A DNA stretch of 64,000 nucleotides from Branchiostoma floridae. Lineage: Eukaryota > Chordata > Leptocardii > Amphioxiformes > Branchiostomatidae. The stretch is taken from NCBI RefSeq assembly GCF_000003815.2, contig NC_049984.1, positions 5,605,258 through 5,669,257 on the forward strand, written 5' to 3'. Shown here one piece after another: positions 1 to 64,000 of the stretch (its first letter is position 1; the number at the start of each line of letters is the position of its first letter). A program made the position numbers and the translations under genes. Under the pieces are notes generated by a model that saw nothing but the letters and a program-made list of their open reading frames with translations, had not been told where the DNA came from and made no database searches.

Positions 1-27
1 CCTATGGTATCAAACTTATTATGATTG

Positions 28-1020
28 TAAACACATGAAACGAGCACAAGGCCTGCTTACGTGAGTGGGTCAGGAAAAAAAAGTGCCCAAATTCCCCTAC
101 TTCTGTTCAACACTGTCACTGCATCGTCCTGTTGATATTGGCGCGTGTGTCACTGGTTCAATCAATCCTCTTTCCACCTTACATTTGGTATACGGAACAT
201 ACAAGGTTTTAGCAAACTTGAGTAGAGTATATCTGCCCTTTCGATAGTTGGATGGCAGAATCAAAGCGTGGATGCGGCAAGGAGAACCGCACGCTGACAC
301 GGCAAGAGCAAATTTCAGCGTTTGGTGGTGGAGGCAGCGTCATGGTGTGGGGCGGTATAACTACCATAGGGTAAACAAGACTCGTCATCATTCCAGGCAA
401 ATTAATGTGATGGCATATGGGGACACCATCCTCCATCCAATAGCAACATTCTACCTCTTCAATATTGGACCAAATGCCATTCTGCAAGATTACAACACCA
501 GTCCACACAGAGCAAAGACCATTGGATGCTGGAGCACAGTCTTAGGGTGGAATAGCCTTCCTACGGCTTATGGCTAGCACTCGATTGATCACCTCTTGCC
601 ATAGTTCAGATTTTTTGCTTGAATAAAGAGTAATAATAGCTTTGATTGACATGTCCTGTTTATTCGACTTGCCTTCATTCACAAGTCAATACTGACGGAA
701 GAAAATGAGCAGAATGGAGTGATTGACTTTAGTAGTTATTTTGGCACTTTATCTTAGTTTGTGACCCCCTGTACATAAGCAGGCCAGGTGCTCGTTCCAT
801 GAATTTACACTCATAAAATACTCTATTCAGATATGCTAAAAATAAACTTGGATGTTCTGTATACCAAACGTTAGGTGATAAAAGGATTGATTGAATCATT
901 GTCACCCGCGGCCATAACAAAGGTTGAACCGGACGATACAGTTTTGAACAGAAACGGGGGAATTTGGGCACTTTTTTGTCGTGACCCACTCACGTTAGCA
1001 GGCCTAGTGTATGTTCCATG
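28..1020 (+). mobile_element. Decayed Tc1/mariner-like DNA transposon
   Basis: Sequence at about 28-230 recurs in inverted orientation at about 755-1015. Both arms carry a conserved block (sense GTGAGTGGGTCA, antisense TGACCCACTCAC) followed by GTGCCCAAATTCCCC. A second inverted match to the outer block lies at 755-810, giving the inverted/direct-repeat arrangement typical of Tc1-like elements. Between the arms, 300-530 on the plus strand reads in broken frames like the middle and end of a Tc1 transposase: a VMVWGGI-like block, then a block resembling TILHPIATFYLFNIGPN and a HRA motif. Frameshifts and stops interrupt it, so it is dead. It lies upstream or in an intron of the ACSF3 gene. The exact ends are not resolved. 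Confidence 0.65.
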
Positions 1021-1569
1021 AGTTAACAATGATAATGAGTTTGATGCCATTGGAAAGAAAATCATGCAAGCTTTCTATATATACATAATACATTGAAATT
1101 GATGCAGAAACAACATAAATATGATTGATATTCCAAACTTTTTGTGCTGAGTGTATATAAATGCATTTTGTAGGAAGACACAAATATCAAAATTTCGTAA
1201 AGGCCCAATTGGAAACCTTGGATAAAGCCATGTGTCAGATTTTTGTGATGCTTTTACCAAAATTGTAATGTTATGGCTGCTCTGTTAATCAGTATGCTTC
1301 TTGAAGGCTTGAACGTGGACATCAGGGATTTTTCTTATCCACTCAGCCTTGTCCCCCATGAGTGAGCAAAGCCCCGCTGTGGTGATGTTACTGCGTTGGG
1401 CATTCCTTTTCAGGTCGTTGATGAAGGTTGTGCGCTTTCTGTTGGCTCCCAGAGGATAAGCTGGCTGGTTATCAGTTCTGTATGTCACACACAGTGTTTG
1501 AGATGTATTCACTATGTCTCAAACATTATGCTTGGAGTTGGACATTTTTTATATCTCCTTACCCTACAG

Positions 1570-2516
1570 GTGAGCCCAGGTATGGAGGAGCAGGAAGGAG
1601 AACTGCTAGTGAAGGGTCCAGGTGTGTTCAAGCAGTACTGGAACAGGCCAGACGCAACGACAGAGGCCTTCACTCCAGATGGGTGGTTCAAGACAGGTCA
1701 GCCTCTCAGTTTAACTTTTGTTCAATATTCAAAATACCTCAGGGTATGCTTGAATGACCACAGAAACAGCCTTGTGGATTTCGTTCATTTTATCTTATTT
1801 TACCGGGGTTCATAGCCTGCTTTCTTTGCATTTGGTAGATTCAAGACAGGCAGTTTTAACACCTTGATACCTTTCTGTCACTATCTCTCAGTTTCAGAGG
1901 ATCCTTGCCACAAAACCAGCAGTTCTCGAAAACTAGTTTTCTCTTGCAATGTGTGTGTGTGAGTTCAAAGAAAGTCGTATTCAACATTATTAGAGTCTTT
2001 GACTTTGATATGATCTGGCTAGGGTTTGAAACCACAACCTACATGTACTGAAAGCAAGACAAACACTGAAGCCAATAGGCCATTGCAACGGTATGCCATA
2101 GGCAGCAAATCTAAATGCAATTATACCATTCTCCCCTGCTAGGTGACACTGCAGTGTTGCGAGACGGCTACTTCAGCATCATGGGTCGCACCTCTGTCGA
2201 CATCATCAAGAGTGGAGGCTACAAGATCAGCGCCCTGGATGTGGAGCGCCACCTGTTGGCTCATGACGGCATTGCAGACTGTGCAGTAGTGGGGGTGACA
2301 GACCTGACCTGGGGTCAACGGGTGGCTGCTATAGTGGTGCTCCGGAAAGGGGCTAGCTTGAGCCTTGCAGAACTGAAGAACTGGGGGAAGAACAGAATGC
2401 CAAGCTACCTCATCCCTACTGAAATCAAGATTGTGCCCGTCTTACCGAGGAATGCAATGGGAAAGGTTAACAAAAAGGAGCTTCTCAAAGAGTTCTTTCC
2501 TGAAACGACCAGCTAA
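1570..2516 (+). CDS. ACSF3: Acyl-CoA synthetase family member 3 (malonyl-CoA synthetase), C-terminal two exons
   Basis: Two exons are visible: 1570-1696 (after CTACAG, ending AAGACAG before GTCAGC, phase 1) and 2143-2516 (after CTGCTAG, ending at TAA). They join in frame across the split codon G|GT. The first encodes the ANL-superfamily segment with [19 protein letters not shown] and DGWFKTGD. The second has the adenylation A8 hinge motif ([16 protein letters not shown]) and, near the C terminus, the A10 motif [13 protein letters not shown] with the lysine that catalyses adenylate formation. The family activates malonate (and methylmalonate) to the CoA thioester in the mitochondrial matrix, feeding mitochondrial fatty-acid synthesis. 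The remaining, upstream exons lie before this window or are not recognised in its first 1.5 kb. The gene converges on MCAT with about 1.15 kb between stop codons. Other ANL synthetases are possible, but the ending resembles ACSF3 best. Confidence 0.88.
1985..2100 (-). repeat. tRNA-derived SINE fragment
   Basis: On the minus strand this intronic segment of ACSF3 has a tRNA-like head (GGCCTATTGGCTTCAG, A-box-like) followed by a B-box-like GTGGTTTCAAACCC. The same head/B-box organisation recurs at 15680-15870 and 37150-37420. It is a degenerate Pol III SINE head, not a folded tRNA. Confidence 0.4.
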
Positions 2517-3116
2517 CAGTTACTAGTAGTACTACAGACGCACAGTTCAGATCTAGTTTTTGGTCTAAGTTAAATTTTAAATTCTAGGTTTTTGGATGGA
2601 CGTTGGGTTTAACTGCTGTATCGCTTTTTCAGGTGAATCAACTTGTTTTTAATTTGCAATTTTAATTTTCAAATTGTCTACCTCATGATCATACAAATGT
2701 ATTGTTTTATTTGGATTGGTGGACAAATTATGGGATGTATGAACTATGGTGAGGATGGGAAAAGATTGTAGTTTTAAAATGATTTCAAAGAATTGCAATG
2801 AAACTCATTACTATTTTTATATTGGGTCTGCATATTACGCACAAAATGCAGTTTCTTCTCAGCAATAGCAGATTTTTAAATATGCCACACCTACTGAAGG
2901 CATTGCCATTGGTATAATTCCTACTGTACAAATGTACTTAACATGAATTTTAATGCAACACTGTTTCTAAGAAATGTATTGTATCACTTAAATTTGGAAA
3001 TGGTTAACTTAATATTGCAATGAGACTGTGTAAAGTGTAATCACGCACAAATGTGGCTGTGTCAACTGTTCATTCTGTTCCGTGGAGCAAACTGGTTTGA
3101 GATTACTTTCATTTCA

Positions 3117-3735
3117 TGTAGAAGAAACTAATCATTGGCCGTAGCTTGAACACTGCTGGTGTTGCCATCTTCCTCTCCACACAAGACTTTCAAGTACACA
3201 TATATACCCGGTATGGTGTATATAGCACCTGTCTTCTTTGTCACTTTCATTTCATGTAGAAGAATTTGAGAAACTAATCATTGGCCGTAGCTTGAACACT
3301 GCTGGTATTGTCATCTTCCTCTCCACACGAGACTTTCTGGTACTCTGTATTTCTGTATATATGGTGTATATAGAACCTGTCTTCTTTGTCATGACCAGCG
3401 GAAATTATCTCAGTTGTTCATTCAGCTTATTTGAGCTTAACTGGTTTGAATCTACTTCCCTTTCATGTACAAGAAATTAAGAAACTAATCATTGCCTGCA
3501 GCTTGCTTTATTGTCGTCTTCCTCTCCATACGAGACTTTCCGGTACTCCTGTATATATGGGGTATATAGCACCTGTCTTCTTCCTCATTACCAGTGGAAG
3601 ATTATCTTGACTGTTCATTCAGTTCATTTGAGCTTAACTTTCATTTCATGTAGAAGAATCTAAGAAACTAATCATTGGCCGTAGCTTGAACACTGCTAGT
3701 ATTGTCATCTTCCTCTCCACACGAAACTTTGCGAT
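3117..3735. repeat. Diverged tandem repeat overlapping the 3' end of MCAT
   Basis: Four degenerate copies of a unit recur at about 3117-3240, 3241-3440, 3455-3640 and 3641-3735. Each contains AGAAACTAATCATTG, then CGTAGCTTGAACACTGCTGG or a variant, then CATCTTCCTCTCCA. The first three units continue into a TATATGGTGTATATAG-like stretch and CCTGTCTTCTT. The fourth unit carries the real MCAT stop codon and last roughly 20 codons on the minus strand. The array fills most of the space between the ends of ACSF3 and MCAT. Confidence 0.8.
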
Positions 3736-6700
3736 ACTCCTGCCGTGCCTTCATGTTGCATCGCGACAGCACGGCGCCCAGTTGGCTCCCCGGTCCGACC
3801 TCGAACGTGTCGGGGAACCCCCGCCCCTGGGGACGCTCGTACAGCGTGTGCATGAGCTGCTCCCACTTTACCGGGGACGTCACCTGAAACGGGAACGACC
3901 AAAATGAACGGACTCGAATCATAGCATGAAAGTTCATCTGTGTTGGTAGAATACATCATAGAAAAATGCTAACGCTTTACCTCCATCCAACACTGGAATT
4001 AACACTATAGGAACTTACGCTCTAAATTTTCGGTCAAACTCCATCACCCTTCTTCACAGAATGAATGACCCTGCTATCTCCAGCAGTGACGTCAGGACTG
4101 TTGAGACTTTAATCATCAAGCAGCTCTCACTATTATGTATTTTGTACTATGTATTTAAAAATATTGTATATAGACTTATAAAACTCATTAGGGCTTGTGA
4201 TGTAAACTGTATCTCTGTTATAGACTTTGTTTGACCTCAAGGAAAAGCGTCCTGCAGGCCGATTTGAGCTTTCATGAATAAACAAAGGTTCAAACAAACA
4301 AACAAACCTGCTTGGTGAGTAGGCGGCGCATCTGTTGCGGGTTCTGGTACGAGGCTGTGTCCACGTTGGAGTGAACGTTGATGACAGGAACCTCGATGTC
4401 GACCTCCTGAAAGTAGGAAGGAAAAGGACTGGAATATTTGGCAGTGGCATGTGTGTGTGTGTGTGTTGAATTATCTTGTTTCAAAGTCTCTACAACCATG
4501 CCTGCACTTCTATGAAAAGCTGCTAGGGTGCCCAAACTGACAACACCTTTTCCTGCAATTAAAAACTAGCTACCAATTAAAACTTACAACCTCTCTATGT
4601 GGGGTCTAACTAGGGTGAACCCGCTGGACAGCCACTTTGAAGTGTTGTGTGAAGACTAGCCAACCACTGCCTACCCGTGTCAGGGACACCAGCAGCAGTA
4701 CAATCAAATACTGGATACTACAACTCTTGTCATAAAAAAATATTCTACAATGTTTCTAACAACATATTCGAAATACAGCAAACTTGATTTTCACTGTTCC
4801 GCAAAATCAAAAGCAGTAACAGTACCCTAAGCTCGTACCTGTAAGGCCTTGTGTGTAGCGTCCTGGGCGGACTCCATGAGGGAAGTGTGGAAGGCTCCGC
4901 TAACCGGTACTGGCTTCATCCTCACCAGTCCATACTCTTTCCCGTATTTCCTTATGTATGCTAGACACTAGTAACAAGAAAGACAGAAGGTTTTGAAAGT
5001 CATTATTATGTCTAGGCTCCAACATGCATATGTCAAGCAGTGGCCCTTGCCTACTGACTCACCATTGGCCAATCATCATCATCATCACCATTGGTCGACG
5101 TGATCACACATGTTCGCACATGTTTACACACGACAGGGTTATACCGCCCCTTACAGGGTGACTTACCCTTTCGCTCTCTAATTACAAGACGGGGATGCGC
5201 CAGGTCTCCCGTCGGCCAATCATACTACCTCATGATGTTGGAGGGAACTTACAGGCCAATCATGTTGGTGTCTATCACACAATTGAAGTTGTACAGAAGT
5301 TATCAAAGTCTCATAGACCGCTTTGATCTTAGTGCTTGCTGCTTACAGTCAGCCATCTGGAATGTATATTGTGGAATGAATATCGCAATGAATGCAGAGA
5401 TTGATGCATTTCCTCCTTTGAGCAGCATACCTACATGAAAAGATAGCCTACAAAGGTGTTTGTTGAATAAAGCTAATAAATGGCACTATTAAACATGTAA
5501 ATTACTGTAAAAAAAAATCATACTGACCTCCTTGTTCCCACCTATAACCCTAGCCTGTGGGTACAGGTAGTTCGCTATGCTGCACACCGGGTCCTCCATG
5601 TTGTGGACTTCCTTACAGTAGATCCTGGCATCGTGACAGAGCTGCGGGAACCTGGTCTGCGGCCGGCCCAACACGGACAACATCCCGCTGGGGACCTCTT
5701 CTGACGCGCGCTGCATGGCCGCTGCCCTCTCCTTCACTACATACAGAGCTGGGCAGAGAAATACAGTTTTTTTTATTAACTCACTTTCCATACCAATGGA
5801 GCAGGCAGGTGGGCCTGATTTAAAAAACAAACAAACCAATTTTTCTCTTCTTTGGAGATGGTCAACACGACGAGAAAGTGCCAAAATGGGAAAATGTTTT
5901 GTGCCATAATAGCCTTACTAAGTTAGTGATTTTTCTTATACAAGGAGGTTGAAAAGTGTTCAACCTCTTTGTTCTTATAGAAGTCACTCTAGTGAGGTAG
6001 CCACGACTGTAGCTGTAGATGTGAGACTAGCTGGATAGTTGTAAAAGTGGCACCACTATGAAAGTCATCAGTATACTAGTAGTTGTAAACTTAGTCAGTG
6101 ATTACAAATTTACTTGCTGTGGCCTTATAGTAGTAGTAATGTATAACTATAAGATTTCTTTCCTTAAAAATTCTCTTCACCTCACCTTCTTCAAATGAGA
6201 TGGCCCCAGAGAAGACCAAAGCTGCGTACTCTCCCACACTGAAGCCTGCAGCAGCAACACATGTCTCCATAGCCTACACAGGAGGGCAAGCAGAAACAGT
6301 TGCAGAAACATTGCTGATCAAGTGATAAGGATGTTTTTGTGTTAGCAACTTATGTAGTGTATAGTTATATACGTGTATCACTCACGCAATCACAGACTCT
6401 TAAAGTCTAATATCAGAAAAAATTTGTTGTCAGTATCTTGGTATGCATAATGCTGTAGCACACTGTAATGTAATAGTGGGATTCAAGCACCAACAACTGA
6501 CCAGCTCAACTGGTCCAGACCTTTTGGCCTAGTGGTTAGTGGCAATGTTTTGTGAATTGGTGGGCCCAAATGCCAGTCAGGCTTGTTTTGCGGCTATCTG
6601 GTGGTGTTTCGCACATTTTTCTGGAGGTGTGCATTAGCAGATATCCTCCTGTTGCATTTTCCACCACTTGAAGTGTGAGTGCGTGAGGAGGCGGGTAGCT

Positions 6701-7339
6701 GTAAAAAGCCCGTAATGTACTGAAAAACAAACAAAAACCTCCAAATACGCTCAAAACAAGCCTGACTGCTACATCTGCTTGGAGATTACGTACCAAGGGG
6801 TTGTCCTCTCTCAGTCTCTCCACAGCTGCGAGCGATGTGAGGAAAACTGCAGGCTGACAGTGGACAGTCTTGTTCAGCTCCTCCTGAGGTCCGTTCAGAC
6901 ACAGCTGCAGGATATCGTACCCCAGGATATCCCTCGCTCTCGTAAAAATATCCTCCACGTGCGGATAGTCCAGCAGGCTGCGCGCCATTCCGACAAACTG
7001 CGCCCCCTGTCCCGGGAACAGGAAGACCGTGCTCTTTCGAGGGTCTTTTCTCACGCGCTTCTTCTGCTCTGTCAGGTCTTTCTCTTTCGGTCCTTCTGAT
7101 TTTTCTGTGACGGCGTCATCTAAAAGTTCTTGTATCGTCTTTCCTTCTAGGTTTAGAGAGAGTTTGGCTGTATCTTCTGTTGTTGTTGTTGTTGTGTCTT
7201 TGCTATCTTGCGAAAACTTGCAATGTGGAGGAAGAGCTGTAAGCAAGGCTGTTGGTGACCTTGAACAGTTCAGGAATGATGAAACCATGGAACAGCAAGG
7301 GGATTTGGAGTATAGTCTTCTCAATACTGAGGAAGCCAT
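3668..7339 (-). CDS. MCAT: Mitochondrial malonyl-CoA:ACP transacylase
   Basis: Six exons with consistent GT-AG junctions and phases: 7339-6794, 6273-6186, 5748-5528, 4967-4839, 4406-4308 and 3883-3668; 1299 nt, 432 aa. The N-terminal about 100 residues are low-complexity, basic and Ser/Thr-rich, consistent with a mitochondrial presequence. The acyltransferase fold follows: FLFPGQGAQ (residues 107-114), the nucleophile elbow GFSVGE with Ser194, PVSGAFHT with catalytic His312, and GRGFPDTFEVGPG near the end. The enzyme moves malonyl from CoA to mitochondrial ACP, the entry step of mitochondrial fatty-acid synthesis. It is somewhat longer than the human protein (390 aa), through the presequence and a C-terminal tail ending in EEDDNTSSVQATAND that comes from a local tandem repeat. 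Head to head with the ARMC10-like gene, convergent with ACSF3. Confidence 0.95.
5942..5970. repeat. Short hairpin (AAGGAGGTTGAA / TTCAACCTCTTT)
   Basis: Near-perfect inverted repeat with 12-nt arms and a 5-nt spacer in MCAT intron 2. A closely related hairpin sits at 39858-39890, and other mini-palindromes with a CCAAGGA end are at 38536 and 49636. Confidence 0.6.
6572..6790. mobile_element. Miniature inverted-repeat element abutting the MCAT intron 1 splice donor
   Basis: AGTCAGGCTTGTTTTG near 6575 is mirrored by CAAAACAAGCCTGACTG near 6753. The right end terminates in ATCTGCTTGGAGATTA, the same terminal motif as the Mutator-like MITEs elsewhere in the window. On the minus strand the intron begins GTACG immediately followed by TAATCTCCAAGCAG, so the element starts only a few bases inside intron 1 of MCAT. 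The left end appears truncated. Confidence 0.55.
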
Positions 7340-8018
7340 CTTGAAAATATACGACTTGTAACGTTATGTATGTGCTAATCAAGTCACATACAGCGGTCAC
7401 ACTTGTGAATACCGATTGACTCAGCACTGTTAAATGACGACAATGTTCCTGCAAAGTCACAAAGCACCGTGTCGAGCGATGGATATAAACCAAGAGATGA
7501 TCAACAGTTTGTTTTTGCCCAACTGACAGATCAAAATTTTTCTAGCTGCAGACGACGAAAAACATGGTTTCAAAAGCACAATGAAATGTTAAAAAAAATT
7601 CTATAGCATCACCATTCCTCCTGAAGGAAAAATCCTGCGTCCAAGTCCTCTAAAATCCCCACAGAGTCTTGAATAAGCGAGGAAAACAGTACTTTTTGGT
7701 CGAGACGCGTTCACATGTTCATGGGCGCAGCCATCTTGGTTTGTCTGACGTTCCCGGTGCATTCTGGGGTATCAATACATTTCCAAGCAGATGTCATCTG
7801 TACTGTCGTCAACGGCAGACTTCATTTCTATGCCATATGGGCGTCTTTTTGATGGTTAAGTAGTGTCGTAAACTGGTCACAGCGGCGTGATAGTTTCTAC
7901 TCGCGTTTCTGGTCACTTATATCTCTACTAGTGTCCGTTGTTCGCCCTTTTCCCACAGTCAAGGCCGTCTTCGCTGTGTGCCCCCCTCCCACAATCTTTG
8001 ATTCACTTTCACTTCATT
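7340..8018. promoter_or_regulatory. Shared head-to-head promoter of MCAT and the ARMC10-like gene
   Basis: The start codons of MCAT (minus) and the ARMC10-like gene (plus) are 679 bp apart and diverge, so this interval must hold both promoters. At 7756-7772 there is a Staf/ZNF143-like site; its minus-strand reading TACCCCAGAATGCACCG is close to the consensus YWCCCAYAATGCAYYG. No clear TATA box was seen. The factor assignment is inference from the motif. Confidence 0.5.
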
Positions 8019-9008
8019 ATGATACGCAATCTTCTCGTTGTTGGGCTCGGCGCCGTTGGGAGCTATGCGGTTTATAAGGTTATAGACAGACTTTACTTCT
8101 CAGAGAAGAAAGAAGATACTGAGAACGAAACTGACAATGAGAGAAAGACATCGCAACAAGTTTATGACAATGCCGATTCACTTGAAGGTGAACTTGGGGG
8201 CCTGACCATGTGCAGTTCATTGTCAGCAAACCAACTGGCCTTTCTTTCTGCTCTGCTTCAGTCAGAAAACCCTGGAGTGGTGGAACGGACGCTTTGTACC
8301 ATCGGCAACCTGGCAGCATTCACGAGCAACCAGAACGCCATGAGAGAGTCGAACCTGTTGCAGGCTGTCGTGGACACTCTTAAAAAATCGGACGAATCGT
8401 CAGGTATCCAAGCATGCTGTTGCCAGGCACTGGCCAACCTGGCCATGAACGTGGCGAATCAAGCCGTGGTGCAATCCTGCTTGCCGTTTGTCGTGAACAA
8501 AATTGTCCAATCCACAGAAAGCGACGCCACCACCTTGTCTGGCCTGAAGCTTCTTACAAACATGACTGTTATGGAAGACTACCACCATCACCTGTACCCA
8601 GCTGTGCCAAAACTGCTGCAGTTGTCCACCACGGATCATGATGCACCGGTACAACTCCAGTCCTTGAAGGTCCTCGTCAACCTGTCCTGTAACCAGGCAT
8701 TTATCCAGACGCTGCTACGTTCACCTGTCCCGCCGACATTTCTCGCTCTACTACAGTCCACCATGGGTGACGTACAGCTTCGAGCCCTGACTTTTGTAGC
8801 GAACGTCATCTCGTCCTTAGAAGATGAAGTCCTCTCCAGTGATTTTGCTGCGGACTCGTTGCAGGCTGTGTTGTATGGCAGTGGGGGGCGCCGGCGGGAT
8901 ATCTATGCCACGGTGCTCAAGTTGACGAAACATCCCAGTGAGGATGTCAGGAGGCAGGCCTCTCGTGTGTTGGTGGCAAAGATGCTGAGATATGACAACC
9001 AGGACTGA
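8019..9008 (+). CDS. ARMC10: ARMC10-like armadillo-repeat protein, single exon
   Basis: An intronless 329-aa reading frame. The ATG at 8019 is preferred to the upstream in-frame ATG at 7938 because it directly precedes a hydrophobic N-terminal anchor (MIRNLLVVGLGAVGSYAV), as in ARMC10/ARMCX proteins, which are mitochondrial outer-membrane or ER anchored. A charged linker (residues about 30-60) is followed by armadillo repeats with signature stretches such as CTIGNLAAF, CCQALANLAMN, GLKLLTNMTV and LKVLVNLSCN. In vertebrates this family influences mitochondrial dynamics and trafficking and survival signalling; the function here is inferred. A likely poly(A) signal AATAAA lies at 9839-9844. Lack of introns beside multi-exon neighbours could reflect retrocopying or the intron-poor coding style known for vertebrate ARMCX genes. 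Confidence 0.8.
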   Translation: MIRNLLVVGLGAVGSYAVYKVIDRLYFSEKKEDTENETDNERKTSQQVYDNADSLEGELGGLTMCSSLSANQLAFLSALLQSENPGVVERTLCTIGNLAAFTSNQNAMRESNLLQAVVDTLKKSDESSGIQACCCQALANLAMNVANQAVVQSCLPFVVNKIVQSTESDATTLSGLKLLTNMTVMEDYHHHLYPAVPKLLQLSTTDHDAPVQLQSLKVLVNLSCNQAFIQTLLRSPVPPTFLALLQSTMGDVQLRALTFVANVISSLEDEVLSSDFAADSLQAVLYGSGGRRRDIYATVLKLTKHPSEDVRRQASRVLVAKMLRYDNQD

Positions 9009-11100
9009 TATTTGTGGCCACTGAGTGCAGTAACATTAGTGGCATCCTCACTCCATACCTTACACTAGTTACAGCTAGATGGAAAAAGGTTAGGTGTGAC
9101 AGGTCGTGTAATATAACTAGCTGAGTCCGCTCCACATGCCTGGAAAGCTTGTGTACTATGCCAAAGGGAGGTTGTACCGGCTATACAGAAAATTATTAAT
9201 TGATTCTGGGAGCTTTTTGAGTAGTGGATTGGCTTAAGACATTTATACCTCATACAAACATACTTAAGGAAGCAAACATTGCATAATCTTTGTGATCATA
9301 TTTATTTGCAACACATACTTGCTTTTATAGCTTTTCAAAAGGATGTTTTTTGCAACCTGCAATATCAGTTTCCAAACTGGCTGCCTTGTTCATTGTGACT
9401 TCATAACTGGACAAATAAGTTATAATTTGATAATCTGGTGGCAGGAATCCTTTGCCAATGTTTTTGAAGCTTTGATGTTCAATATTATCAGGAAGAGGAT
9501 GTATATGTGTATTTTGTGCCTGTACGTGATGGAAAAATGTCAATTTCTTGAATATGGAAATGTTTTACTTTGTGTTTTTCATTCATCCTGCTTATAACGT
9601 CAGAAATCTAGTTGTAAGGTAGATTTTGGCATGGAAAAAGGGTCCAGACTTCAGACTGCATTGCAGCCAGAAACTATGTTGTCTTCTTATTTATAAAATG
9701 TGAACAAAATGTTATGTCTGTAACTGCTGTCTATATCTACTATTAACTTTATATTATTATTGTTGTTGTCTTGTATCATTTCACATGTATGTTGCTTGTA
9801 TCTTGTAATACATTTTTAAGAACTGTTGCATTAAACTAAATAAATAGAAAATCAAGCTACTATTATCTGGTGTTAATATTTTTCTTACTATCATTCAAGT
9901 GCCTCTGATGGGTCAGAAACTGCTTTTAGCCAGCTCGGTATGTATACAAAGATGGGGACAATGATTACATCGCAAAGGACTTTAAAGGAGATAAAATACT
10001 TTCACCTGGCAGTGTGTGTGTCTTCTTCTTCTTTATACATGTGTCTGTGTGTCTGTGATCAGGACAGCAAAAGTCACCCAGCTAAATCTCATCAAGCATG
10101 TCAGGAGTTCTATGAACAAATTTTATCTACATATGAATTTTAATAGACCATGGGTACATACAGTAGCTTTTGACTACACTTGTTCATACATGTCTTGGAA
10201 GTATACAGACAAATGATACAGGAAAACTGAGAGGATGGTAACATCACATGCAGAAAGCCCACAATAACTGGGACTAGAAAAAAAGATGCCTTTACAGCAT
10301 TGCTAAAGTTTTTGCGATGTTTGAACGGTTGGAATAGTTCTCAAAATCTACTTCATGGAAGTGCATACAGCTTTGCGTTACTTTCTTTGCCTATTGTCTT
10401 ATATGGCTTTGGTAGTTTACTTAGTATACTAAATCTATATTTCAGATGTCTCTTTATGAGACATCCCTAAGTATGTTTAATGTACACAAATGTACTTGGG
10501 TAGAACTACATACAGTTTTGCATGTTGCTTTCTTTTGTCTATACAGTAATCTTCTACAGCTTTGGTAAGAACATACTGCATGATCTGCATCTATTTTGGT
10601 TCTCTCCTCTGTACAATCAGACTTGCACTATTGACCACCTGTCCAATGATGTACAGTCAAACCTGTACAAGTGACCACCTCTACATAAGGACCGCCTGAC
10701 CAATGTGACCACTTTTCGGAGGTCCCTCCCACCATCCACCATAGTTACCTCTGGCTCTCCTTTTGCTCCCTTACCTTGTAAGCAAGCGAAAAAGGAGACC
10801 CGTAGGTAACACAGAAGGTTGGTACTCAGGCCATGTTTTTTTTTTCTCTCCTCGGCTGGACACAAGCCTTTAGAATCCTGTCTATACTATAGTGTAGTGT
10901 TGGCCTGTCCACATGGACCAGATTTCATCGGTCTCAAGTGGTCTTCTTGCACAGGTTTGACTGTAATTTGTCATCTTTACTTAGGTTTGTCTGTTTCTAG
11001 GCTTCTAAGCTAGAGTTTTTCAGGTTGAATTCAAATAGCTGCATGTTACTGTACTTCTTTTTGTCTATTATCTCATACAGCTTAGGTAGTTCATACGTCT
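9009..11100. other. 3' UTR of the ARMC10-like gene and intergenic DNA
   Basis: AT-rich sequence without convincing coding frames. 9009-9850 is probably the 3' UTR (AATAAA at 9839). 10652-10965 is a separate miniature element. RAE1 3' sequence lies just below 11159. Nothing else recognised. Confidence 0.5.
10652..10965. mobile_element. Miniature inverted-repeat element, TIR TACAGTCAAACCTGT
   Basis: TACAGTCAAACCTGT at 10652-10666 is exactly inverted at 10951-10965 (ACAGGTTTGACTGTA). About 314 bp in total with no coding capacity, so a non-autonomous DNA transposon. The inner part also carries the inverted pair AAGTGACCACC / AAGTGGTCTTC. Confidence 0.7.
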
Positions 11101-11158
11101 GTACATGTACATGTGTTTTGCCTGCCTCTCGAGGTCTATCCTCTGCAGTTCATTATCC

Positions 11159-12784
11159 TTAGGTTCGTCTGTTTCGTGGCTTGAGTTCTTCAGCACAGCT
11201 ACGCAGAAGGATGCAAGGTTTCTGCTGTTGCGGGTTGTAGTACTCGTGGCCCTTGGACCAATCGTAACTCGCCGCGTACGCGAAGATGTTTCCGCGCGGG
11301 TCGATGGTGCACGCGGAGATGGGCTGGGCCAGCTGCTCCGACGTCTTCAGCTTGGTACGAGCGTCCTTGTCCCAGAAGCTGAACTTGCCATCAGACCCGG
11401 CGGTCGCCAGAGTCCCGTGGACGGGATGGAACGCTATTCCGTTCACAGCATAGATGTCCTGCACGGCGTTGTTACTGCCGTTCGATCGGTGACACTTGAA
11501 GGTGAAGTTATCTCGTGGGTTGGTGGCGTTCACGTAGTGGATGGCCACCCTCCCTTCAATGGATCCCAGAGCAAACCCCGTAGGGCGTGCGTCTTTGTCC
11601 TTGAAGATGGAAACACAGCGATGCTGGTACTTCAGGGGTGACTCTATTTTCTTGTACTCCTTTGGTTGGTTGTCCAGCTGATAGACGATGATGCCCCGGC
11701 CTGCGGTGCCCACCACAGCCATAGGGTACATGACGTCGGCACAGTAGCACCTCTCAGGCAGCTGGATGGTCATCATGGGGTTGGGGCTGCGCGTGTCCCA
11801 GAACTTCAGGGTCTTGTCCCAGCTGCCGGTCATCAGGCAGGTGTAGTTGGGGGCCTTGACCCAGTGTACGGTCTTGATGGGGGCGTCATGCTGGAAGAAA
11901 AACAAATTATTACTATTACTGTTTTGATTCTGTCTTCTCATGCGATTATCTTTTGTAGTATGTAGTTTTAATATTTTGTGACTTTTTTGAACCTTGATAG
12001 TAATATATTAAAAGGCATTGAGTAATATGTCAAAGGTGAAGGACCCTAACTTGTAATATAGTTTTTGGGCAGACCAACCTTAATGCATGTCCAGACATGT
12101 TTTGTATATGTCTCAGGGGTCACCTTGGACATATTACCCTGCAATGCATTTCGCTGTGAACTGAAACTCTTTATTTCGACATGTAAGTATTATTTTATCA
12201 TTTAATAGACCAAGAGTCCCCATATATCATGCAATAAATTTCATTCATTCATTCCTTATATCATTGGACCAAACCTCTTTGGACTAAGATTCCCTTTGTA
12301 TCTTGCAATAAATCTCATTCATTGAATCATTATTGCGAATCATTCATTCATTTATTGGACCAAGATTCCCTCCATGTAATAGTGTTCCACTCACCTGAGC
12401 CACCTGGATGCACTGGTTACTGTTGAGGTCCCAGCACTTGGCTTGTTTATCGCAGCTAGCTGAGAACACCTTGGTGCCGTCATCAGACCAGCACACGTCC
12501 AGCACGGGGCCCGTGTGCTTCTGTTCCGCCTTGGGGATGGTCTGTCCGTTCTGCTCGATCTGCCAGCAGCGCACGTTGTTGTCCCAGGACCCTGACACCA
12601 GGAAGGTGGTAGCGGTGGCCGCGGGGCTGAAGGCCAGCGCTGCCACGCTGTCGTCAGGCGGCGAGGCGACCTCGATGTCCTTCATGGGGTTGTGTGTGCC
12701 CTGGGTCTGCGCCGCTGGAGTGGAGGTCCCGCCGAACACGGACGTTCCGCCGAACGCTGTGCTAGTCTGGCCGAATATGCTCAT
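11159..12784 (-). CDS. RAE1: mRNA export factor RAE1 (Gle2), WD40 protein
   Basis: Two exons, 12784-12395 (130 codons) and 11890-11159 (TAA at 11161-11159), joined in phase 0 across CAG|GTGAGT ... TTCCAG; 373 aa, close to human RAE1 (368 aa). The start [13 protein letters not shown], with its FG-like Gly/Phe-rich stretch, is characteristic. WD40 blades follow, with repeated SWD, CWD and FWD ends such as [24 protein letters not shown] and [10 protein letters not shown], then a C-terminal [16 protein letters not shown]1 binds NUP98 at the nuclear pore and acts in mRNA export and the spindle checkpoint. It is divergent from CYB5R3 across a 302-bp shared promoter. The gene appears complete and intact. 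Confidence 0.96.
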
Positions 12785-13086
12785 GATAACGGCTGTGTCT
12801 CAAGTCTACAAAATCACAGAAAAACAGACCGTACGATAGCCCAAACTGAACGATATTGGAGCAAAGTGACGCTATCTGCCACAAATGGCAAGAAGATGAG
12901 GAAGAAAAGAAGAAATGTAGGTGTGCGTGTGTCCGTCTTGGCGCGTTCACAGTTCCCACAATCCTTGGCGCGCACTTCCTGTTGACCCCTTTTCACTTTG
13001 AACTTCGAACCCTTGATGACGCTAGGAGGCGTGACCCTGTGACCTTTCGCAGGATCGGACGACATCGGACGATACGACATTTGAGA
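12785..13086. promoter_or_regulatory. Bidirectional RAE1/CYB5R3 promoter with a ZNF143/Staf-like site
   Basis: Only 302 bp separate the divergent start codons. TTCCCACAATCCTTGG at 12953-12968 matches most positions of the Staf/ZNF143 consensus YWCCCAYAATGCAYYG. No TATA box is evident. Factor binding is inferred from the motif alone. Confidence 0.55.
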
Positions 13087-16000
13087 ATGGCGCTTCAGGA
13101 TTTCTCTCCCTTTCCCGTGCTTATAGCCGCGGCGCTTGTTGCCGTGTCGGCGGCAGTGGTCGGCTTTCTCTTCTCCGGCAAGAAGAAGGGCCCGCCGAGG
13201 GCTCTGCAGGACCCGACCGTCAAGTATCCCTTCAAGCTCGTGGACAAGGAGATCGTGAGCCACGACACCCGGCGGTTCAGATTCGCCCTCCCCTCTCCCG
13301 AACACGTTCTAGGTACATGTATCTGCATCGATCTGTATCTGTATTCAAGTATAACCGGTATAGCCGCCCTGTAATACAACCAGCTGTTGTCGCACCGCGT
13401 GTGTCACTGATAAATTATTTGACCGAACGGTCGCCCTGTCACACCTATGACCTAAATTGCACGTAGAGCTATCTAGTGAAGAGATGCTCCGAGTCCTACC
13501 AAGGTTTTGCTCCTGCAGTACATTGTGACAACAAGTTCCACTCTTAATATTTCTACCTGAAATTGAAAACAAGGGCATATCACTCTATCGCCCATATCAT
13601 GTCGTAGGGAAAAAGGAATTCTTGAACACCTCTGACACCTGTTGCAGCCCTCAGCCTAATGAACGCCCATTCCCTACATTTATAGTTATACAGTGTACAT
13701 ATAAATGTAGAGAATGGGCGTTCGTGAACTTTTATTTCAAAATGTCGAACACCACAGCTACAAACAAGCGCAAACGTCCGTGTTCGACGTCGAACACCTG
13801 CGCTCGCCCGCAGGTGTCGACATAAAACGGTTGCGATCTTTGAACGTTCTTCTACTCAGCATCATATAACGTTACCCTTCTTGCATAAAGAAGACATGAC
13901 TATTTTTTGTTCCCTTCCAGGTCTGCCCATCGGCCAGCACATCTACCTGAGCGCCCGGGTGAACGGCGAGCTCGTGATCCGCCCTTACACACCTGTCTCC
14001 AGCGATGACGACAAGGGCTACTTCGACCTTGTCATCAAGGTAGGGCACAAATTATCTGTCGCAAATTATATCTCTCTGTCAAATGCCATTGTAATTGGCT
14101 AAATTGGGCCTCCTGACCAGCTGAACCGCTGCAGTTGACATTGTTGAAGCTTGACCTTTAGTCAGGATAGTCAACAAAACACTTTCATCGTACTCGTGTC
14201 CCAACGTGTCATATCCTAACTCCGCATCTATGTTCTCATGGCCAATAGTAGTAATGACACAATGACTGACATATATTACATTAGTAGCACTTTACAAAAG
14301 AGAGACTGTATTATAACAGATGGAAATAATATGTCAATTGACAATGCCATCCATATTCCTGCAGTCTTAGTTTTTTTAATAGATGAGTATTATTGCGTTG
14401 ATTTCTTTGTTGTTGTTGTTGTAATACATTGTACCTTGTACAACTGTACAGCAATTAAGTTCATTCATTTACTCACTCACTCACTCACTCACACACACTC
14501 ACTCACTCACTCACTCACTCAATCACTCACTCACTCACTCACTCACTCACTCACTCACTCACTCACTCAATCAATCATTCATTTATTCCAGGTGTACTTC
14601 AAGAACGTGCATCCCAAGTTCCCGGATGGAGGGAAGATGTCGCAGTACCTGGAGAACATGCAGCTGGGAGACTTTATAGATGTGCGCGGGCCGAGCGGCC
14701 TGCTGGTTTACGACGGCAACGGTCAGTTCAGTATCAAGCCTGACAAGAAGTCACCGGCGGCGCAGAAGACAGCAAAGAATGTCGGGATGATCGCAGGTGG
14801 CACCGGTATCACCCCGATGCTTCAACTTGTCCGAGAGGTGTTGTTGTTGTCCTTGTTCAACATCTCTTGTAAATGCAGAAATTTTCGTGATGGTTTTGTG
14901 TTTGCTGTTTCCATGGTAGCCTCGTCACTGCAAACATAAAACCATTGCAAAAAGATGTATCCTGGTCACACGCAGTGGATGACAACCCTACTGCCTCAAA
15001 AAGGCTATGAGACTACACGTACCTTTACCTACCTTAAGGTTCATGTTCATTCTGGCAAGTTTTGTCTTGAGCCTGTGTGTGGAATTGTTTCTACATATGG
15101 GATTCTGTATCTGTGTCTTTATAGCCGGTATAACCGTCCTGCAACGTACTAGCTTTGCAAGCACACGGTGCAGTAGCAGCTGGTTATACTACACTGAACG
15201 ACCTGTCACACCTAACCTTTGCACATCTACCCTCAAGTTTTCTTTAAAACCATCCAGCAAAGATGTCCCTACTGTGCATTGAGAATCTGTGTGTTTTCTC
15301 AGGTGTTGAAGAATCCAGACGATGACACCAACCTGTATCTGCTGTTCGCCAACCAGACTGAGAAGGACATCCTCCTCCGACCGGAGCTGGAAGAGCTGGC
15401 CGACCAGTACAAGGACAGGTTTGTTTGTTTGTTTGGTTTGCATAAATGGTAAACAGCCTCAAGTACTATAGTTAAGACTGCCCAATAAGAACAATCTGGG
15501 GAACAATAAAATCTTGTTTAATCCGGGGAACAATGCAATTTGATTTTTGTGGACAGGTGGTTACTACAGACAGGATTCTTTCTTCTTGTGTCAATGGGAA
15601 AATGATCTGAGGGACCACCAATATGGTCAAGTGGTCTTTATGTAGAGATGGTCACTTGTCTGTAGTACATGCCTCGTAAGAGAGAAGACTAAGTTTTGAT
15701 CCACTCATGTGGGAAGGACTCTTGCTCTTTTCATTTTTATCTGAATCAAGTGAGGAAATCAGTGTGAAGTGCTTTTTCAAAGAGCACATGACAGGGGCCT
15801 GCTAGGCTTTTGAACCCCAAACCTTTAGTAGATTCTAAGTAAAAAATACCTGACCACAAGACCACCTTGCTACCCTATATATAAACAGGTTCAAGCTGTG
15901 GTACACCCTGGACCGTCCGGAGGATGGATGGAAGTACAGCGCCGGTTTCGTGGATGACACCATGCTATCGGAGCACATGCCGCCACCCGGTGACGACACC

Positions 16001-16099
16001 CTCGTTCTGATGTGCGGACCTCCGCCCATGGTCAAGTTCGCCTGCCTACCTAACCTGGACAAGCTAGGCTACACTTCTGACCGACGCTTTGCTTACTGA
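13087..16099 (+). CDS. CYB5R3: NADH-cytochrome b5 reductase 3
   Basis: Five exons: 13087-13312, 13921-14039, 14592-14837, 15303-15418 and 15889-16099; 918 nt, 305 aa (human 301). All junctions are GT-AG and phase-consistent. The N terminus has a membrane anchor (residues about 8-28, [20 protein letters not shown]) followed by KKK, as in the ER/outer-mitochondrial form. The FAD-binding motif [11 protein letters not shown] begins at residue 96, the NADH-binding GGTGITPM is at 184-191, and the C-terminal CGPPPM motif and aromatic end (RRFAY) are present. The enzyme passes electrons from NADH through FAD to cytochrome b5 for desaturation, sterol synthesis and haem-protein reduction. Introns hold a hairpin element (13661), an ACTC microsatellite (14472) and a SINE (15680). 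The last coding segment is duplicated just downstream. Confidence 0.97.
13661..13723. repeat. Hairpin element in CYB5R3 intron 1
   Basis: GAACGCCCATTC and CTACATTTATA on the left are mirrored by TATAAATGTAG and GAATGGGCGTTC on the right, giving a roughly 63-nt stem-loop with arms of about 23 nt. A second hairpin with AACACCTGCG / CGCAGGTGT arms follows at about 13790-13820. Probably the core of a small palindromic transposon. Confidence 0.6.
14472..14578. repeat. (ACTC)n microsatellite
   Basis: About 105 bp of near-perfect ACTC tetranucleotide repeats ending 13 bp before exon 3 of CYB5R3, inside the region normally holding the polypyrimidine tract and branch point. Confidence 0.95.
15680..15870 (-). 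repeat. tRNA-derived SINE in CYB5R3 intron 4
   Basis: On the minus strand the head GGTAGCAAGGTGGTCTTGTGGTCAG is followed by a B-box-like GGGGTTCAAAAGCC and then a tail with GTGCTCTTTGAAAAAGCACTT, matching in organisation the copy at 37150-37420. It ends less than 20 bp before exon 5. Confidence 0.5.
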
Positions 16100-16325
16100 T
16101 GACTACAACAGCAATGATGTCACGGCAAATGACAACTGTTACATGCTCCTATCACATTATATATTAAGAACAACTTCTGTCCATGGTCAAGGTTGCCTGC
16201 CTAACTAATCTGGACAAGCTGGGCTACACTTCCGACAGACGCTTCGCTTACTGATGAGTGCAACAACAGTGATGACACTGCGAATGGCAACTATTAAATG
16301 CTCGTATCACATTATATATTAATAA
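16025..16325 (+). repeat. Tandem duplication of the CYB5R3 terminal coding sequence
   Basis: The end of exon 5 and start of the 3' UTR (about 16025-16175) recurs at about 16181-16325. The second copy still reads through CCTGG/TCTGGACAAGCT to GCTTACTGATGA and ends in the same TATCACATTATATATTAA. Roughly 85 percent identical by eye. The copy lies after the stop codon and is non-coding as placed. Confidence 0.9.
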
Positions 16326-18900
16326 CAACATTGTATCAGACCAATTCAGAATGACCAGCTTGTGCTAGAGGAATTATGTAACTATGTGAAATTATCCAAG
16401 AGAATATATCATGATATCTTTGTAGAAAGGCTACACCAATCAATTTAGTTAATTTTGTGATCTGCACGTTTGGATTGTATTAATCTGTTTAAAAAAAGAA
16501 ATAATATGTGCACACAAACTTTCCCTTTTTTTAGTTTTAATGCTTGGCAGTAATTCACAATTTTCTCTGATATCTCTGGAAACAGATTAGATAATAGATC
16601 CAATGTAGCATCATTTTCAAAAGTATTATATATGTATTTGTGTAATTGTAAGCACCCTAATCTGTATATCTTGTAGCAAATGGATTAGTTTTTAAGGTTG
16701 AAAATTGTCAAACTTCTTTTTTCATTATCATTACTTTAGCATTCCACCTCCCCCCCATCAAAATATCAGAGAAATTACCAAATACATTGGTGTGGCCTAA
16801 GTATTTTCATCGGTATACATGTGACACTGATGCAGGTACAATACATTGTATTGTCCAACATGCAGAATGGGCCAACCAAAAAGAATTGCCACGTAAATTG
16901 AATTTAGATGCAGTCAAACATTTCCAAATTTGTAGGTGTGACTGTTCCAGGTTCATCCATCCAGCATGGCAACTGTGATGTGTGCAAACATGCAGTAAAC
17001 TGTGTCAGTAGGAATTTAGAATCTAGAAAGTTCAGGATGATTGAACTGTGATTAGGGAGGAGGCCTTAGAAATGTAATTATGTACTAGTACAAAACATCA
17101 ACCTTTGATTGCCAAGTTGTCTGTTTCCCAAGTGAAGAGAAAATCATGCAAACCATTACTCCAATGTAATTGCAATGTACTTACTCTCTGACTTTTTTAC
17201 ATGTTTTTAGGCATTTGGGGGGGGGGGGGGGGGGCATTGTATTTATTCCTGCCAAACAGGAAGACATAAAGAAAACAGCACAATATAGGAAACACAATGA
17301 AAACGCCTAAAAACAATGTACTGCCTTTGATCCGTATTGTACACAGGAATACTATACGACATAACTGCAGTGCTGCTACTTATTCTGGTGAGAAGAATGT
17401 TGTTTTTGTCTTTGCCTAGAGAGCTCTACTTGCTGTGAAGTGTGTGCAGTCCATTAGGCAGAGAGAATGCTTCTTTGAAATTGAGAAGTGCCTCAATGTT
17501 TACCTAGGAACGATATCCGATGCTTTTTGTGCCATATCATTAACATTTTTCTTTACTTTGCAGTATTGTTAGCTGTTACTCTGATTATTGAACACAACAT
17601 AATCAGGGGTAGTGTATGTGTGGTGTGTGTGTGTTAGAAACCCCTGCTTTCCTAACTTGTATTTAAAAACAGAACCTGCTGATAAGATATACAAATTGGT
17701 TACTCTTATAATCTAGGTTGCAGCTGCAGGGTTTCCAGACCACTGCAACAGCAGAACACTATGGACTACTACTATAATCTATAGGTAGGATACACCCAGT
17801 ATTGGAGATATTGGTTTGTTTTGGTGTATGTTAATTTACATATCAATGACTGGCAATTTTGAATTGTTATATCGGTAACATATAATATATGAATAAGTGG
17901 ATGTTAGTTACTAAGTACACGTTAATGCAGAAGTAAAACAGGCAAAGACAATGTACTAAGTGCTTCATTACATTTGTATGTTACCTGTGCAAGGATTTCA
18001 TGTGTAGGACATACTGAAAATTAAGTTAGGTTTGCGAGGACTTAATTTCATCAATGATGTTTTAAGTCCGCCACCAACTATACTAAAATTGCAAAGACAG
18101 AAGGAGTGATGAAGTTTGTGGCGAGAAGTCACATTAAAAACTAGAGTTCTCGACCTCATACCTCCATGATACATTGATATTCTAATTACCATGCCATTTC
18201 AAACATTCTTATCTGTGTACCAAGTTTGCATTTACCTGTGTGGATAGCGCAAACTGAGGACTTAGTGCTCGTCAGTAGAGCAGCAACAACCACAACAAAG
18301 GTATGCCAGGAGGCTGTGGATCAATCTGTAAAACAAACTGTTTATTTTGTGGTCCAGATGATGCAGTATGACATGCGTGACCTATGACCTATCACGTAAT
18401 TCATCTTCAGTCGCTCACAAGAAGCTGTTTATGTCATAGACGAGACAGGTGAACCAGATAGACAGCTAATGCCTGTGCGTCGGCTGCAGTTCCATGGCCT
18501 CCGCTGGGGCTCATTTTCAGATATTATGTAGGTTGTACCCTGAACTTCAACATACTAAAATCATTATCAATTGCTTGTGTACCTGCTATAAATTTTGAAC
18601 CTCTTCAGTTTGGGGACGTCCCACATGTGGTGACGTCCTGACCTTGAGGCGTAGGAAAAATACTGTGTCGTGCCACTTTTAGTATAATAACCTGTTGGAC
18701 AGCCTTTGCAGCACTGCAAGATTGAAGATCTCTAACTTTGTCTCCAGTTCTGTCTCACAGGTGAGGATATAATCTATTTTACTGTACAGATTCCCGCTGA
18801 AGTTAGGAAGCTGTCGTCTGTTGCTTTATAAAGAAGGGTTTGAAAAGCTACCTTCCAAGTCACTGCACGTATACGAAGTTATAATGGTAGGTGCCCCAAC
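16326..18900. other. Intergenic, no gene recognised
   Basis: AT-rich sequence with a G homopolymer (17218-17234). Short reading frames have no recognisable domains. The proximal part probably includes CYB5R3 3' UTR. Confidence 0.4.
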
Positions 18901-21040
18901 ATGGCGCGCTTTTTCACATGCTCAAACTCATGGCGTCAGGCACTCACTAGTTGTCAGAGAGTGGTTAAATTTTGATGTTTGAACACTTATCTCAATAAGA
19001 TACTTAGATAGGAAATACATTAATGCGGTTCACGAAACCTTCACCCTCCGCGTTACAAGCGGCAAACGCTGAGAGACGTTTTTGTAAGCGTACCTTCCAA
19101 TTTTGTGCTACACCCAACAATGGCGGTGATGCTTGTTATCTTTGTTTGGTCGGTCTTCTATTCAACAAACTTGTAGTGTTTTGTGAAGCTCTATTTCTTA
19201 TGGATGATCTTTATTTACATGTTCTTGCCCACATGGACTAAATGCAGTGATTCGCCGATAGTATTACATGGAATACTATTTCTTTATGTGTATGACAGTT
19301 GTGTGACTGTTCATATATTTAGAGACACGAGCCGTCAATACCTAGTAACAGTGATTCGGCGCTCTCCATTTATTGTGAAAATTCTGTTGAAAAAAGACAA
19401 AACTGAAGTGAATATGTGTAAGTATATTTTGAATGCAAGAAACAACTGTGTGCATGGATTTGGTTTATTTACCTTTCTAACCAGCAAAAACTTCATACTA
19501 TCTTAAGGTGGGGTCACACCCGTGTATATATTTAAGTCCGTATGAGACGCGCATGGGAGTATTTACCTCCACCAGGCTCCACAAGTCGTTGAAAAAATGA
19601 TAGAAATTGGACAAACGTAAACAGGTAACATGTCAGACGAGTTAGCTGGGTCGCTAACCATACTTCTCAGTCAGCTAACTCATCTGGCATGTTATCTATC
19701 TATATTTGTCCAATTTATACTACATGTATTTTTCCCGCGACCTGTGAAGCCTGGTAGAGACTAAGAGCGTCATACGCACCTCAAACGGACTTGAATATAT
19801 ACGCATGTGTGACCCCACCTTTAGGGCGGGTACCATCCTAGGGCACCTCGTGTTGTACTGGTGCACGTGTTTCCTCCTCATTGCACATAAACACAACGAC
19901 CAAACGACCTTACCCCCGGGGAATTCTGCTTGTGGTTTGCAGAATGGGGAAAGGTTACAAAGTTATCATAATCTTGTTCTCGGTGTTTACGTATCTAGGG
20001 GACATACATGTACGTGTAAATGTGAGTTATACATTGCTGGGCTTAGCCATTGTCACCGTATAACAGCCATGTCTTAATTTGGATGATAATACGTAGTTGG
20101 AGTTATTACAACGTAGTTGAGTCAGACTATACATTAAGTTGGAGGAATTTCTCGATCATTTCTTCCTTCCCTGCAAAAGTATCCCACAAGTGAACCACAA
20201 ATCATTCACAACACGGCCCCTGTTTCAGTTCAGGCCGTCCAAGGGAAGACAGGTGAACCGTTGAAAGACGACTCATTTGACGAACACCCCCATGTTCTAC
20301 AGCGGCGACAGCTGACCTCATTGTTTTCTCTGCCTTCGGGCGTATTGATGGAAGGTCGGAGATATTTAAGATCGACAGAGGGTTGCGCGTATTTTTCACC
20401 TGAAAACCGTTCCTGTCACATACAAGCCGTACTTTGTACCTTGTACAAATGTTGTGCAATACAGTTATTATTATAAGCGAGGCTCGGGCGATTGCCGCAG
20501 ACTCGTCGTCCGATCGATTTTCGCACAATGTGACGGGTATTAGCAACACTAATGAAATAAGACAAGCATCCTACTGCAGTACGATCGCTAACTTCGGGGG
20601 TTATGGAGGACAAAAAATTACGTCTCCTGCAAAATCCAACAGTCTTGGTACACAAAATGCTGCTTTGGATCCATGTCAATGGCTGGTTCTGTCAAGACCT
20701 GCTTGAAAATCATATAGTATCAAAATCGTACGACGTTTCAGTTCTTCTCATGTATACTTGTACACTTATGTCGACTTATGTGACCTTAAGTTATTTGATT
20801 GTTTTGTAATTTAAATGGACTCCAGGAAGAATAGATTTTGCGTCTGTTAAGTCTAATGGGGATCGAAATAAACATACAAACAAACAAACCCATGTGACCG
20901 CGCCCTAAAGTAAAGAAATATCTTGCTTTCTTGTGTTTTACTTTGTAGTCATTACCTGGCTTGGGGCGTCTCGGTCTGAGCTTAGGTGACTCAACTTTAC
21001 TCATTATCCAGGTGTTGATGCCTGCCACGTGCACCATAGA
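18901..21040. other. Intergenic with a palindromic element, no gene recognised
   Basis: Apart from the miniature element at 19506-19821, only short open frames without recognisable domains or plausible exon structure were seen on either strand. Confidence 0.4.
19506..19821. mobile_element. Long palindromic MITE, TIR AGGTGGGGTCACAC
   Basis: The left end AGGTGGGGTCACAC...TATATATTTAAGTCCGT is mirrored by ACGGACTTGAATATATAC...GTGTGACCCCACCT at the right. An inner pair (ACATGTCAGACGAGTTAGCT / AGCTAACTCATCTGGCATGT) is also inverted, so the whole 316 bp folds into one long hairpin. TTA flanks both ends, a likely 3-bp target duplication. Confidence 0.8.
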
Positions 21041-21324
21041 TAAGGTTTTTTACCATTCCGAGTACGCATGCGCACTGAGAGACATTGTGGGTAATATGGA
21101 GGCGAAGAGGTGAAAGCTTCTGAAACTTAACCATAACACTTCTAGACATTCAAATAGAGACGATGGTCTAGACGACAACTTTATACCAGTCACGGGGCTT
21201 CACCTTTGACAAATTAACCACTATTCATGTCGATCCGCTTCCGCACTAGGCTGACAGTGAAAGGCAGTAATGAAACTATCTAATTAAGCTTTGTACCCTG
21301 TGTTTGTTGCCGCAGCAACCCAAC
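21041..21324 (+). promoter_or_regulatory. Probable METTL27 promoter/5' UTR
   Basis: CATTGTGGGTAA at 21083-21094 reads TTACCCACAATG on the minus strand, a good match to the ZNF143/Staf core. The start codon at 21325 follows CGCAG and could lie just behind a 5' UTR intron acceptor. Confidence 0.4.
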
Positions 21325-24112
21325 ATGTCAACCTATCATATATCCGACTCCAAATTGGACCCGGAAACGACAGCAAAGCACTACGACAGCTGGGCTGGTC
21401 AATATGACGAGGTGCGTTGATGGATGAAAATTGACGCCATAGAATTTAGACACAAACAAGAAAATAAGCAAATAAACAATTTGGGGGGATTTAGGCTATT
21501 TCGTGGTTTGCAATCTCACCGTAGATACATTCTGACATAGATCGTATATTCTGACATCGCAGCTTTTCGACAGTACAGTATCAATATTATAATGTAGTCT
21601 CCAAGCAGATGATAGGCTGGACTTTTTTCTGACCACCCGGATCTTCTGACAGCAGCCAACCCCAAGGCACATGCGCACATCAAACCGTGAGTAAGCTTCC
21701 GTAAATAGTTTCACCTGGTTGGTAGATCATAGACTCCGTTGCAGTCTTCGGAACGGGGCTGTTTTTTGGGGGGTCGCGATTTTCAACGTTGGCTATGTTC
21801 TCTTGTGCCGGGAAAGGGCATTTGCCGAGTGATAGCGAGTCTTTTGGACGGGGCAAAGACTCGCTATCATCACGGCAAACTCCCTTCCGTGACAGCAAAC
21901 TCCCTTCCTCGGCAAACTCAAACTTTCCCGGCACAAGAGAACATAGCCATCGAACAGTCTTCTTCGTTTCACAACTTTATTTCAATTCTTCCGTAAGGCC
22001 ACACCAATTTAATTTCTCTAAATCATGCCATGAAAAGCTGAAAACTTGACTACTTACCTTTTACCGTTTTTTTTGTGTTATATAAGTTCACCACAGACTT
22101 TTTGCAATTTTCTTTTTCTTTTTTTTTCGACCGACTGCCCCAATATTTTTCTAAAAAAATCCGAGAACCAAGAAATTAATTTGGCGTGGCCTAAATATAG
22201 GTTAAGTTCGGATTCCACCGACCTGTTGTCTAGTTCATATCGCATGTTGTCTAGTTCATATCGCACTGATATTATTTGTTTCATTTTGTACTGCTGAAGG
22301 CGACAAGGTCGGCGAAACATTTACGAAAGAATTAAAAGAAGATTGTGAAACGAAGATGACTTTGTTCGATGGCGTAAGTAAGATTTCTGACACCAGCCAA
22401 CCCCATTGCGCATGCGCACATGAAACCGTGAGTAAGCTTATTGCCTCTCCCCACAGGAGACCGTGACGCGGCTGCACTACACAGGTCACAACGTCTGCGC
22501 AGACGCTGTAGCGAAATCCCTGGGCGGGTCGGACCGCGGGAAGGTCCGGATCCTTGACGTGGCGGCCGGGACCGGGCTGTGCGGGGAAGAGGTGAGAAAT
22601 ATTAAAGTACGAGGGGTGATCAACAAGTTCCCCCGCCTCAACCAGAAATAATAAGCACAACTCAAAATAAGTACTGTAAATGCAGAAACTTTCGCGGTGG
22701 TTTAATGTTCGAGGTTTCGCCAATGGTTGGCTGGCTGGTTGGTTGGCTGGCTGGCTGGTTGGTTGGTTGGTTGGTTGGTTGGTTGGTTGGTTGGTTGGTT
22801 GGTTGTTTGGTTGGTTGGTTGGTTGGTTGGCTGGCTGGTGGCTGGCTGGCTGGTTGGCTGGCTGGCTGGCTAGCTGTCTGGCTGGTTGGTTGGTTGGTTG
22901 GGGTTGGTTTCTTTGTTGGTTGATTGATTAAATGGTTGATTATTCCTCAGTTGGTGCAGTTGGGCTTCACCGACATAGACGCTGTTGACGGGAGTCAGGA
23001 CATGCTGAACCTGGCCGAGAGGAAGCAGATCTACAAACGACTCATCTGCGACTTTGTCGGGCCGAACCGTCTGGACATCGAAAATGGTAACTCCGAGTAT
23101 TGTAGAAAAATGCTGATTTTCTATTGACCTCTTGCAGGAATTTTACTTGAAAATGTCTCAAAAACATTTTATGAAAAGAAAGAAAACAGCACGAAAAACT
23201 TATTATCCACAGCGTAATCTCCTAGCAAAGGTTCGGCCCTGCTTTCTGGCGTGTTTTAGACGTTTTCTAGAAGAGTTTGGCCAACGAACATAAAGAAAAC
23301 AGTACAAAAAAGACGATCAAAAACGCCTTAAAACATGTAAAAAAAACAGTCGAAGCCAAACATCTGCTTGGAGAGTACCCAGAGTGCACATCACTCCGCA
23401 TGCGCAGTGAAGTTATTGAGATGACCTCTGACCTCCACAGACACCTATGACGCCATCGCTTGCTGCGGTTCCTTCGCTCCCAGCCACCTCAAGGAGGACT
23501 GTCTACCTGAGCTCATCCGGGTCGTCAAACCAGGTCAGCAGAAGGTCCAGACTTTAAACACACTGTATTCAGCGATGTTAAGATAGGACTAACATTAAAA
23601 AGTGAGTTTTAGAGCACACATGTATGGTGTACACATTTATGCATTCACAAATACGTACACACACACACACACAGAGGCATGCACACACACACTAACACAT
23701 CCCAAACGTCATTATGTCATTCATAACATAACCTATAACAGCCCCCGTCTCGCCCGCAGGTGGCTATATCGTCATCGCGTTCTGTGAGGAGTACCTTCAC
23801 ACAGTGGACGATTACAAGGGCAAGCTTGAGCCACACACACATGCACACACAAACACACACTAACACATCCTAAACATCATTATGTCGTTTATAAAATATC
23901 CTATAACAGCCCCCGTCTCGCCCACAGGTGGCTATATCGTTATAACGTTCCGTGAGGAGTACCTGCACACAGTGGAGGATTACAAGGACAAGCTGGAGCC
24001 CACTATGGCCCGTCTGCAGGACGAGGGACTATGGGAACGAGTCAGCCGAGAGACCTTCCCCAAGTTCTACGAAGACAAAGACGGGATCACCTTCGTATAC
24101 AAGGTCCTGTAG
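21325..24112 (+). CDS. METTL27: METTL27 (WBSCR27)-like SAM-dependent methyltransferase
   Basis: Five phase-consistent exons: 21325-21411, 22457-22591, 22951-23086, 23441-23533 and 23928-24112; 636 nt, 211 aa. The N terminus contains [13 protein letters not shown], typical of this class I methyltransferase family. SAM-binding motif I is [14 protein letters not shown] (exon 2), the acidic end of strand 2 is [11 protein letters not shown] (exon 3), then [10 protein letters not shown] (motif post I/II) and [19 protein letters not shown] (exons 4-5). The substrate is unknown; vertebrate METTL27 lies in the Williams-Beuren region. A poly(A) signal AATAAA lies at 24149-24154. A decayed partial copy of the last exon precedes the intact one. 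Intron 1 holds palindromic elements and intron 2 a long TTGG-type microsatellite. Confidence 0.85.
21788..21950. mobile_element. Palindromic miniature element in METTL27 intron 1
   Basis: TTGGCTATGTTCTCTTGTGC followed by CGGGAAAG near 21789-21818 is inverted as CTTTCCCG then GCACAAGAGAACATAGCCA near 21922-21950. It lies between two copies of a segment ending AAACCGTGAGTAAGCTT (about 21650-21700 and 22390-22440). Confidence 0.6.
22728..22930. repeat. (TTGG)n/(CTGG)n microsatellite
   Basis: About 200 bp of TTGG and CTGG tetranucleotides directly before exon 3 of METTL27. The open frames of Gly-Trp-Leu repeats across it are artefacts. Confidence 0.95.
23215..23381. mobile_element. Miniature element with CTTGGAGAGTA terminus
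   Basis: Begins TAATCTCCTAGCAAAGGTTCGGC and ends ATCTGCTTGGAGAGTA, an inverted pair. The internal GTTTTAGACGTTTT is mirrored by AAAACGCCTTAAAAC. Related to the elements at 42640, 45564 and 48418. Confidence 0.6.
23690..23845 (+). pseudogene. Truncated duplicate of METTL27 last exon
   Basis: Starting behind an intact acceptor (CGCCCGCAG, exon would begin at 23760), the sequence encodes [20 protein letters not shown] and then KLE before running into a CA repeat and a stop. It parallels exon 5 at 23928 with a 168-bp period. It has no donor and lacks the second half of the exon. If spliced in, it would give a shortened C terminus. Best read as a recent tandem duplication between CA-rich tracts. 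Confidence 0.8.
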
Positions 24113-24159
24113 CGGGCGACAGTCCGGCTCAAATGTATCTTAGCTGAAAATAAAACTTC

Positions 24160-25330
24160 TAAACTGAAAGCGTTTTCTAGTCGTGTTGTTTCTCATTTCA
24201 ACGATACTATTTTCCATTTTACTTTTTTGGACAGACGAGGACAATGTGGCACTGCACTCAAGACAAGTTAGTAATTATATCAACAGTGCCACATACACAA
24301 TACAGACAGAAGGTAAAGGTAGACTTCTTTTCTTTTACCTCCCCGACGGTACCCATTTTTACACCTGGCTGGAGTGAGGAAGGTCGTGTAAAATGCCTTT
24401 CGCTCACTCGGTGATTTCATTCGGTAGTTATAGCGAAGGATCAGGCGTTATCACACCATATACACCTCTGGGCGGGTCATTAACCATTAATTATGTGTTA
24501 TCATACACACAGAAACTTGTGTCTGTGCTCATTTGGTGTCGTTCATAAGACACTGATATTGCTGTTTAATATAGTATTGTGCTTCACATGTGGCAGACAT
24601 ATGTAAGACAAACTAACTCCATAGGTTCAATAAATGTAATGATTATGTGATACAAGCACAACGTCACACACCACAGAAAGCAAAACAACCTATATATACC
24701 AGGATTACGTCACAGACCAACGGTCACATGTTTGTGCTTATTTCTGCTTAGATAACCGTAAATTAGATTTTTTTTAAAAATTGATTTATTTTGCACAATT
24801 AAAAAAAGACACATAAAACAAATTAAAGAATGAAAGAACGTCCAGGGGGGAAGGAAGCCTCGTGGCTTATACATGCTCTTCCCCCAAAAGTAACAAACTA
24901 TAATACAATTTAACAATTCATAAGCTAATAAAGATTGAAAAGTAGCTATAGAAAAGTTACAAAGTAGTTACACATAGATTTTAGTCTTTGACATTGACAT
25001 TGAAGTTGTAGAGTTTGAATGATAATTCTTAAATTGGCAAGTTGTTCATTACATTATTATGCTTCGAACACATTAGGTAACATTCTACATAACCCTCTTG
25101 CAAACACAGCATAGAGGTTTTATTCTAAAGAACATACATTGTTTTTAACGGCAACGAAAGTAACTCGACATATCTTTCAACAAGTAGCTTTTCAAACAAC
25201 AAACACATGTTATCTTATTGGGCGAATAGTACTAAAATAAGTATACATATATACAACAAGAGGCAGGGCTGCTATTTGATGAAATCTGCTGATAGTTCAC
25301 CGATATTTAGACATGGGGCATCCTTAGGCT
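24160..25330. other. Intergenic, repeat fragments
   Basis: Contains a reverse SINE-like fragment (24310-24430, with ACCCATTTTTACACCTGGCTGGAGTGAGGAAGG-type tail, the reverse of the copy at 36825) and AT-rich DNA. No gene recognised. Confidence 0.4.
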
Positions 25331-25333
25331 TAG

Positions 25334-25488
25334 GTCACGTTTCCAAACCGGGGCCCAGCCGGAAAATTAAATATGCACAAATCGTGCCCATGAATCTCAT
25401 TTTGAAATGTTGTGTATTTTGGTGCCTTTTATGTCATTCTTTTCGCTCCCTAAAGATTCTCGGCCGGACCCCGGCTTGGAAATGTGAC
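25334..25488. mobile_element. Palindromic MITE, TIR GTCACRTTTCCAAACCGGGG
   Basis: GTCACGTTTCCAAACCGGGG at the left is mirrored by CCCCGGCTTGGAAATGTGAC at the right; total 155 bp. Related pieces are near 37467, 45098-45282 and 45293-45492. It ends 66 bp downstream of the mosaic receptor stop codon and may lie in its 3' UTR. Confidence 0.75.
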
Positions 25489-25554
25489 AGCTGACACAGC
25501 CTGTCACCTCTGGTAGTACATCGTGCTCTCGCTGTTGGCATCCTTCTTGGCTCT

Positions 25555-26041
25555 TTACCTGCTCAAATACCTGGTCAAAGGAATGGCTGCCACGATGCTG
25601 ATGACGTACAGGATCATCAGACACAGCCTGTCCAGGACCTTCGCCAGCAGGGTATAGTCGGACACCACCTCCTCGTTCTTTACTGCCTTGGTCAGCTTCT
25701 TCATCTCGTCCTTCAACTCGGCCCTGCCAATCTTCATCTCGTCCTTCAACTCGACCATGCCAATCTTCACAGCTTGGACCAGGTCCTCGCTTCCTTTCTT
25801 CACAGCCTTGGTCATCTCGTTCTCTCCCGAGGATCCAGTGGACCTACGTCCTGTAGGAGGCTTAAATGCCCGTCTGATCATCCTGGATTTTGCACCACCC
25901 CACAGCCATATTTCAGGGGCGCTGCCTCCATCCTCAGCCACCATGTCATCGTCAAGCGCGATGTTGGTCCGGGGATCGTCAGCGGCCGCGGTACCCGTGC
26001 TGGCTTGCTTGTCCTCTGTGAGATCTCCCAGAAGTAATACC
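25555..26041 (-). CDS. Channel exon: TM3-TM4 loop and TM4
   Basis: Begins after TTTACACAG (phase 2, codon AG|G) and ends TRYLSR-stop. The cytoplasmic loop is about 110 residues, acidic then basic, with two near-repeats of MVELKDEMKIG / RAELKDEMKKL that look like an amphipathic helix, as the MA helix of Cys-loop receptors. TM4 is about LCLMILYVISIVAAIPLT. Confidence 0.85.
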
Positions 26042-29000
26042 CTGTGTAAATAGAAAAATTGATGTTCCTCACTGTGCAAACAAAGCATACCACAGCACGT
26101 GTACGCCTGTAATCTGCATGAAGGATTTCTCTGTTTTAGAAAGTGGCTATCGATTTCCACAATTTCAGTCGTTCCTACGAAAACAGGGAATGGACTCCGT
26201 GACTCACTACTCCATGGAAATCTCTACGCGATCTTCAGGAATTGCCAACAAAACATCAATAAGTAAGCTAGGCTGCAGGCAAAGGTTCAAGCTTCTTTGG
26301 TGAAAGTGATGAGTAGAATTCGGTGTTACGTCCTTCGTAGTATGGTATATTTCTTACTTCACGACTAAGACTGAAAGAAATACACCATCAAGAAGCTTAA
26401 GCGACGTAAATGGAATCTTTCATCATATGATCCGATGCAACAGACGAATTTTCAGTAATCTCCAAGCAGGTCCTATGGTAGCATTAGTATCAAAAGCTGG
26501 CAGAGGACTCCCTTTGGCCGGCTATCCTCCTTGGCCAGCTTTGATACTATCTTATGGCTCCGTAGGGTGAGCTTGGAGAATAAATTTTCAGTACCTTGCT
26601 GTGTAGCGGAGGAAAATAACCCTCGCCAGTGGAGACAGGCTCCCCTCTTTGCCGTGAATGAAGATGACGGCCATGGTGAGGAAGAGGAACAGTCCCATCA
26701 GGCCCATGCACACAATGATCAGCGTGGCTGTAAAATTACAGATAATAAATCCAGATTAGACAAAGGTAGTAAGATACGCGAAATAGCAATTACTGAAGCA
26801 ACTGGGTATGCTTTTGGAAACGGTCAGGCGTTTCAGTTCAATGATTGCTTGCAAAATGGCATGGTTTAAGTGAAGTGCTAGCACCTAGCATGCACGCAGG
26901 AAGATCTGAGGCTCTGGTCCTCAGAGGAAGGGCATGTGTGGAGTTCGGAAGAGTGTAGCAGAAGTGATGACATCAAGAGAAGAAGAAGCACCTAACACTC
27001 ACCGAAAAATGGCAGAGCCCCCTTGACAGGAAGAACTTCCGTTACAAACACGAGAGACACGACCATGGAGAGCTGAATGGTCACTCCGAAGGAGATCCGG
27101 TCTCCCTCTCCTATGGGCATGATGAAGGTGATGGTCATCAGCACAATCAGGATGATGCAGGGTCCAACAGTAGTGGCGATGTGGAACGTCGGGATCCTCG
27201 ACAGTTGTAGGGCAAAGCACGCCTCCGTCTGATTTTGTTCGAATATCTTGTCACTCCGGTACCATTCTCCCTCCGCTATTGGAGTGGAGAACGAGCCACA
27301 AGGATGGCGCACATCGGATGTGGAGCCTCCCTCGTGGCATTCTGTAATTAATATACAGTACATGTAGGATGTCTCTAAATGTCTAAAACTAGAACGGCGA
27401 TGACGTTTAGACATCCCGGTTATACGATACGCCCAATAACAATTACTCAAGCAACTGGATATGATTTGGAACATCAAAATGGGGAAAGCAGATTTTTCCG
27501 GAATCATATCCTGTTGCTTGAGTAATTACTATTTGGCGTCACACTAGAACATATCGCTACCAGAATATGACACAGGACATATTGACGCCAATGAAGATTT
27601 GGTCAGTCCAGAATTGCTATTTGGCGTCGTTCCAGAACATTCCTACTGTAATAGTACGCACGTCACATTGAAGCCATTTTAGTCCGACTCCAGAATTACA
27701 ATTGAAAGATCTATTAAACGTTATAATATTGGGAACATGTCTCTTTCCATTCAGTGATCTGCAGTAATGAAAGCTATCAGTCATATAAATAATTTTGAAA
27801 CACTTGACGAAATAGGATAGACCAAATTTGATAGTTCCAACTCCACAGTTTTTTTGTGCATTGCCAATGTTTAGAAACACATCAGAGTTCTCGGGAATAT
27901 CCGAAACCCTTACGTATGGTTTGCTCGATTGCCGTGGTTGCAGAAAAACAGACTTCGCATTCCATGGTGTCTGCGGGGAAGAGGAAGGGGTTGGCTTCAC
28001 ACACTGTGGTGGTCAGGGTCTCCACTCTCCACTGGACCAGACCGGTGCTGCTCACACGGACCGGCACGTCCTTGGGTAGTCCTTGGTGGAGGGGATTGGC
28101 ACTGGAAGGGTGATCACAAAGAGATTCCTGTAACTTTTTATATTCGTTTGTTTGTACTGCATACCCGGTAAAATTGCCTCATGGCGTAGCACACCGGGTT
28201 TGTACTGAACAGTACAAGCTGCATATCTGGACAGATTTGCAGATTCACTCTCATCGGAATGGAACCTCACGCCTTGCGATGACTCCTCATGCCTCATGAC
28301 TGTGTTGGGTTCTTTAACGTACGTGTTTCCGGACGTCCTAGAAACGGCTCTAACCAAAGCTAGGTACTCATTTGCACATGATGGAAGTGCCTTTCCCAAG
28401 GGCATATCATCTGGGCCTGTCAGAGGTTTTGACATTTTCTCTTCGATTCAAGCATGAAACGCATCTTGCTTTTGACAAAAGATTTTTGCCGGTGCTACCA
28501 TTCAACCGTTTGGTTTGCATGGATGCATGCATGGATCGGTCAATTTAACCAAATTCTTCTTATAGCCCTTCTATACGCACGATTACGCAATGGAGTTAGC
28601 GTGGCCGAGCGGGGTGGATATAGCTATTTGCTTTTGCAGCCGTGGGTCGTGGGTTCGAACCCCACTTGTAACAATTTTCTTTGTTAGACAAATCTCATGT
28701 AATGTGTTTTTAATAGAAGACAGACCAATTCAGAAATTCGATGTTTAAAAACTCTTTTTTTCATGTGATTTTGTTTAACATCCAGGCTTTTTCCAAAATA
28801 CGCACCGGCCAGCTTTTTTCAGAAGCTTTCTTGTTTCAGCTAAAAGGGTTGAAACCTTGGTCAGGTAACGCATACACGTTTATTCTAAAATGGAGAAGAT
28901 TTAATGAATACTTTAAGTTATCTTAATCTGCAGCTGGTTGATTGAACGAAGCGTTCCACCTACTTCTCTGAGAGAAAGCNNNNNNNNNNNNNNNNNNNNN

Positions 29001-32000
29001 NNNNNNNNNNNNNNNNNNNNNNNNNNNNNNNNNNNNNNNNNNNNNNNNNNNNNNNNNNNNNNNNNNNNNNNNNNNNNNNNNNNNNNNNNNNNNNNNNNNN
29101 NNNNNNNNNNNNNNNNNNNNNNNNNNNNNNNNNNNNNNNNNNNNNNNNNNNNNNNNNNNNNNNNNNNNNNNNNNNNNNNNNNNNNNNNNNNNNNNNNNNN
29201 NNNNNNNNNNNNNNNNNNNNNNNNNNNNNNNNNNNNNNNNNNNNNNNNNNNNNNNNNNNNNNNNNNNNNNNNNNNNNNNNNNNNNNNNNNNNNNNNNNNN
29301 NNNNNNNNNNNNNNNNNNNNNNNNNNNNNNNNNNNNNNNNNNNNNNNNNNNNNNNNNNNNNNNNNNNNNNNNNNNNNNNNNNNNNNNNNNNNNNNNNNNN
29401 NNNNNNNNNNNNNNNNNNNNNNNNNNNNNNNNNNNNNNNNNNNNNNNNNNNNNNNNNNNNNNNNNNNNNNNNNNNNNNNNNNNNNNNNNNNNNNNNNNAA
29501 TACACCGTGTTGTATGTCTATATTTATGTCATACCCACCTGAGAAAACCACTGTTTTGATGCGAAATGCGCCAGAAGTTGAACAAATTTGTTGCCCTCGA
29601 AAAAAATCAGGTATTCGAACTTTCGATGGCGCCGTACTCGGCCCACTCGAAACAGTTCGATTTATTCGAATGGAGCCCGTGTGATAAGCCCGGGCCGTAC
29701 GGAAAGTTATCATCCGGTCCGGAACACCCGTATCGAACGTTTTCGCGTCACAGGTATGACATAAATGGTAATATAGCAAGAATCAACAAATATCAATGCA
29801 ATTTCTTGATACAAAATAAGGCAAATCAATTGTACAACGCTAATATAACTCGAAATCATAATGAAATGAAATACGAAATGGAAATTTGCATACCAATGTT
29901 AACAGAAAAAAGACAATAAAGTAAGTAAGTTTCAGACCATGTGGTATTCTGTTGTGTAGATAGTTTTAAAAGTAGAGATGGATGATACTGGGAGAAATTG
30001 TGTACCATAGGCTACAAAGCTTTGCAAACTTACGAAATCGATTATCAAAGAAGCAAGAAGCTGCTCGTTCTTTTCATCCTGAAATTAAAAGAAAATCATA
30101 CCATTAATCTTGTTTTGCACTGATGCATTTTAGCACCCATAAAGACACGATAATTTTACTTATCAATAACTTTTTTGGAAACGAAAAGGATCTTATGATT
30201 TCTCAGATAAAGACTACTTACCAAGTTGACGATTTGTTCCACTTTCCCCGTGAAATTGATGGTGATATTTTCTTCAGGTGCCAGACTCGCACTGTAGATC
30301 CCCAGTAGCTCCTTCTGCAGCCGTCGCTTAAAGTTTACTAAACAGAGAATGGCCAAGAATATTTATAAGAAAATGAGGTTAAAATCCGGTTCCGTACAGG
30401 TAGCCTGCCACGTTTTGCTATTAATTACAATGTGCGTATGGATTTGTTTCAATTTTTTCTTGGACATTGTGGTAGCAATTTCATCCGTGTATGGTCGCAA
30501 TCTGAAACTTTTTGGCGCGTACATGCATGTTTAAAGGGGCATTCCACTCCAGAAGGGAGTCGTGTTTTCCAATAGATAACGTGTCAATGAATACATAATC
30601 AGCCGAATTTTGTGGAATTCACTTGGGATGGATTACGTGATGTGTGTTTTATAAAACAATAATGACACTCACTCCCCATGCAGACCCTACCCATGCATTC
30701 CCTATACGCATAGACACTTTGTTTATGGTACATATTTTCGGAATAAATAAGGTACGCTAAGCACACCGAGAAGGCAAATTGCTCATAAGATAGCAAAGAA
30801 TACAAGAACAAGACGAGATTTCTTAGGGAACCTGAAATTAATTTTGTAACCATACCTAAAAGTTTTGCATTGTATTCAGCCATAGGATTAATTCAATTAG
30901 AGGGTACTTGGGGAGTTTAGTGAAAGACTGAATGCTTTTGAGGCATGTGGAGCAACTGAGTACTTTATCGTATAATGTGAAGTATTATGCAGTTATCAAT
31001 TCCTGAAATTGATATCTATCGGAAAATAACACTCTCGTGTGGAGTGGAATGCCCCTTTAAAGATAGGAAATGCATGTGCAAAATAGCATACCAAAAAGTT
31101 ATGAATGACCTTTGCCGGCCGCTAGGAGCGCGATTTTAGTCAAGCTATTCTCATAATAGTTTAAAAAACGTTAGATAATGAAGTTGTGGAACCATGAGCT
31201 GTGCAGAATTGTAAAGCTTAGGGCAAAGACTAAACACCTGAACAAGTGGGCATGTTGTATTCCCAGACGCCGACGGACGAGGAGTTCCCCTGGCGGCACC
31301 TGACTTCCCGAGGATAACCGTACTCCAGCATGTAGCCGTCGTTACATGTGTACGTCACTTTCTCTTCCAACAGGTAGAACCTCTTGCTTGGAGTTCTCTT
31401 GCCGTAGATCGGAGGCCCCCTGTCTGCACAGCTGACGGAATCTAAATGTAGTACAATAGAAACTTGAGAGATATCGGAAACATTATGAAAATCAGACAAT
31501 CAGTTAAGAATGAGTTAAAGGACATGCAAAGCAGCAAGAAAAGAGAAAAAAACTCTTTTCGAACAGTCCAACACCTGGAATGCCCAACACCTGGAATGGT
31601 TAGAAACTATTATGTTATTAGATATGTGTTCACATTGTACATGGACATCACTTGTGTACATTTATGTACATGTATATGTACATAAATGTACACAAGTGAT
31701 ACATAAACTTAACCTCAAACAGCAAAGAAGTATGATTTAACGCCATTGTATTTTTCAAAAATCGCAAAAAAATTAATGAGCAGAAAAGTTGGCATGACAG
31801 TTAATGTAATGATGAATTATTAAGGTGTACAGTAGCACGTCTTTCCTTTTGACGAGACATTGACTTACTGCACGGAATGACGTCACACTCCTCCTTGCTA
31901 CCGTCTTCAGTCAAGCAAAATGGCCGCTGGAGACCGGTAGGGTTGCGGCAGTAGTTCTTGTCCAGGTTAGCCCAGGGGTACTCTGTCTTGTAGTTATCAG

Positions 32001-34930
32001 CTGACCACTCAAGACACTTTGCCCCGGATGTAGTTGTACTCCATGTTCCACGGTAGTTCATGCCATTGCCATGGTAACAGACTGGGGAAAAGAAGGAAAG
32101 AGAATACACATTTCTGAATGAATGTCTCTACGAGGAGATTCTGGTTCCGGTGCTCACAGTACTGAGGCACGACGTTTATAACTCATAATTTAAGTAGGTT
32201 AATATGATTCAAAAGGTGTAAAACATCAATCCTTTATAAACAACAGACCCAATATTTTTGATAAAAAAGAGGCTCCGTCATAACGGTTATTACATTATGG
32301 TGATAAANNNNNNNNNNNNNNNNNNNNNNNNNNNNNNNNNNNNNNNNNNNNNNNNNNNNNNNNNNNNNNNNNNNNNNNNNNNNNNNNNNNNNNNNNNNNN
32401 NNNNNNNAAAAAAATCATGATTGAAATTCTGATTCCCACCTTCTTTGTCCTCACTGGTTGGTTCCGGGTTCCAACAGCCGTGCTGTGGAGACGGGAACAG
32501 CTCACATGGCGGCAGCAGGTCCCTCATCAGGGCTGAACTCATGTTGAACACTTCCTCACACCAAGAACGGCACGGCAGCTGCTGCCTGCCACTAACGGAA
32601 AGAACTACATTCAGTACCATTCGATAAATATCATGAGGATATACACATACATCACAATGTGATGTTGTCGGCTAATTTTTGCATCAAGTTACCAAGGTAC
32701 TAGTATTACGCATACTTTGGAGCAAAAAAAACAAATACCTAGAGAATGAATGCATCAATGGCTGATGGTCAATATTCCTTGATGAAAAATAACTGATTCG
32801 TGACTATACGCGCGGCCGCGACTAGGTGAGCGTTCAGTACAAGCGGATTCTCAGGTACTCTAAGCAGATCTACTGGAGGCAAAACTGCATCCAAGGGCTA
32901 AATACTATCGAATTGACACCGGAACCAATTGGATGGTGTTTGACTATGCCTTGCCTGCGGTAGATCTTCTTCAGGAGATTAGTCCAATAGTTGTATAAGA
33001 TACTTACACACATGAGGTCATGGTGCTTGTCAAAGGACAGTCGAAATGATTCTCTTTATTCACATTGCGGCATCTCGGGAAAAGTACAGTAGACACGAAT
33101 TCTTGTAGCTCCGGATGGTGTTTCCCCGCGATGCTGTAGGAACTGTTGAGAAGCTCCACAGCGGAGGAATTCCGAATCTCGCCGAACGTCGTCTGGTTCA
33201 GCGGATTTGGTAACATGGTGAGTCTGCTTCTGATCTGGAAATCCTTATGAATTCTCGAGCACACTGAAAATTGAATCAAACGGATTCCATGTCATTCATC
33301 CACGTCGCTTTGAAGTTATCTCCAGGTAGATTTACCGGTGCCATAATGATAGTATCAAAGCTGGACAAGGAATATAGCCGACCAAAGGGAGTCAGCCAGC
33401 TTTGATACTTATGGCACCGGTAAAAACTGGGGCCGAGGGTTGGTTTCATATACATGTACTAGAGCTCTTCTCGGAGTTTGAGCTGGTCAACATCCGGTGT
33501 TTCTTTGCATGTTTGTCAGCAGACCCTTGTGACTTTCTCGGGGAGAAGAAGTTTTTATAATGAAATGTTTCAGTACTTCTCCTGCGAGTATTCGATGCCA
33601 TACTGCATGTATTAATTGTGATGTCTGCCTACNNNNNNNNNNNNNNNNNNNNNNNNNNNNNNNNNNNNNNNNNNNNNNNNNNNNNNNNNNNNNNNNNNNN
33701 NNNNNNNNNNNNNNNNNNNNNNNNNNNNNNNNNNNNNNNNNNNNNNNNNNNNNNNNNNNNNNNNNNNNNNNNNNNNNNNNNNNNNNNNNNNNNNNNNNNN
33801 NNNNNNNNNNNNNNNNNNNNNNNNNNNNNNNNNNNNNNNNNNNNNNNNNNNNNNNNNNNNNNNNNNNNNNNNNNNNNNNNNNNNNNNNNNNNNNNNNNNN
33901 NNNNNNNNNNNNNNNNNNNNNNNNNNNNNNNNNNNNNNNNNNNNNNNNNNNNNNNNNNNNNNNNNNNNNNNNNNNNNNNNNNNNNNNNNNNNNNNNNNNN
34001 NNNNNNNNNNNNNNNNNNNNNNNNNNNNNNNNNNNNNNNNNNNNNNNNNNNNNNNNNNNNNNNNNNNNNNNNNNNNNNNNNNNNNNNNNNNNNNNNNNNN
34101 NNNNNNNNNNNNNNNNNNNNNNNNNNNNNNNNNNNNNNNNNNNNNNNNNNNNNNNNNNNNNNNNNNNNNNNNNNNNNNNNNNNNNNNNNNNNNNNNNNNN
34201 NNNNNNNNNNNNNNNNNNNNNNNNNNNNNNNNNNNNNNNNNNNNNNNNNNNNNNNNNNNNNNNNNNNNNNNNNNNNNNNNNNNNNNNNNNNNNNNNNNNN
34301 NNNNNNNNNNNNNNNNNNNNNNNNNNNNNNNNNNNNNNNNNNNNNNNNNNNNNNNNNNNNNNNNNNNNNNNNNNNNNNNNNNNNNNNNNNNNNNNNNNNN
34401 NNNAAAATTCCCCACCTTTTTCCGCGGGGGGGGGTTCCAATTCCCAATTTTTCCTGAGGGTCTTTAATAGGGGGAATTCCATAATTCCGGCCGAATTCCC
34501 ATGTTTTCCGGTGATAAATAAATTTCGCACGGGAAAAAAAAAACTCCCTTGGGCCAGGGGAGCCACTCACGCATATAGTAACTTCCCAAAATTCATGACG
34601 TTCCGTCAACCCCTTCTTGGGTTATTCCCTTTAAAACCGACGCCTGCAGTTCCAAAACTAGCCGCAAGTGGGCCCAAACCTCTACCACTGTCTCTCTGTC
34701 TCATGAGATTTCTCCCATTTAAAACTCATGGGCACAGCTTGTTTAAAACATGAGATATTAAACTCGGAAGTTCCGCTAAGGTGCCGTAACATGCCGCTAG
34801 GGGGCCAATTTTTTTTCAGGAAGACCTACCCACATACGGAATATCAATACAATATATCCAGCCGTTCTTGAGTTATACTGGTCTTCTACACACACACACA
34901 CACACACGCACGCACACACACACACACACA

Positions 34931-34998
<68 letters not shown>

Positions 34999-36433
34999 CA
35001 CACACAAACACACACACACTAACACACAAACGCTACCGAAAAAGGTTAACCCAACCTTACCGCAGGCTGGCACGTCACACGGCTCCCATCTCGCGTTGGG
35101 GTCCGTGGTGTAGCACCAGACCTCGTGCCAGTTGCCAGTATTCCGGCAGTAGTTCTCCTCCAGTCCCGATGCCGGATTGTCAGCAGGTACATAGCTGTGT
35201 CCATGCGGTGTCTGACTGCCCCAGCGTTGGCACGTCTTGCCCGTTTCGGTCACAGAGACTGTTCCTCGGTAGGACGCCCCATTTCCTACAATACAGTCTA
35301 AGGCGAGGCCTCAGGGTACAAAACAGACAAACGCGGGTTACACATCATAACTGCATTGTTGATTAAACGTATGATGTCTGCTAACATGCCAACACACAAT
35401 AATGAAGTTTATTTGCAAGTTCGTGTTTGTTTTTGTTATCATTTACGAATGCTTTCAATTCCTCTGAGAGATTTGATACTTTGGAAAATATAGTAAACGC
35501 TATTTTACTTCAATTTTATAAATATATCAGCAGTTGTGTAAAACCGTGGAAGTATGTGTGGAAGGCGTGGAATATGACATTTCTAATAGATCATAATCAT
35601 GTTATTAGAATCAGTTGTAAATATTTGGAAGTATGGATTAAGCGGAATATTATATACTTAATAGATTCTAATTACTTGCCATTACAATCATTTGTAGAAT
35701 TTTGCACTTTGAATTATTTCACTTTAAATGTTACAGCCATGAAAATCCCACCACAAGGGAAGTTAGATTGTCGCCATGCCTTCAATTCTTTTTACTTTCG
35801 ACATCATTTAATTTGTCTAATAGCTAAGAGATTTCACGCTTTCCTCGGTAGTATTAATCTTTGACAACATTTATGATGTGGACTTTGATATTTCTAATAA
35901 TCACTAAGTAATGTAATCATTGAACCATTATTTAATTATTCGAAACAGGTTGTAATGGTTCAGTGGGCTGGGAAGGTTGATAGGCGACTGATGATACCAA
36001 AACTAAGAGCGACAACATGCCTCCCCACTGATGCATGCAAAAGGACACGATCGCATGATATTAATAATATGTTTACTATGATAATTACGCCGTTGCACAC
36101 GATGCATCTATTCAAAACGGCCCGCCTTCACAGAGAAGCGCCACAGATCAAGGTTATTTGGTTTTCAACGTTTGTTGAAAGGACCAAAAGATTACATTTT
36201 GACAACAACAAAAAAGTAGGACTTTTAAACTTGATAAGGATCAGAGGACTGATCGAAAGCTTGTTGGTAAGCGCTTTATTTTGTGTACGGATGCAGGATC
36301 CTAAAATGGCAACATAATGTTGACTACCGTCACAGATGAACTTACGTTCAAAAAAAAAAGTAGAAAAAGACGAGCAAAAAAGAGTGTTAAGATGGAGAAA
36401 AAGGACCGGCTGTTCTCTTGAACAGGGAGGTGT

Positions 36434-36464
<31 letters not shown>

Positions 36465-37701
36465 GGGGGCCAAGGGGGTGCCCCCCAAAAAAATTTTGGG
36501 AAGGGAGGGGGGCCCCCCCCCCCCCAAAAAACAGGGGGTTTTTTTTGAGGGGGGAAATTTCTTTAAATCAAGCTAGTCTAACCCAGGAAATGGCGTTTCA
36601 AAAGGCCAAAAATTTTCCCGGGGAAAAATGCCCCCGGACCGCCCTTGGATTTCCCCCGAGCAGCCCAAAGAAACATTTCAGGGTAGGCCCCGGGTTCAAA
36701 ACTTTTTGTGCCCCCANNNNNNNNNNNNNNNNNNNNNNNNNNNNNNNNNNNNNNNNNNNNNNNNNNNNNNNNNNNNNNNNNNNNNNNNNNNNNNNNNNNN
36801 NNNNNNNNNNNNNNNNCGATACTTTCTGTGCCCCGACGTTGTGACCTTGGGAAAGGCACTTGGCACTACTTTCCTCACTTCACCCAGGTATAAAAATGGG
36901 TACCTGACTTCGGTTGGGGAGGTAAAAGACTATCTTTACCTTCTGTCTGTACTTTGTGTGTGGCACTGTTGAAATAAGTTACTAACTTGAGTTCAGTGCC
37001 ACATTGTCCTCGTCTGTCTCAAAACAAATAAAAAATACTATTCAATATATACTATTCAATGTTAAATTTCTGATCTTAGAGAAACATTTGATAAAATGTT
37101 GTAGAAAGTTATAGAAGACCCCTTACATAAACTACAGCACGTACTGGTGCATCCCGCTGTCTGTAAGCATAGCTGGCAAGGTGGTCTTGCTGTCAGGGTT
37201 AGTGACTAAGAACTTTAAGGTTCTGGGTTCGAATTAATAGCAGGTTCTAATCTTGTGCCCTTGGAGAAGGCACTTTACACACATGTCCCTATTTGACTCA
37301 GGTGAAAATGAGCTAGTAGTTTCTGTTAGAGGGTCCTCTCGAATGGGACATAAAGCCCCAAGGACAGCCACACCTCGAGCACGTTAAAGAACCCACTTAT
37401 CGAAAAGAGAAGGGGCCCTTCCTGGTGTGTGGGGATCAAAGCTATCGGTCCAGCCGTAGGTGTGCGTCACATTTGACATTTCCAAACCGGGGCCCGATCG
37501 GGCTGTTTGGTGTAGTTTGGTGTCCTATTTTTCTTTCCCCAAAGCTGCCCCTATTTGAAAATGTGTCTTAGGCCTTGCGCAACTTTAACGGTTATGCGGA
37601 ACAAACAAAGATAAACAAAAATAGACTTTGCAGGTACATTTCCTACCAGAGACAAACAGCAGACAGCAGGCGGCCCCAGCGATGACAAGTTGGCCTCTCA
37701 T
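25555..37701 (-). CDS. Mosaic Cys-loop receptor: signal peptide-kringle-Frizzled-kringle-sushi-ligand-gated ion channel
   Basis: Twelve exons on the minus strand: 37701-37647, 35297-35061, 33263-33008, 32591-32440, 32081-31869, 31441-31238, 30337-30222, 30078-30034, 28127-27914, 27341-27003, 26727-26595 and 26041-25555. The first eight total 1278 nt and the last four 1173 nt, both multiples of three. Junction phases agree throughout (1,1,2,1,1,1,0,0 then 1,1,2). Visible product is 816 aa: a secreted-type leader, two six-cysteine kringles flanking a Frizzled-like CRD, a four-cysteine sushi domain, then a nicotinic-type ligand-binding domain with a Cx13C loop, and TM1-TM4. The segment between LASLIIDF and ESLCDHPSS (loop D/A tryptophan region) is absent and likely falls in the gap 28980-29498; further exons could hide in the gaps at 33633 and 36717. 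Predicted to be a plasma-membrane cation channel with a long adhesive ectodomain. Ligand unknown. Transcript evidence is needed to prove one gene. Confidence 0.8.
26456..26582. mobile_element. Mutator-like MITE, TIR TAATCTCCAAGCAG, 9-bp TSD
   Basis: TAATCTCCAAGCAGGTCCTA at the left is mirrored by TAGGGTGAGCTTGGAGAATA at the right, with an inner TAGTATCAAAAGCTGGC / CCAGCTTTGATACTA pair. Both flanks carry the 9-bp direct repeat AATTTTCAG. Sits in the receptor intron next to the TM3 exon. Confidence 0.85.
26595..26727 (-). CDS. Channel exon: TM3
   Basis: Starts after TTTTACAG in phase 1 (G|CC) and ends at CAAG|GTACTG in phase 2. Encodes ATLIIVCMGLMGLFLFLTMA followed by VIFIHGKEGSLSP, the expected TM3 and start of the cytoplasmic loop of a nicotinic-type subunit. 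Confidence 0.9.
27003..27341 (-). CDS. Channel exon: loop C region, TM1 and pore-lining TM2
   Basis: 339-nt exon, phase 1 at both ends. The pre-TM1 part (EGEWYRSD, then ACFALQLSRIPTFH) aligns with the end of the nicotinic ligand-binding domain. TM1 is HIATTVGPCIILIVLMTITF and TM2 is GDRISFGVTIQLSMVVSLVF followed by VTEVLP. The conserved 9' leucine, an acidic -1' (Asp) and 20' glutamate are present with no Pro-Ala insertion, predicting cation selectivity. No vicinal CC pair in loop C, so not an alpha-type subunit. Confidence 0.92.
27914..28127 (-). CDS. Ligand-binding domain exon with the Cys-loop
   Basis: Starts after TTACAG in phase 0 (ESLCDHPSS) and ends phase 1 before GTAAGG. Contains VRVSSTGLVQW (nicotinic TGxVxW strand) and the signature Cys-loop CEANPFLFPADTMEC, exactly 13 residues between cysteines, with FPAD where nicotinic receptors have FPFD. 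The following loop B segment (CFSATTAIEQTI) lacks the usual tryptophan. Confidence 0.9.
28225..28440 (-). repeat. SINE copy in the receptor intron
   Basis: On the minus strand CCCTTGGGAAAGGCACTT then ATGAGTACCTAGCTTTGGTT and ACGTTAAAGAACCCA, a body shared with copies at 36825 and 37180. The open frame across it is not a channel exon. Confidence 0.6.
28595..28673 (+). pseudogene. tRNA-Ser/Leu-like pseudogene or SINE head
   Basis: Has an excellent A box (GTGGCCGAGCGG) and B box in a perfect T-stem (GTGGGTTCGAACCCCAC), but the acceptor stem pairs at only about four of seven positions (GTTAGCG against TTGTAAC) and no convincing anticodon stem is seen. Probably not a functional tRNA. Confidence 0.55.
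28980..29498. other. Assembly gap (519 N)
   Basis: Unknown bases. By position and phase, the missing ligand-binding-domain exon(s) of the mosaic receptor are expected here. Confidence 0.95.
30034..30078 (-). CDS. 45-nt ligand-binding domain exon (nicotinic exon 3 equivalent)
   Basis: Exactly 45 nt between AATTTCAG and GTAAGT, phase 0 at both ends, encoding DEKNEQLLASLIIDF. Nicotinic receptor genes have a 45-bp third exon beginning with the same D-E-K/R-N motif, so length, position and sequence all agree. Confidence 0.92.
30222..30337 (-). CDS. First channel exon (N-terminal helix of the ligand-binding domain)
   Basis: Begins after TGTTTAG in phase 1; the split codon with the sushi exon gives Val. 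Encodes VNFKRRLQKELLGIYSASLA, then PEENITINFTGKVEQIVNL, the alpha-1 helix and first strand of a nicotinic subunit, with a predicted N-glycosylation site (NIT/NFT). Ends phase 0 before GTAAGT. Confidence 0.88.
30530..31061. mobile_element. Non-autonomous element with 21-bp perfect TIR
   Basis: TTTAAAGGGGCATTCCACTC(C) at 30530-30550 is exactly inverted at 31041-31061. 532 bp, no recognisable transposase. Lies in the intron that separates the sushi exon from the first channel exon. Confidence 0.85.
31238..31441 (-). CDS. Sushi/CCP domain exon
   Basis: 204-nt exon, phase 1-1. Four cysteines in CCP order (SVSCADRGPP; VTYTCNDGYML; EVRCRQGNSS; MPTCS) plus the conserved tryptophan (VGVWEYN). Such symmetrical exons are the classic unit of domain shuffling. 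Confidence 0.93.
31647..31700. repeat. Perfect 25-bp inverted repeat with 4-nt spacer
   Basis: ATCACTTGTGTACATTTATG plus TACAT at the left is exactly mirrored at the right. Lies in the intron between the sushi and second kringle exons. Could extrude a cruciform; a mini-palindrome element. Confidence 0.9.
31869..32081 (-). CDS. Second kringle domain exon
   Basis: 213-nt exon, phase 1-1. Six cysteines in kringle order with typical motifs CYHGNGMNYRGTWS, AKCLEWS, NYCRNPTG, RPFCLTEDG, EECDVIPC. Confidence 0.95.
32440..32591 (-). CDS. Frizzled-type CRD, C-terminal exon
   Basis: Phase 2 at the start (GT|T) and phase 1 at the end. Encodes GRQQLPCRSWCEEVFNMSS and DLLPPCELFP, then HGCW. The PCRSxCE motif is diagnostic for Frizzled cysteine-rich domains. 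Confidence 0.85.
33008..33263 (-). CDS. Frizzled-type CRD, N-terminal exon
   Basis: Phase 1 in (x|TG), phase 2 out before GTAAGT. Encodes CSRIHKDFQIRSRLTMLPNP through HHPELQEFVSTVLFPRC to TSTMTSC. The spacing of LPNP, PELQEF and FPRC fits a Frizzled CRD. Eight of the ten usual cysteines are visible across both exons, so it is divergent or an upstream piece lies in the 33633-34403 gap. Confidence 0.8.
33316..33428. mobile_element. Palindromic MITE core
   Basis: TACCGGTGCCATAATGATAG and AGTATCAAAGCTGG on the left are mirrored by CCAGCTTTGATACT and TATGGCACCGGTA on the right; related to the Mutator-like elements at 26456 and 47446. Confidence 0.65.
34404..34560. other. Low-quality sequence beside an assembly gap
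   Basis: Doubled homopolymers (CCCC, TTTTT, GGGGGGGGGG, AAAAAAAAA) bordering the 771-N gap look like poor base calling rather than biology. Confidence 0.6.
34889..35030. repeat. (CA)n microsatellite
   Basis: About 140 bp of CA dinucleotides about 30 bp downstream, on the minus strand, of the first kringle exon. Confidence 0.97.
35061..35297 (-). CDS. First kringle domain exon
   Basis: 237-nt exon, phase 1-1. With G from the signal-peptide exon it begins DCIVGNGASYRGTVSVTETG and has six cysteines (DC, GKTC, ENYC, EVWC, EPC, PAC), including the NYCRN and WCYTTDPNARWEPCDVPAC-type signature. Confidence 0.95.
35420..36330. other. Receptor intron 1, nothing recognised
   Basis: AT-rich intronic DNA with open frames but no domain similarity. 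36430-36716 is homopolymer-rich (long G, C and A runs) next to a 100-N gap and looks unreliable. Confidence 0.4.
36825..37420 (+). repeat. Two SINE copies in tandem
   Basis: 36825-36965 has GTGACCTTGGGAAAGGCACTT and GGTAAAAGACTATC-type tail. 37150-37420 has a tRNA-like head (GCTGGCAAGGTGGTCTTGCTG, then GGTTCTGGGTTCGAATT B box), the GGAGAAGGCACTTTACAC body and ACGTTAAAGAACCCAC. Same family as 28225 (minus). Confidence 0.65.
37647..37701 (-). CDS. Signal-peptide exon of the mosaic receptor
   Basis: ATG at 37701 opens MRGQLVIAGAACCLLFVS, a short basic n-region and hydrophobic core typical of a signal peptide, followed by G|GTAGGA in phase 1. Spliced to the first kringle it creates the expected kringle-leading Asp (G|AC) before Cys. 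The exon ends at 37647. Chosen because it is the nearest upstream phase-1 leader; transcript support would settle it. Confidence 0.7.
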
Positions 37702-38535
37702 TCCTGTACTGGTCTGTCCGTCTCCGCTGGTGGAGTAAAGGTTTCGCCTTGCCTCACCACAGAAGAGTGGTTGGTTGGCATCCGTCTGTCTCGGAAGACA
37801 ATGGTAGGCAGACGGGTTTAAGGCGACCCGTCTACCTGGCCTGCACTTGGGTTTTTAAGGTGAAGGAGGGGTGTGCACGTCCTTCTCCACCCTCTCGTCC
37901 ACTGGCGCACTAGTCCTACAGGGGCAACTGTATGCAACGTGTAAGACGGCCCCAGCAGATGCAGGTTTGTTGTTTGAGGTTTCCGTCTCCTAGGAGGACT
38001 TCCGACAAAGGATGCAAGGGGTTCCTTCTACCCCTGACTTGTGTGTCATGGCGGGTGCGTAATGCCCGAACATGCCCCTATGGCCTGTCACCACCATAAA
38101 GGCCTGTCACTGCCTCTAGCCGCAGCTAGGTACTCATTCACACCTGAGTTAAGTGAGGAAAGAAGAAGAAGACCACAGAAGAGCTCATCTTAAAACACAC
38201 CGACTTGGCACACGCTTTGTCTCCGAGGTCCGAGATGATTAAGTCTAACAGAAACTCTTCTCTAAATTCTACGAGCTGACAGTTGTTGTGGCACAAACTA
38301 ATGAAGGCATTAAGTGCACATCAAACTATAAGACAGTCTACTTATGATAACTATATATAGGCGTGACGTTACAGCTTGGATACAATATGTTCTATAAAAT
38401 ATTTACATGGCCTTGGAAGATATCCCCATTAAAGTGATTGGTTAGCGCGAAAGTTAATTTGCGTTAATTAGATGTATTTATTTGCAAACCCATGCCCGTA
38501 GGCTAATTGCAAGGGTACAGACAGTATCAGGTAGA

Positions 38536-38565
38536 ACCAAGGACGTTATATATAACGTCCTTGGT
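38536..38565. repeat. Perfect 30-bp palindrome
   Basis: ACCAAGGACGTTATA followed immediately by its exact reverse complement. Shares the ACCAAGGA end with the hairpin at 49636. Confidence 0.95.
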
Positions 38566-39275
38566 AGAACGGAAATTCTTTTCTTTATTGATACCACATT
38601 GTAATCCATCCTAATACTAAGTATGATTATTAATAATTGACAAATGCACTATAGTGCAGCGGATGTCCTTGTCAATGTGGCTTAACCGGTGGCAGCTTTA
38701 TAGTTGGTAGCCACCCCAACCCGGCACGCTTGTTCAATCCTGGGGGAGGAGTCTCGGTTGTGCGGCACCGTCTTTCAGAGGGGACGTAAAATAGGTGTCC
38801 CGTGTTTCGGAGGAGGTGCCTTGAGCAAGTAAAGGGGGAATTGAAGGTCTAGCAACCTGTTCCTGTTAAAAAAGTAACCTGCTACTGAAACAGACAGAAA
38901 ATCTGCTGCCTTATATGGCACTACAAGGGACTGAACGAACGAATACCGTGATCTTGGTGTTTGATTATTTTACAGATTTCGTGATCGCTTAGATCTCAAA
39001 ACTCATGCCCACCTTTTATTTTTGGCGCGTTTACATCAGTTTTAGGATATCTCAAGCACATTAAAGGCAAAGGACTAGCAATCCATTTCCTGTACTGAAA
39101 CAGAAGAAAACTTGCTGCTTTGTGTGCATGACAAGGTGAGCAGTCAGCACCTGTAGAGCAGTCAGGTTTAATGCTTCACAGAACTACTTGCACAAACTTT
39201 GCTCATGACCTTAACATGGCTAGAGAATCATTTAGGGCGTGATTACAACTAATCCTATCTGATGTGCAAATAGCA

Positions 39276-39430
39276 TACTGTAAATGCAGAATGTTCGCGG
39301 TGGTTTACGTTCGCGGTTTTCGCGGTGACCACTTCACCGCGAGCTTAAAACCACCGCGAACATTTTCCATTATAGTATGCAGGCTACAGAGTATGGCGCT
39401 ACCGCGAACTTAAAACCGCGAACTTTAAAG
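39276..39430. mobile_element. Palindromic element, TACTGTAAATGCAGAA family
   Basis: Begins TACTGTAAATGCAGAATGTT and carries repeated TTCGCGGTGG / CCACCGCGAA inversions. Partial copies are at 14868-14945 (CYB5R3 intron), 22671-22725 (METTL27 intron) and 48998-49140. Confidence 0.65.
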
Positions 39431-39661
39431 TGTTCTATACCAAATTAACAGAACTGGTAGCTGTCACCTCTTAAAACCACATCGGAACACTTTATTTTCC
39501 CTCTAGCGAAATCAAATCCCAGAAAATTCCACAGTACTTAATTTCACTAAAATGTAATATTATTCTATTTTCAGATGCAGCTTTAACTTTAAGATTGTTC
39601 TAGGAAGACACTGTCAATGGCTAAAAACCGGATTATTATTTCTCTATGATTGGTGCGTTCC

Positions 39662-42600
39662 TCATTCAAGGTCCCAGGGCCCGCTCTCGTACCCACGGTA
39701 CTTCAAACCCTGCAACGTCACTTCCAGAACTGCGCCATTCTTGTCATCGTCGTCCAACAACTTAACGAAGCCTTTCAACACGTCCGGAATTCTGAAACGA
39801 CACGAAATACAAGTCATTTGTTAGAATATTGGAAACCGAACAGGATTGCTTTCTACGAGGAGGTTGAAAAAAGAAATTTTCAACCTCCTTGCTTTCTAAA
39901 AGGACTGAAAGGGGCGATATATATACATCACATCAGAGATTATTGACCAACACTCAACCGAGGCGGGGGCCGATATAGCGCTGGCGTCACGCTTCCGTTT
40001 AGGTCACGTGACACATGCTTCGGATCATTTCAACTTGAGGAGGATCAGAGAACTGGTCGAAAGGTTTTTGGGAGCAGCTTTACATTGTATACGAAAGTGG
40101 CGTATAAATGTTTATGATAAGTCAGAGTTAGCAATTTCGGCTAAATTGCCGATCGCCAATTTTACGATATGACACGTGGCATGACAAAATGTTACTTGTA
40201 AACACGGGATAGGGCTTGTCTCGTGCCTTATGGAAGACGCCGTTACTCACTGAAGAAGGCCTCCCCTTTCGATCATGTCGTCCATTCCTCGCAGGTCCTC
40301 CTCGGAAGCTTTGAACTCTTCGAGCAGTGACGTGGCTGTAAACGACGGACACAGGGCGTTCACACGGACACCGTCCTTGGCGAACTTGTAGTCCATCTAC
40401 AGGCAAATCAAAAGCAGTTTCAGTGCTCAAAAATTCGATTTACCTTAGAATAACCGTAGAGTAAAACTCGTTACTACTGTGTCCAGAGGAAGTATCATCA
40501 TTACTAGCGTAAACAACGCTTGCGGCTAGCTGTGTGAAGGTTAGGTGTGATTTGACCATTCAGTGCAATGATATAACATATGATGATAAACACTCAAAGC
40601 TGCTCACATTTCTTTCGTTTGCGCGAAAAAATTTGAGAAGTTCTGTTCGCTAGATGAATTCAACTACATCCTAGGGGGAAATAACCCTTACAGTGTACAC
40701 TGAATAGGCAAAAAAATTTAGATATATCAAAGAATATGTATAGACCTTAGTACCACTTTGTAAATGATATTCTAGATGCATTGATGCTTATTCCTGGACA
40801 TTCGCGTATATAATGCAGATGCAGATACGTACCCCAAGGCTCTTTGTTAGGCCCACAACACCGGCCTTTGTAGCTGCGTACACGGGTGGAGGGAAGGCGT
40901 ACAGACCTGTGATGGGAGAAAACAATCATGACCATCACTAGTTGGTCCACTCGTTAGTCTTTGAAAGATGAAACAAGTAGAATCGGTATTATCTTCAAAC
41001 ATTTGCTGTGGAAAGACATCTTAAAACTCGTTGTACCTATTCTTGGAAACCATAAGGTTAACCCTTTATATAAAATGTTAAGTCTGCCACAGTAAACATC
41101 TGTCTGCTGTCGATGCAAGCCTTATAAATCCACTTATGCAGACATTTGAGTTATTCCGAAGAAAAACTAACATTTGGCGAAGATCATCATCATCAGGAGA
41201 AGGAAATTACGACGACTACCTGCCACAGACGCCGTGTTGATGATGAGTCCTCCTTTGCCGCCATTTTGTTTGCCCATGTAGTGAAGTCCAAGATGACAAC
41301 CTCGCACCACCGATACCTGGTGATGTAGAGTTAATAACAGATGAAGATTATTTGAGACTTCTTTTGCACAACCCGTTAAGTCTTACGTCTCGATGTCTAT
41401 CTAATATATCTTCCGCAAGGCTTATGACTGGAGTGCTGCTTCTCGATATGTGACCGATGTAGTAACTTGACTTGATGAAGATGGCTGATAGACATTGACA
41501 TGTAAATAGTGGAGTTACTGGTTGTGAAAAAGAAAACCCAATAACCTTTGTTCTTCCAACATGATAAAATTATTTTCGGAAAATTATTTTCGGAAAGAAC
41601 TGAAAATATTTTAGAACCAGTAATAAGTTAAGAGCTTAACTCGATCTTCTACAGGTCGAGACAGAGAAAAAAGAGCTGGTGCTATGTACTGTATGTGTAT
41701 TACGCTGCCCACCTGTAGTTGGACCCTTGAAACTCCTTATTATAAAAGTTGACGTTATAATAGAACTTACCAGATTAACGTTGATGCACTTTTCCCACTC
41801 AACTTCGTTCAGAATTCCAGCGTTGTTCACAACCAAATCCAGCCCACCAAAACGGTCCACCACTTGTTGGAACGCACCTAGCGCAAAATGAAGAGACAAC
41901 TTGTACTACCGAAGACGTTTTACAGCGCTCTCTGGCGGAATAGTACTATACGTGACCAAAAGATGCTATATACCTGCTCGATGAAGAAAATAAGGGCGAA
42001 AATGAAAAAAAAAATCATTGCAAAAGATATCTTCCTTCATCTTTTGTTGACCGATTCCGTGGTTAATGACTGTGGTTGTTACCTGCCACTTGTACAACTA
42101 CTGTTAAGTTATTGTTAAGTCCTGCTTGATGAAGAAAATAAGGGCGAAAATGAAAACAAAATCATTGCAAAAGATATCTTTCTTCATCTTTTGTTGACCA
42201 ATTCCGTGGTTAATGACTGTGGTTGTTACCTGCCACTTGTACAACTACTGTTAAGTTATTGTTAAGTCCTATTATCGACTTCAGACAGTGTACAGTACCC
42301 TCCAGTTGACCTTTATCCGTCACATCGCACAGAACAAACGTGCACATGTCGGCCCCGTACTTCAGGGCAAAGGCTGCCGCCGTTTCCTGTCCTATCGACT
42401 CGTTCGTGTCCAACAGCGCCACCTATAATAAAATTTAGTTATTGAAAGTGCACGGGTACACACCGGACGCTATCAATGATTATCAATGACATACATGTAA
42501 AGATCGTCAAGGTCATTCTGCTGGGAAGTTGTCGCACTGTCTTTTGTTCTGTCACAGCTTGAAAATCCCACGACATCAAAATCGCACGACGACCTGCGAC

Positions 42601-43717
42601 GAATGTGCCCAATCCTCTTGTGTTCTCAGCTACCGTAGTCTCCAAGCAGAGGTTCGGCTCCGTCTCCGGCTGTTTTTTTTTAACGATTTTTAGGGCTTTT
42701 TATCGGGCTTTCTATTTTGTACCATTTTTTTATGTTTCGTGCCCCACACAAATAAAACGGCACATAATAGAAAGCCCGATAAAAAGCCCTAAAAATCGTC
42801 CAAAACCAGCCGCAGCCGAACCTCTTCTTGCGGGAGAGTATAGTGTTCTCAACGTCGGGTGTGTTTTCAGAATTATGTCGTACCAGACAGAGGTATGGCT
42901 TGATAGGATTGCACTATTTCAAAGAACTCTTGACGACCTTTGTAATCTCAGGTCAACCGTTTTACGATCAGGGTAATCTAAACTCAGGCCAGGTGTGTGG
43001 CGAGACGACACATTTTACTCAGCGTTCAACTATAAAAATTTTTGTTCCGTTTACCTTTACCCCTCAATCAATGAATCCCTTTCTCAGACCCTGAGCTTCG
43101 CCTAAGTTTCCAACTAGTGCAGAGATACACACTATCAATGACACCAATATATTCAAGGTCATACGACTGCAAACGAGCCTCCAGTGTTCCCAGCGTCGGT
43201 TGTGTTTTCAGAATTACGCCGTACCAGATAAGGGTATGGCTTGAAAGGGTTACTCAAGTCTTTTTTACCACATTGGGTTACTCTACTTCAAAGACAACTC
43301 TTAACGATCTTGGTTATCTCAGGTCAACCGTTTTACGACAAGGGTAATCTGAACGCAGGCCAGGTGTGTGGCGAGGCGACACATTTTACACAGCGTTCGA
43401 CTTTCGATCTTTTCGGTAACGTTTAATTTCACTCCTCACTCTGTGAATCCCATACCCTTAGCTTCGCCACTCACCAGGGCGATCGATTTTTCCAACTGTT
43501 GCTTTACTATTAATGACTAGGTCGCACAAGGGCACTAACCTCGGGTTAAACTCTGACTAGGTGTGCCGAGATATAAGCTTTTTACACAACATTAGTTTCA
43601 ATATCTCAGAGTCATCGTGTTCACCTTTGCTCCTCGCTCAAGGATGGCCTCAGCGAATCCTTTGCCCATGCCCCGAGCTGCGCCCGTCACAAGAGCGATC
43701 TTTCCAGTGAGCTGCAT
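39662..43717 (-). CDS. HPGD: 15-hydroxyprostaglandin dehydrogenase-like short-chain dehydrogenase
   Basis: Seven phase-consistent exons: 43717-43625, 42422-42299, 41877-41771, 41316-41220, 40906-40833, 40396-40251 and 39791-39662; 771 nt, 256 aa (human HPGD 266). The NAD-binding [10 protein letters not shown] is at residues 11-20, DxxxS-type acidic end after strand 2 (ALLDTNE) indicates NAD preference, VVNNAG follows, and the catalytic set is Ser138, Tyr150 and Lys154 (NTAS, VYAATK). The block [19 protein letters not shown] strongly resembles HPGD. The vertebrate enzyme oxidises the 15-hydroxyl of prostaglandins and related lipids, inactivating them in the cytosol; substrate here is inferred. 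Introns 1 and 2 carry recent direct duplications. Other HPGD-like paralogues exist in invertebrates, so orthology is not certain. Confidence 0.92.
39858..39890. repeat. Hairpin (GAGGAGGTTGAAAA / TTTTCAACCTCCTT)
   Basis: 13-nt matching arms with a 6-nt spacer, closely related to the hairpin at 5942. Confidence 0.75.
41973..42268. repeat. Two-copy 148-bp tandem repeat in HPGD intron 2
   Basis: 41973-42120 and 42121-42268 are nearly identical; both contain GAAGAAAATAAGGGCGAAAA and CCTGCCACTTGTACAACTAC. Few differences, so a recent duplication. The second copy ends about 30 bp before the end of exon 2. Confidence 0.93.
42640..42842. mobile_element. Palindromic MITE, TIR TCTCCAAGCAGAGGTTCGGCT
   Basis: TCTCCAAGCAGAGGTTCGG and GATTTTTAGGGCTTTTTATC are mirrored by GATAAAAAGCCCTAAAAATC and CCGAACCTCTTCTTGCGGGAGA. 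The 9-mer GTGTTCTCA occurs near both ends (about 42620 and 42843), a possible target duplication. In HPGD intron 1. Confidence 0.8.
42841..43620. repeat. Diverged direct repeat in HPGD intron 1
   Basis: About 42841-43040 and 43180-43410 share CAGGTCAACCGTTTTACGA, GGCCAGGTGTGTGGCGAG and ACGTCG/AGCGTCGG blocks with a period near 340 bp; a weaker third copy may lie at 43530-43600. Confidence 0.8.
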
Positions 43718-43979
43718 GGTTTTTACACCGCGAAAAGCTTTGCCTGTCGATTTAGGCTGCCGCCCTGAACTTGTTCTACCGGTTATCGGCAGACACTGAT
43801 GACATGGCCCAAGTTGACCCGATGTAGGGTCATCTACGTCTGGGGCAATCCCTTTAAGATAAATCTGTGGCTAAGCGCGTGGTGACAACTGCTAGAGCAA
43901 GTTCGTATCGAAGGCAGCCTGAAGACGACACCTTAGTTTTGCAGTAAAAACCATGCAGCTGACTGGTCAGTCCCAAAGC

Positions 43980-44120
43980 CTTAATCTCCAAGCAGATCCT
44001 CCTATTAAAAGGTAGCCAAAGATGGTATCAAAAGCTGGCAGAGTAAAGCCGACCAAGGAGTGTCTTTGGCTACCGGAGCCTAGGCCTCCTACCGTAGGAT
44101 CTGCCTTGAGATTACCAAAG
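43980..44120. mobile_element. Mutator-like MITE with perfect 9-bp TSD
   Basis: TAATCTCCAAGCAGATCCT at the left and AGGATCTGCCTTGAGATTA at the right, flanked on both sides by CCAAAGCCT. Same family as 26456, 47446 and 52629. Confidence 0.88.
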
Positions 44121-47100
44121 CCTAGTCTCTTGGCTAATGAACTGTTGAGTTTTTTTGCTTCTGGTTGCCTAGGAGCCAGTAATCAGCGACGGTTGGCAAT
44201 CAGCGACCCAGTACCAAAAAAAATAATGGCCAGGAAAAGTGTATCATCAGTCAAAAAAAGGCCCCGGAGAGCCTGCTATGAAGACTATGGCGACAACCGG
44301 TTCACGAGACGGACAAACGGTCCGGCGCAGCACACATGTGGAAGTCATACTTGTGTCGTCACATCCTATAAAGATGCAGATGCTGATCTAATTGCTCTGC
44401 TCTGTTCCAGTCGTGATTTAATTGCTATGCCCAACACGGTTGGTTTGATTCAATTAGAGCCGTGCTGTTCTGGTCAGTGATTAAACCGGTCTAGTCAACA
44501 GGGACGTCAGGGAGTCCAGACATGATGTAATCAACTGTTTTCCGTGACGGTTGTCGGCATCACCACTCATATCGACATTTTGCATATGAATTCATAGTTA
44601 GGATATTAATTCATAGTTAGGGGAAATGTTTTCTAAAAATATCTCTTTTTAGTGTCACTGACGAAGGGTGGGGGATTCTACCTGAAACGTCTGACCATTT
44701 CCAAATCATATCCAGTACTTGGGTAATTGCTATTTGGTGCATATCAACATTTCCTTTGTGAATATGTTTTTTCTGAATATGTACATAACGTTATGAATAT
44801 GTGGGTGTAACCCATGTTACATGTAAGACGGTGCGATTTATCAGAAACACAGTCATTGAAGTGCAGGCTGGCTGACAACAGTTAAACAGGTAAAACAGTT
44901 CATGGTCGTTTAGCTTTGTGCTGACTTCATAGTGGTATATATACTGTTGGAGCTTCAATGTTGCTCTCTTTCCACACCTACACGAGTCCTACACTGTGGC
45001 CCATGAGAACGTCCTTGTCAAGCTGTGGTTGAGAGTAACCGCTAGGTGGCGCTGCTGCAGTTTTGCTTCGCTCTAGGCTGAAACCGCCTCCCTCGGTCAC
45101 CAAGTTTCCAAATGGAAATCTGACCAGACCGGAACGGAACGAAAGGTATGATATGAAAGACAACAAAACACACAAAACGCACCTAAAATTATTCCAGAGC
45201 TTGTGCATATTATTCATAGACATACACTTTAATTTTGTTCCCTCTAACTGCCCGGCCGGGCCCCGGTTGGGAAATGTGACCCATTACTACCGTACGGTCA
45301 CATTACCAAAGCGGGACCGACCGGGTAGTTTGCGGATACGAAAAAATATGATGTAAAAGGCAACAGAAGCACACACAAAAAAACGTGACAAAAAGACAGC
45401 CATCGGCATAGTTTGTGCATATTTCTTAATATACACTTTGATTTTCGCTTCCTGAATGATCAAACAGCCCGATCTGGACCCGGCACCGTACCATTACTGG
45501 CATTAGCATTTTAGCAGGTTGTAAACGTTGGGCATTTAAGGGCTCATATAGCGTGTTAATCATACTCTCCAAGCAAAGTTTACACCCTGGCTGTGTTTTT
45601 TAACGTTTTTTAGTCGTTTTTATCGGGCTTTCTATTTTGTACTCTTTCTTGATGTCTCTCGGCAAAAAACAACCGCCGAAGCCTAACCTCTGTTGGGAGA
45701 GGATGTTAATCAGTTCTGTTGTACTCGGTGTCTTGTTTACCACCTGATATGCTAGCTTCCATCAGACTAGGCCTAGGGATGGGTACCGGTACAGAAAATT
45801 GTCCGGTTCAGGTCCAGAGGATCAGGTCCAGGTCCGGACCTGAACCTGGACCTGATTCAGTATGACTCATACCAATGGTCCATTTCACTACAAAGAAATC
45901 TGTTTGGTGAAGTATTAGACTCACTGTTGTTTTGAAATCCTACAACGCTAACTGCACCTGTACGGTTGACTGTAAAATTTGGTAGAAATGACTATAAGCT
46001 CTGCTCTACTTTACTCTTGTTATTTTCTTCCACCTGCAAGCGCCAAAACGTGTGAATGCCTGATCAAATAATCTGTTAATTTTCCAATAGGTCCAACATC
46101 CGGTCAACCTAATTTTTTCCAGTCCGGTTTTTCCGGACCGGTCCAATAAGAAAAACCGGTTTTGTACTGGTGCTAAACTGGTGCTAAACTGGCCAAGGAG
46201 TGTAGTCAGCGAAAAGGTGTCCATATGCCCCGGTAGCGAAACACACTTCTAAGCCGGCTTCACTCCTCTGTCAGCTTTTCATACAATCTTATGCTACCGT
46301 AGGATTTAACCATCCTACGGGGGTACGAGGATAGTAGAATTCGACATAAAAGTCGGAAAATTGGCCAGGGGAGTCTGAGTCACCGCTGATGCTAATGTTC
46401 CCTGCGCGGCCGGCCAAACCCTATGTAACAGTTAGTAGCAAAACTCCACTGGCAAATTATTCTCCCTACAAGATCCTATAACAGCCAGCGTAGTCAATCT
46501 GGTAGATACTTAACACTGAAGTGCCATCAGAATGTGGACCGTGAAACGCACAGACAGACCGTGGTTTTCAAATCATGCGAAGAAGATTGAGTCAGCGATA
46601 CTTTTTTTGGCTCACAATACACTTTTGCTGGCCATTTCTTTTTATATTGGGCCGGCAGTACAAGCGACCCAGTACAAAAGAAATGGCCAGTGTATTATGA
46701 CCCCCCCCCCCCAAAAAGGCCCAGAGAGCCTGTTATGGAGGCTACTATTAAGGATGGTGCCAAGGCCAAGACCAATCCATGGATGGTCCAAAAATCAATA
46801 ACAAAGTCGCCCCATTAAAGGTCATTAAAGTGACAATCAAATTCCTGACTATGACGGACGGGAGGTACAGACGAGACAGACGGTCTGACTTTTCAGGCAA
46901 TTAAAACAACGTCGATGTCTTCTCATATATCAAACCTTGTCTTCCCCCGAAGTAAGCTGTCTTCGCAGTCTGTCAGACTGATCTATGTAGTCTGTTGTTT
47001 CTTCGGTGGTGCTATGAATGCTGAGATGTCGATTTTACTGAAACGTCATGATAAAATCAAGTATGAAACCAAAGTATATTTCTCTTAGATCTAACATTCC

Positions 47101-47445
47101 ACAACCAAGGTAACATTATTCTTCTAACATACACATACGCGCTTGCACCTATTCTCCTGTTATGGATCATCGCTCCATCAAAAAAAATCATTGTTCAGAC
47201 TCGAGAATTATCCATTACAACTGAACTGGTGCATTGTGTTTGTCGCCAAAAAGTAGTTAATCAAGCAAGTAGATAAGATTTTGGAAATGGTCAGACGTTT
47301 CAGATTGTATCCACTATCGTTTGTCATTAAGTATGCAAATAAGGACATCATTTACATAAATAATATCAGTTTATAAAATAACAGGCGTACACAATCTTAA
47401 GAAAGAAAGCTATAATAGGGACGTCATTTTCTGATGATTCATGCA
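44121..47445. other. Gene-poor repeat-rich stretch upstream of HPGD
   Basis: Contains paired copies of an unknown repeat (about 44160-44300 and 46600-46750, sharing ACCCAGTAC, AATGGCCAG and AGAGCCTG), GTCAC-type palindromic elements (45098-45282, 45293-45492), a MITE at 45564-45706, and GGTACCGGTAC/TCCGG-rich hairpin DNA (45775-46200). No supported gene. Confidence 0.5.
45564..45706. mobile_element. Mutator-like MITE, shorter family
   Basis: CTCTCCAAGCAAAG at the left is mirrored by CCTCTGTTGGGAGAG at the right. GTTAATCA lies on both sides (9-bp target duplication with one mismatch). Internal GTTTTTATCGGGCTTTCTAT is shared with 42640 and, reversed, with 48418. Confidence 0.75.
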
Positions 47446-47624
47446 AATCTGGTCTGCAAGCAGATCCTACAGTGCCATAAAATAGTATCAAAGCTGGGAA
47501 AGGAGTACAGCCGGCCAAAGGGAGTCAAACGGGCACCGGGCGCATACACATCCCTGGGCCGGCTTCACTCCTCTGCCAGCTTTCGATACTAGCTTGTGCT
47601 ACTACTGTAGGATCTGCTTTGGGA
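47446..47624. mobile_element. Mutator-like MITE copy
   Basis: CAAGCAGATCCTACAGTGCC / GTAGGATCTGCTTTGGGATTA ends and inner AAATAGTATCAAAGCTGG / CCAGCTTTCGATACTA arms. Lies 58 bp from the tRNA-Gly gene. Confidence 0.75.
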
Positions 47625-47681
47625 TTATACACACGCTTCCGAAAATATATCCTTCTCGGCGAAGGCAAAAATAGTAGAGCT

Positions 47682-47753
47682 TGCGTTGGCCGGGAATCGA
47701 ACCCGGATCTACTGCTTGGAAGGCAACAATGCTAACCATTACACCACCAACGC
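47682..47753 (-). tRNA. tRNA-Gly (TCC anticodon)
   Basis: 72-nt cloverleaf on the minus strand. Acceptor GCGTTGG pairs fully with CCAACGC plus discriminator A. The D-arm TGGTGTAATGGTTAGCA, anticodon arm TTGCCTTCCAAGCAG (loop with TCC) and T-arm CCGGGTTCGATTCCCGG are canonical. Very close to vertebrate tRNA-Gly-TCC. No intron. It decodes GGA/GGG codons. Confidence 0.96.
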
Positions 47754-48417
47754 TTGCACAGACAACCATGTACCACTCGGATCATTGACTGTGACTCAAC
47801 ACTGTATTGACACGACAAAAGCACAGCTGTAAGGTCGTCTACAACCACCTGTTACCGAGCCGTTTGAATATGGGCTACGGCTGACACACATGACCCGTGA
47901 CACACATACTCACACAAACTGTTGCACTACACTTGTGCGATCATGATAAGGCCACATAAATTTTAATTTCTTGGTTTATGGATTTTTTCATAAAAAATAT
48001 GGAGCGAGAGGGCGAAATAAAAAAAAAAATTGTAAAATGGTTGGAGTAAAGGTAACGGCTAATCCAAAACATAAAGAAAAAAGTTTTCAGCGTGAAAAAA
48101 GTACAAAAACACTATTCTTGTACAGTAACAGCACCTGTACCCACACTTTAAGGAGCTTATAATATAAAGGCCAATTTGCTACACCAGAAAGTTGGTGAAT
48201 GGTTTCATTAAAGGTGAAAATTTGCTGAGTGGTAATTTCTATTTTTATTTTTTTCTCCAAAAAATAGGAGCGAGCGAATCCGTGAACCAAGAAATTAAAT
48301 TGGTGTGGCCTAATGATGAATAAATCATGATAGCAGAAAAAAACGCTGAAAATAAGAAGTCGGGGGTCTCTTTCCTTCATTTCCACTTTCGCGCGCATGC
48401 CATCCTCGGATTCCCTG

Positions 48418-48523
48418 CTTTCCAAGCAGACTAACCGCGAGACACCAACAACAAAACGGTATGAACTAGAAAGCCCGATAAAAACGCATAAAAGCCGGAG
48501 CCTAACCTCTGCTTGGAGAGTAC
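48418..48523. mobile_element. Mutator-like MITE, short copy with 9-bp TSD
   Basis: CTTTCCAAGCAGACTAACC at the left is mirrored by CCTAACCTCTGCTTGGAGAG at the right, and CGGATTCCC flanks both sides exactly. Confidence 0.82.
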
Positions 48524-49900
48524 GGATTCCCGACTTTTGGACAGTTCCTGACAGTCTGCCGAAGACATTTGTTTGTTAGCTGAAGAATTGATGAACTTCT
48601 GTTGGGTTGGGTGTTGATCTAGAAAGGTCACTAGCAAACTATCAGAAACCCAGATGTCTACTGCTTTCAATATTAACGGAATCTAATCCAAATCTCCAAG
48701 CATGTGCTGGAAAATCAGAGAAGCCGACCCGGCCAGTCAGAAAACATTACGATTTCCAACCCCAACGTCTACTTGGAGGTTTTAGTTGAACCGAAAGTCG
48801 TGGACACGTTGTTGAAGTTGAAGTATGGCACAGCATGCGGAATTTGCGCAAGGCTTGACTTTTGCCTTGAATAGTTTTATCAACGATTACTGACTGACGA
48901 AGAAGAATGTCCATGATGTGTTTGGGGATTTTATGGCTCAACGTTTAGGCGCCTTTTTTCCTGCGACTGCTCTGTAACGTTACATGATTACGTATATACT
49001 GTAAAAGAGGAACTGTTCGCAGTGGTTTTAATTTCGCGATTTTCGCGGTGAGGTTTCTTGACTTACAGAAAACCCTGTGGAGTAGGACGACCGCGAACTT
49101 GTAAAGCTACCGCGAACTCTGAAACCCTCGCTAACATTTACCTGCGTGTCCTGTTGTTTTGTACTGTTAGGCCATGTTGATTTGATGATATGGATGACAT
49201 TCACTGGGAACCCCAAAACTGATGCGAGCGCGCGAATGAAAAAAAGTTTGACAAAAAAAAAGGTTACCTTGAACCTTCATTATGAAATCTAAGCTGTCAG
49301 GAAGGTTGAACAAATGACTGAATACACAGAATATAGTATACCGAACAATTGATTCTTCCCTTTTGCTCTTTCACATCTTCTTTGACCTTGGGATAATACC
49401 TTGGGATATTCTATGACATTAGTATACGTTTTCTGAGACTTGTTTTTGCAATCCATGGCACACTTTTTATTATTTCGAAGCTGATTTGATTTGGGGTATG
49501 GTTGACAACTATATCTTTATTGAAAACGGCCGAAAATTGATGCGAGCGTGGATGTCATCCATACAATTAATTTGCCTTATACAATATATTATGTAATGTT
49601 TCCAAGAACCACAGGAAGAATAGTTACAATGTATAACCAAGGAGCTTTTATCAGGTGATAAAAGCTCCTTGGTATAACGTTGTTGTCAATGCTAATTGTG
49701 GATCAACTCAACAACTGAGTGGGAAGTTAGAGCGCGTCATACCTAACGTCACACCAAAGAGCGATGTCGGGATCACGTAGAACAAGTCATGTAAGATTAT
49801 CGGGCTTTTCAGCAGCAAACGGTCGCTCCCCGCCACTTTTATAGCAATTTTATCGTTTTCCATCCCTAAGACGGTCTTGGTATCTTCCAGGGAAGTTTAA
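48524..49900. other. Intergenic upstream of the zinc-finger gene
   Basis: Contains a partial TACTGTAAA/TTCGCGG palindromic element (48998-49140) and the mini-palindrome at 49636. No gene recognised. Confidence 0.4.
49636..49673. repeat. Perfect 18-bp hairpin with 2-nt spacer
   Basis: ACCAAGGAGCTTTTATCA, GG, then the exact reverse complement. Confidence 0.95.
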
Positions 49901-49939
49901 AAAAAATCGATAATTCCTATTCCCGGGCCAAGCTTGTTG

Positions 49940-50440
49940 GCCCTGTTCTCTGTATGATCTGCACCTCTGGTTCCCGCCATGCTAGCCGGGGACATGGCGG
50001 TGGTGCAGGGCCCCAGCTGCGCCTTCATTTCCGGGCTCCTTTCCCGCTGGGACCGGGCGACCGGAACCCCTGCCGGGTGGCGGGGACCGACCGCGGGGCG
50101 CGGCCCATCCTGCCCCCCAATCACGCTCCGCGCGCCCGCCCCGCTTCTGCGCTACGCTGCCGCCTGCACCAGCAGCAAGGCGCCAGCTCGCGCAGCCCTG
50201 TCACTCCCAAGGGGCCCGTTGCGAGCTCGCTTGGGGGTTCCGGCGGGATTTGGAGCTCTGACGTGGTCCATACCAGCGCGCTGGACATTTCCCCAAGCAG
50301 TGCGCGCCCTGGATATTTTCCAGCCGCCCGCATCCGCCAGAGCGCGGGGCCCTGAGCTCTCCACCCAAGCCCGGTTTCTCCAGCGATGTCGCGCCGCAAG
50401 CAGGCCCGGCCGCGAGCCCTGAAACGTGAGTGTGTAGCGC
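49940..50440 (+). promoter_or_regulatory. CpG-island promoter and 5' UTR of the zinc-finger gene
   Basis: Sudden GC- and CpG-rich block in otherwise AT-rich DNA, directly upstream of and including the first coding exon. Overlapping long open frames here on both strands are by-products of base composition. Confidence 0.75.
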
Positions 50441-53400
50441 TGCGCACTAGTACCGTTTCTCTCTGCGTCCCAACCTGTAGGCAGTGAGGTTTGGAAAGTA
50501 GCGGGCTTTTCGGATTGGGGGAGCGGGAGGGCGGGTGTGTGTCGTCGGGTGGGTGGCGGTTGATCAACATGTCGTCCATTTCTGCAGAACAGATCCCTCC
50601 CGTGGCGAGACCGGGCTAGCATCTGCTTCTTCTCCAGACACTTCTCTAACCCAACTTTCACTTTTCAGTGCCGACTTCCACTTTCCTATAACAACAGTCG
50701 CCTGATGAATGGGATAGCAACAGTCGGCCCAAGGCAGGCCATCTCTACTGGTAACCGCTGGAACGTTCTCTGCCTTCAGACAGCCGCATTAGGCTGCGGT
50801 CTGCTGGGTGTGAAAGTGGGGTCATGTTGGGGTTTTCCCTCCCATCACCTGACTGCCCATCTCTCGCAAATCTTTGATATTTGTCGTCAGCGGCCGATAT
50901 TTCATGGGAAGTTGGAGAGATTTTTTGACCATCTCTTTAATACAAATCTTGGGATTTTCATACCTCCAGCTGATTCTCGGGAAAGTTGTATTTCAAACAA
51001 TTTTTTTGGCCATTTCTCTCAAATATTGCAAATTCGACATGTGAAGCCAATATTCGATTTGTTTGTTTGAAAGTTTCTTTCCAAATATAGATTTTGGCTA
51101 TCCATTGACAATGCCTGCCAATTTTTGATAGGAACTCGTTTTTGAGAAATTTTTGCTTGATTTGACTATCGTTTCATATGATATGCTAACTTTGCTGACA
51201 TATTTCAGTAGTTTCAATATTACATATTTACAGTCTTCTCAAAATACTAGAAAGGTGACCATTACAAAGCCAATTTTTAACATCTGTCAATTTTTAACAT
51301 CTGACATGGAGATATGAAATAGACGTTTGATCACAACTTGAAAAGTGTTAGAGAGACAACAATTTGAATTTTGTTAGAGAGACAACAATTTGAATTTTAT
51401 TATTTTTACACAGAAAATCTAAATGACATATTTCTTGGTTATTTTCTTTGAGGATTCTATCTTATTAGATGATAAAATTTCAAGTAATTTTCATTGAAGG
51501 TGGGTGTTATTAAAACCTTCTTGAAGGAAAGTCTTGTTCCCTCATTTAACAGGTGCGTGGTGTGTTGAAAGAACTGCCGGTACGCTGTCAGAAATTAGGA
51601 TGCCTTTGCGCTCCCATCTTTCCTCATTTTATCCCGGCAAGGCCTATCCTCCTGCCGATTGATTGCGGTTTCTTTTATTACATTTGCATTTGTGGTCCAC
51701 CAGGGAAATCACATCCTTTGCTTTTTGTTCCCTCTGGGAGCGCGCGGAGGCCTCCGAATGCGATCCCACTGTATTGAATCTCTAATTGAGGTATAAATAA
51801 ACAATAAAGGTCGGCGCTTTCGCCGAAGAAGCGGCGTCGCCTCCACCGAGGCGCGGGGCAGGAGCCCGGCCCAGACGATTAACTGCGTTTTGTCGTGTCA
51901 AGGAGGGACAAAGCGGGAACATGACATAACCGTGTTCGATATCGATACGCCGGGAAGGCCGCTGCCTGGTCGTGTGGCACTGTAGGAAGCCTGACGTCAA
52001 CTGTGTCTCAAAAAAGCTGCAACAATTCCTTCTCCTTGACCTCTTTTAAAGGCAAATTACTTTCGTAACATTTGTCATTATAAAACGTTGACCCTATGCA
52101 TAATCCCCTCGTGATATTGTATTTTAGTACCTCAGTGAGGCTCTGAAATGTGCACTAAAACCTTATGGTGCCTTGCATCAAGATCGTTTTCCCCTACGTA
52201 TCAAACAAATCTAACTGGCTACCGCCGATTCCTCAAAGGAAAAACTTGTAACAAGAAAATGGAGAAGACAAATCCTGCCACAAGACACAGAGCTTTGCAT
52301 CAATGACACAGGAGGCTTTTCCTTTAGTCTGTAGAGTTTTGGATCACTTTCATCAAATGAAGATATAATGTCTTTGGTAGAGCCGACTTTGAGCATTCAT
52401 CTTGCAATTAAGCACCGTGCCAGTGACTGAGGCAGTACATATAGGAGCAATAAAGCAGCCTGCAAAGGAAATAACTTAAAAAGAAGACACATTACTGGAA
52501 AACATGGTACACTGTAATATAATAATTTGCCTTGTTACATGTTGGAAATATGTCAGCTGTCCAAAGGACAAAGAAACAAATTTACATCAATCTCGTGTAA
52601 TACTGTGCTTCCTGGCCCTAGACCCTATTAATCTCCAAGCAGATCCTATGGTAGTGTAAGATTGTATCAAAAGCTGGCAGAGGAGTGAAGCAGGCTTTAG
52701 GAGTGTGTTTTGATACCGGGCAAATGGACACCTTTTGGCTGACTACACTCCTTGGCCAGTTTGGTACTATCTTATGTTTTGCTTGGAGATTAAGACCCTG
52801 TATCCTTTTCTTTCTTCGTTCTAGTTCGCTCAAATAGTCACCCCCCCCCCCCCCCCTGAATTGCTAATTTGACTCCTCACACCCTCTCTGAGATTCTCCT
52901 CTCAAGTGCATTGACATGACATACCCAGTACCAGGTATACTCACTAAGAAAATGTGCAAATTAAACTTAAAGAATTCTGTTTTGTTGACATCAAAATTGA
53001 TCAGAATCAGATCAAGAATTTGTCTTCAAATCATTTTTATGGAACAGGCAGTTGGAAGTTATATATACATCATGACTTGAAGTTGAAGTAGCAGCTATAT
53101 ATAGTGTGGAGTATTGTAAAAAAAGATTCTGGTACTGCATCTAATTGTAAATGATATGGATGTTCTCTGTGGGGTGCACTCTTTTGGAAAATTATGCTTG
53201 TGGTGATGCAAAGACTTCTTTTATTACTTTGTGTCTTTCAGTCTACTGTATGATATCAGTCTAAATTATCTCGATCCTCAGAATAATGTATGTGTACTGG
53301 TACACTATGCATGTACTACAATTACGGGGCTCGAAATACCACCTGCATATGCAGGTTAGGGCATGTAAAATTGGAGCTGTGCAGGTATTTCTGGTGTCTA

Positions 53401-56400
53401 CCTGCACCTAACCTGCACTGGTCAATGTACTGGGTTTTATACATAAAGGAGCATGTGGATTGTTATAAGCTGCATGAATGTTACCTCCTATAAAGAACAT
53501 CTTGAGTATGATCCATACTTCCTAAATTCAGAGTAGTGCAGGTAAAAGTTGTCTGATGCAGGCAATTTTAAATGTTACCCGCACCGGTGCAGGTATGCAG
53601 AAAAAAGTATTTCGAGCCCAGAATTGTTAAGGTACTGGTGACCAAGTTCTGGCAAACTTTCAGAATTCCCTTGTATTCCATAATCCATTGCAGTTTACAA
53701 TTCAGTGTTGTTTTCTTTTAATCATGATACACTATCACTATAGTATTCAGTGACACTTTTCACCTAAAAGTCACAAACATAATGGCTGCAAAGTCCTGTA
53801 TTTCATTGGTCCAACACTGTCAATCAATCAATCAATCAATCAACCAATCAATCATTTATTCAATCAATCAATCAACTGTCATTAGAATTCTTAAAATGCA
53901 AATTGTCACAAAAGTTAGAGAAGAAATGCATCACAAGGAACATGAAAATATGAAGTCTAAATAGTGAAATATTCATCAAAAGTATTTACATATAGTGATA
54001 TACATAGCTAATTGTAACTTTACTAGTACAGTACCTTACTTTGTAATGCATATCTTCATTGAACTGCGATTTTTCACCTGTTTTCGTGTATTCTCTTCTG
54101 TGTTATGATTTCCTTGATTTTTGAATCAGTGTTTTGATTTTATTCTGGCTTCTGCAGGCGAGTTAGAGAATGCCCTGGCAAGCGGTGCTGAGGGAGCAGA
54201 GGAAGTAAAGGAGGACGAAGGAGAATGTGTCAACAACAACAACAACAATGGACCATCCAACCAAGTTCAAGGTATTCCTGAACTGTATTCCAGAACTGCA
54301 TGGTGTGATGAAGCAGATTTGACAAAACAGAAAGTGAAATTTTAAACTGTACATAGTGCCCCAATTTGGCTATTACAAGTACAAGCTATGGGACTGAGCG
54401 AGTGAATGAGTGAGAAGAGTGTAACTCTAAGGAATAAGGGAAAGTACTTTAAAATGTAAGAATGTGTAAAATCTATATGTCTAAATCCTTTATAATATGG
54501 GGGAAAAACAGCCTAAATTGAAGTTAAGTGTATATGTAAATAAGATTCTTCCCCAAGAAGGTTATATTTTTAGTAGTGCATATTTATGTACTTGCGAATA
54601 GTCAATGAGTTGTGGATGTATCTTGACAATGTTTGGTATGTGGGTAGGTGTCATCAAAATGTTTGATTATGGACCCCCTAGAAATTAAACATTCTACAGC
54701 ACTGCAGAATGATCTTGGGGTGGCACATATAACTTTTTGGTCTCTGAAAGGGATAATTTAGGTTTGGGCCCCCTAGCAGCTTTTTTTTAGACCTGCAAGG
54801 ATCTTTTTGTTGGAGTTTTGTCAAAGGATAACTAAAAAAAAAAGAGATGGATGTATTTTCATAACTTTTGGCATTGTAAAAGAAAAGTCTTGAGTCTAGG
54901 CACTTTTGGAATATATTAATAAAGGAAGGAAAGCAAAACCACCGCCCCTAATAATGTGGACTAGTCATTTTTTTTACTCAGCCATGATTCTTGCAGATGT
55001 AATAAGTGCCATAAGTGGCAAGTCCGGGGGCAACCCACAGCCATTCACGCTCCCAATCAACCTTCCCACCAAATTGGTTCATGAAGGAAAAACGAGCCTC
55101 AAGACTGGAGAGTGGGATTTTGAGCTTTCCCCCATATCTGAGTTATTTTCTGGGTTATCTGTAGTTGATAGGTGAGGAATGGGCAGAATCTCCCTAGGTG
55201 GCTCGCACATTTTCCAGGTTGCCAGCATCCTGTGGAGTTACATATGCCGCAGGGTTCTAGCCAGGATTTTCTTCTATCACGATGCAGTGCTCGAAACACC
55301 CGCTTGCACGCTTGCAAACGCAACCACAATTTGGTTGGCGCAACTTAATTTCGAACCCAGGTTAGGTAGGACAGTGTGCAACCTGAAATTTGCAGTTGGA
55401 AGACCGCTATTCCCCCACTTATGTGTGTAAGCTTTTACATTCTAGATATAAGTAGTTATCTGTAAATGAAAGAAAAGATAATGGGTAAGCAGGTGATTTG
55501 AAGAAAGTAATAACTTGGAAGTGTAACTTGGAAGTGGTGCAACCTGAAATGTTGATGGCGCAACCTGGCTTTTGACTCAGGTTGCTGCCTGGTCAACCTA
55601 GCTGAAAAAATGTAAGCACTGTATAATGTTAAGGCTGAGGTAGAGGGATGGTGTGAAATTGTAAGGTACTAGTATTAAGTTGGCATTCTAAGAGTATCCC
55701 TGTTCTTTTTCAAAAATATACATTGCAATTAGAAATAGAGAGTTTTTTGGCAGTTTGGTCATATAAAATTTTTTTTTCATCTTTTTCATCTGACATTATT
55801 ACACAAGTTGATAGTGATACTACATGGTCCTTAATTTGCTGTGGTGGTCACAAATAATAGCTTGATGGCCCAATACCCTAAAATGCACACCATTTTTGGC
55901 AACAAAGTGTATCTCCTAGTCCTAATTCTCTGCATCTCTTAGATCTGGTACAGGCAAATATATTTGTTTTATCAACTGCTTGTCTGCTAATATATTGGGG
56001 GGCAGGGCAGACATTTTGATGAAGTTTTTGTTAGATGACAAGTGGTGTATAAATACTATAATGATTATTAAACAGGAGAGCTTTATTAGTTGTGAAGAAG
56101 ACATTGTAAATGGTCTTTAAGACACTCTTCCACACTGTGCATCATTTCAGCCCATTAGTGTGCTTGCCTGAACTTGGAAGCAGAAACTCGTTGAAACTCA
56201 TTTGTTGCAGAATGGTGCACGCATCCGTCTTCATTCCCCCGCAAACCTCCGTGGTACGTCCCGTTAGACGCCCGCGAAGCCTCCCGGGGTTTTAATCAGA
56301 GCAAAAGTTTTGTCTCGTAATTCACAGACAAGATGAATAGATCTATTTGCTTCCCCCAGAAGGCAGTGGGGAGCAGGAGGAGGAAGGCCCTTCCAACAGC

Positions 56401-56578
56401 ATGGCAGAGAAGGGCAAGGAGGTTCAAGAGAACTCCCCACGCCAGCCATCCGAGAGGGGGAGTCCTGGCTGCCTGGAGGAGGATACGCGACAAATCTACC
56501 GCTGCGACACGTGCGGAGCGACGCTAGCCACGCTGTCGGACTTCATGGACCACCGCAACTACGTCTGCGGAAGCGCAG
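50386..56578 (+). CDS. ZNF423/ZNF521-like zinc-finger transcription factor, first three coding exons
   Basis: Exons 50386-50425, 54158-54271 and 56360-56578 join in phase 1 (C|GC, G|AA) and the last ends AGCGCAG before GTAAGG, also phase 1; 373 nt. Exon 1 is MSRRKQARPRALK, the N-terminal NuRD-recruiting motif found in SALL, BCL11, FOG and ZNF423/521 proteins. Exon 2 is acidic, with KEDEGE and a poly-Asn run. Exon 3 ends with a C2H-type finger, IYRCDTCGATLATLSDFMDH followed by RNYVC, most like the first finger of ZNF423/ZNF521. The family are multi-finger regulators of neural and haematopoietic differentiation. Very long introns (3.7 and 2.1 kb, then over 7 kb) fit a developmental regulator; the finger arrays lie beyond the window. 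FOG or another MSRRKQ-family member cannot be excluded. Confidence 0.72.
51560..52450. promoter_or_regulatory. Candidate intronic regulatory blocks
   Basis: 51630-51760, 51800-51980 (CpG-rich) and 52200-52450 are unusually free of repeats and low-complexity DNA, with mixed base composition, in the first intron of the zinc-finger gene. Conservation cannot be judged from one sequence; this is a guess based on texture. Confidence 0.25.
52629..52793. mobile_element. Mutator-like MITE, full-length copy
   Basis: TTAATCTCCAAGCAGATCC left; GTTTTGCTTGGAGATTAA right; inner TGTATCAAAAGCTGGCAGAG / CTTGGCCAGTTTGGTAC arms. Flanked by AGACCCTAT and AGACCCTGT (9 bp, one mismatch). Confidence 0.85.
53327..53619. 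mobile_element. Miniature element, TIR GGGCTCGAAATAC
   Basis: GGGCTCGAAATAC (53327-53339) is exactly inverted at 53607-53619. The interior is full of CAGGT/ACCTG repeats. A related element (CAGTGCTCGAAACAC ... AAGCACTG) lies at about 55283-55622. Confidence 0.75.
53820..53875. repeat. (AATC)n microsatellite
   Basis: About 55 bp of CAAT/AATC tetranucleotides in the zinc-finger gene intron 1. Confidence 0.9.
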
Positions 56579-56587
56579 GTAAGGAAC

Positions 56588-56920
56588 TGTAGCATCACCT
56601 TTCGAAAATAATTTGGTAGAAAATAGGGTATAGGAGAATTCTTATACATAACCAGTAAGTACTTATTTTGCTTACATTTTGGTCTGGATAAGAAAGTCAA
56701 AACCAGTGATAAACCGGGACAAGGGGGGGATACAAACTTAGCCACATTTTGGATTGTGTTCTCGCCGCAAAAGCACCACCTACATCGGCTACACATAGCG
56801 GCAAAAAGCAGAACTCCAGTCAGAAGCTCTGTGGAAGGTGTCGGATAGACACCGAAACGCAAGCAAAGTGAGTGCATACTGGTTGAGTATAAGAATTCTC
56901 CAATACCCTGTAACATCACC
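56588..56920. mobile_element. Palindromic element inserted next to zinc-finger exon 3
   Basis: GGGTATAGGAGAATTCTTAT near 56625 is mirrored by ATAAGAATTCTCCAATACCC near 56888-56908. TGTAGCATCACCT (56588) and TGTAACATCACCT (56909) flank it. The inner part has GTGTCGGATAGACACCGAAACG, another small hairpin. Confidence 0.65.
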
Positions 56921-58070
56921 TCCTTGTTTACATCAATAACTCGTGATTTCTAATTCAGCAGGCAGTTTAACAGCCCTCGGGACAGTTTCATCTTCGCCCG
57001 ACTTCTGACAAGACTTTGCTAGAGGTTTCTTCCACTGCTGTTTAATTGTATTGATTGCGATCTCGTACAGCCGGTGTAATACAGGAGAATTGGTGCCTCC
57101 CACGGTGCGCTTGCACAGTCGCAAAATGTCAAGACAGGTAAGGGAAAGGTGAGCAATCATTTAGCAACCTTTCCAGGGCAGGTTTATGTCGCCTTAACAA
57201 GCAGGTGAGTGTCACTGGAGACACTGGCAGGGTGATGTCATGTGATTGGAAGTGACGGTCCAGATTTGGTAGAGACGTCAAGATAACAGATGCATATGAC
57301 ATGCCGGAGGGCAGAGGACAACATTCTCGTCTTTGTCAAACAGAGTGTGAAACTTCTGCAGTACTGAATCATTTCTGTCCATAAGAAAGAGATGTCTACT
57401 TTTCTCTTAGTACACACTCTCTACTTTTTTGTCAAACCAAGGAGGCACAAGCCAAGGTTGAAAAGAGTTTTTGCTGCGGCAGTACTAATTTTACAATTCT
57501 GTCCTATGGAGAGAGATTTTCAGTGGTACACAGGAGAAGGTTTGAATTTATAAAGTTCTGTTGTCATAAAGTGTATGATGATTCAAGATAGAATTGTGTT
57601 ATTTTGTGCTGAAGTGCTGTTTATCAGTTTGCTCACTTGTAAAAAGTTGTATGCAATAGAGTCTTCTTTGAGACACTATTTGACACTGTTAAGACCCCTA
57701 GTGACACTGGACATACAAACATTTATAGTACATTTTTGTATTGCAAGACAAATTGTAGGGTTTAAATGATGAAATTGTAAGCTTTCAAAGAAGCTACTTG
57801 CACATGCATTTCCAATGTAAATACACTATAAATGAACTAACCATGCTACTTTCTTCTAGAAGTAGAACAACTAAAACGGTTGTGGAGGCTCAAACATTTT
57901 TGGCACGATAGTAGTAATTTTCTAAGAAAGTCCAAGTAGACAAGACTTGTTCTGCACTAGTTAGTCCATCTACTATATGTACCAAAAACGTACCATTTTC
58001 AGGTGAAAGACAGTTTACAGGTTGTTCCAAAGTTTGTTTGCCAGCAAAATAGTATAAAAGCTAAAGGTAC
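56921..58070. other. Zinc-finger gene intron, nothing specific
   Basis: Single-copy-looking intronic DNA with no exon recognised. 56940-57400 has mixed base composition and could hold regulatory sequence. Confidence 0.35.
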
Positions 58071-58074
58071 CGGT

Positions 58075-58345
58075 AGCATACATAGTCCAGTGGTTATCCA
58101 CCCTGCCCCTGGACCAAGAGGTTGGGAGTTCGAATCCACCCACATGTACGCTACTGGAAAGGGTCACAGTTCTTAGTACAGGGCGTTCAGCTGTGGTCTA
58201 TTGTTCGTTGTACTTATCGAAAAGAGACAAGGGATTTTCTCTGGTGCAATGAACCTGTGAATACAATATATAGAATATAGTCTGTCTTCTCTGTCTCCAC
58301 CGTTGGAAGAGTAACGCTTCAGTGAGCTACACTGGTTTGAGATCC
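58075..58345 (+). repeat. tRNA-derived SINE
   Basis: tRNA-like head from GTAGCATACATAGTCCAGTG with B box GGGAGTTCGAATCCACCC and ending TACGCTAC, whose last bases pair with the opening GTAGC. It is followed by a tRNA-unrelated body with TTATCGAAAAGAGACAAGGG, a motif also near 37395. Confidence 0.65.
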
Positions 58346-59029
58346 GAAAATAATTTCATCAGGTTGGTAGATCATAGGACATGAGAGTTTTCTTTTACAC
58401 ATTCCTTCAACCAGTTTTTCTCACCTGCTGACGTTTCGATGTCTATCAGACACCTTCCTCAGAGCTTCTCAGATGTTTGAGATCACTTTCACCTTAATGA
58501 GCCTGATACTTTATATGTTTCTTTCCACTGAGTTGTACTCTAATAAGATGCGCTGCTGTCTTATTGCTGGGATAAACTATCAGAAAATGAGCGTTTGTTT
58601 CCGGGGTCCCAAGTCTGGCCTGGTAGGGAACATCCAATAAACTTGGTACTGGGCACTTTATTTTACAGCCATTCGCAACATGTGAGCACAGCAGAACTTG
58701 TAATAATCAGGTTTAACGTAGATATGGTTGTAAAAATTAAGTCCCCCCTCTGATGTTCACAGCTGGTCCTTTGGGATGTCCCATATGTATTGGGAAAGTG
58801 TGTTGCATGGTGGGTATTTTGAAGAAAGGGCTATGGCCAATACGTCAATTAAGGTGCAACTGTTATGTAATATAGCTAAACAGTAAACTTGTAGCTATCT
58901 ATCTCAACATTTAAAAGTGATCATCTGTAACATAGTCAAACTTGTCCTTTCTTTTGCTGACATCTCTCTACATATAAAATATTAGTCATAGAGTTTGTTG
59001 GATTAAGCTGCCCATCCACAAACAATTTA

Positions 59030-60640
59030 CACAAAAAAGCGACACGAAAGATAACCTTCTTGCTGAAGGTAAAAATGACCAAAACATTAACTTTGAGTTT
59101 GATCATTCATACTCTACAATACGTGCCTTTAAAAAACACTAATCTGGACCCTACATCTGCTTAGAGATTGATTTCTCTTTGATCTTGCAAGAATCTGCCT
59201 CCATCGGTCAGCCCACAAAAAATGACATCAGAACATAACCTTCTTGGTGAAGGTAAAAATGACCAAATAAACTTTGATCTTTCAGTTTTTCCAAAAAATA
59301 CTGACCTGGACCCTACATCTGCTTGGAGATTGAGCTTTCTTTGATCTGCCTCCATCGGTCAGCCCCCCTCCCCCATAAAATGTTCCACCTTGGAAGCAGA
59401 AGCCCCAGAAATATTCCAGAGATGTATCCAGGGATGTATCCAGGCGAGCCCCGGCGGGAAAGCCAGCACAGTTGCTAATAAAGTAAGAAGACTAGACAAT
59501 CAAACTTGTCCTTTGTTTTCCCAACATCTATCCACATCAAGATATCATCCATGGTGTTATGCTGTCCACAGACAAGCAAACCCACAAAAATGACATCAGA
59601 ACATAATCTTCTCGGTGTAGGTAAAAATGACCAAATTAACTTTGATCATTCACATGATTCAGTTTTTCCAAAAAACACTGACCTGGACCCTACATCTGCT
59701 TAGAGAATGAGCTCTCTTTGATCTTGCATGAATCTGCCTCCATCGCTCAGCCCCCCTCCCCCATAAAATGTTCCACCTTGGAAGCAGAAGCCCCAGAAAT
59801 ATTCCAGAGATGTATCCAGGGATGTATCCAATGCAAGGGAGACATGGCGGGGAATCGAGCACAGTCCCTAATACAGTAAGAAGACTAGACAATCAAACTT
59901 GTCCTTTGTTTTCTCAACATCTATCCACATCAAGATATCATCCATGGGGTTTGTAGGGTAATATGCTGTCCACAGACAAGCAAACCCACAAAAAACGACG
60001 TAAGAACATAACCCTCTTTGTGAAGGTAAAATGTAAAGGTGGAAATGAACAAATTAACTTTGATCATTCAGTTTCTCCAATAGTTACCTTTAAAAAACAC
60101 TGATCTGTACCCTACATCTGCTTAGAGATTGATTTCTCTTTGATCTTACACGAATCTGCCTCCATCGCTCTGCCCCCCTCCCCCATAAAATGTTCCACCT
60201 TGGAAGCAGAAGCCCCAGAAATATTCCAGAGATGTATCCTGGGGAGACCCGGTGGGGAAGCCTGGGCACAGTCGCTAATACAGCAAGAAGACAAGACAAT
60301 CAAAGTTGTCCTTTGTTTTCCCAACATCTATCCACATCAAGATATCATCCATGGGGGTTAATTACGCTGTCTACAGACAAGCGAACCCACAAAAAATGAC
60401 ATCAGAACATAACCTTCTTGGTGTAGGTAAAAATGACCAAATTAACTTTGATCATTCAGTTTTTTCCAAAAAGCACTGACCTGTACCCTACATCTGCTTG
60501 GAGATTGAGCTTTCTTTGATCTGCCTCCATCGGTCAGCCCCCCTCCCCCATAAAATGTTCCACCTTGGAAGCAGAAGCCCCAGAAATATTCCAGAGATGT
60601 ATCCCGGGGAGACCCTGCAGGGGAGCTAGCACAGCCATGC
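59030..60640. repeat. About 4.5 tandem copies of a 365-422 bp repeat
   Basis: The anchor CCATAAAATGTTCCACCTTG occurs at 59373, 59761, 60183 and 60548, with a partial unit before 59215. Each unit has ACATCTGCTTRGAGA, GCAGAAGCCCCAGAAATATT, AAGAAGACWAGACAATCAAA and ACATCTATCCACATCAAGAT. Periods of 388, 422 and 365 bp. Lies in the zinc-finger gene intron; no coding role seen. Confidence 0.93.
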
Positions 60641-60800
60641 CTTGATGTCATGTGTTTCTGGCATGGCCTTGCCCCCAGGCACCTAGGAGGGCAGGCTCCA
60701 GCCCTCAGAGGAGCAGAATACAGGGAGGAAAAACTCTGTGCTCTCAGAGGGGGATCTCTGCTGGTGGGGTTGAGGAGTAACATCTGCAGGGGCACGCATT

Positions 60801-60819
60801 TATATATATATATATATAG
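60801..60819. repeat. (TA)n microsatellite
   Basis: Short AT dinucleotide run just after the tandem array. Confidence 0.9.
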
Positions 60820-61899
60820 GGGCTTGTACGCAATTTTTTGTAAGGCTTGAAAAAGCTACTTTGATTTTAATGTCATTTGTGGGAAATGCTTTTTTTTATT
60901 ACTGTACAGGAGAAGCTGCTGAATTGCACTGTGCCTATTTGCCAGTGAATTTTGTGCAATTATCCGAAGTCTACCTGGACCGTACCGGTTTGGGATTTGG
61001 GGATTCCGTGCAGTTAACAGAAGTGTGCATTAATCCGTTGTGCAATCAACTGGCTTGTACTGTACCATATTTTCTAGGGAGGTGGCCAAATTTTGCATAA
61101 TTCAATTGCCTGCCTGATTTTGGTAAAAATCGTTGTTGGACAGGGACATCCCTTTAAGCATTTGCAGTATTACTGACAGTATTACTTCAAGTGCAATGTT
61201 AATTAATGTTTGTAATCTTACCATTGATCTCTTGCAAAATCCATTATTCAGCATTTTCTGTGTTATGGCATTATTGTTTCAACCATTTTAGGCATAAGGA
61301 CATGCACAATCAGGCTAGTGGACTTGTCCAACCCTACACAAACTTAAAGTTAAACTTTGATTATCTTAAAAAGCACTGGGAAAATCTCCTTTCCCCTCTT
61401 ACCTCATAATTAAGTCCCGGCGAACGTACAATCAATTTACAGTATCATGTTGTTAACCATAAACCACTCGACCTTTGCAGCAGGTGGAGGGGAACAAGGC
61501 CAGTCTGCATATCAACAGTGACATACATGTCTACATGTGTAGCAAGTTTGTCATGACAATAGCCAGGGTTTGAACCGCCTGGACTTGTAGTGTCAGCAAT
61601 TCTAGAGTCTGCCAATTCTGAAGAAATTTTCATCCTTCAGGCAGCTTCATTTTCAACAGCAATCATGCATCTTTTTTTTTTTTTTAATAGGGCGGTGTTA
61701 AGAATAATGAATAGATGGTTATGATTTAGGGTCTTCTTTTATTAGTTATAAACTGTGATTTCCCTTTTAGCTCAGTTTATAAACATGTATATTCAGTTTT
61801 TGTAAACCCTGGTTAAGGGGCTTCAATGTCATGTCTACATGTACTCTCGCACCACATTAAAGTTTCTTGTTTGACTGTACTTTGAGGATTTGTCCCGCA

Positions 61900-64000
61900 G
61901 GTGAGACATCAAGCTTCTTTCTGCTTCAAACATCCAAATGTTTTCTCCTCTGGGTGCAAAGCTGGCAGAACGCCCAGGGTTGTTTTACCATAGGCTTTAT
62001 TTCATTCTATCCTGAAGGGAGCTGACATTAACTTTACTTTCTTATTTTAAAGCCCTGGCAGAGCCTTCACCGGGAAGCAACCCCTTCTGTGACAAAAAAG
62101 TCAGGAATACAGTGGCACAGTTACTGAGTTAGATTTAAGAATTGTCAGTGCCAAAGAAAGTTTGGGTTGGTAGAACTGAGGGAGGGAGAATTTTTTTTAC
62201 TGGCAATTTAATACACAATTGTTCAATCCAGTACAGAAATGCATTGATACTTGTTGGCTTGTTCTGGTAGGACTACATTTTTTAAATTAATAATAATAAT
62301 GTGTAATTTTCTTACAACATCATTTTACCAGCAACCTGGTTCTGGAACACATGTTAGTTATGTCAAATTATCATGGATACAGTTAAATTTATCCCTAGGC
62401 CCATGCATTTGACTGAAGATGTGTCTTGCACAAACAATTTCTTTATGACAAAATTGTCATCAATGTTGATATTTATAAAGTTGTTGTTGCTTATATCAGG
62501 GTTGATGAAATATACCCTATATTGGCCTATAATATATATAGATCTATAGGTAACTTCAAAGATAGTACATATGTACATTAAAGAGGTTCCAAGAATCAAA
62601 AGAAGCCACCCTAGACGATGACAAGAACAGCAAAAATTGTTTTCTGGTAACTGCTCATTTGTATAAATGATAGCCTCTGTCACAACAGGTATATGTAGAT
62701 TAGGCGTAGGATTTTAATTGTCATTTCTGTATGTTCGCTTTTGCATCTGTATAATTTAGGAATGACGTCATATTTCCGCAGATTTATATTCTTTTGGGGC
62801 AATGTGTATTCCTGTAATTACTTCATATGCATGTCTGTTTGTGAATTATAACTTAATTAGCATGATTCATGAAGGTGTGAACCTGAAATGATTAGGCCTC
62901 ATTTGTAGACGGGGTTGCGAAAATAGATACAGCGGCGTGTATATTGTGGCATAAATTGACTCTCAAAGCATGTCTTTTGCATCTCATCTTTAAACTAGCA
63001 TACAATTACTTTACATTACAAGCGAGATAACGTTACAGCAACGCTCAGTAACTTCTAAGTTGATGTCTGGCTGGTGCTTGTTTGTGCATGTTTTTGCTGT
63101 GTTTCGTACATTTCTCCAGTGGCCTGATTTTTGTTGTTACAGAGGGTTGAGGGGGGAAACACCATGAGAGAAACATAGAAAATGCTACAAAGTACAGTCA
63201 AACACCAAACATCTGCTTGGAGATCAAGCTTTGGTTATTTCCATCTTTGCTTGTTTTTGCAGATGTGGTAGGATGCAGTCAGAAAATGTCACAATCCTCT
63301 CCAATTTCTTGAAATCAATTATATTATTGCAGTTTGCAAAAGCCAGAAGCCTTTTTCCCAATTCCAAGTTCAGTTTCAACTGATGTCTTGATGGCTGTGG
63401 TGTTTGTCAGGTTTATACATAGATTCGTGATCTCCCTCTCACTTCTCCCTTTTGCATGTGGATCCCGGTTGTCAGCAGAATCTGCCAGCAGTCCCAGTTC
63501 AAGCCGGGCCCACCCTTCACCAGAAAGCATTTTGGCATTTCGGCAGACTTCCCTCAAGGCCCCAACTTCAAACCATATCCTGCTAGGACCGCCAGGGAGC
63601 CCATGTTTTTCATCAGACCCCCCCTGGGGAGCAGCATGCTGTGATCTTTCTGGTGCAATATCTTTGATTGGGGACCCTTGGGGGCAACCAACACCCTTGC
63701 TTTCATTAGCGAAAATGCCTTGCTTTTCCCCGAAGGGAAAGTATCCTTTTACTCCGCACAAAAGTCTTAATTGGAATGGATTGGAACGTTCCAAATCGAC
63801 CAATGTCTGGTCACAACAAGTTCTGTTCCAGCAGGGCAGCTGTCGTCGAATGATGCATGGTGCGATATGCCCGGATGAAAGATTTTGAACCCAAAACCTT
63901 GTTAGGATGGATCTTTGGGTGCTTTTATCACTGATATGCAGGGCGGCTCCACAAGAGCTTCATGGCATAGGGGCTAGGTCTGCTAATCCCCAGATAGGGG
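61900..64000. other. Zinc-finger gene intron, possible non-coding regulatory DNA
   Basis: No exon recognised. 62750-63000 is dense in homeodomain-like TAATTA and CTAAT words and a CRE-like TGACGTCA (62764-62771), typical in texture of developmental enhancers. 63130-63225 ends in ATCTGCTTGGAGAT, a MITE terminus. 63340-63900 has open frames on both strands but no domain. Confidence 0.3.

Follow-up and report, generated by a model that had tools for sequence, protein, structure and literature searches.

Cys-loop receptors are usually viewed as plain neurotransmitter channels, with the ligand-binding domain alone outside the cell. The subunits described here, one of which is encoded on the minus strand of a 64,000-nucleotide stretch of the Branchiostoma floridae genome (the window), resemble nicotinic acetylcholine and 5-HT3 subunits in having a ligand-binding domain with C-x13-C, four transmembrane (TM) helices, a cation-type TM2 and no insertion before TM2. 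They differ in adding a multi-module head, losing the aromatic residues of loops A, B and D, and shortening loop C. The chemotactile receptors of octopus and squid, unlike the lancelet family, are not known to carry a kringle, Frizzled, sushi or lectin head. CUB-LDLa-Frizzled or Frizzled-plus-kringle combinations, which resemble parts of the family head, are known from MFRP, corin, Kremen, ROR and MuSK, and we know of none of these with a Cys-loop channel. The domain contents of Kremen and MuSK are in part those given in PMC3927609.

Among published relatives of the channel half, octopus chemotactile receptors are nicotinic-like, unresponsive to acetylcholine and devoid of the ligand motifs (PMC10338036). 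The nicotinic-type genes of molluscs show a comparable large lineage expansion, and a few carry dynamin, GAIN or other domains; unlike in lancelet, no kringle, Frizzled or sushi head is named for them, and the words amphioxus, lancelet, Branchiostoma and kringle are absent from the main text (PMC6896357). A Branchiostoma ortholog pair, 269420_PRF0, shares the Cys-loop membrane domain (Neur_chan_memb) and has an architecture apparently unique to Branchiostoma, but its other domains are unstated in the text, which cautions that such unique lancelet architectures may be prediction errors (PMC4967905). A search confined to open-access papers did not find the architecture of the window gene. All that it brought up was a comment from 2016 on a lancelet architecture that has a channel domain, is otherwise unspecified and might reflect faulty annotation.

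Exon layout of the window gene

The gene begins with a signal-peptide exon (37647-37701, minus strand, as are all features below) running from the ATG to a phase-1 donor (MRGQLVIAGAACCLLFVS; hydropathy peak 2.74). Together with its 5' flank and donor, this exon aligns at 89% over 157 bp with the C8 paralog. Kringle 1 follows (35061-35297, phase 1-1; Pfam Kringle E 2.2e-26), and then a 771-nt assembly gap (33633-34403). Where called sequence resumes past this gap, it aligns with the LDLa donor in the paralog at C6:5.71M, placing the end of an LDLa exon at the low edge of the gap. In C8 and C256, both paralogs with kringle 1, F5/8C and LDLa exons lie between kringle 1 and Frizzled, and an F5/8C exon is probably contained within the gap of the window gene. 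The Frizzled CRD is split between exon 1 (33008-33263, phase 1-2, donor gtaagt) and exon 2 (32440-32591, phase 2-1), which encodes PCRSWCE and is 152 nt long, as in C256. Kringle 2 (31869-32081, phase 1-1; Pfam Kringle E 4e-18) and a sushi domain (31238-31441, phase 1-1; Pfam Sushi E 1.1e-4, above cut-off) precede the channel.

Channel exon 1 (30222-30337, phase 1-0) encodes the N-terminal helix of the ligand-binding domain; the alignment of its C256 homologue to alpha7 starts at residue 2. Channel exon 2 (30034-30078, phase 0-0, DEKNEQLLASLIIDF) is 45 nt long, as in C14. Channel exon 3 (28964-29498), 110 nt in paralogs, lies inside a second assembly gap (28980-29498) except for its last 16 nt, which are visible at 28964-28979. 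The exon encoding C-x13-C (27914-28101, phase 2-1) and that encoding TM3 (26595-26727, phase 1-2) match the paralogs in length (188 nt and 133 nt, respectively); between them lies the exon for the shortened loop C region, TM1 and TM2 (27003-27341, phase 1-1). The last exon (25555-26041) encodes the intracellular loop, with a charged repeat, TM4 and the stop.

An earlier note on this DNA had named signal-peptide, kringle, Frizzled CRD, kringle, sushi and nicotinic-type Cys-loop channel exons in this order. All are present as claimed, and the splice phases it assigned to the visible exons are borne out on the minus strand. The list is right yet incomplete, because the two assembly gaps hide LDLa, probably F5/8C, and one channel exon.

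Recurrence of the locus and the sushi-channel junction

By sequence comparison, the window gene belongs to a large family of mosaic Cys-loop subunits with dozens of genes and varying outer modules, rather than being the single gene it had been taken for. Channel places were defined by at least 41% identity in the TM1-TM2 exon and taken from at least 151 matches; 64 were listed once matches to other exons, and 12 rows with no more than 35% identity, had been set aside. Among these, the window included, FZ1, FZ2 and sushi lie upstream on the same strand and in this order at 41 of 64, and a Frizzled domain lies upstream at 57 of 64 (a count using 25 of the 145 Pfam Frizzled rows, hand-picked from the contigs concerned). 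The corresponding figure for ordinary Cys-loop rows is 0 of 19, the control consisting of the 12 rows at 35% or below plus 7 further rows, some of them from the same gene, compared with 43 FZ1 rows and with 22 of the 145 from Pfam Frizzled, again hand-picked from the contigs concerned. Were the places evenly spread, 0.08 of 64 would be expected by chance with the first query and 0.05 of 23 with the second. Recurrence of FZ1, FZ2, sushi and channel in this order at 41 of the 64 listed channel places is not chance.

Read in the other direction, a channel lies within 30 kb downstream of 42 of 43 FZ1 places; among these 42, the place at C8:9.517M reaches only the next copy's channel, and the distances on C3 and C11 are 26-29 kb. 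No Frizzled match was found upstream in seven of the 64 listed channel places, three of which have sushi upstream and four neither. The place at C4:3.95M is one of the four, and that at C2:14.71M has a Frizzled domain. Because C256 and C8 are 98-100% identical, some channel places may be allelic copies.

The rival reading is that two adjacent genes, for a secreted kringle-Frizzled-kringle-sushi protein and a downstream channel, have been wrongly joined. Sushi and channel are 900 nt apart in the window, and wrong joining is documented for another lancelet gene model, lancelet annotation being error-prone (PMC4967905). Against this, the identical order recurs at the 41 listed places on many contigs, and the sushi-channel intron is only 98 nt (C17c) and 124 nt long in two paralogs, so that there is no room for a second gene's start. 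In 11 of 11 loci the corresponding phase-1 junction carries GT-AG. The divergence of head and channel is also correlated (Mantel r = 0.84 over 54 pairs, with 0 of 5000 permutations as high). The main groups of the head and channel trees agree, and the C16, C14, C4 and C10/C17 loci are placed differently. Over nine pairs, dN/dS is 0.17-0.33 for the head and 0.17-0.42 for the channel; on these estimates, both halves are under purifying selection and diverging together. On recurrent order, short introns and correlated divergence we reject wrong joining as highly improbable. The short introns of the two paralogs and the joint evolution likewise contradict an end of the gene after sushi, with a stop and poly(A) site, or a fresh signal exon ahead of the channel. 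The single gene of the earlier note stands, with a modular ectodomain of phase-1 exons joined to a nicotinic-type channel. An open frame with a hydrophobic stretch at 30602-30892, a candidate hidden signal exon, was set aside because the two paralogs have just 98-124 nt there.

Most exon borders have their splice sites at homologous positions. Frizzled exon 1 ends earlier in C6b, C10 and C17, and this border is therefore not conserved. For C14, C256, C6b and C16, scored splice-site choice yielded models free of internal stops, a result that is partly circular since the expected phase and the lack of a stop within each exon were imposed. The C14 model runs from LDLa to TM3 in 11 exons and 628 aa. 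The 45-nt exon is unplaced in C256, C6b and C16, as is the last exon in C14 and C6b, while the last-exon starts in C256 and C16 are doubtful, these exons being much shorter than that of the window. The C256 model omits F5/8C and the C16 model omits LDLa. In the C17c model the frame breaks after channel exon 1, and the 45-nt, 110-nt and last exons are unplaced. C17c channel exon 1 has a GC donor, unusable by the splice-site script. The outer modules are tied to the channel gene solely by position, phase and short introns.

Channel and head domains

The channel was scanned with Pfam in C256, which is 88% identical to the window in this half (the window's own channel is interrupted by a gap). Joined, the C256 exons match Neur_chan_LBD (PF02931, E 3.3e-29) and Neur_chan_memb (PF02932, E 1e-6), both above cut-off. 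Among solved structures, the channel matches nicotinic receptors at E 2.8e-30 and weaker and 5-HT3 receptors at E 2e-25. In the window itself, the Cys-loop (CEANPFLFPADTMEC) contains the loop proline and has its cysteines 13 residues apart, a spacing equal in paralogs, and hydropathy peaks of 2.48, 1.97, 2.69 and 2.30 mark TM1 to TM4; the C-x13-C and the four helices reported earlier are thus present. No insertion precedes TM2, the pore helix and M1-M2 junction are retained, and the predicted pore looks cation-selective.

The agonist site has fared differently. The loop D tryptophan is replaced by isoleucine or valine in 9 of 9 family members and the loop A tyrosine is lost in 8 of 8, while the loop B tryptophan is absent in all 11 rows showing the position (of 14 rows) and present in 8 of 8 ordinary subunits from the same genome. 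Loop C is shortened and has a single cysteine in place of the vicinal pair of alpha subunits, a pair also absent from beta-type nicotinic subunits. With the acetylcholine site gone, ordinary gating by acetylcholine is not predicted for the channel. The degenerate agonist site, together with outer modules of recognition type, would suit a non-conducting adhesion or immune receptor whose channel part is a mere pentamerising membrane anchor, but retention of the pore helix, the M1-M2 junction and four TM helices, and a channel dN/dS of 0.17-0.42, make this unlikely for the family. Some family subunits may be non-conducting.

The head consists of about 4-6 modules between the signal peptide and the ligand-binding domain. 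Kringle 2, checked in individually retrieved loci rather than genome-wide, is present in 10 of 10 loci with readable heads (the C8 match is truncated, at 68 of 78 positions). Kringle 1 is present in three of the ten (window, C8 and C256) and is outside the family's common core. The outer modules vary among paralogs and include C-type lectin, F5/8C, CUB and extra sushi domains. An LDLa frequently precedes the Frizzled CRD; none turned up in C16 or C4. Pfam returned no match for a WSC-like stretch in C16, a lectin-like stretch in C10 or an F5/8C-like stretch far upstream in C17, and none to a kinase, protease or Ig domain in the exons tested.

A Frizzled CRD usually has ten cysteines, which form five pairs. 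Two distant members have all ten; by visual comparison with them, the window CRD retains six, and the missing four are presumably both partners of two pairs. FZ1 and FZ2 of the window, joined, score 20.7 bits (E 6.5e-4) against a curated Pfam Fz cut-off of 32.1. In two members at a greater distance, C11 and C230, Frizzled exon 1 exceeds this cut-off, at 40.2 and 38.9 bits respectively. The window Frizzled domain is, on these comparisons, degenerate. CUB, LDLa and Frizzled occur together in two distant members, in an order also known from MFRP.

The CRD of a distant, less degenerate member (the query here in place of the window's own) matched 43 solved sequences at E <= 0.01, all of them Frizzled, sizzled or sFRP3 and none ROR or MuSK. 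The ROR/MuSK-like character earlier suggested for the head thus finds no support, and the tyrosine kinase domain of ROR/MuSK type is absent, the C-terminal half being the Cys-loop channel. On a further reading, the in-chain Frizzled-kringle part would act as a synaptic organiser, like MuSK or CAM-1/Ror beside acetylcholine receptors, with Wnt-type signals placing the channel. The worm Ror-family protein CAM-1 controls synaptic placement of nicotine-sensitive receptors, and MuSK is bound by Wnts in vertebrates (PMC4237178). Against this, the family CRD matched Frizzled, sizzled and sFRP3 rather than ROR or MuSK, the window CRD lacks four cysteines, and a role in sensing or recognition accords better with dozens of copies whose lectin-type modules vary; we consider an organiser role quite improbable.

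Proposed role of the family

Most likely, the heads of these cation channels bind an extracellular target. More fully, we propose, with a probability of roughly 0.6, a mosaic family of cation-channel subunits in which the acetylcholine site is gone and the heads bind an extracellular target and gate or place the channel. A single fusion of head and channel followed by duplication would be the simplest reading of its origin. The subunits would assemble as pentamers around a cation-selective pore, and the several heads of each pentamer would bind an extracellular macromolecule or surface, such as a glycan, the matrix, a microbe or another cell. Binding could either gate the channel directly, or place or cluster it while another ligand in the altered orthosteric pocket does the gating. 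Repeated duplication and exchange of outer modules would have diversified the targets. Target, gating and assembly are inferences from sequence.

An overlapping but more tentative proposal is that small molecules from the environment are sensed in the family's changed orthosteric pocket, with the head merely an anchor or spacer. To our knowledge a multi-domain head is absent from octopus receptors. In the lancelet family the outer modules differ among members, which suggests that they are more than spacers. The large expansion, the lost acetylcholine motif and the retained pore do favour a chemosensor, in parallel with the octopus receptors (PMC10338036). Head binding remains our preferred reading. 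A bolder version of it, which we regard as doubtful, is a lancelet ionotropic recognition repertoire. Its dozens of nicotinic-derived cation channels would use interchangeable heads (lectin, F5/8C, CUB, kringle and sushi) to bind surface molecules of microbes, of food or of the animal itself, and would convert this recognition directly into cation current.

Domain combinations specific to lancelets are the subject of a published dispute, as genuine (PMC4284660) or as frequent errors of prediction (PMC4967905). The present architecture recurs at many loci, has very short introns in two paralogs and shows head and channel evolving jointly, which argues, independently of gene models, that at least one such combination is real. 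Dozens of genes with a conserved multi-domain head suggest that exon shuffling at the junction with the signal peptide rebuilt the Cys-loop scaffold, and lancelet may have converted a neurotransmitter receptor into a sensor of some other outside signal. If the heads gate the channels, this would be a new route from surface recognition to electrical signal; were the recognition repertoire true, cation current would do what vertebrates assign to separate immune and adhesion receptors.

Structure of the gene and its neighbourhood

The minus strand from 37701 to 25555 contains all exons listed in the earlier note: the signal peptide, the outer kringle (kringle 1), two Frizzled exons (FZ1 and FZ2), a second kringle between Frizzled and sushi (kringle 2), the sushi exon, and the channel exons. 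Borders are GT-AG with matching phases wherever both exon ends are readable. Both kringles and the sushi domain have Pfam support, while the Frizzled domain by itself scores weakly, at 20.7 bits where the cut-off is 32.1. A 771-nt gap (33633-34403) ends at the donor of an LDLa exon, because the 96% identity between window positions 33630-33376 and the C6:5.71M paralog begins at the donor of that paralog's LDLa exon. At the place of this gap, the two paralogs sharing kringle 1, on contigs C8 and C256, have exons for F5/8C and LDLa. The full order is probably signal, kringle, F5/8C, LDLa, Frizzled, kringle, sushi, channel, with the F5/8C domain placed by analogy with the paralogs. The 110-nt channel exon falls in a second gap (28980-29498), leaving its final 16 nt visible. 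In the last exon a 33-nt unit is repeated 2.2 times (25698-25769) and encodes the charged VELKDEMKIGRAELKDEMK repeat of the intracellular loop.

The next gene upstream appears to end in an open minus-strand coding exon (39665-39820, stop near 39663). By eye this exon is similar to the end of a short-chain dehydrogenase, but neither Pfam nor NCBIfam matched it. WD40 propeller exons (11162-12799, minus) are RAE1-like by eye. The end of an AMP-binding enzyme (2115-2513, plus), an acyl transferase domain (6539-7363, minus), an armadillo-repeat protein (7932-9005, plus) and an FAD-binding oxidoreductase (13728-14099, plus) are ordinary neighbours, and ARAGORN predicts a tRNA-Gly (tcc) at 47682-47753 on the minus strand.

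A recurrent architecture read as one gene

The search covered one genome of 513.4 Mb in 431 contigs, in which identity to the channel query was 64-79% in the main branch and as low as 41% at other places. Ten further loci were fetched and compared with the window by local profile searches. FZ1, FZ2, kringle, sushi and channel lie on one strand and in the same order in nine of the ten and in the window, although the stretch fetched for C17:6.03M stops within the channel; the tenth locus, C3:9.27M, consists mostly of unread bases in the fetched part. Across the whole genome, position searches placed FZ1, FZ2 and sushi in order within 30 kb upstream of 41 of the 64 channel places kept from the matches listed (places rather than proven genes, the window included). 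The rest had FZ2 and sushi (2), sushi only (14) or none of these (7). At 16 of these other 23 places a Pfam search detected a Frizzled domain no more than 15 kb upstream, bringing the total to 57/64. Even spread would give 0.08 of 64 for the first query and 0.05 of 23 for the Pfam query, and among 19 rows of ordinary Cys-loop genes none had a Frizzled domain within 30 kb. Conversely, a same-strand channel lies downstream of 42/43 FZ1, 44/45 FZ2 and 58/60 sushi places. Kringle 2 was counted in the fetched loci only. Two members of a more distant branch, on C11 and C230, were read directly and have CUB, LDLa, Frizzled, kringle and sushi ahead of the channel (the C230 kringle by eye only).

Outer modules vary. 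By Pfam, five paralogs of the window's branch carry LDLa, two have F5/8C and two a C-type lectin domain. Local profiles extend this list: C8 and C256 each have LDLa and F5/8C, a C-type lectin occurs in two C17 loci and gives a weak match in C10, and in C17:6.52M a further sushi precedes the lectin. LDLa was sought in C16 and C4 and not found, and kringle 1 is present in three loci only among the window and fetched loci. SRCR, FXa_inhibition and F5/8C-like stretches that lie far upstream within C17:6.02M may be part of a different gene.

With 98-100% identity, C256 and C8 appear to be two copies of a single locus. In the C8 copy (L029, C8:17308054-17308239), unlike its C256 counterpart, the kringle 2 match is truncated at 68 of 78 positions and one cysteine is lost, which points either to damage in this allele or to a mistake in the assembly. 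Other expanded Frizzled-domain families form dense arrays that are separate from the counted channel places (Pfam search: C3 at 2.02-2.07, 11.82-11.83 and 12.86-12.88 Mb, C4 at 10.19-10.23 Mb, and C290). Kringles are hugely expanded genome-wide, with at least 150 above cut-off (all 150 scored of 528 first-look candidates).

The proposal that head and channel form a single gene, rather than two adjacent ones, is borne out by the paralogs. The sushi-channel intron measures only 98 nt in C17:6.53M and 124 nt in C14:10.65M, and therefore leaves no room for a terminator, a promoter and a new signal exon. It reaches up to 2275 nt elsewhere and is 900 nt in the window, and in 11/11 loci compared it begins with GT, ends with AG and occupies the same phase-1 position. 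Most other module borders are also homologous across paralogs, the exception being the end of FZ1 in C6b, C10 and C17. Pairwise distances of head and channel, taken over 54 pairs from eleven loci with the near-identical C8 and C256 among them, are correlated (r = 0.84, reached in 0 of 5000 permutations), while the two trees place C16, C14, C4 and the C10/C17 loci differently. Both halves are kept as proteins, since dN/dS across nine pairs is 0.17-0.33 in the head and 0.17-0.42 in the channel. A script given the phases built a C14 model of 628 residues in 11 exons from LDLa to TM3, with no stop; the equivalent model of the 98-nt-intron C17 locus could not be extended beyond channel exon 1. At C17:6.52M, the donor of channel exon 1, directly after C17 6528389, is GC (gcaagt) rather than GT.

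The channel, the Frizzled domain and their origin

Of 195 solved sequences, the joined C256 channel best matches nicotinic beta, alpha4 and alpha7, then 5-HT3A. Aligned to these, it lacks an insertion ahead of TM2 and keeps the pore positions, features that accompany cation selectivity in the Cys-loop superfamily. The loop D tryptophan is isoleucine or valine in 9/9, the loop A tyrosine is missing in 8/8, none of the 11 rows showing the position (of 14 in all) keeps the loop B tryptophan, and loop C is short and lacks the cysteine pair. As a control, the loop B tryptophan is kept in 8/8 ordinary subunits of the same genome. Because the loop A, B and D residues are replaced and loop C is short, we file the family on sequence grounds as a Cys-loop channel, not an acetylcholine receptor.

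Frizzled cysteine-rich domains (CRDs) pair their cysteines 1-5, 2-4, 3-8, 6-10 and 7-9. Four of the ten are missing from the window-type domain; by this pairing they make up two complete disulfides, one of them bridging FZ1 and FZ2, which again indicates that the two exons form one domain. The distant C11 member has ten cysteines, and its 43 CRD matches are Frizzled family members, sizzled and sFRP3. None is ROR or MuSK, so the ROR/MuSK-like head proposed in the earlier note is not supported by this member. A Wnt/MuSK-like mode of action (PMC4237178) is less likely.

The 45- and 110-nt channel exons match nicotinic exons 3 and 4 in size. All vertebrate nicotinic genes share their first three introns, according to a source that states no lengths (PMC6354393). 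Given the matching exon sizes and shared first introns, the likely insertion point of the head is the signal-peptide intron.

Standing and possible function

Huang and others reported a very high level of exon shuffling in lancelets, biased towards phase 1-1 (PMC4284660). Searches of one open-access library yielded no description of a kringle/Frizzled/sushi-Cys-loop channel architecture; automatic annotations in predicted-protein databases may exist. Banyai and Patthy singled out a Branchiostoma pair carrying Neur_chan_memb that seems unique but may be an error (PMC4967905). The present evidence argues that this channel family is real, and it may include that pair.

Gene structure, recurrence, selection, a cation-type pore and the loss of the acetylcholine site can be read from the sequences themselves. 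A chemosensory role, modelled on octopus receptors (PMC10338036), overlaps with the explanation we prefer; confidences in the various readings need not sum to one. In that preferred explanation, the subunits would assemble as a pentamer whose heads may bind extracellular targets, and such binding would gate or place the channel.
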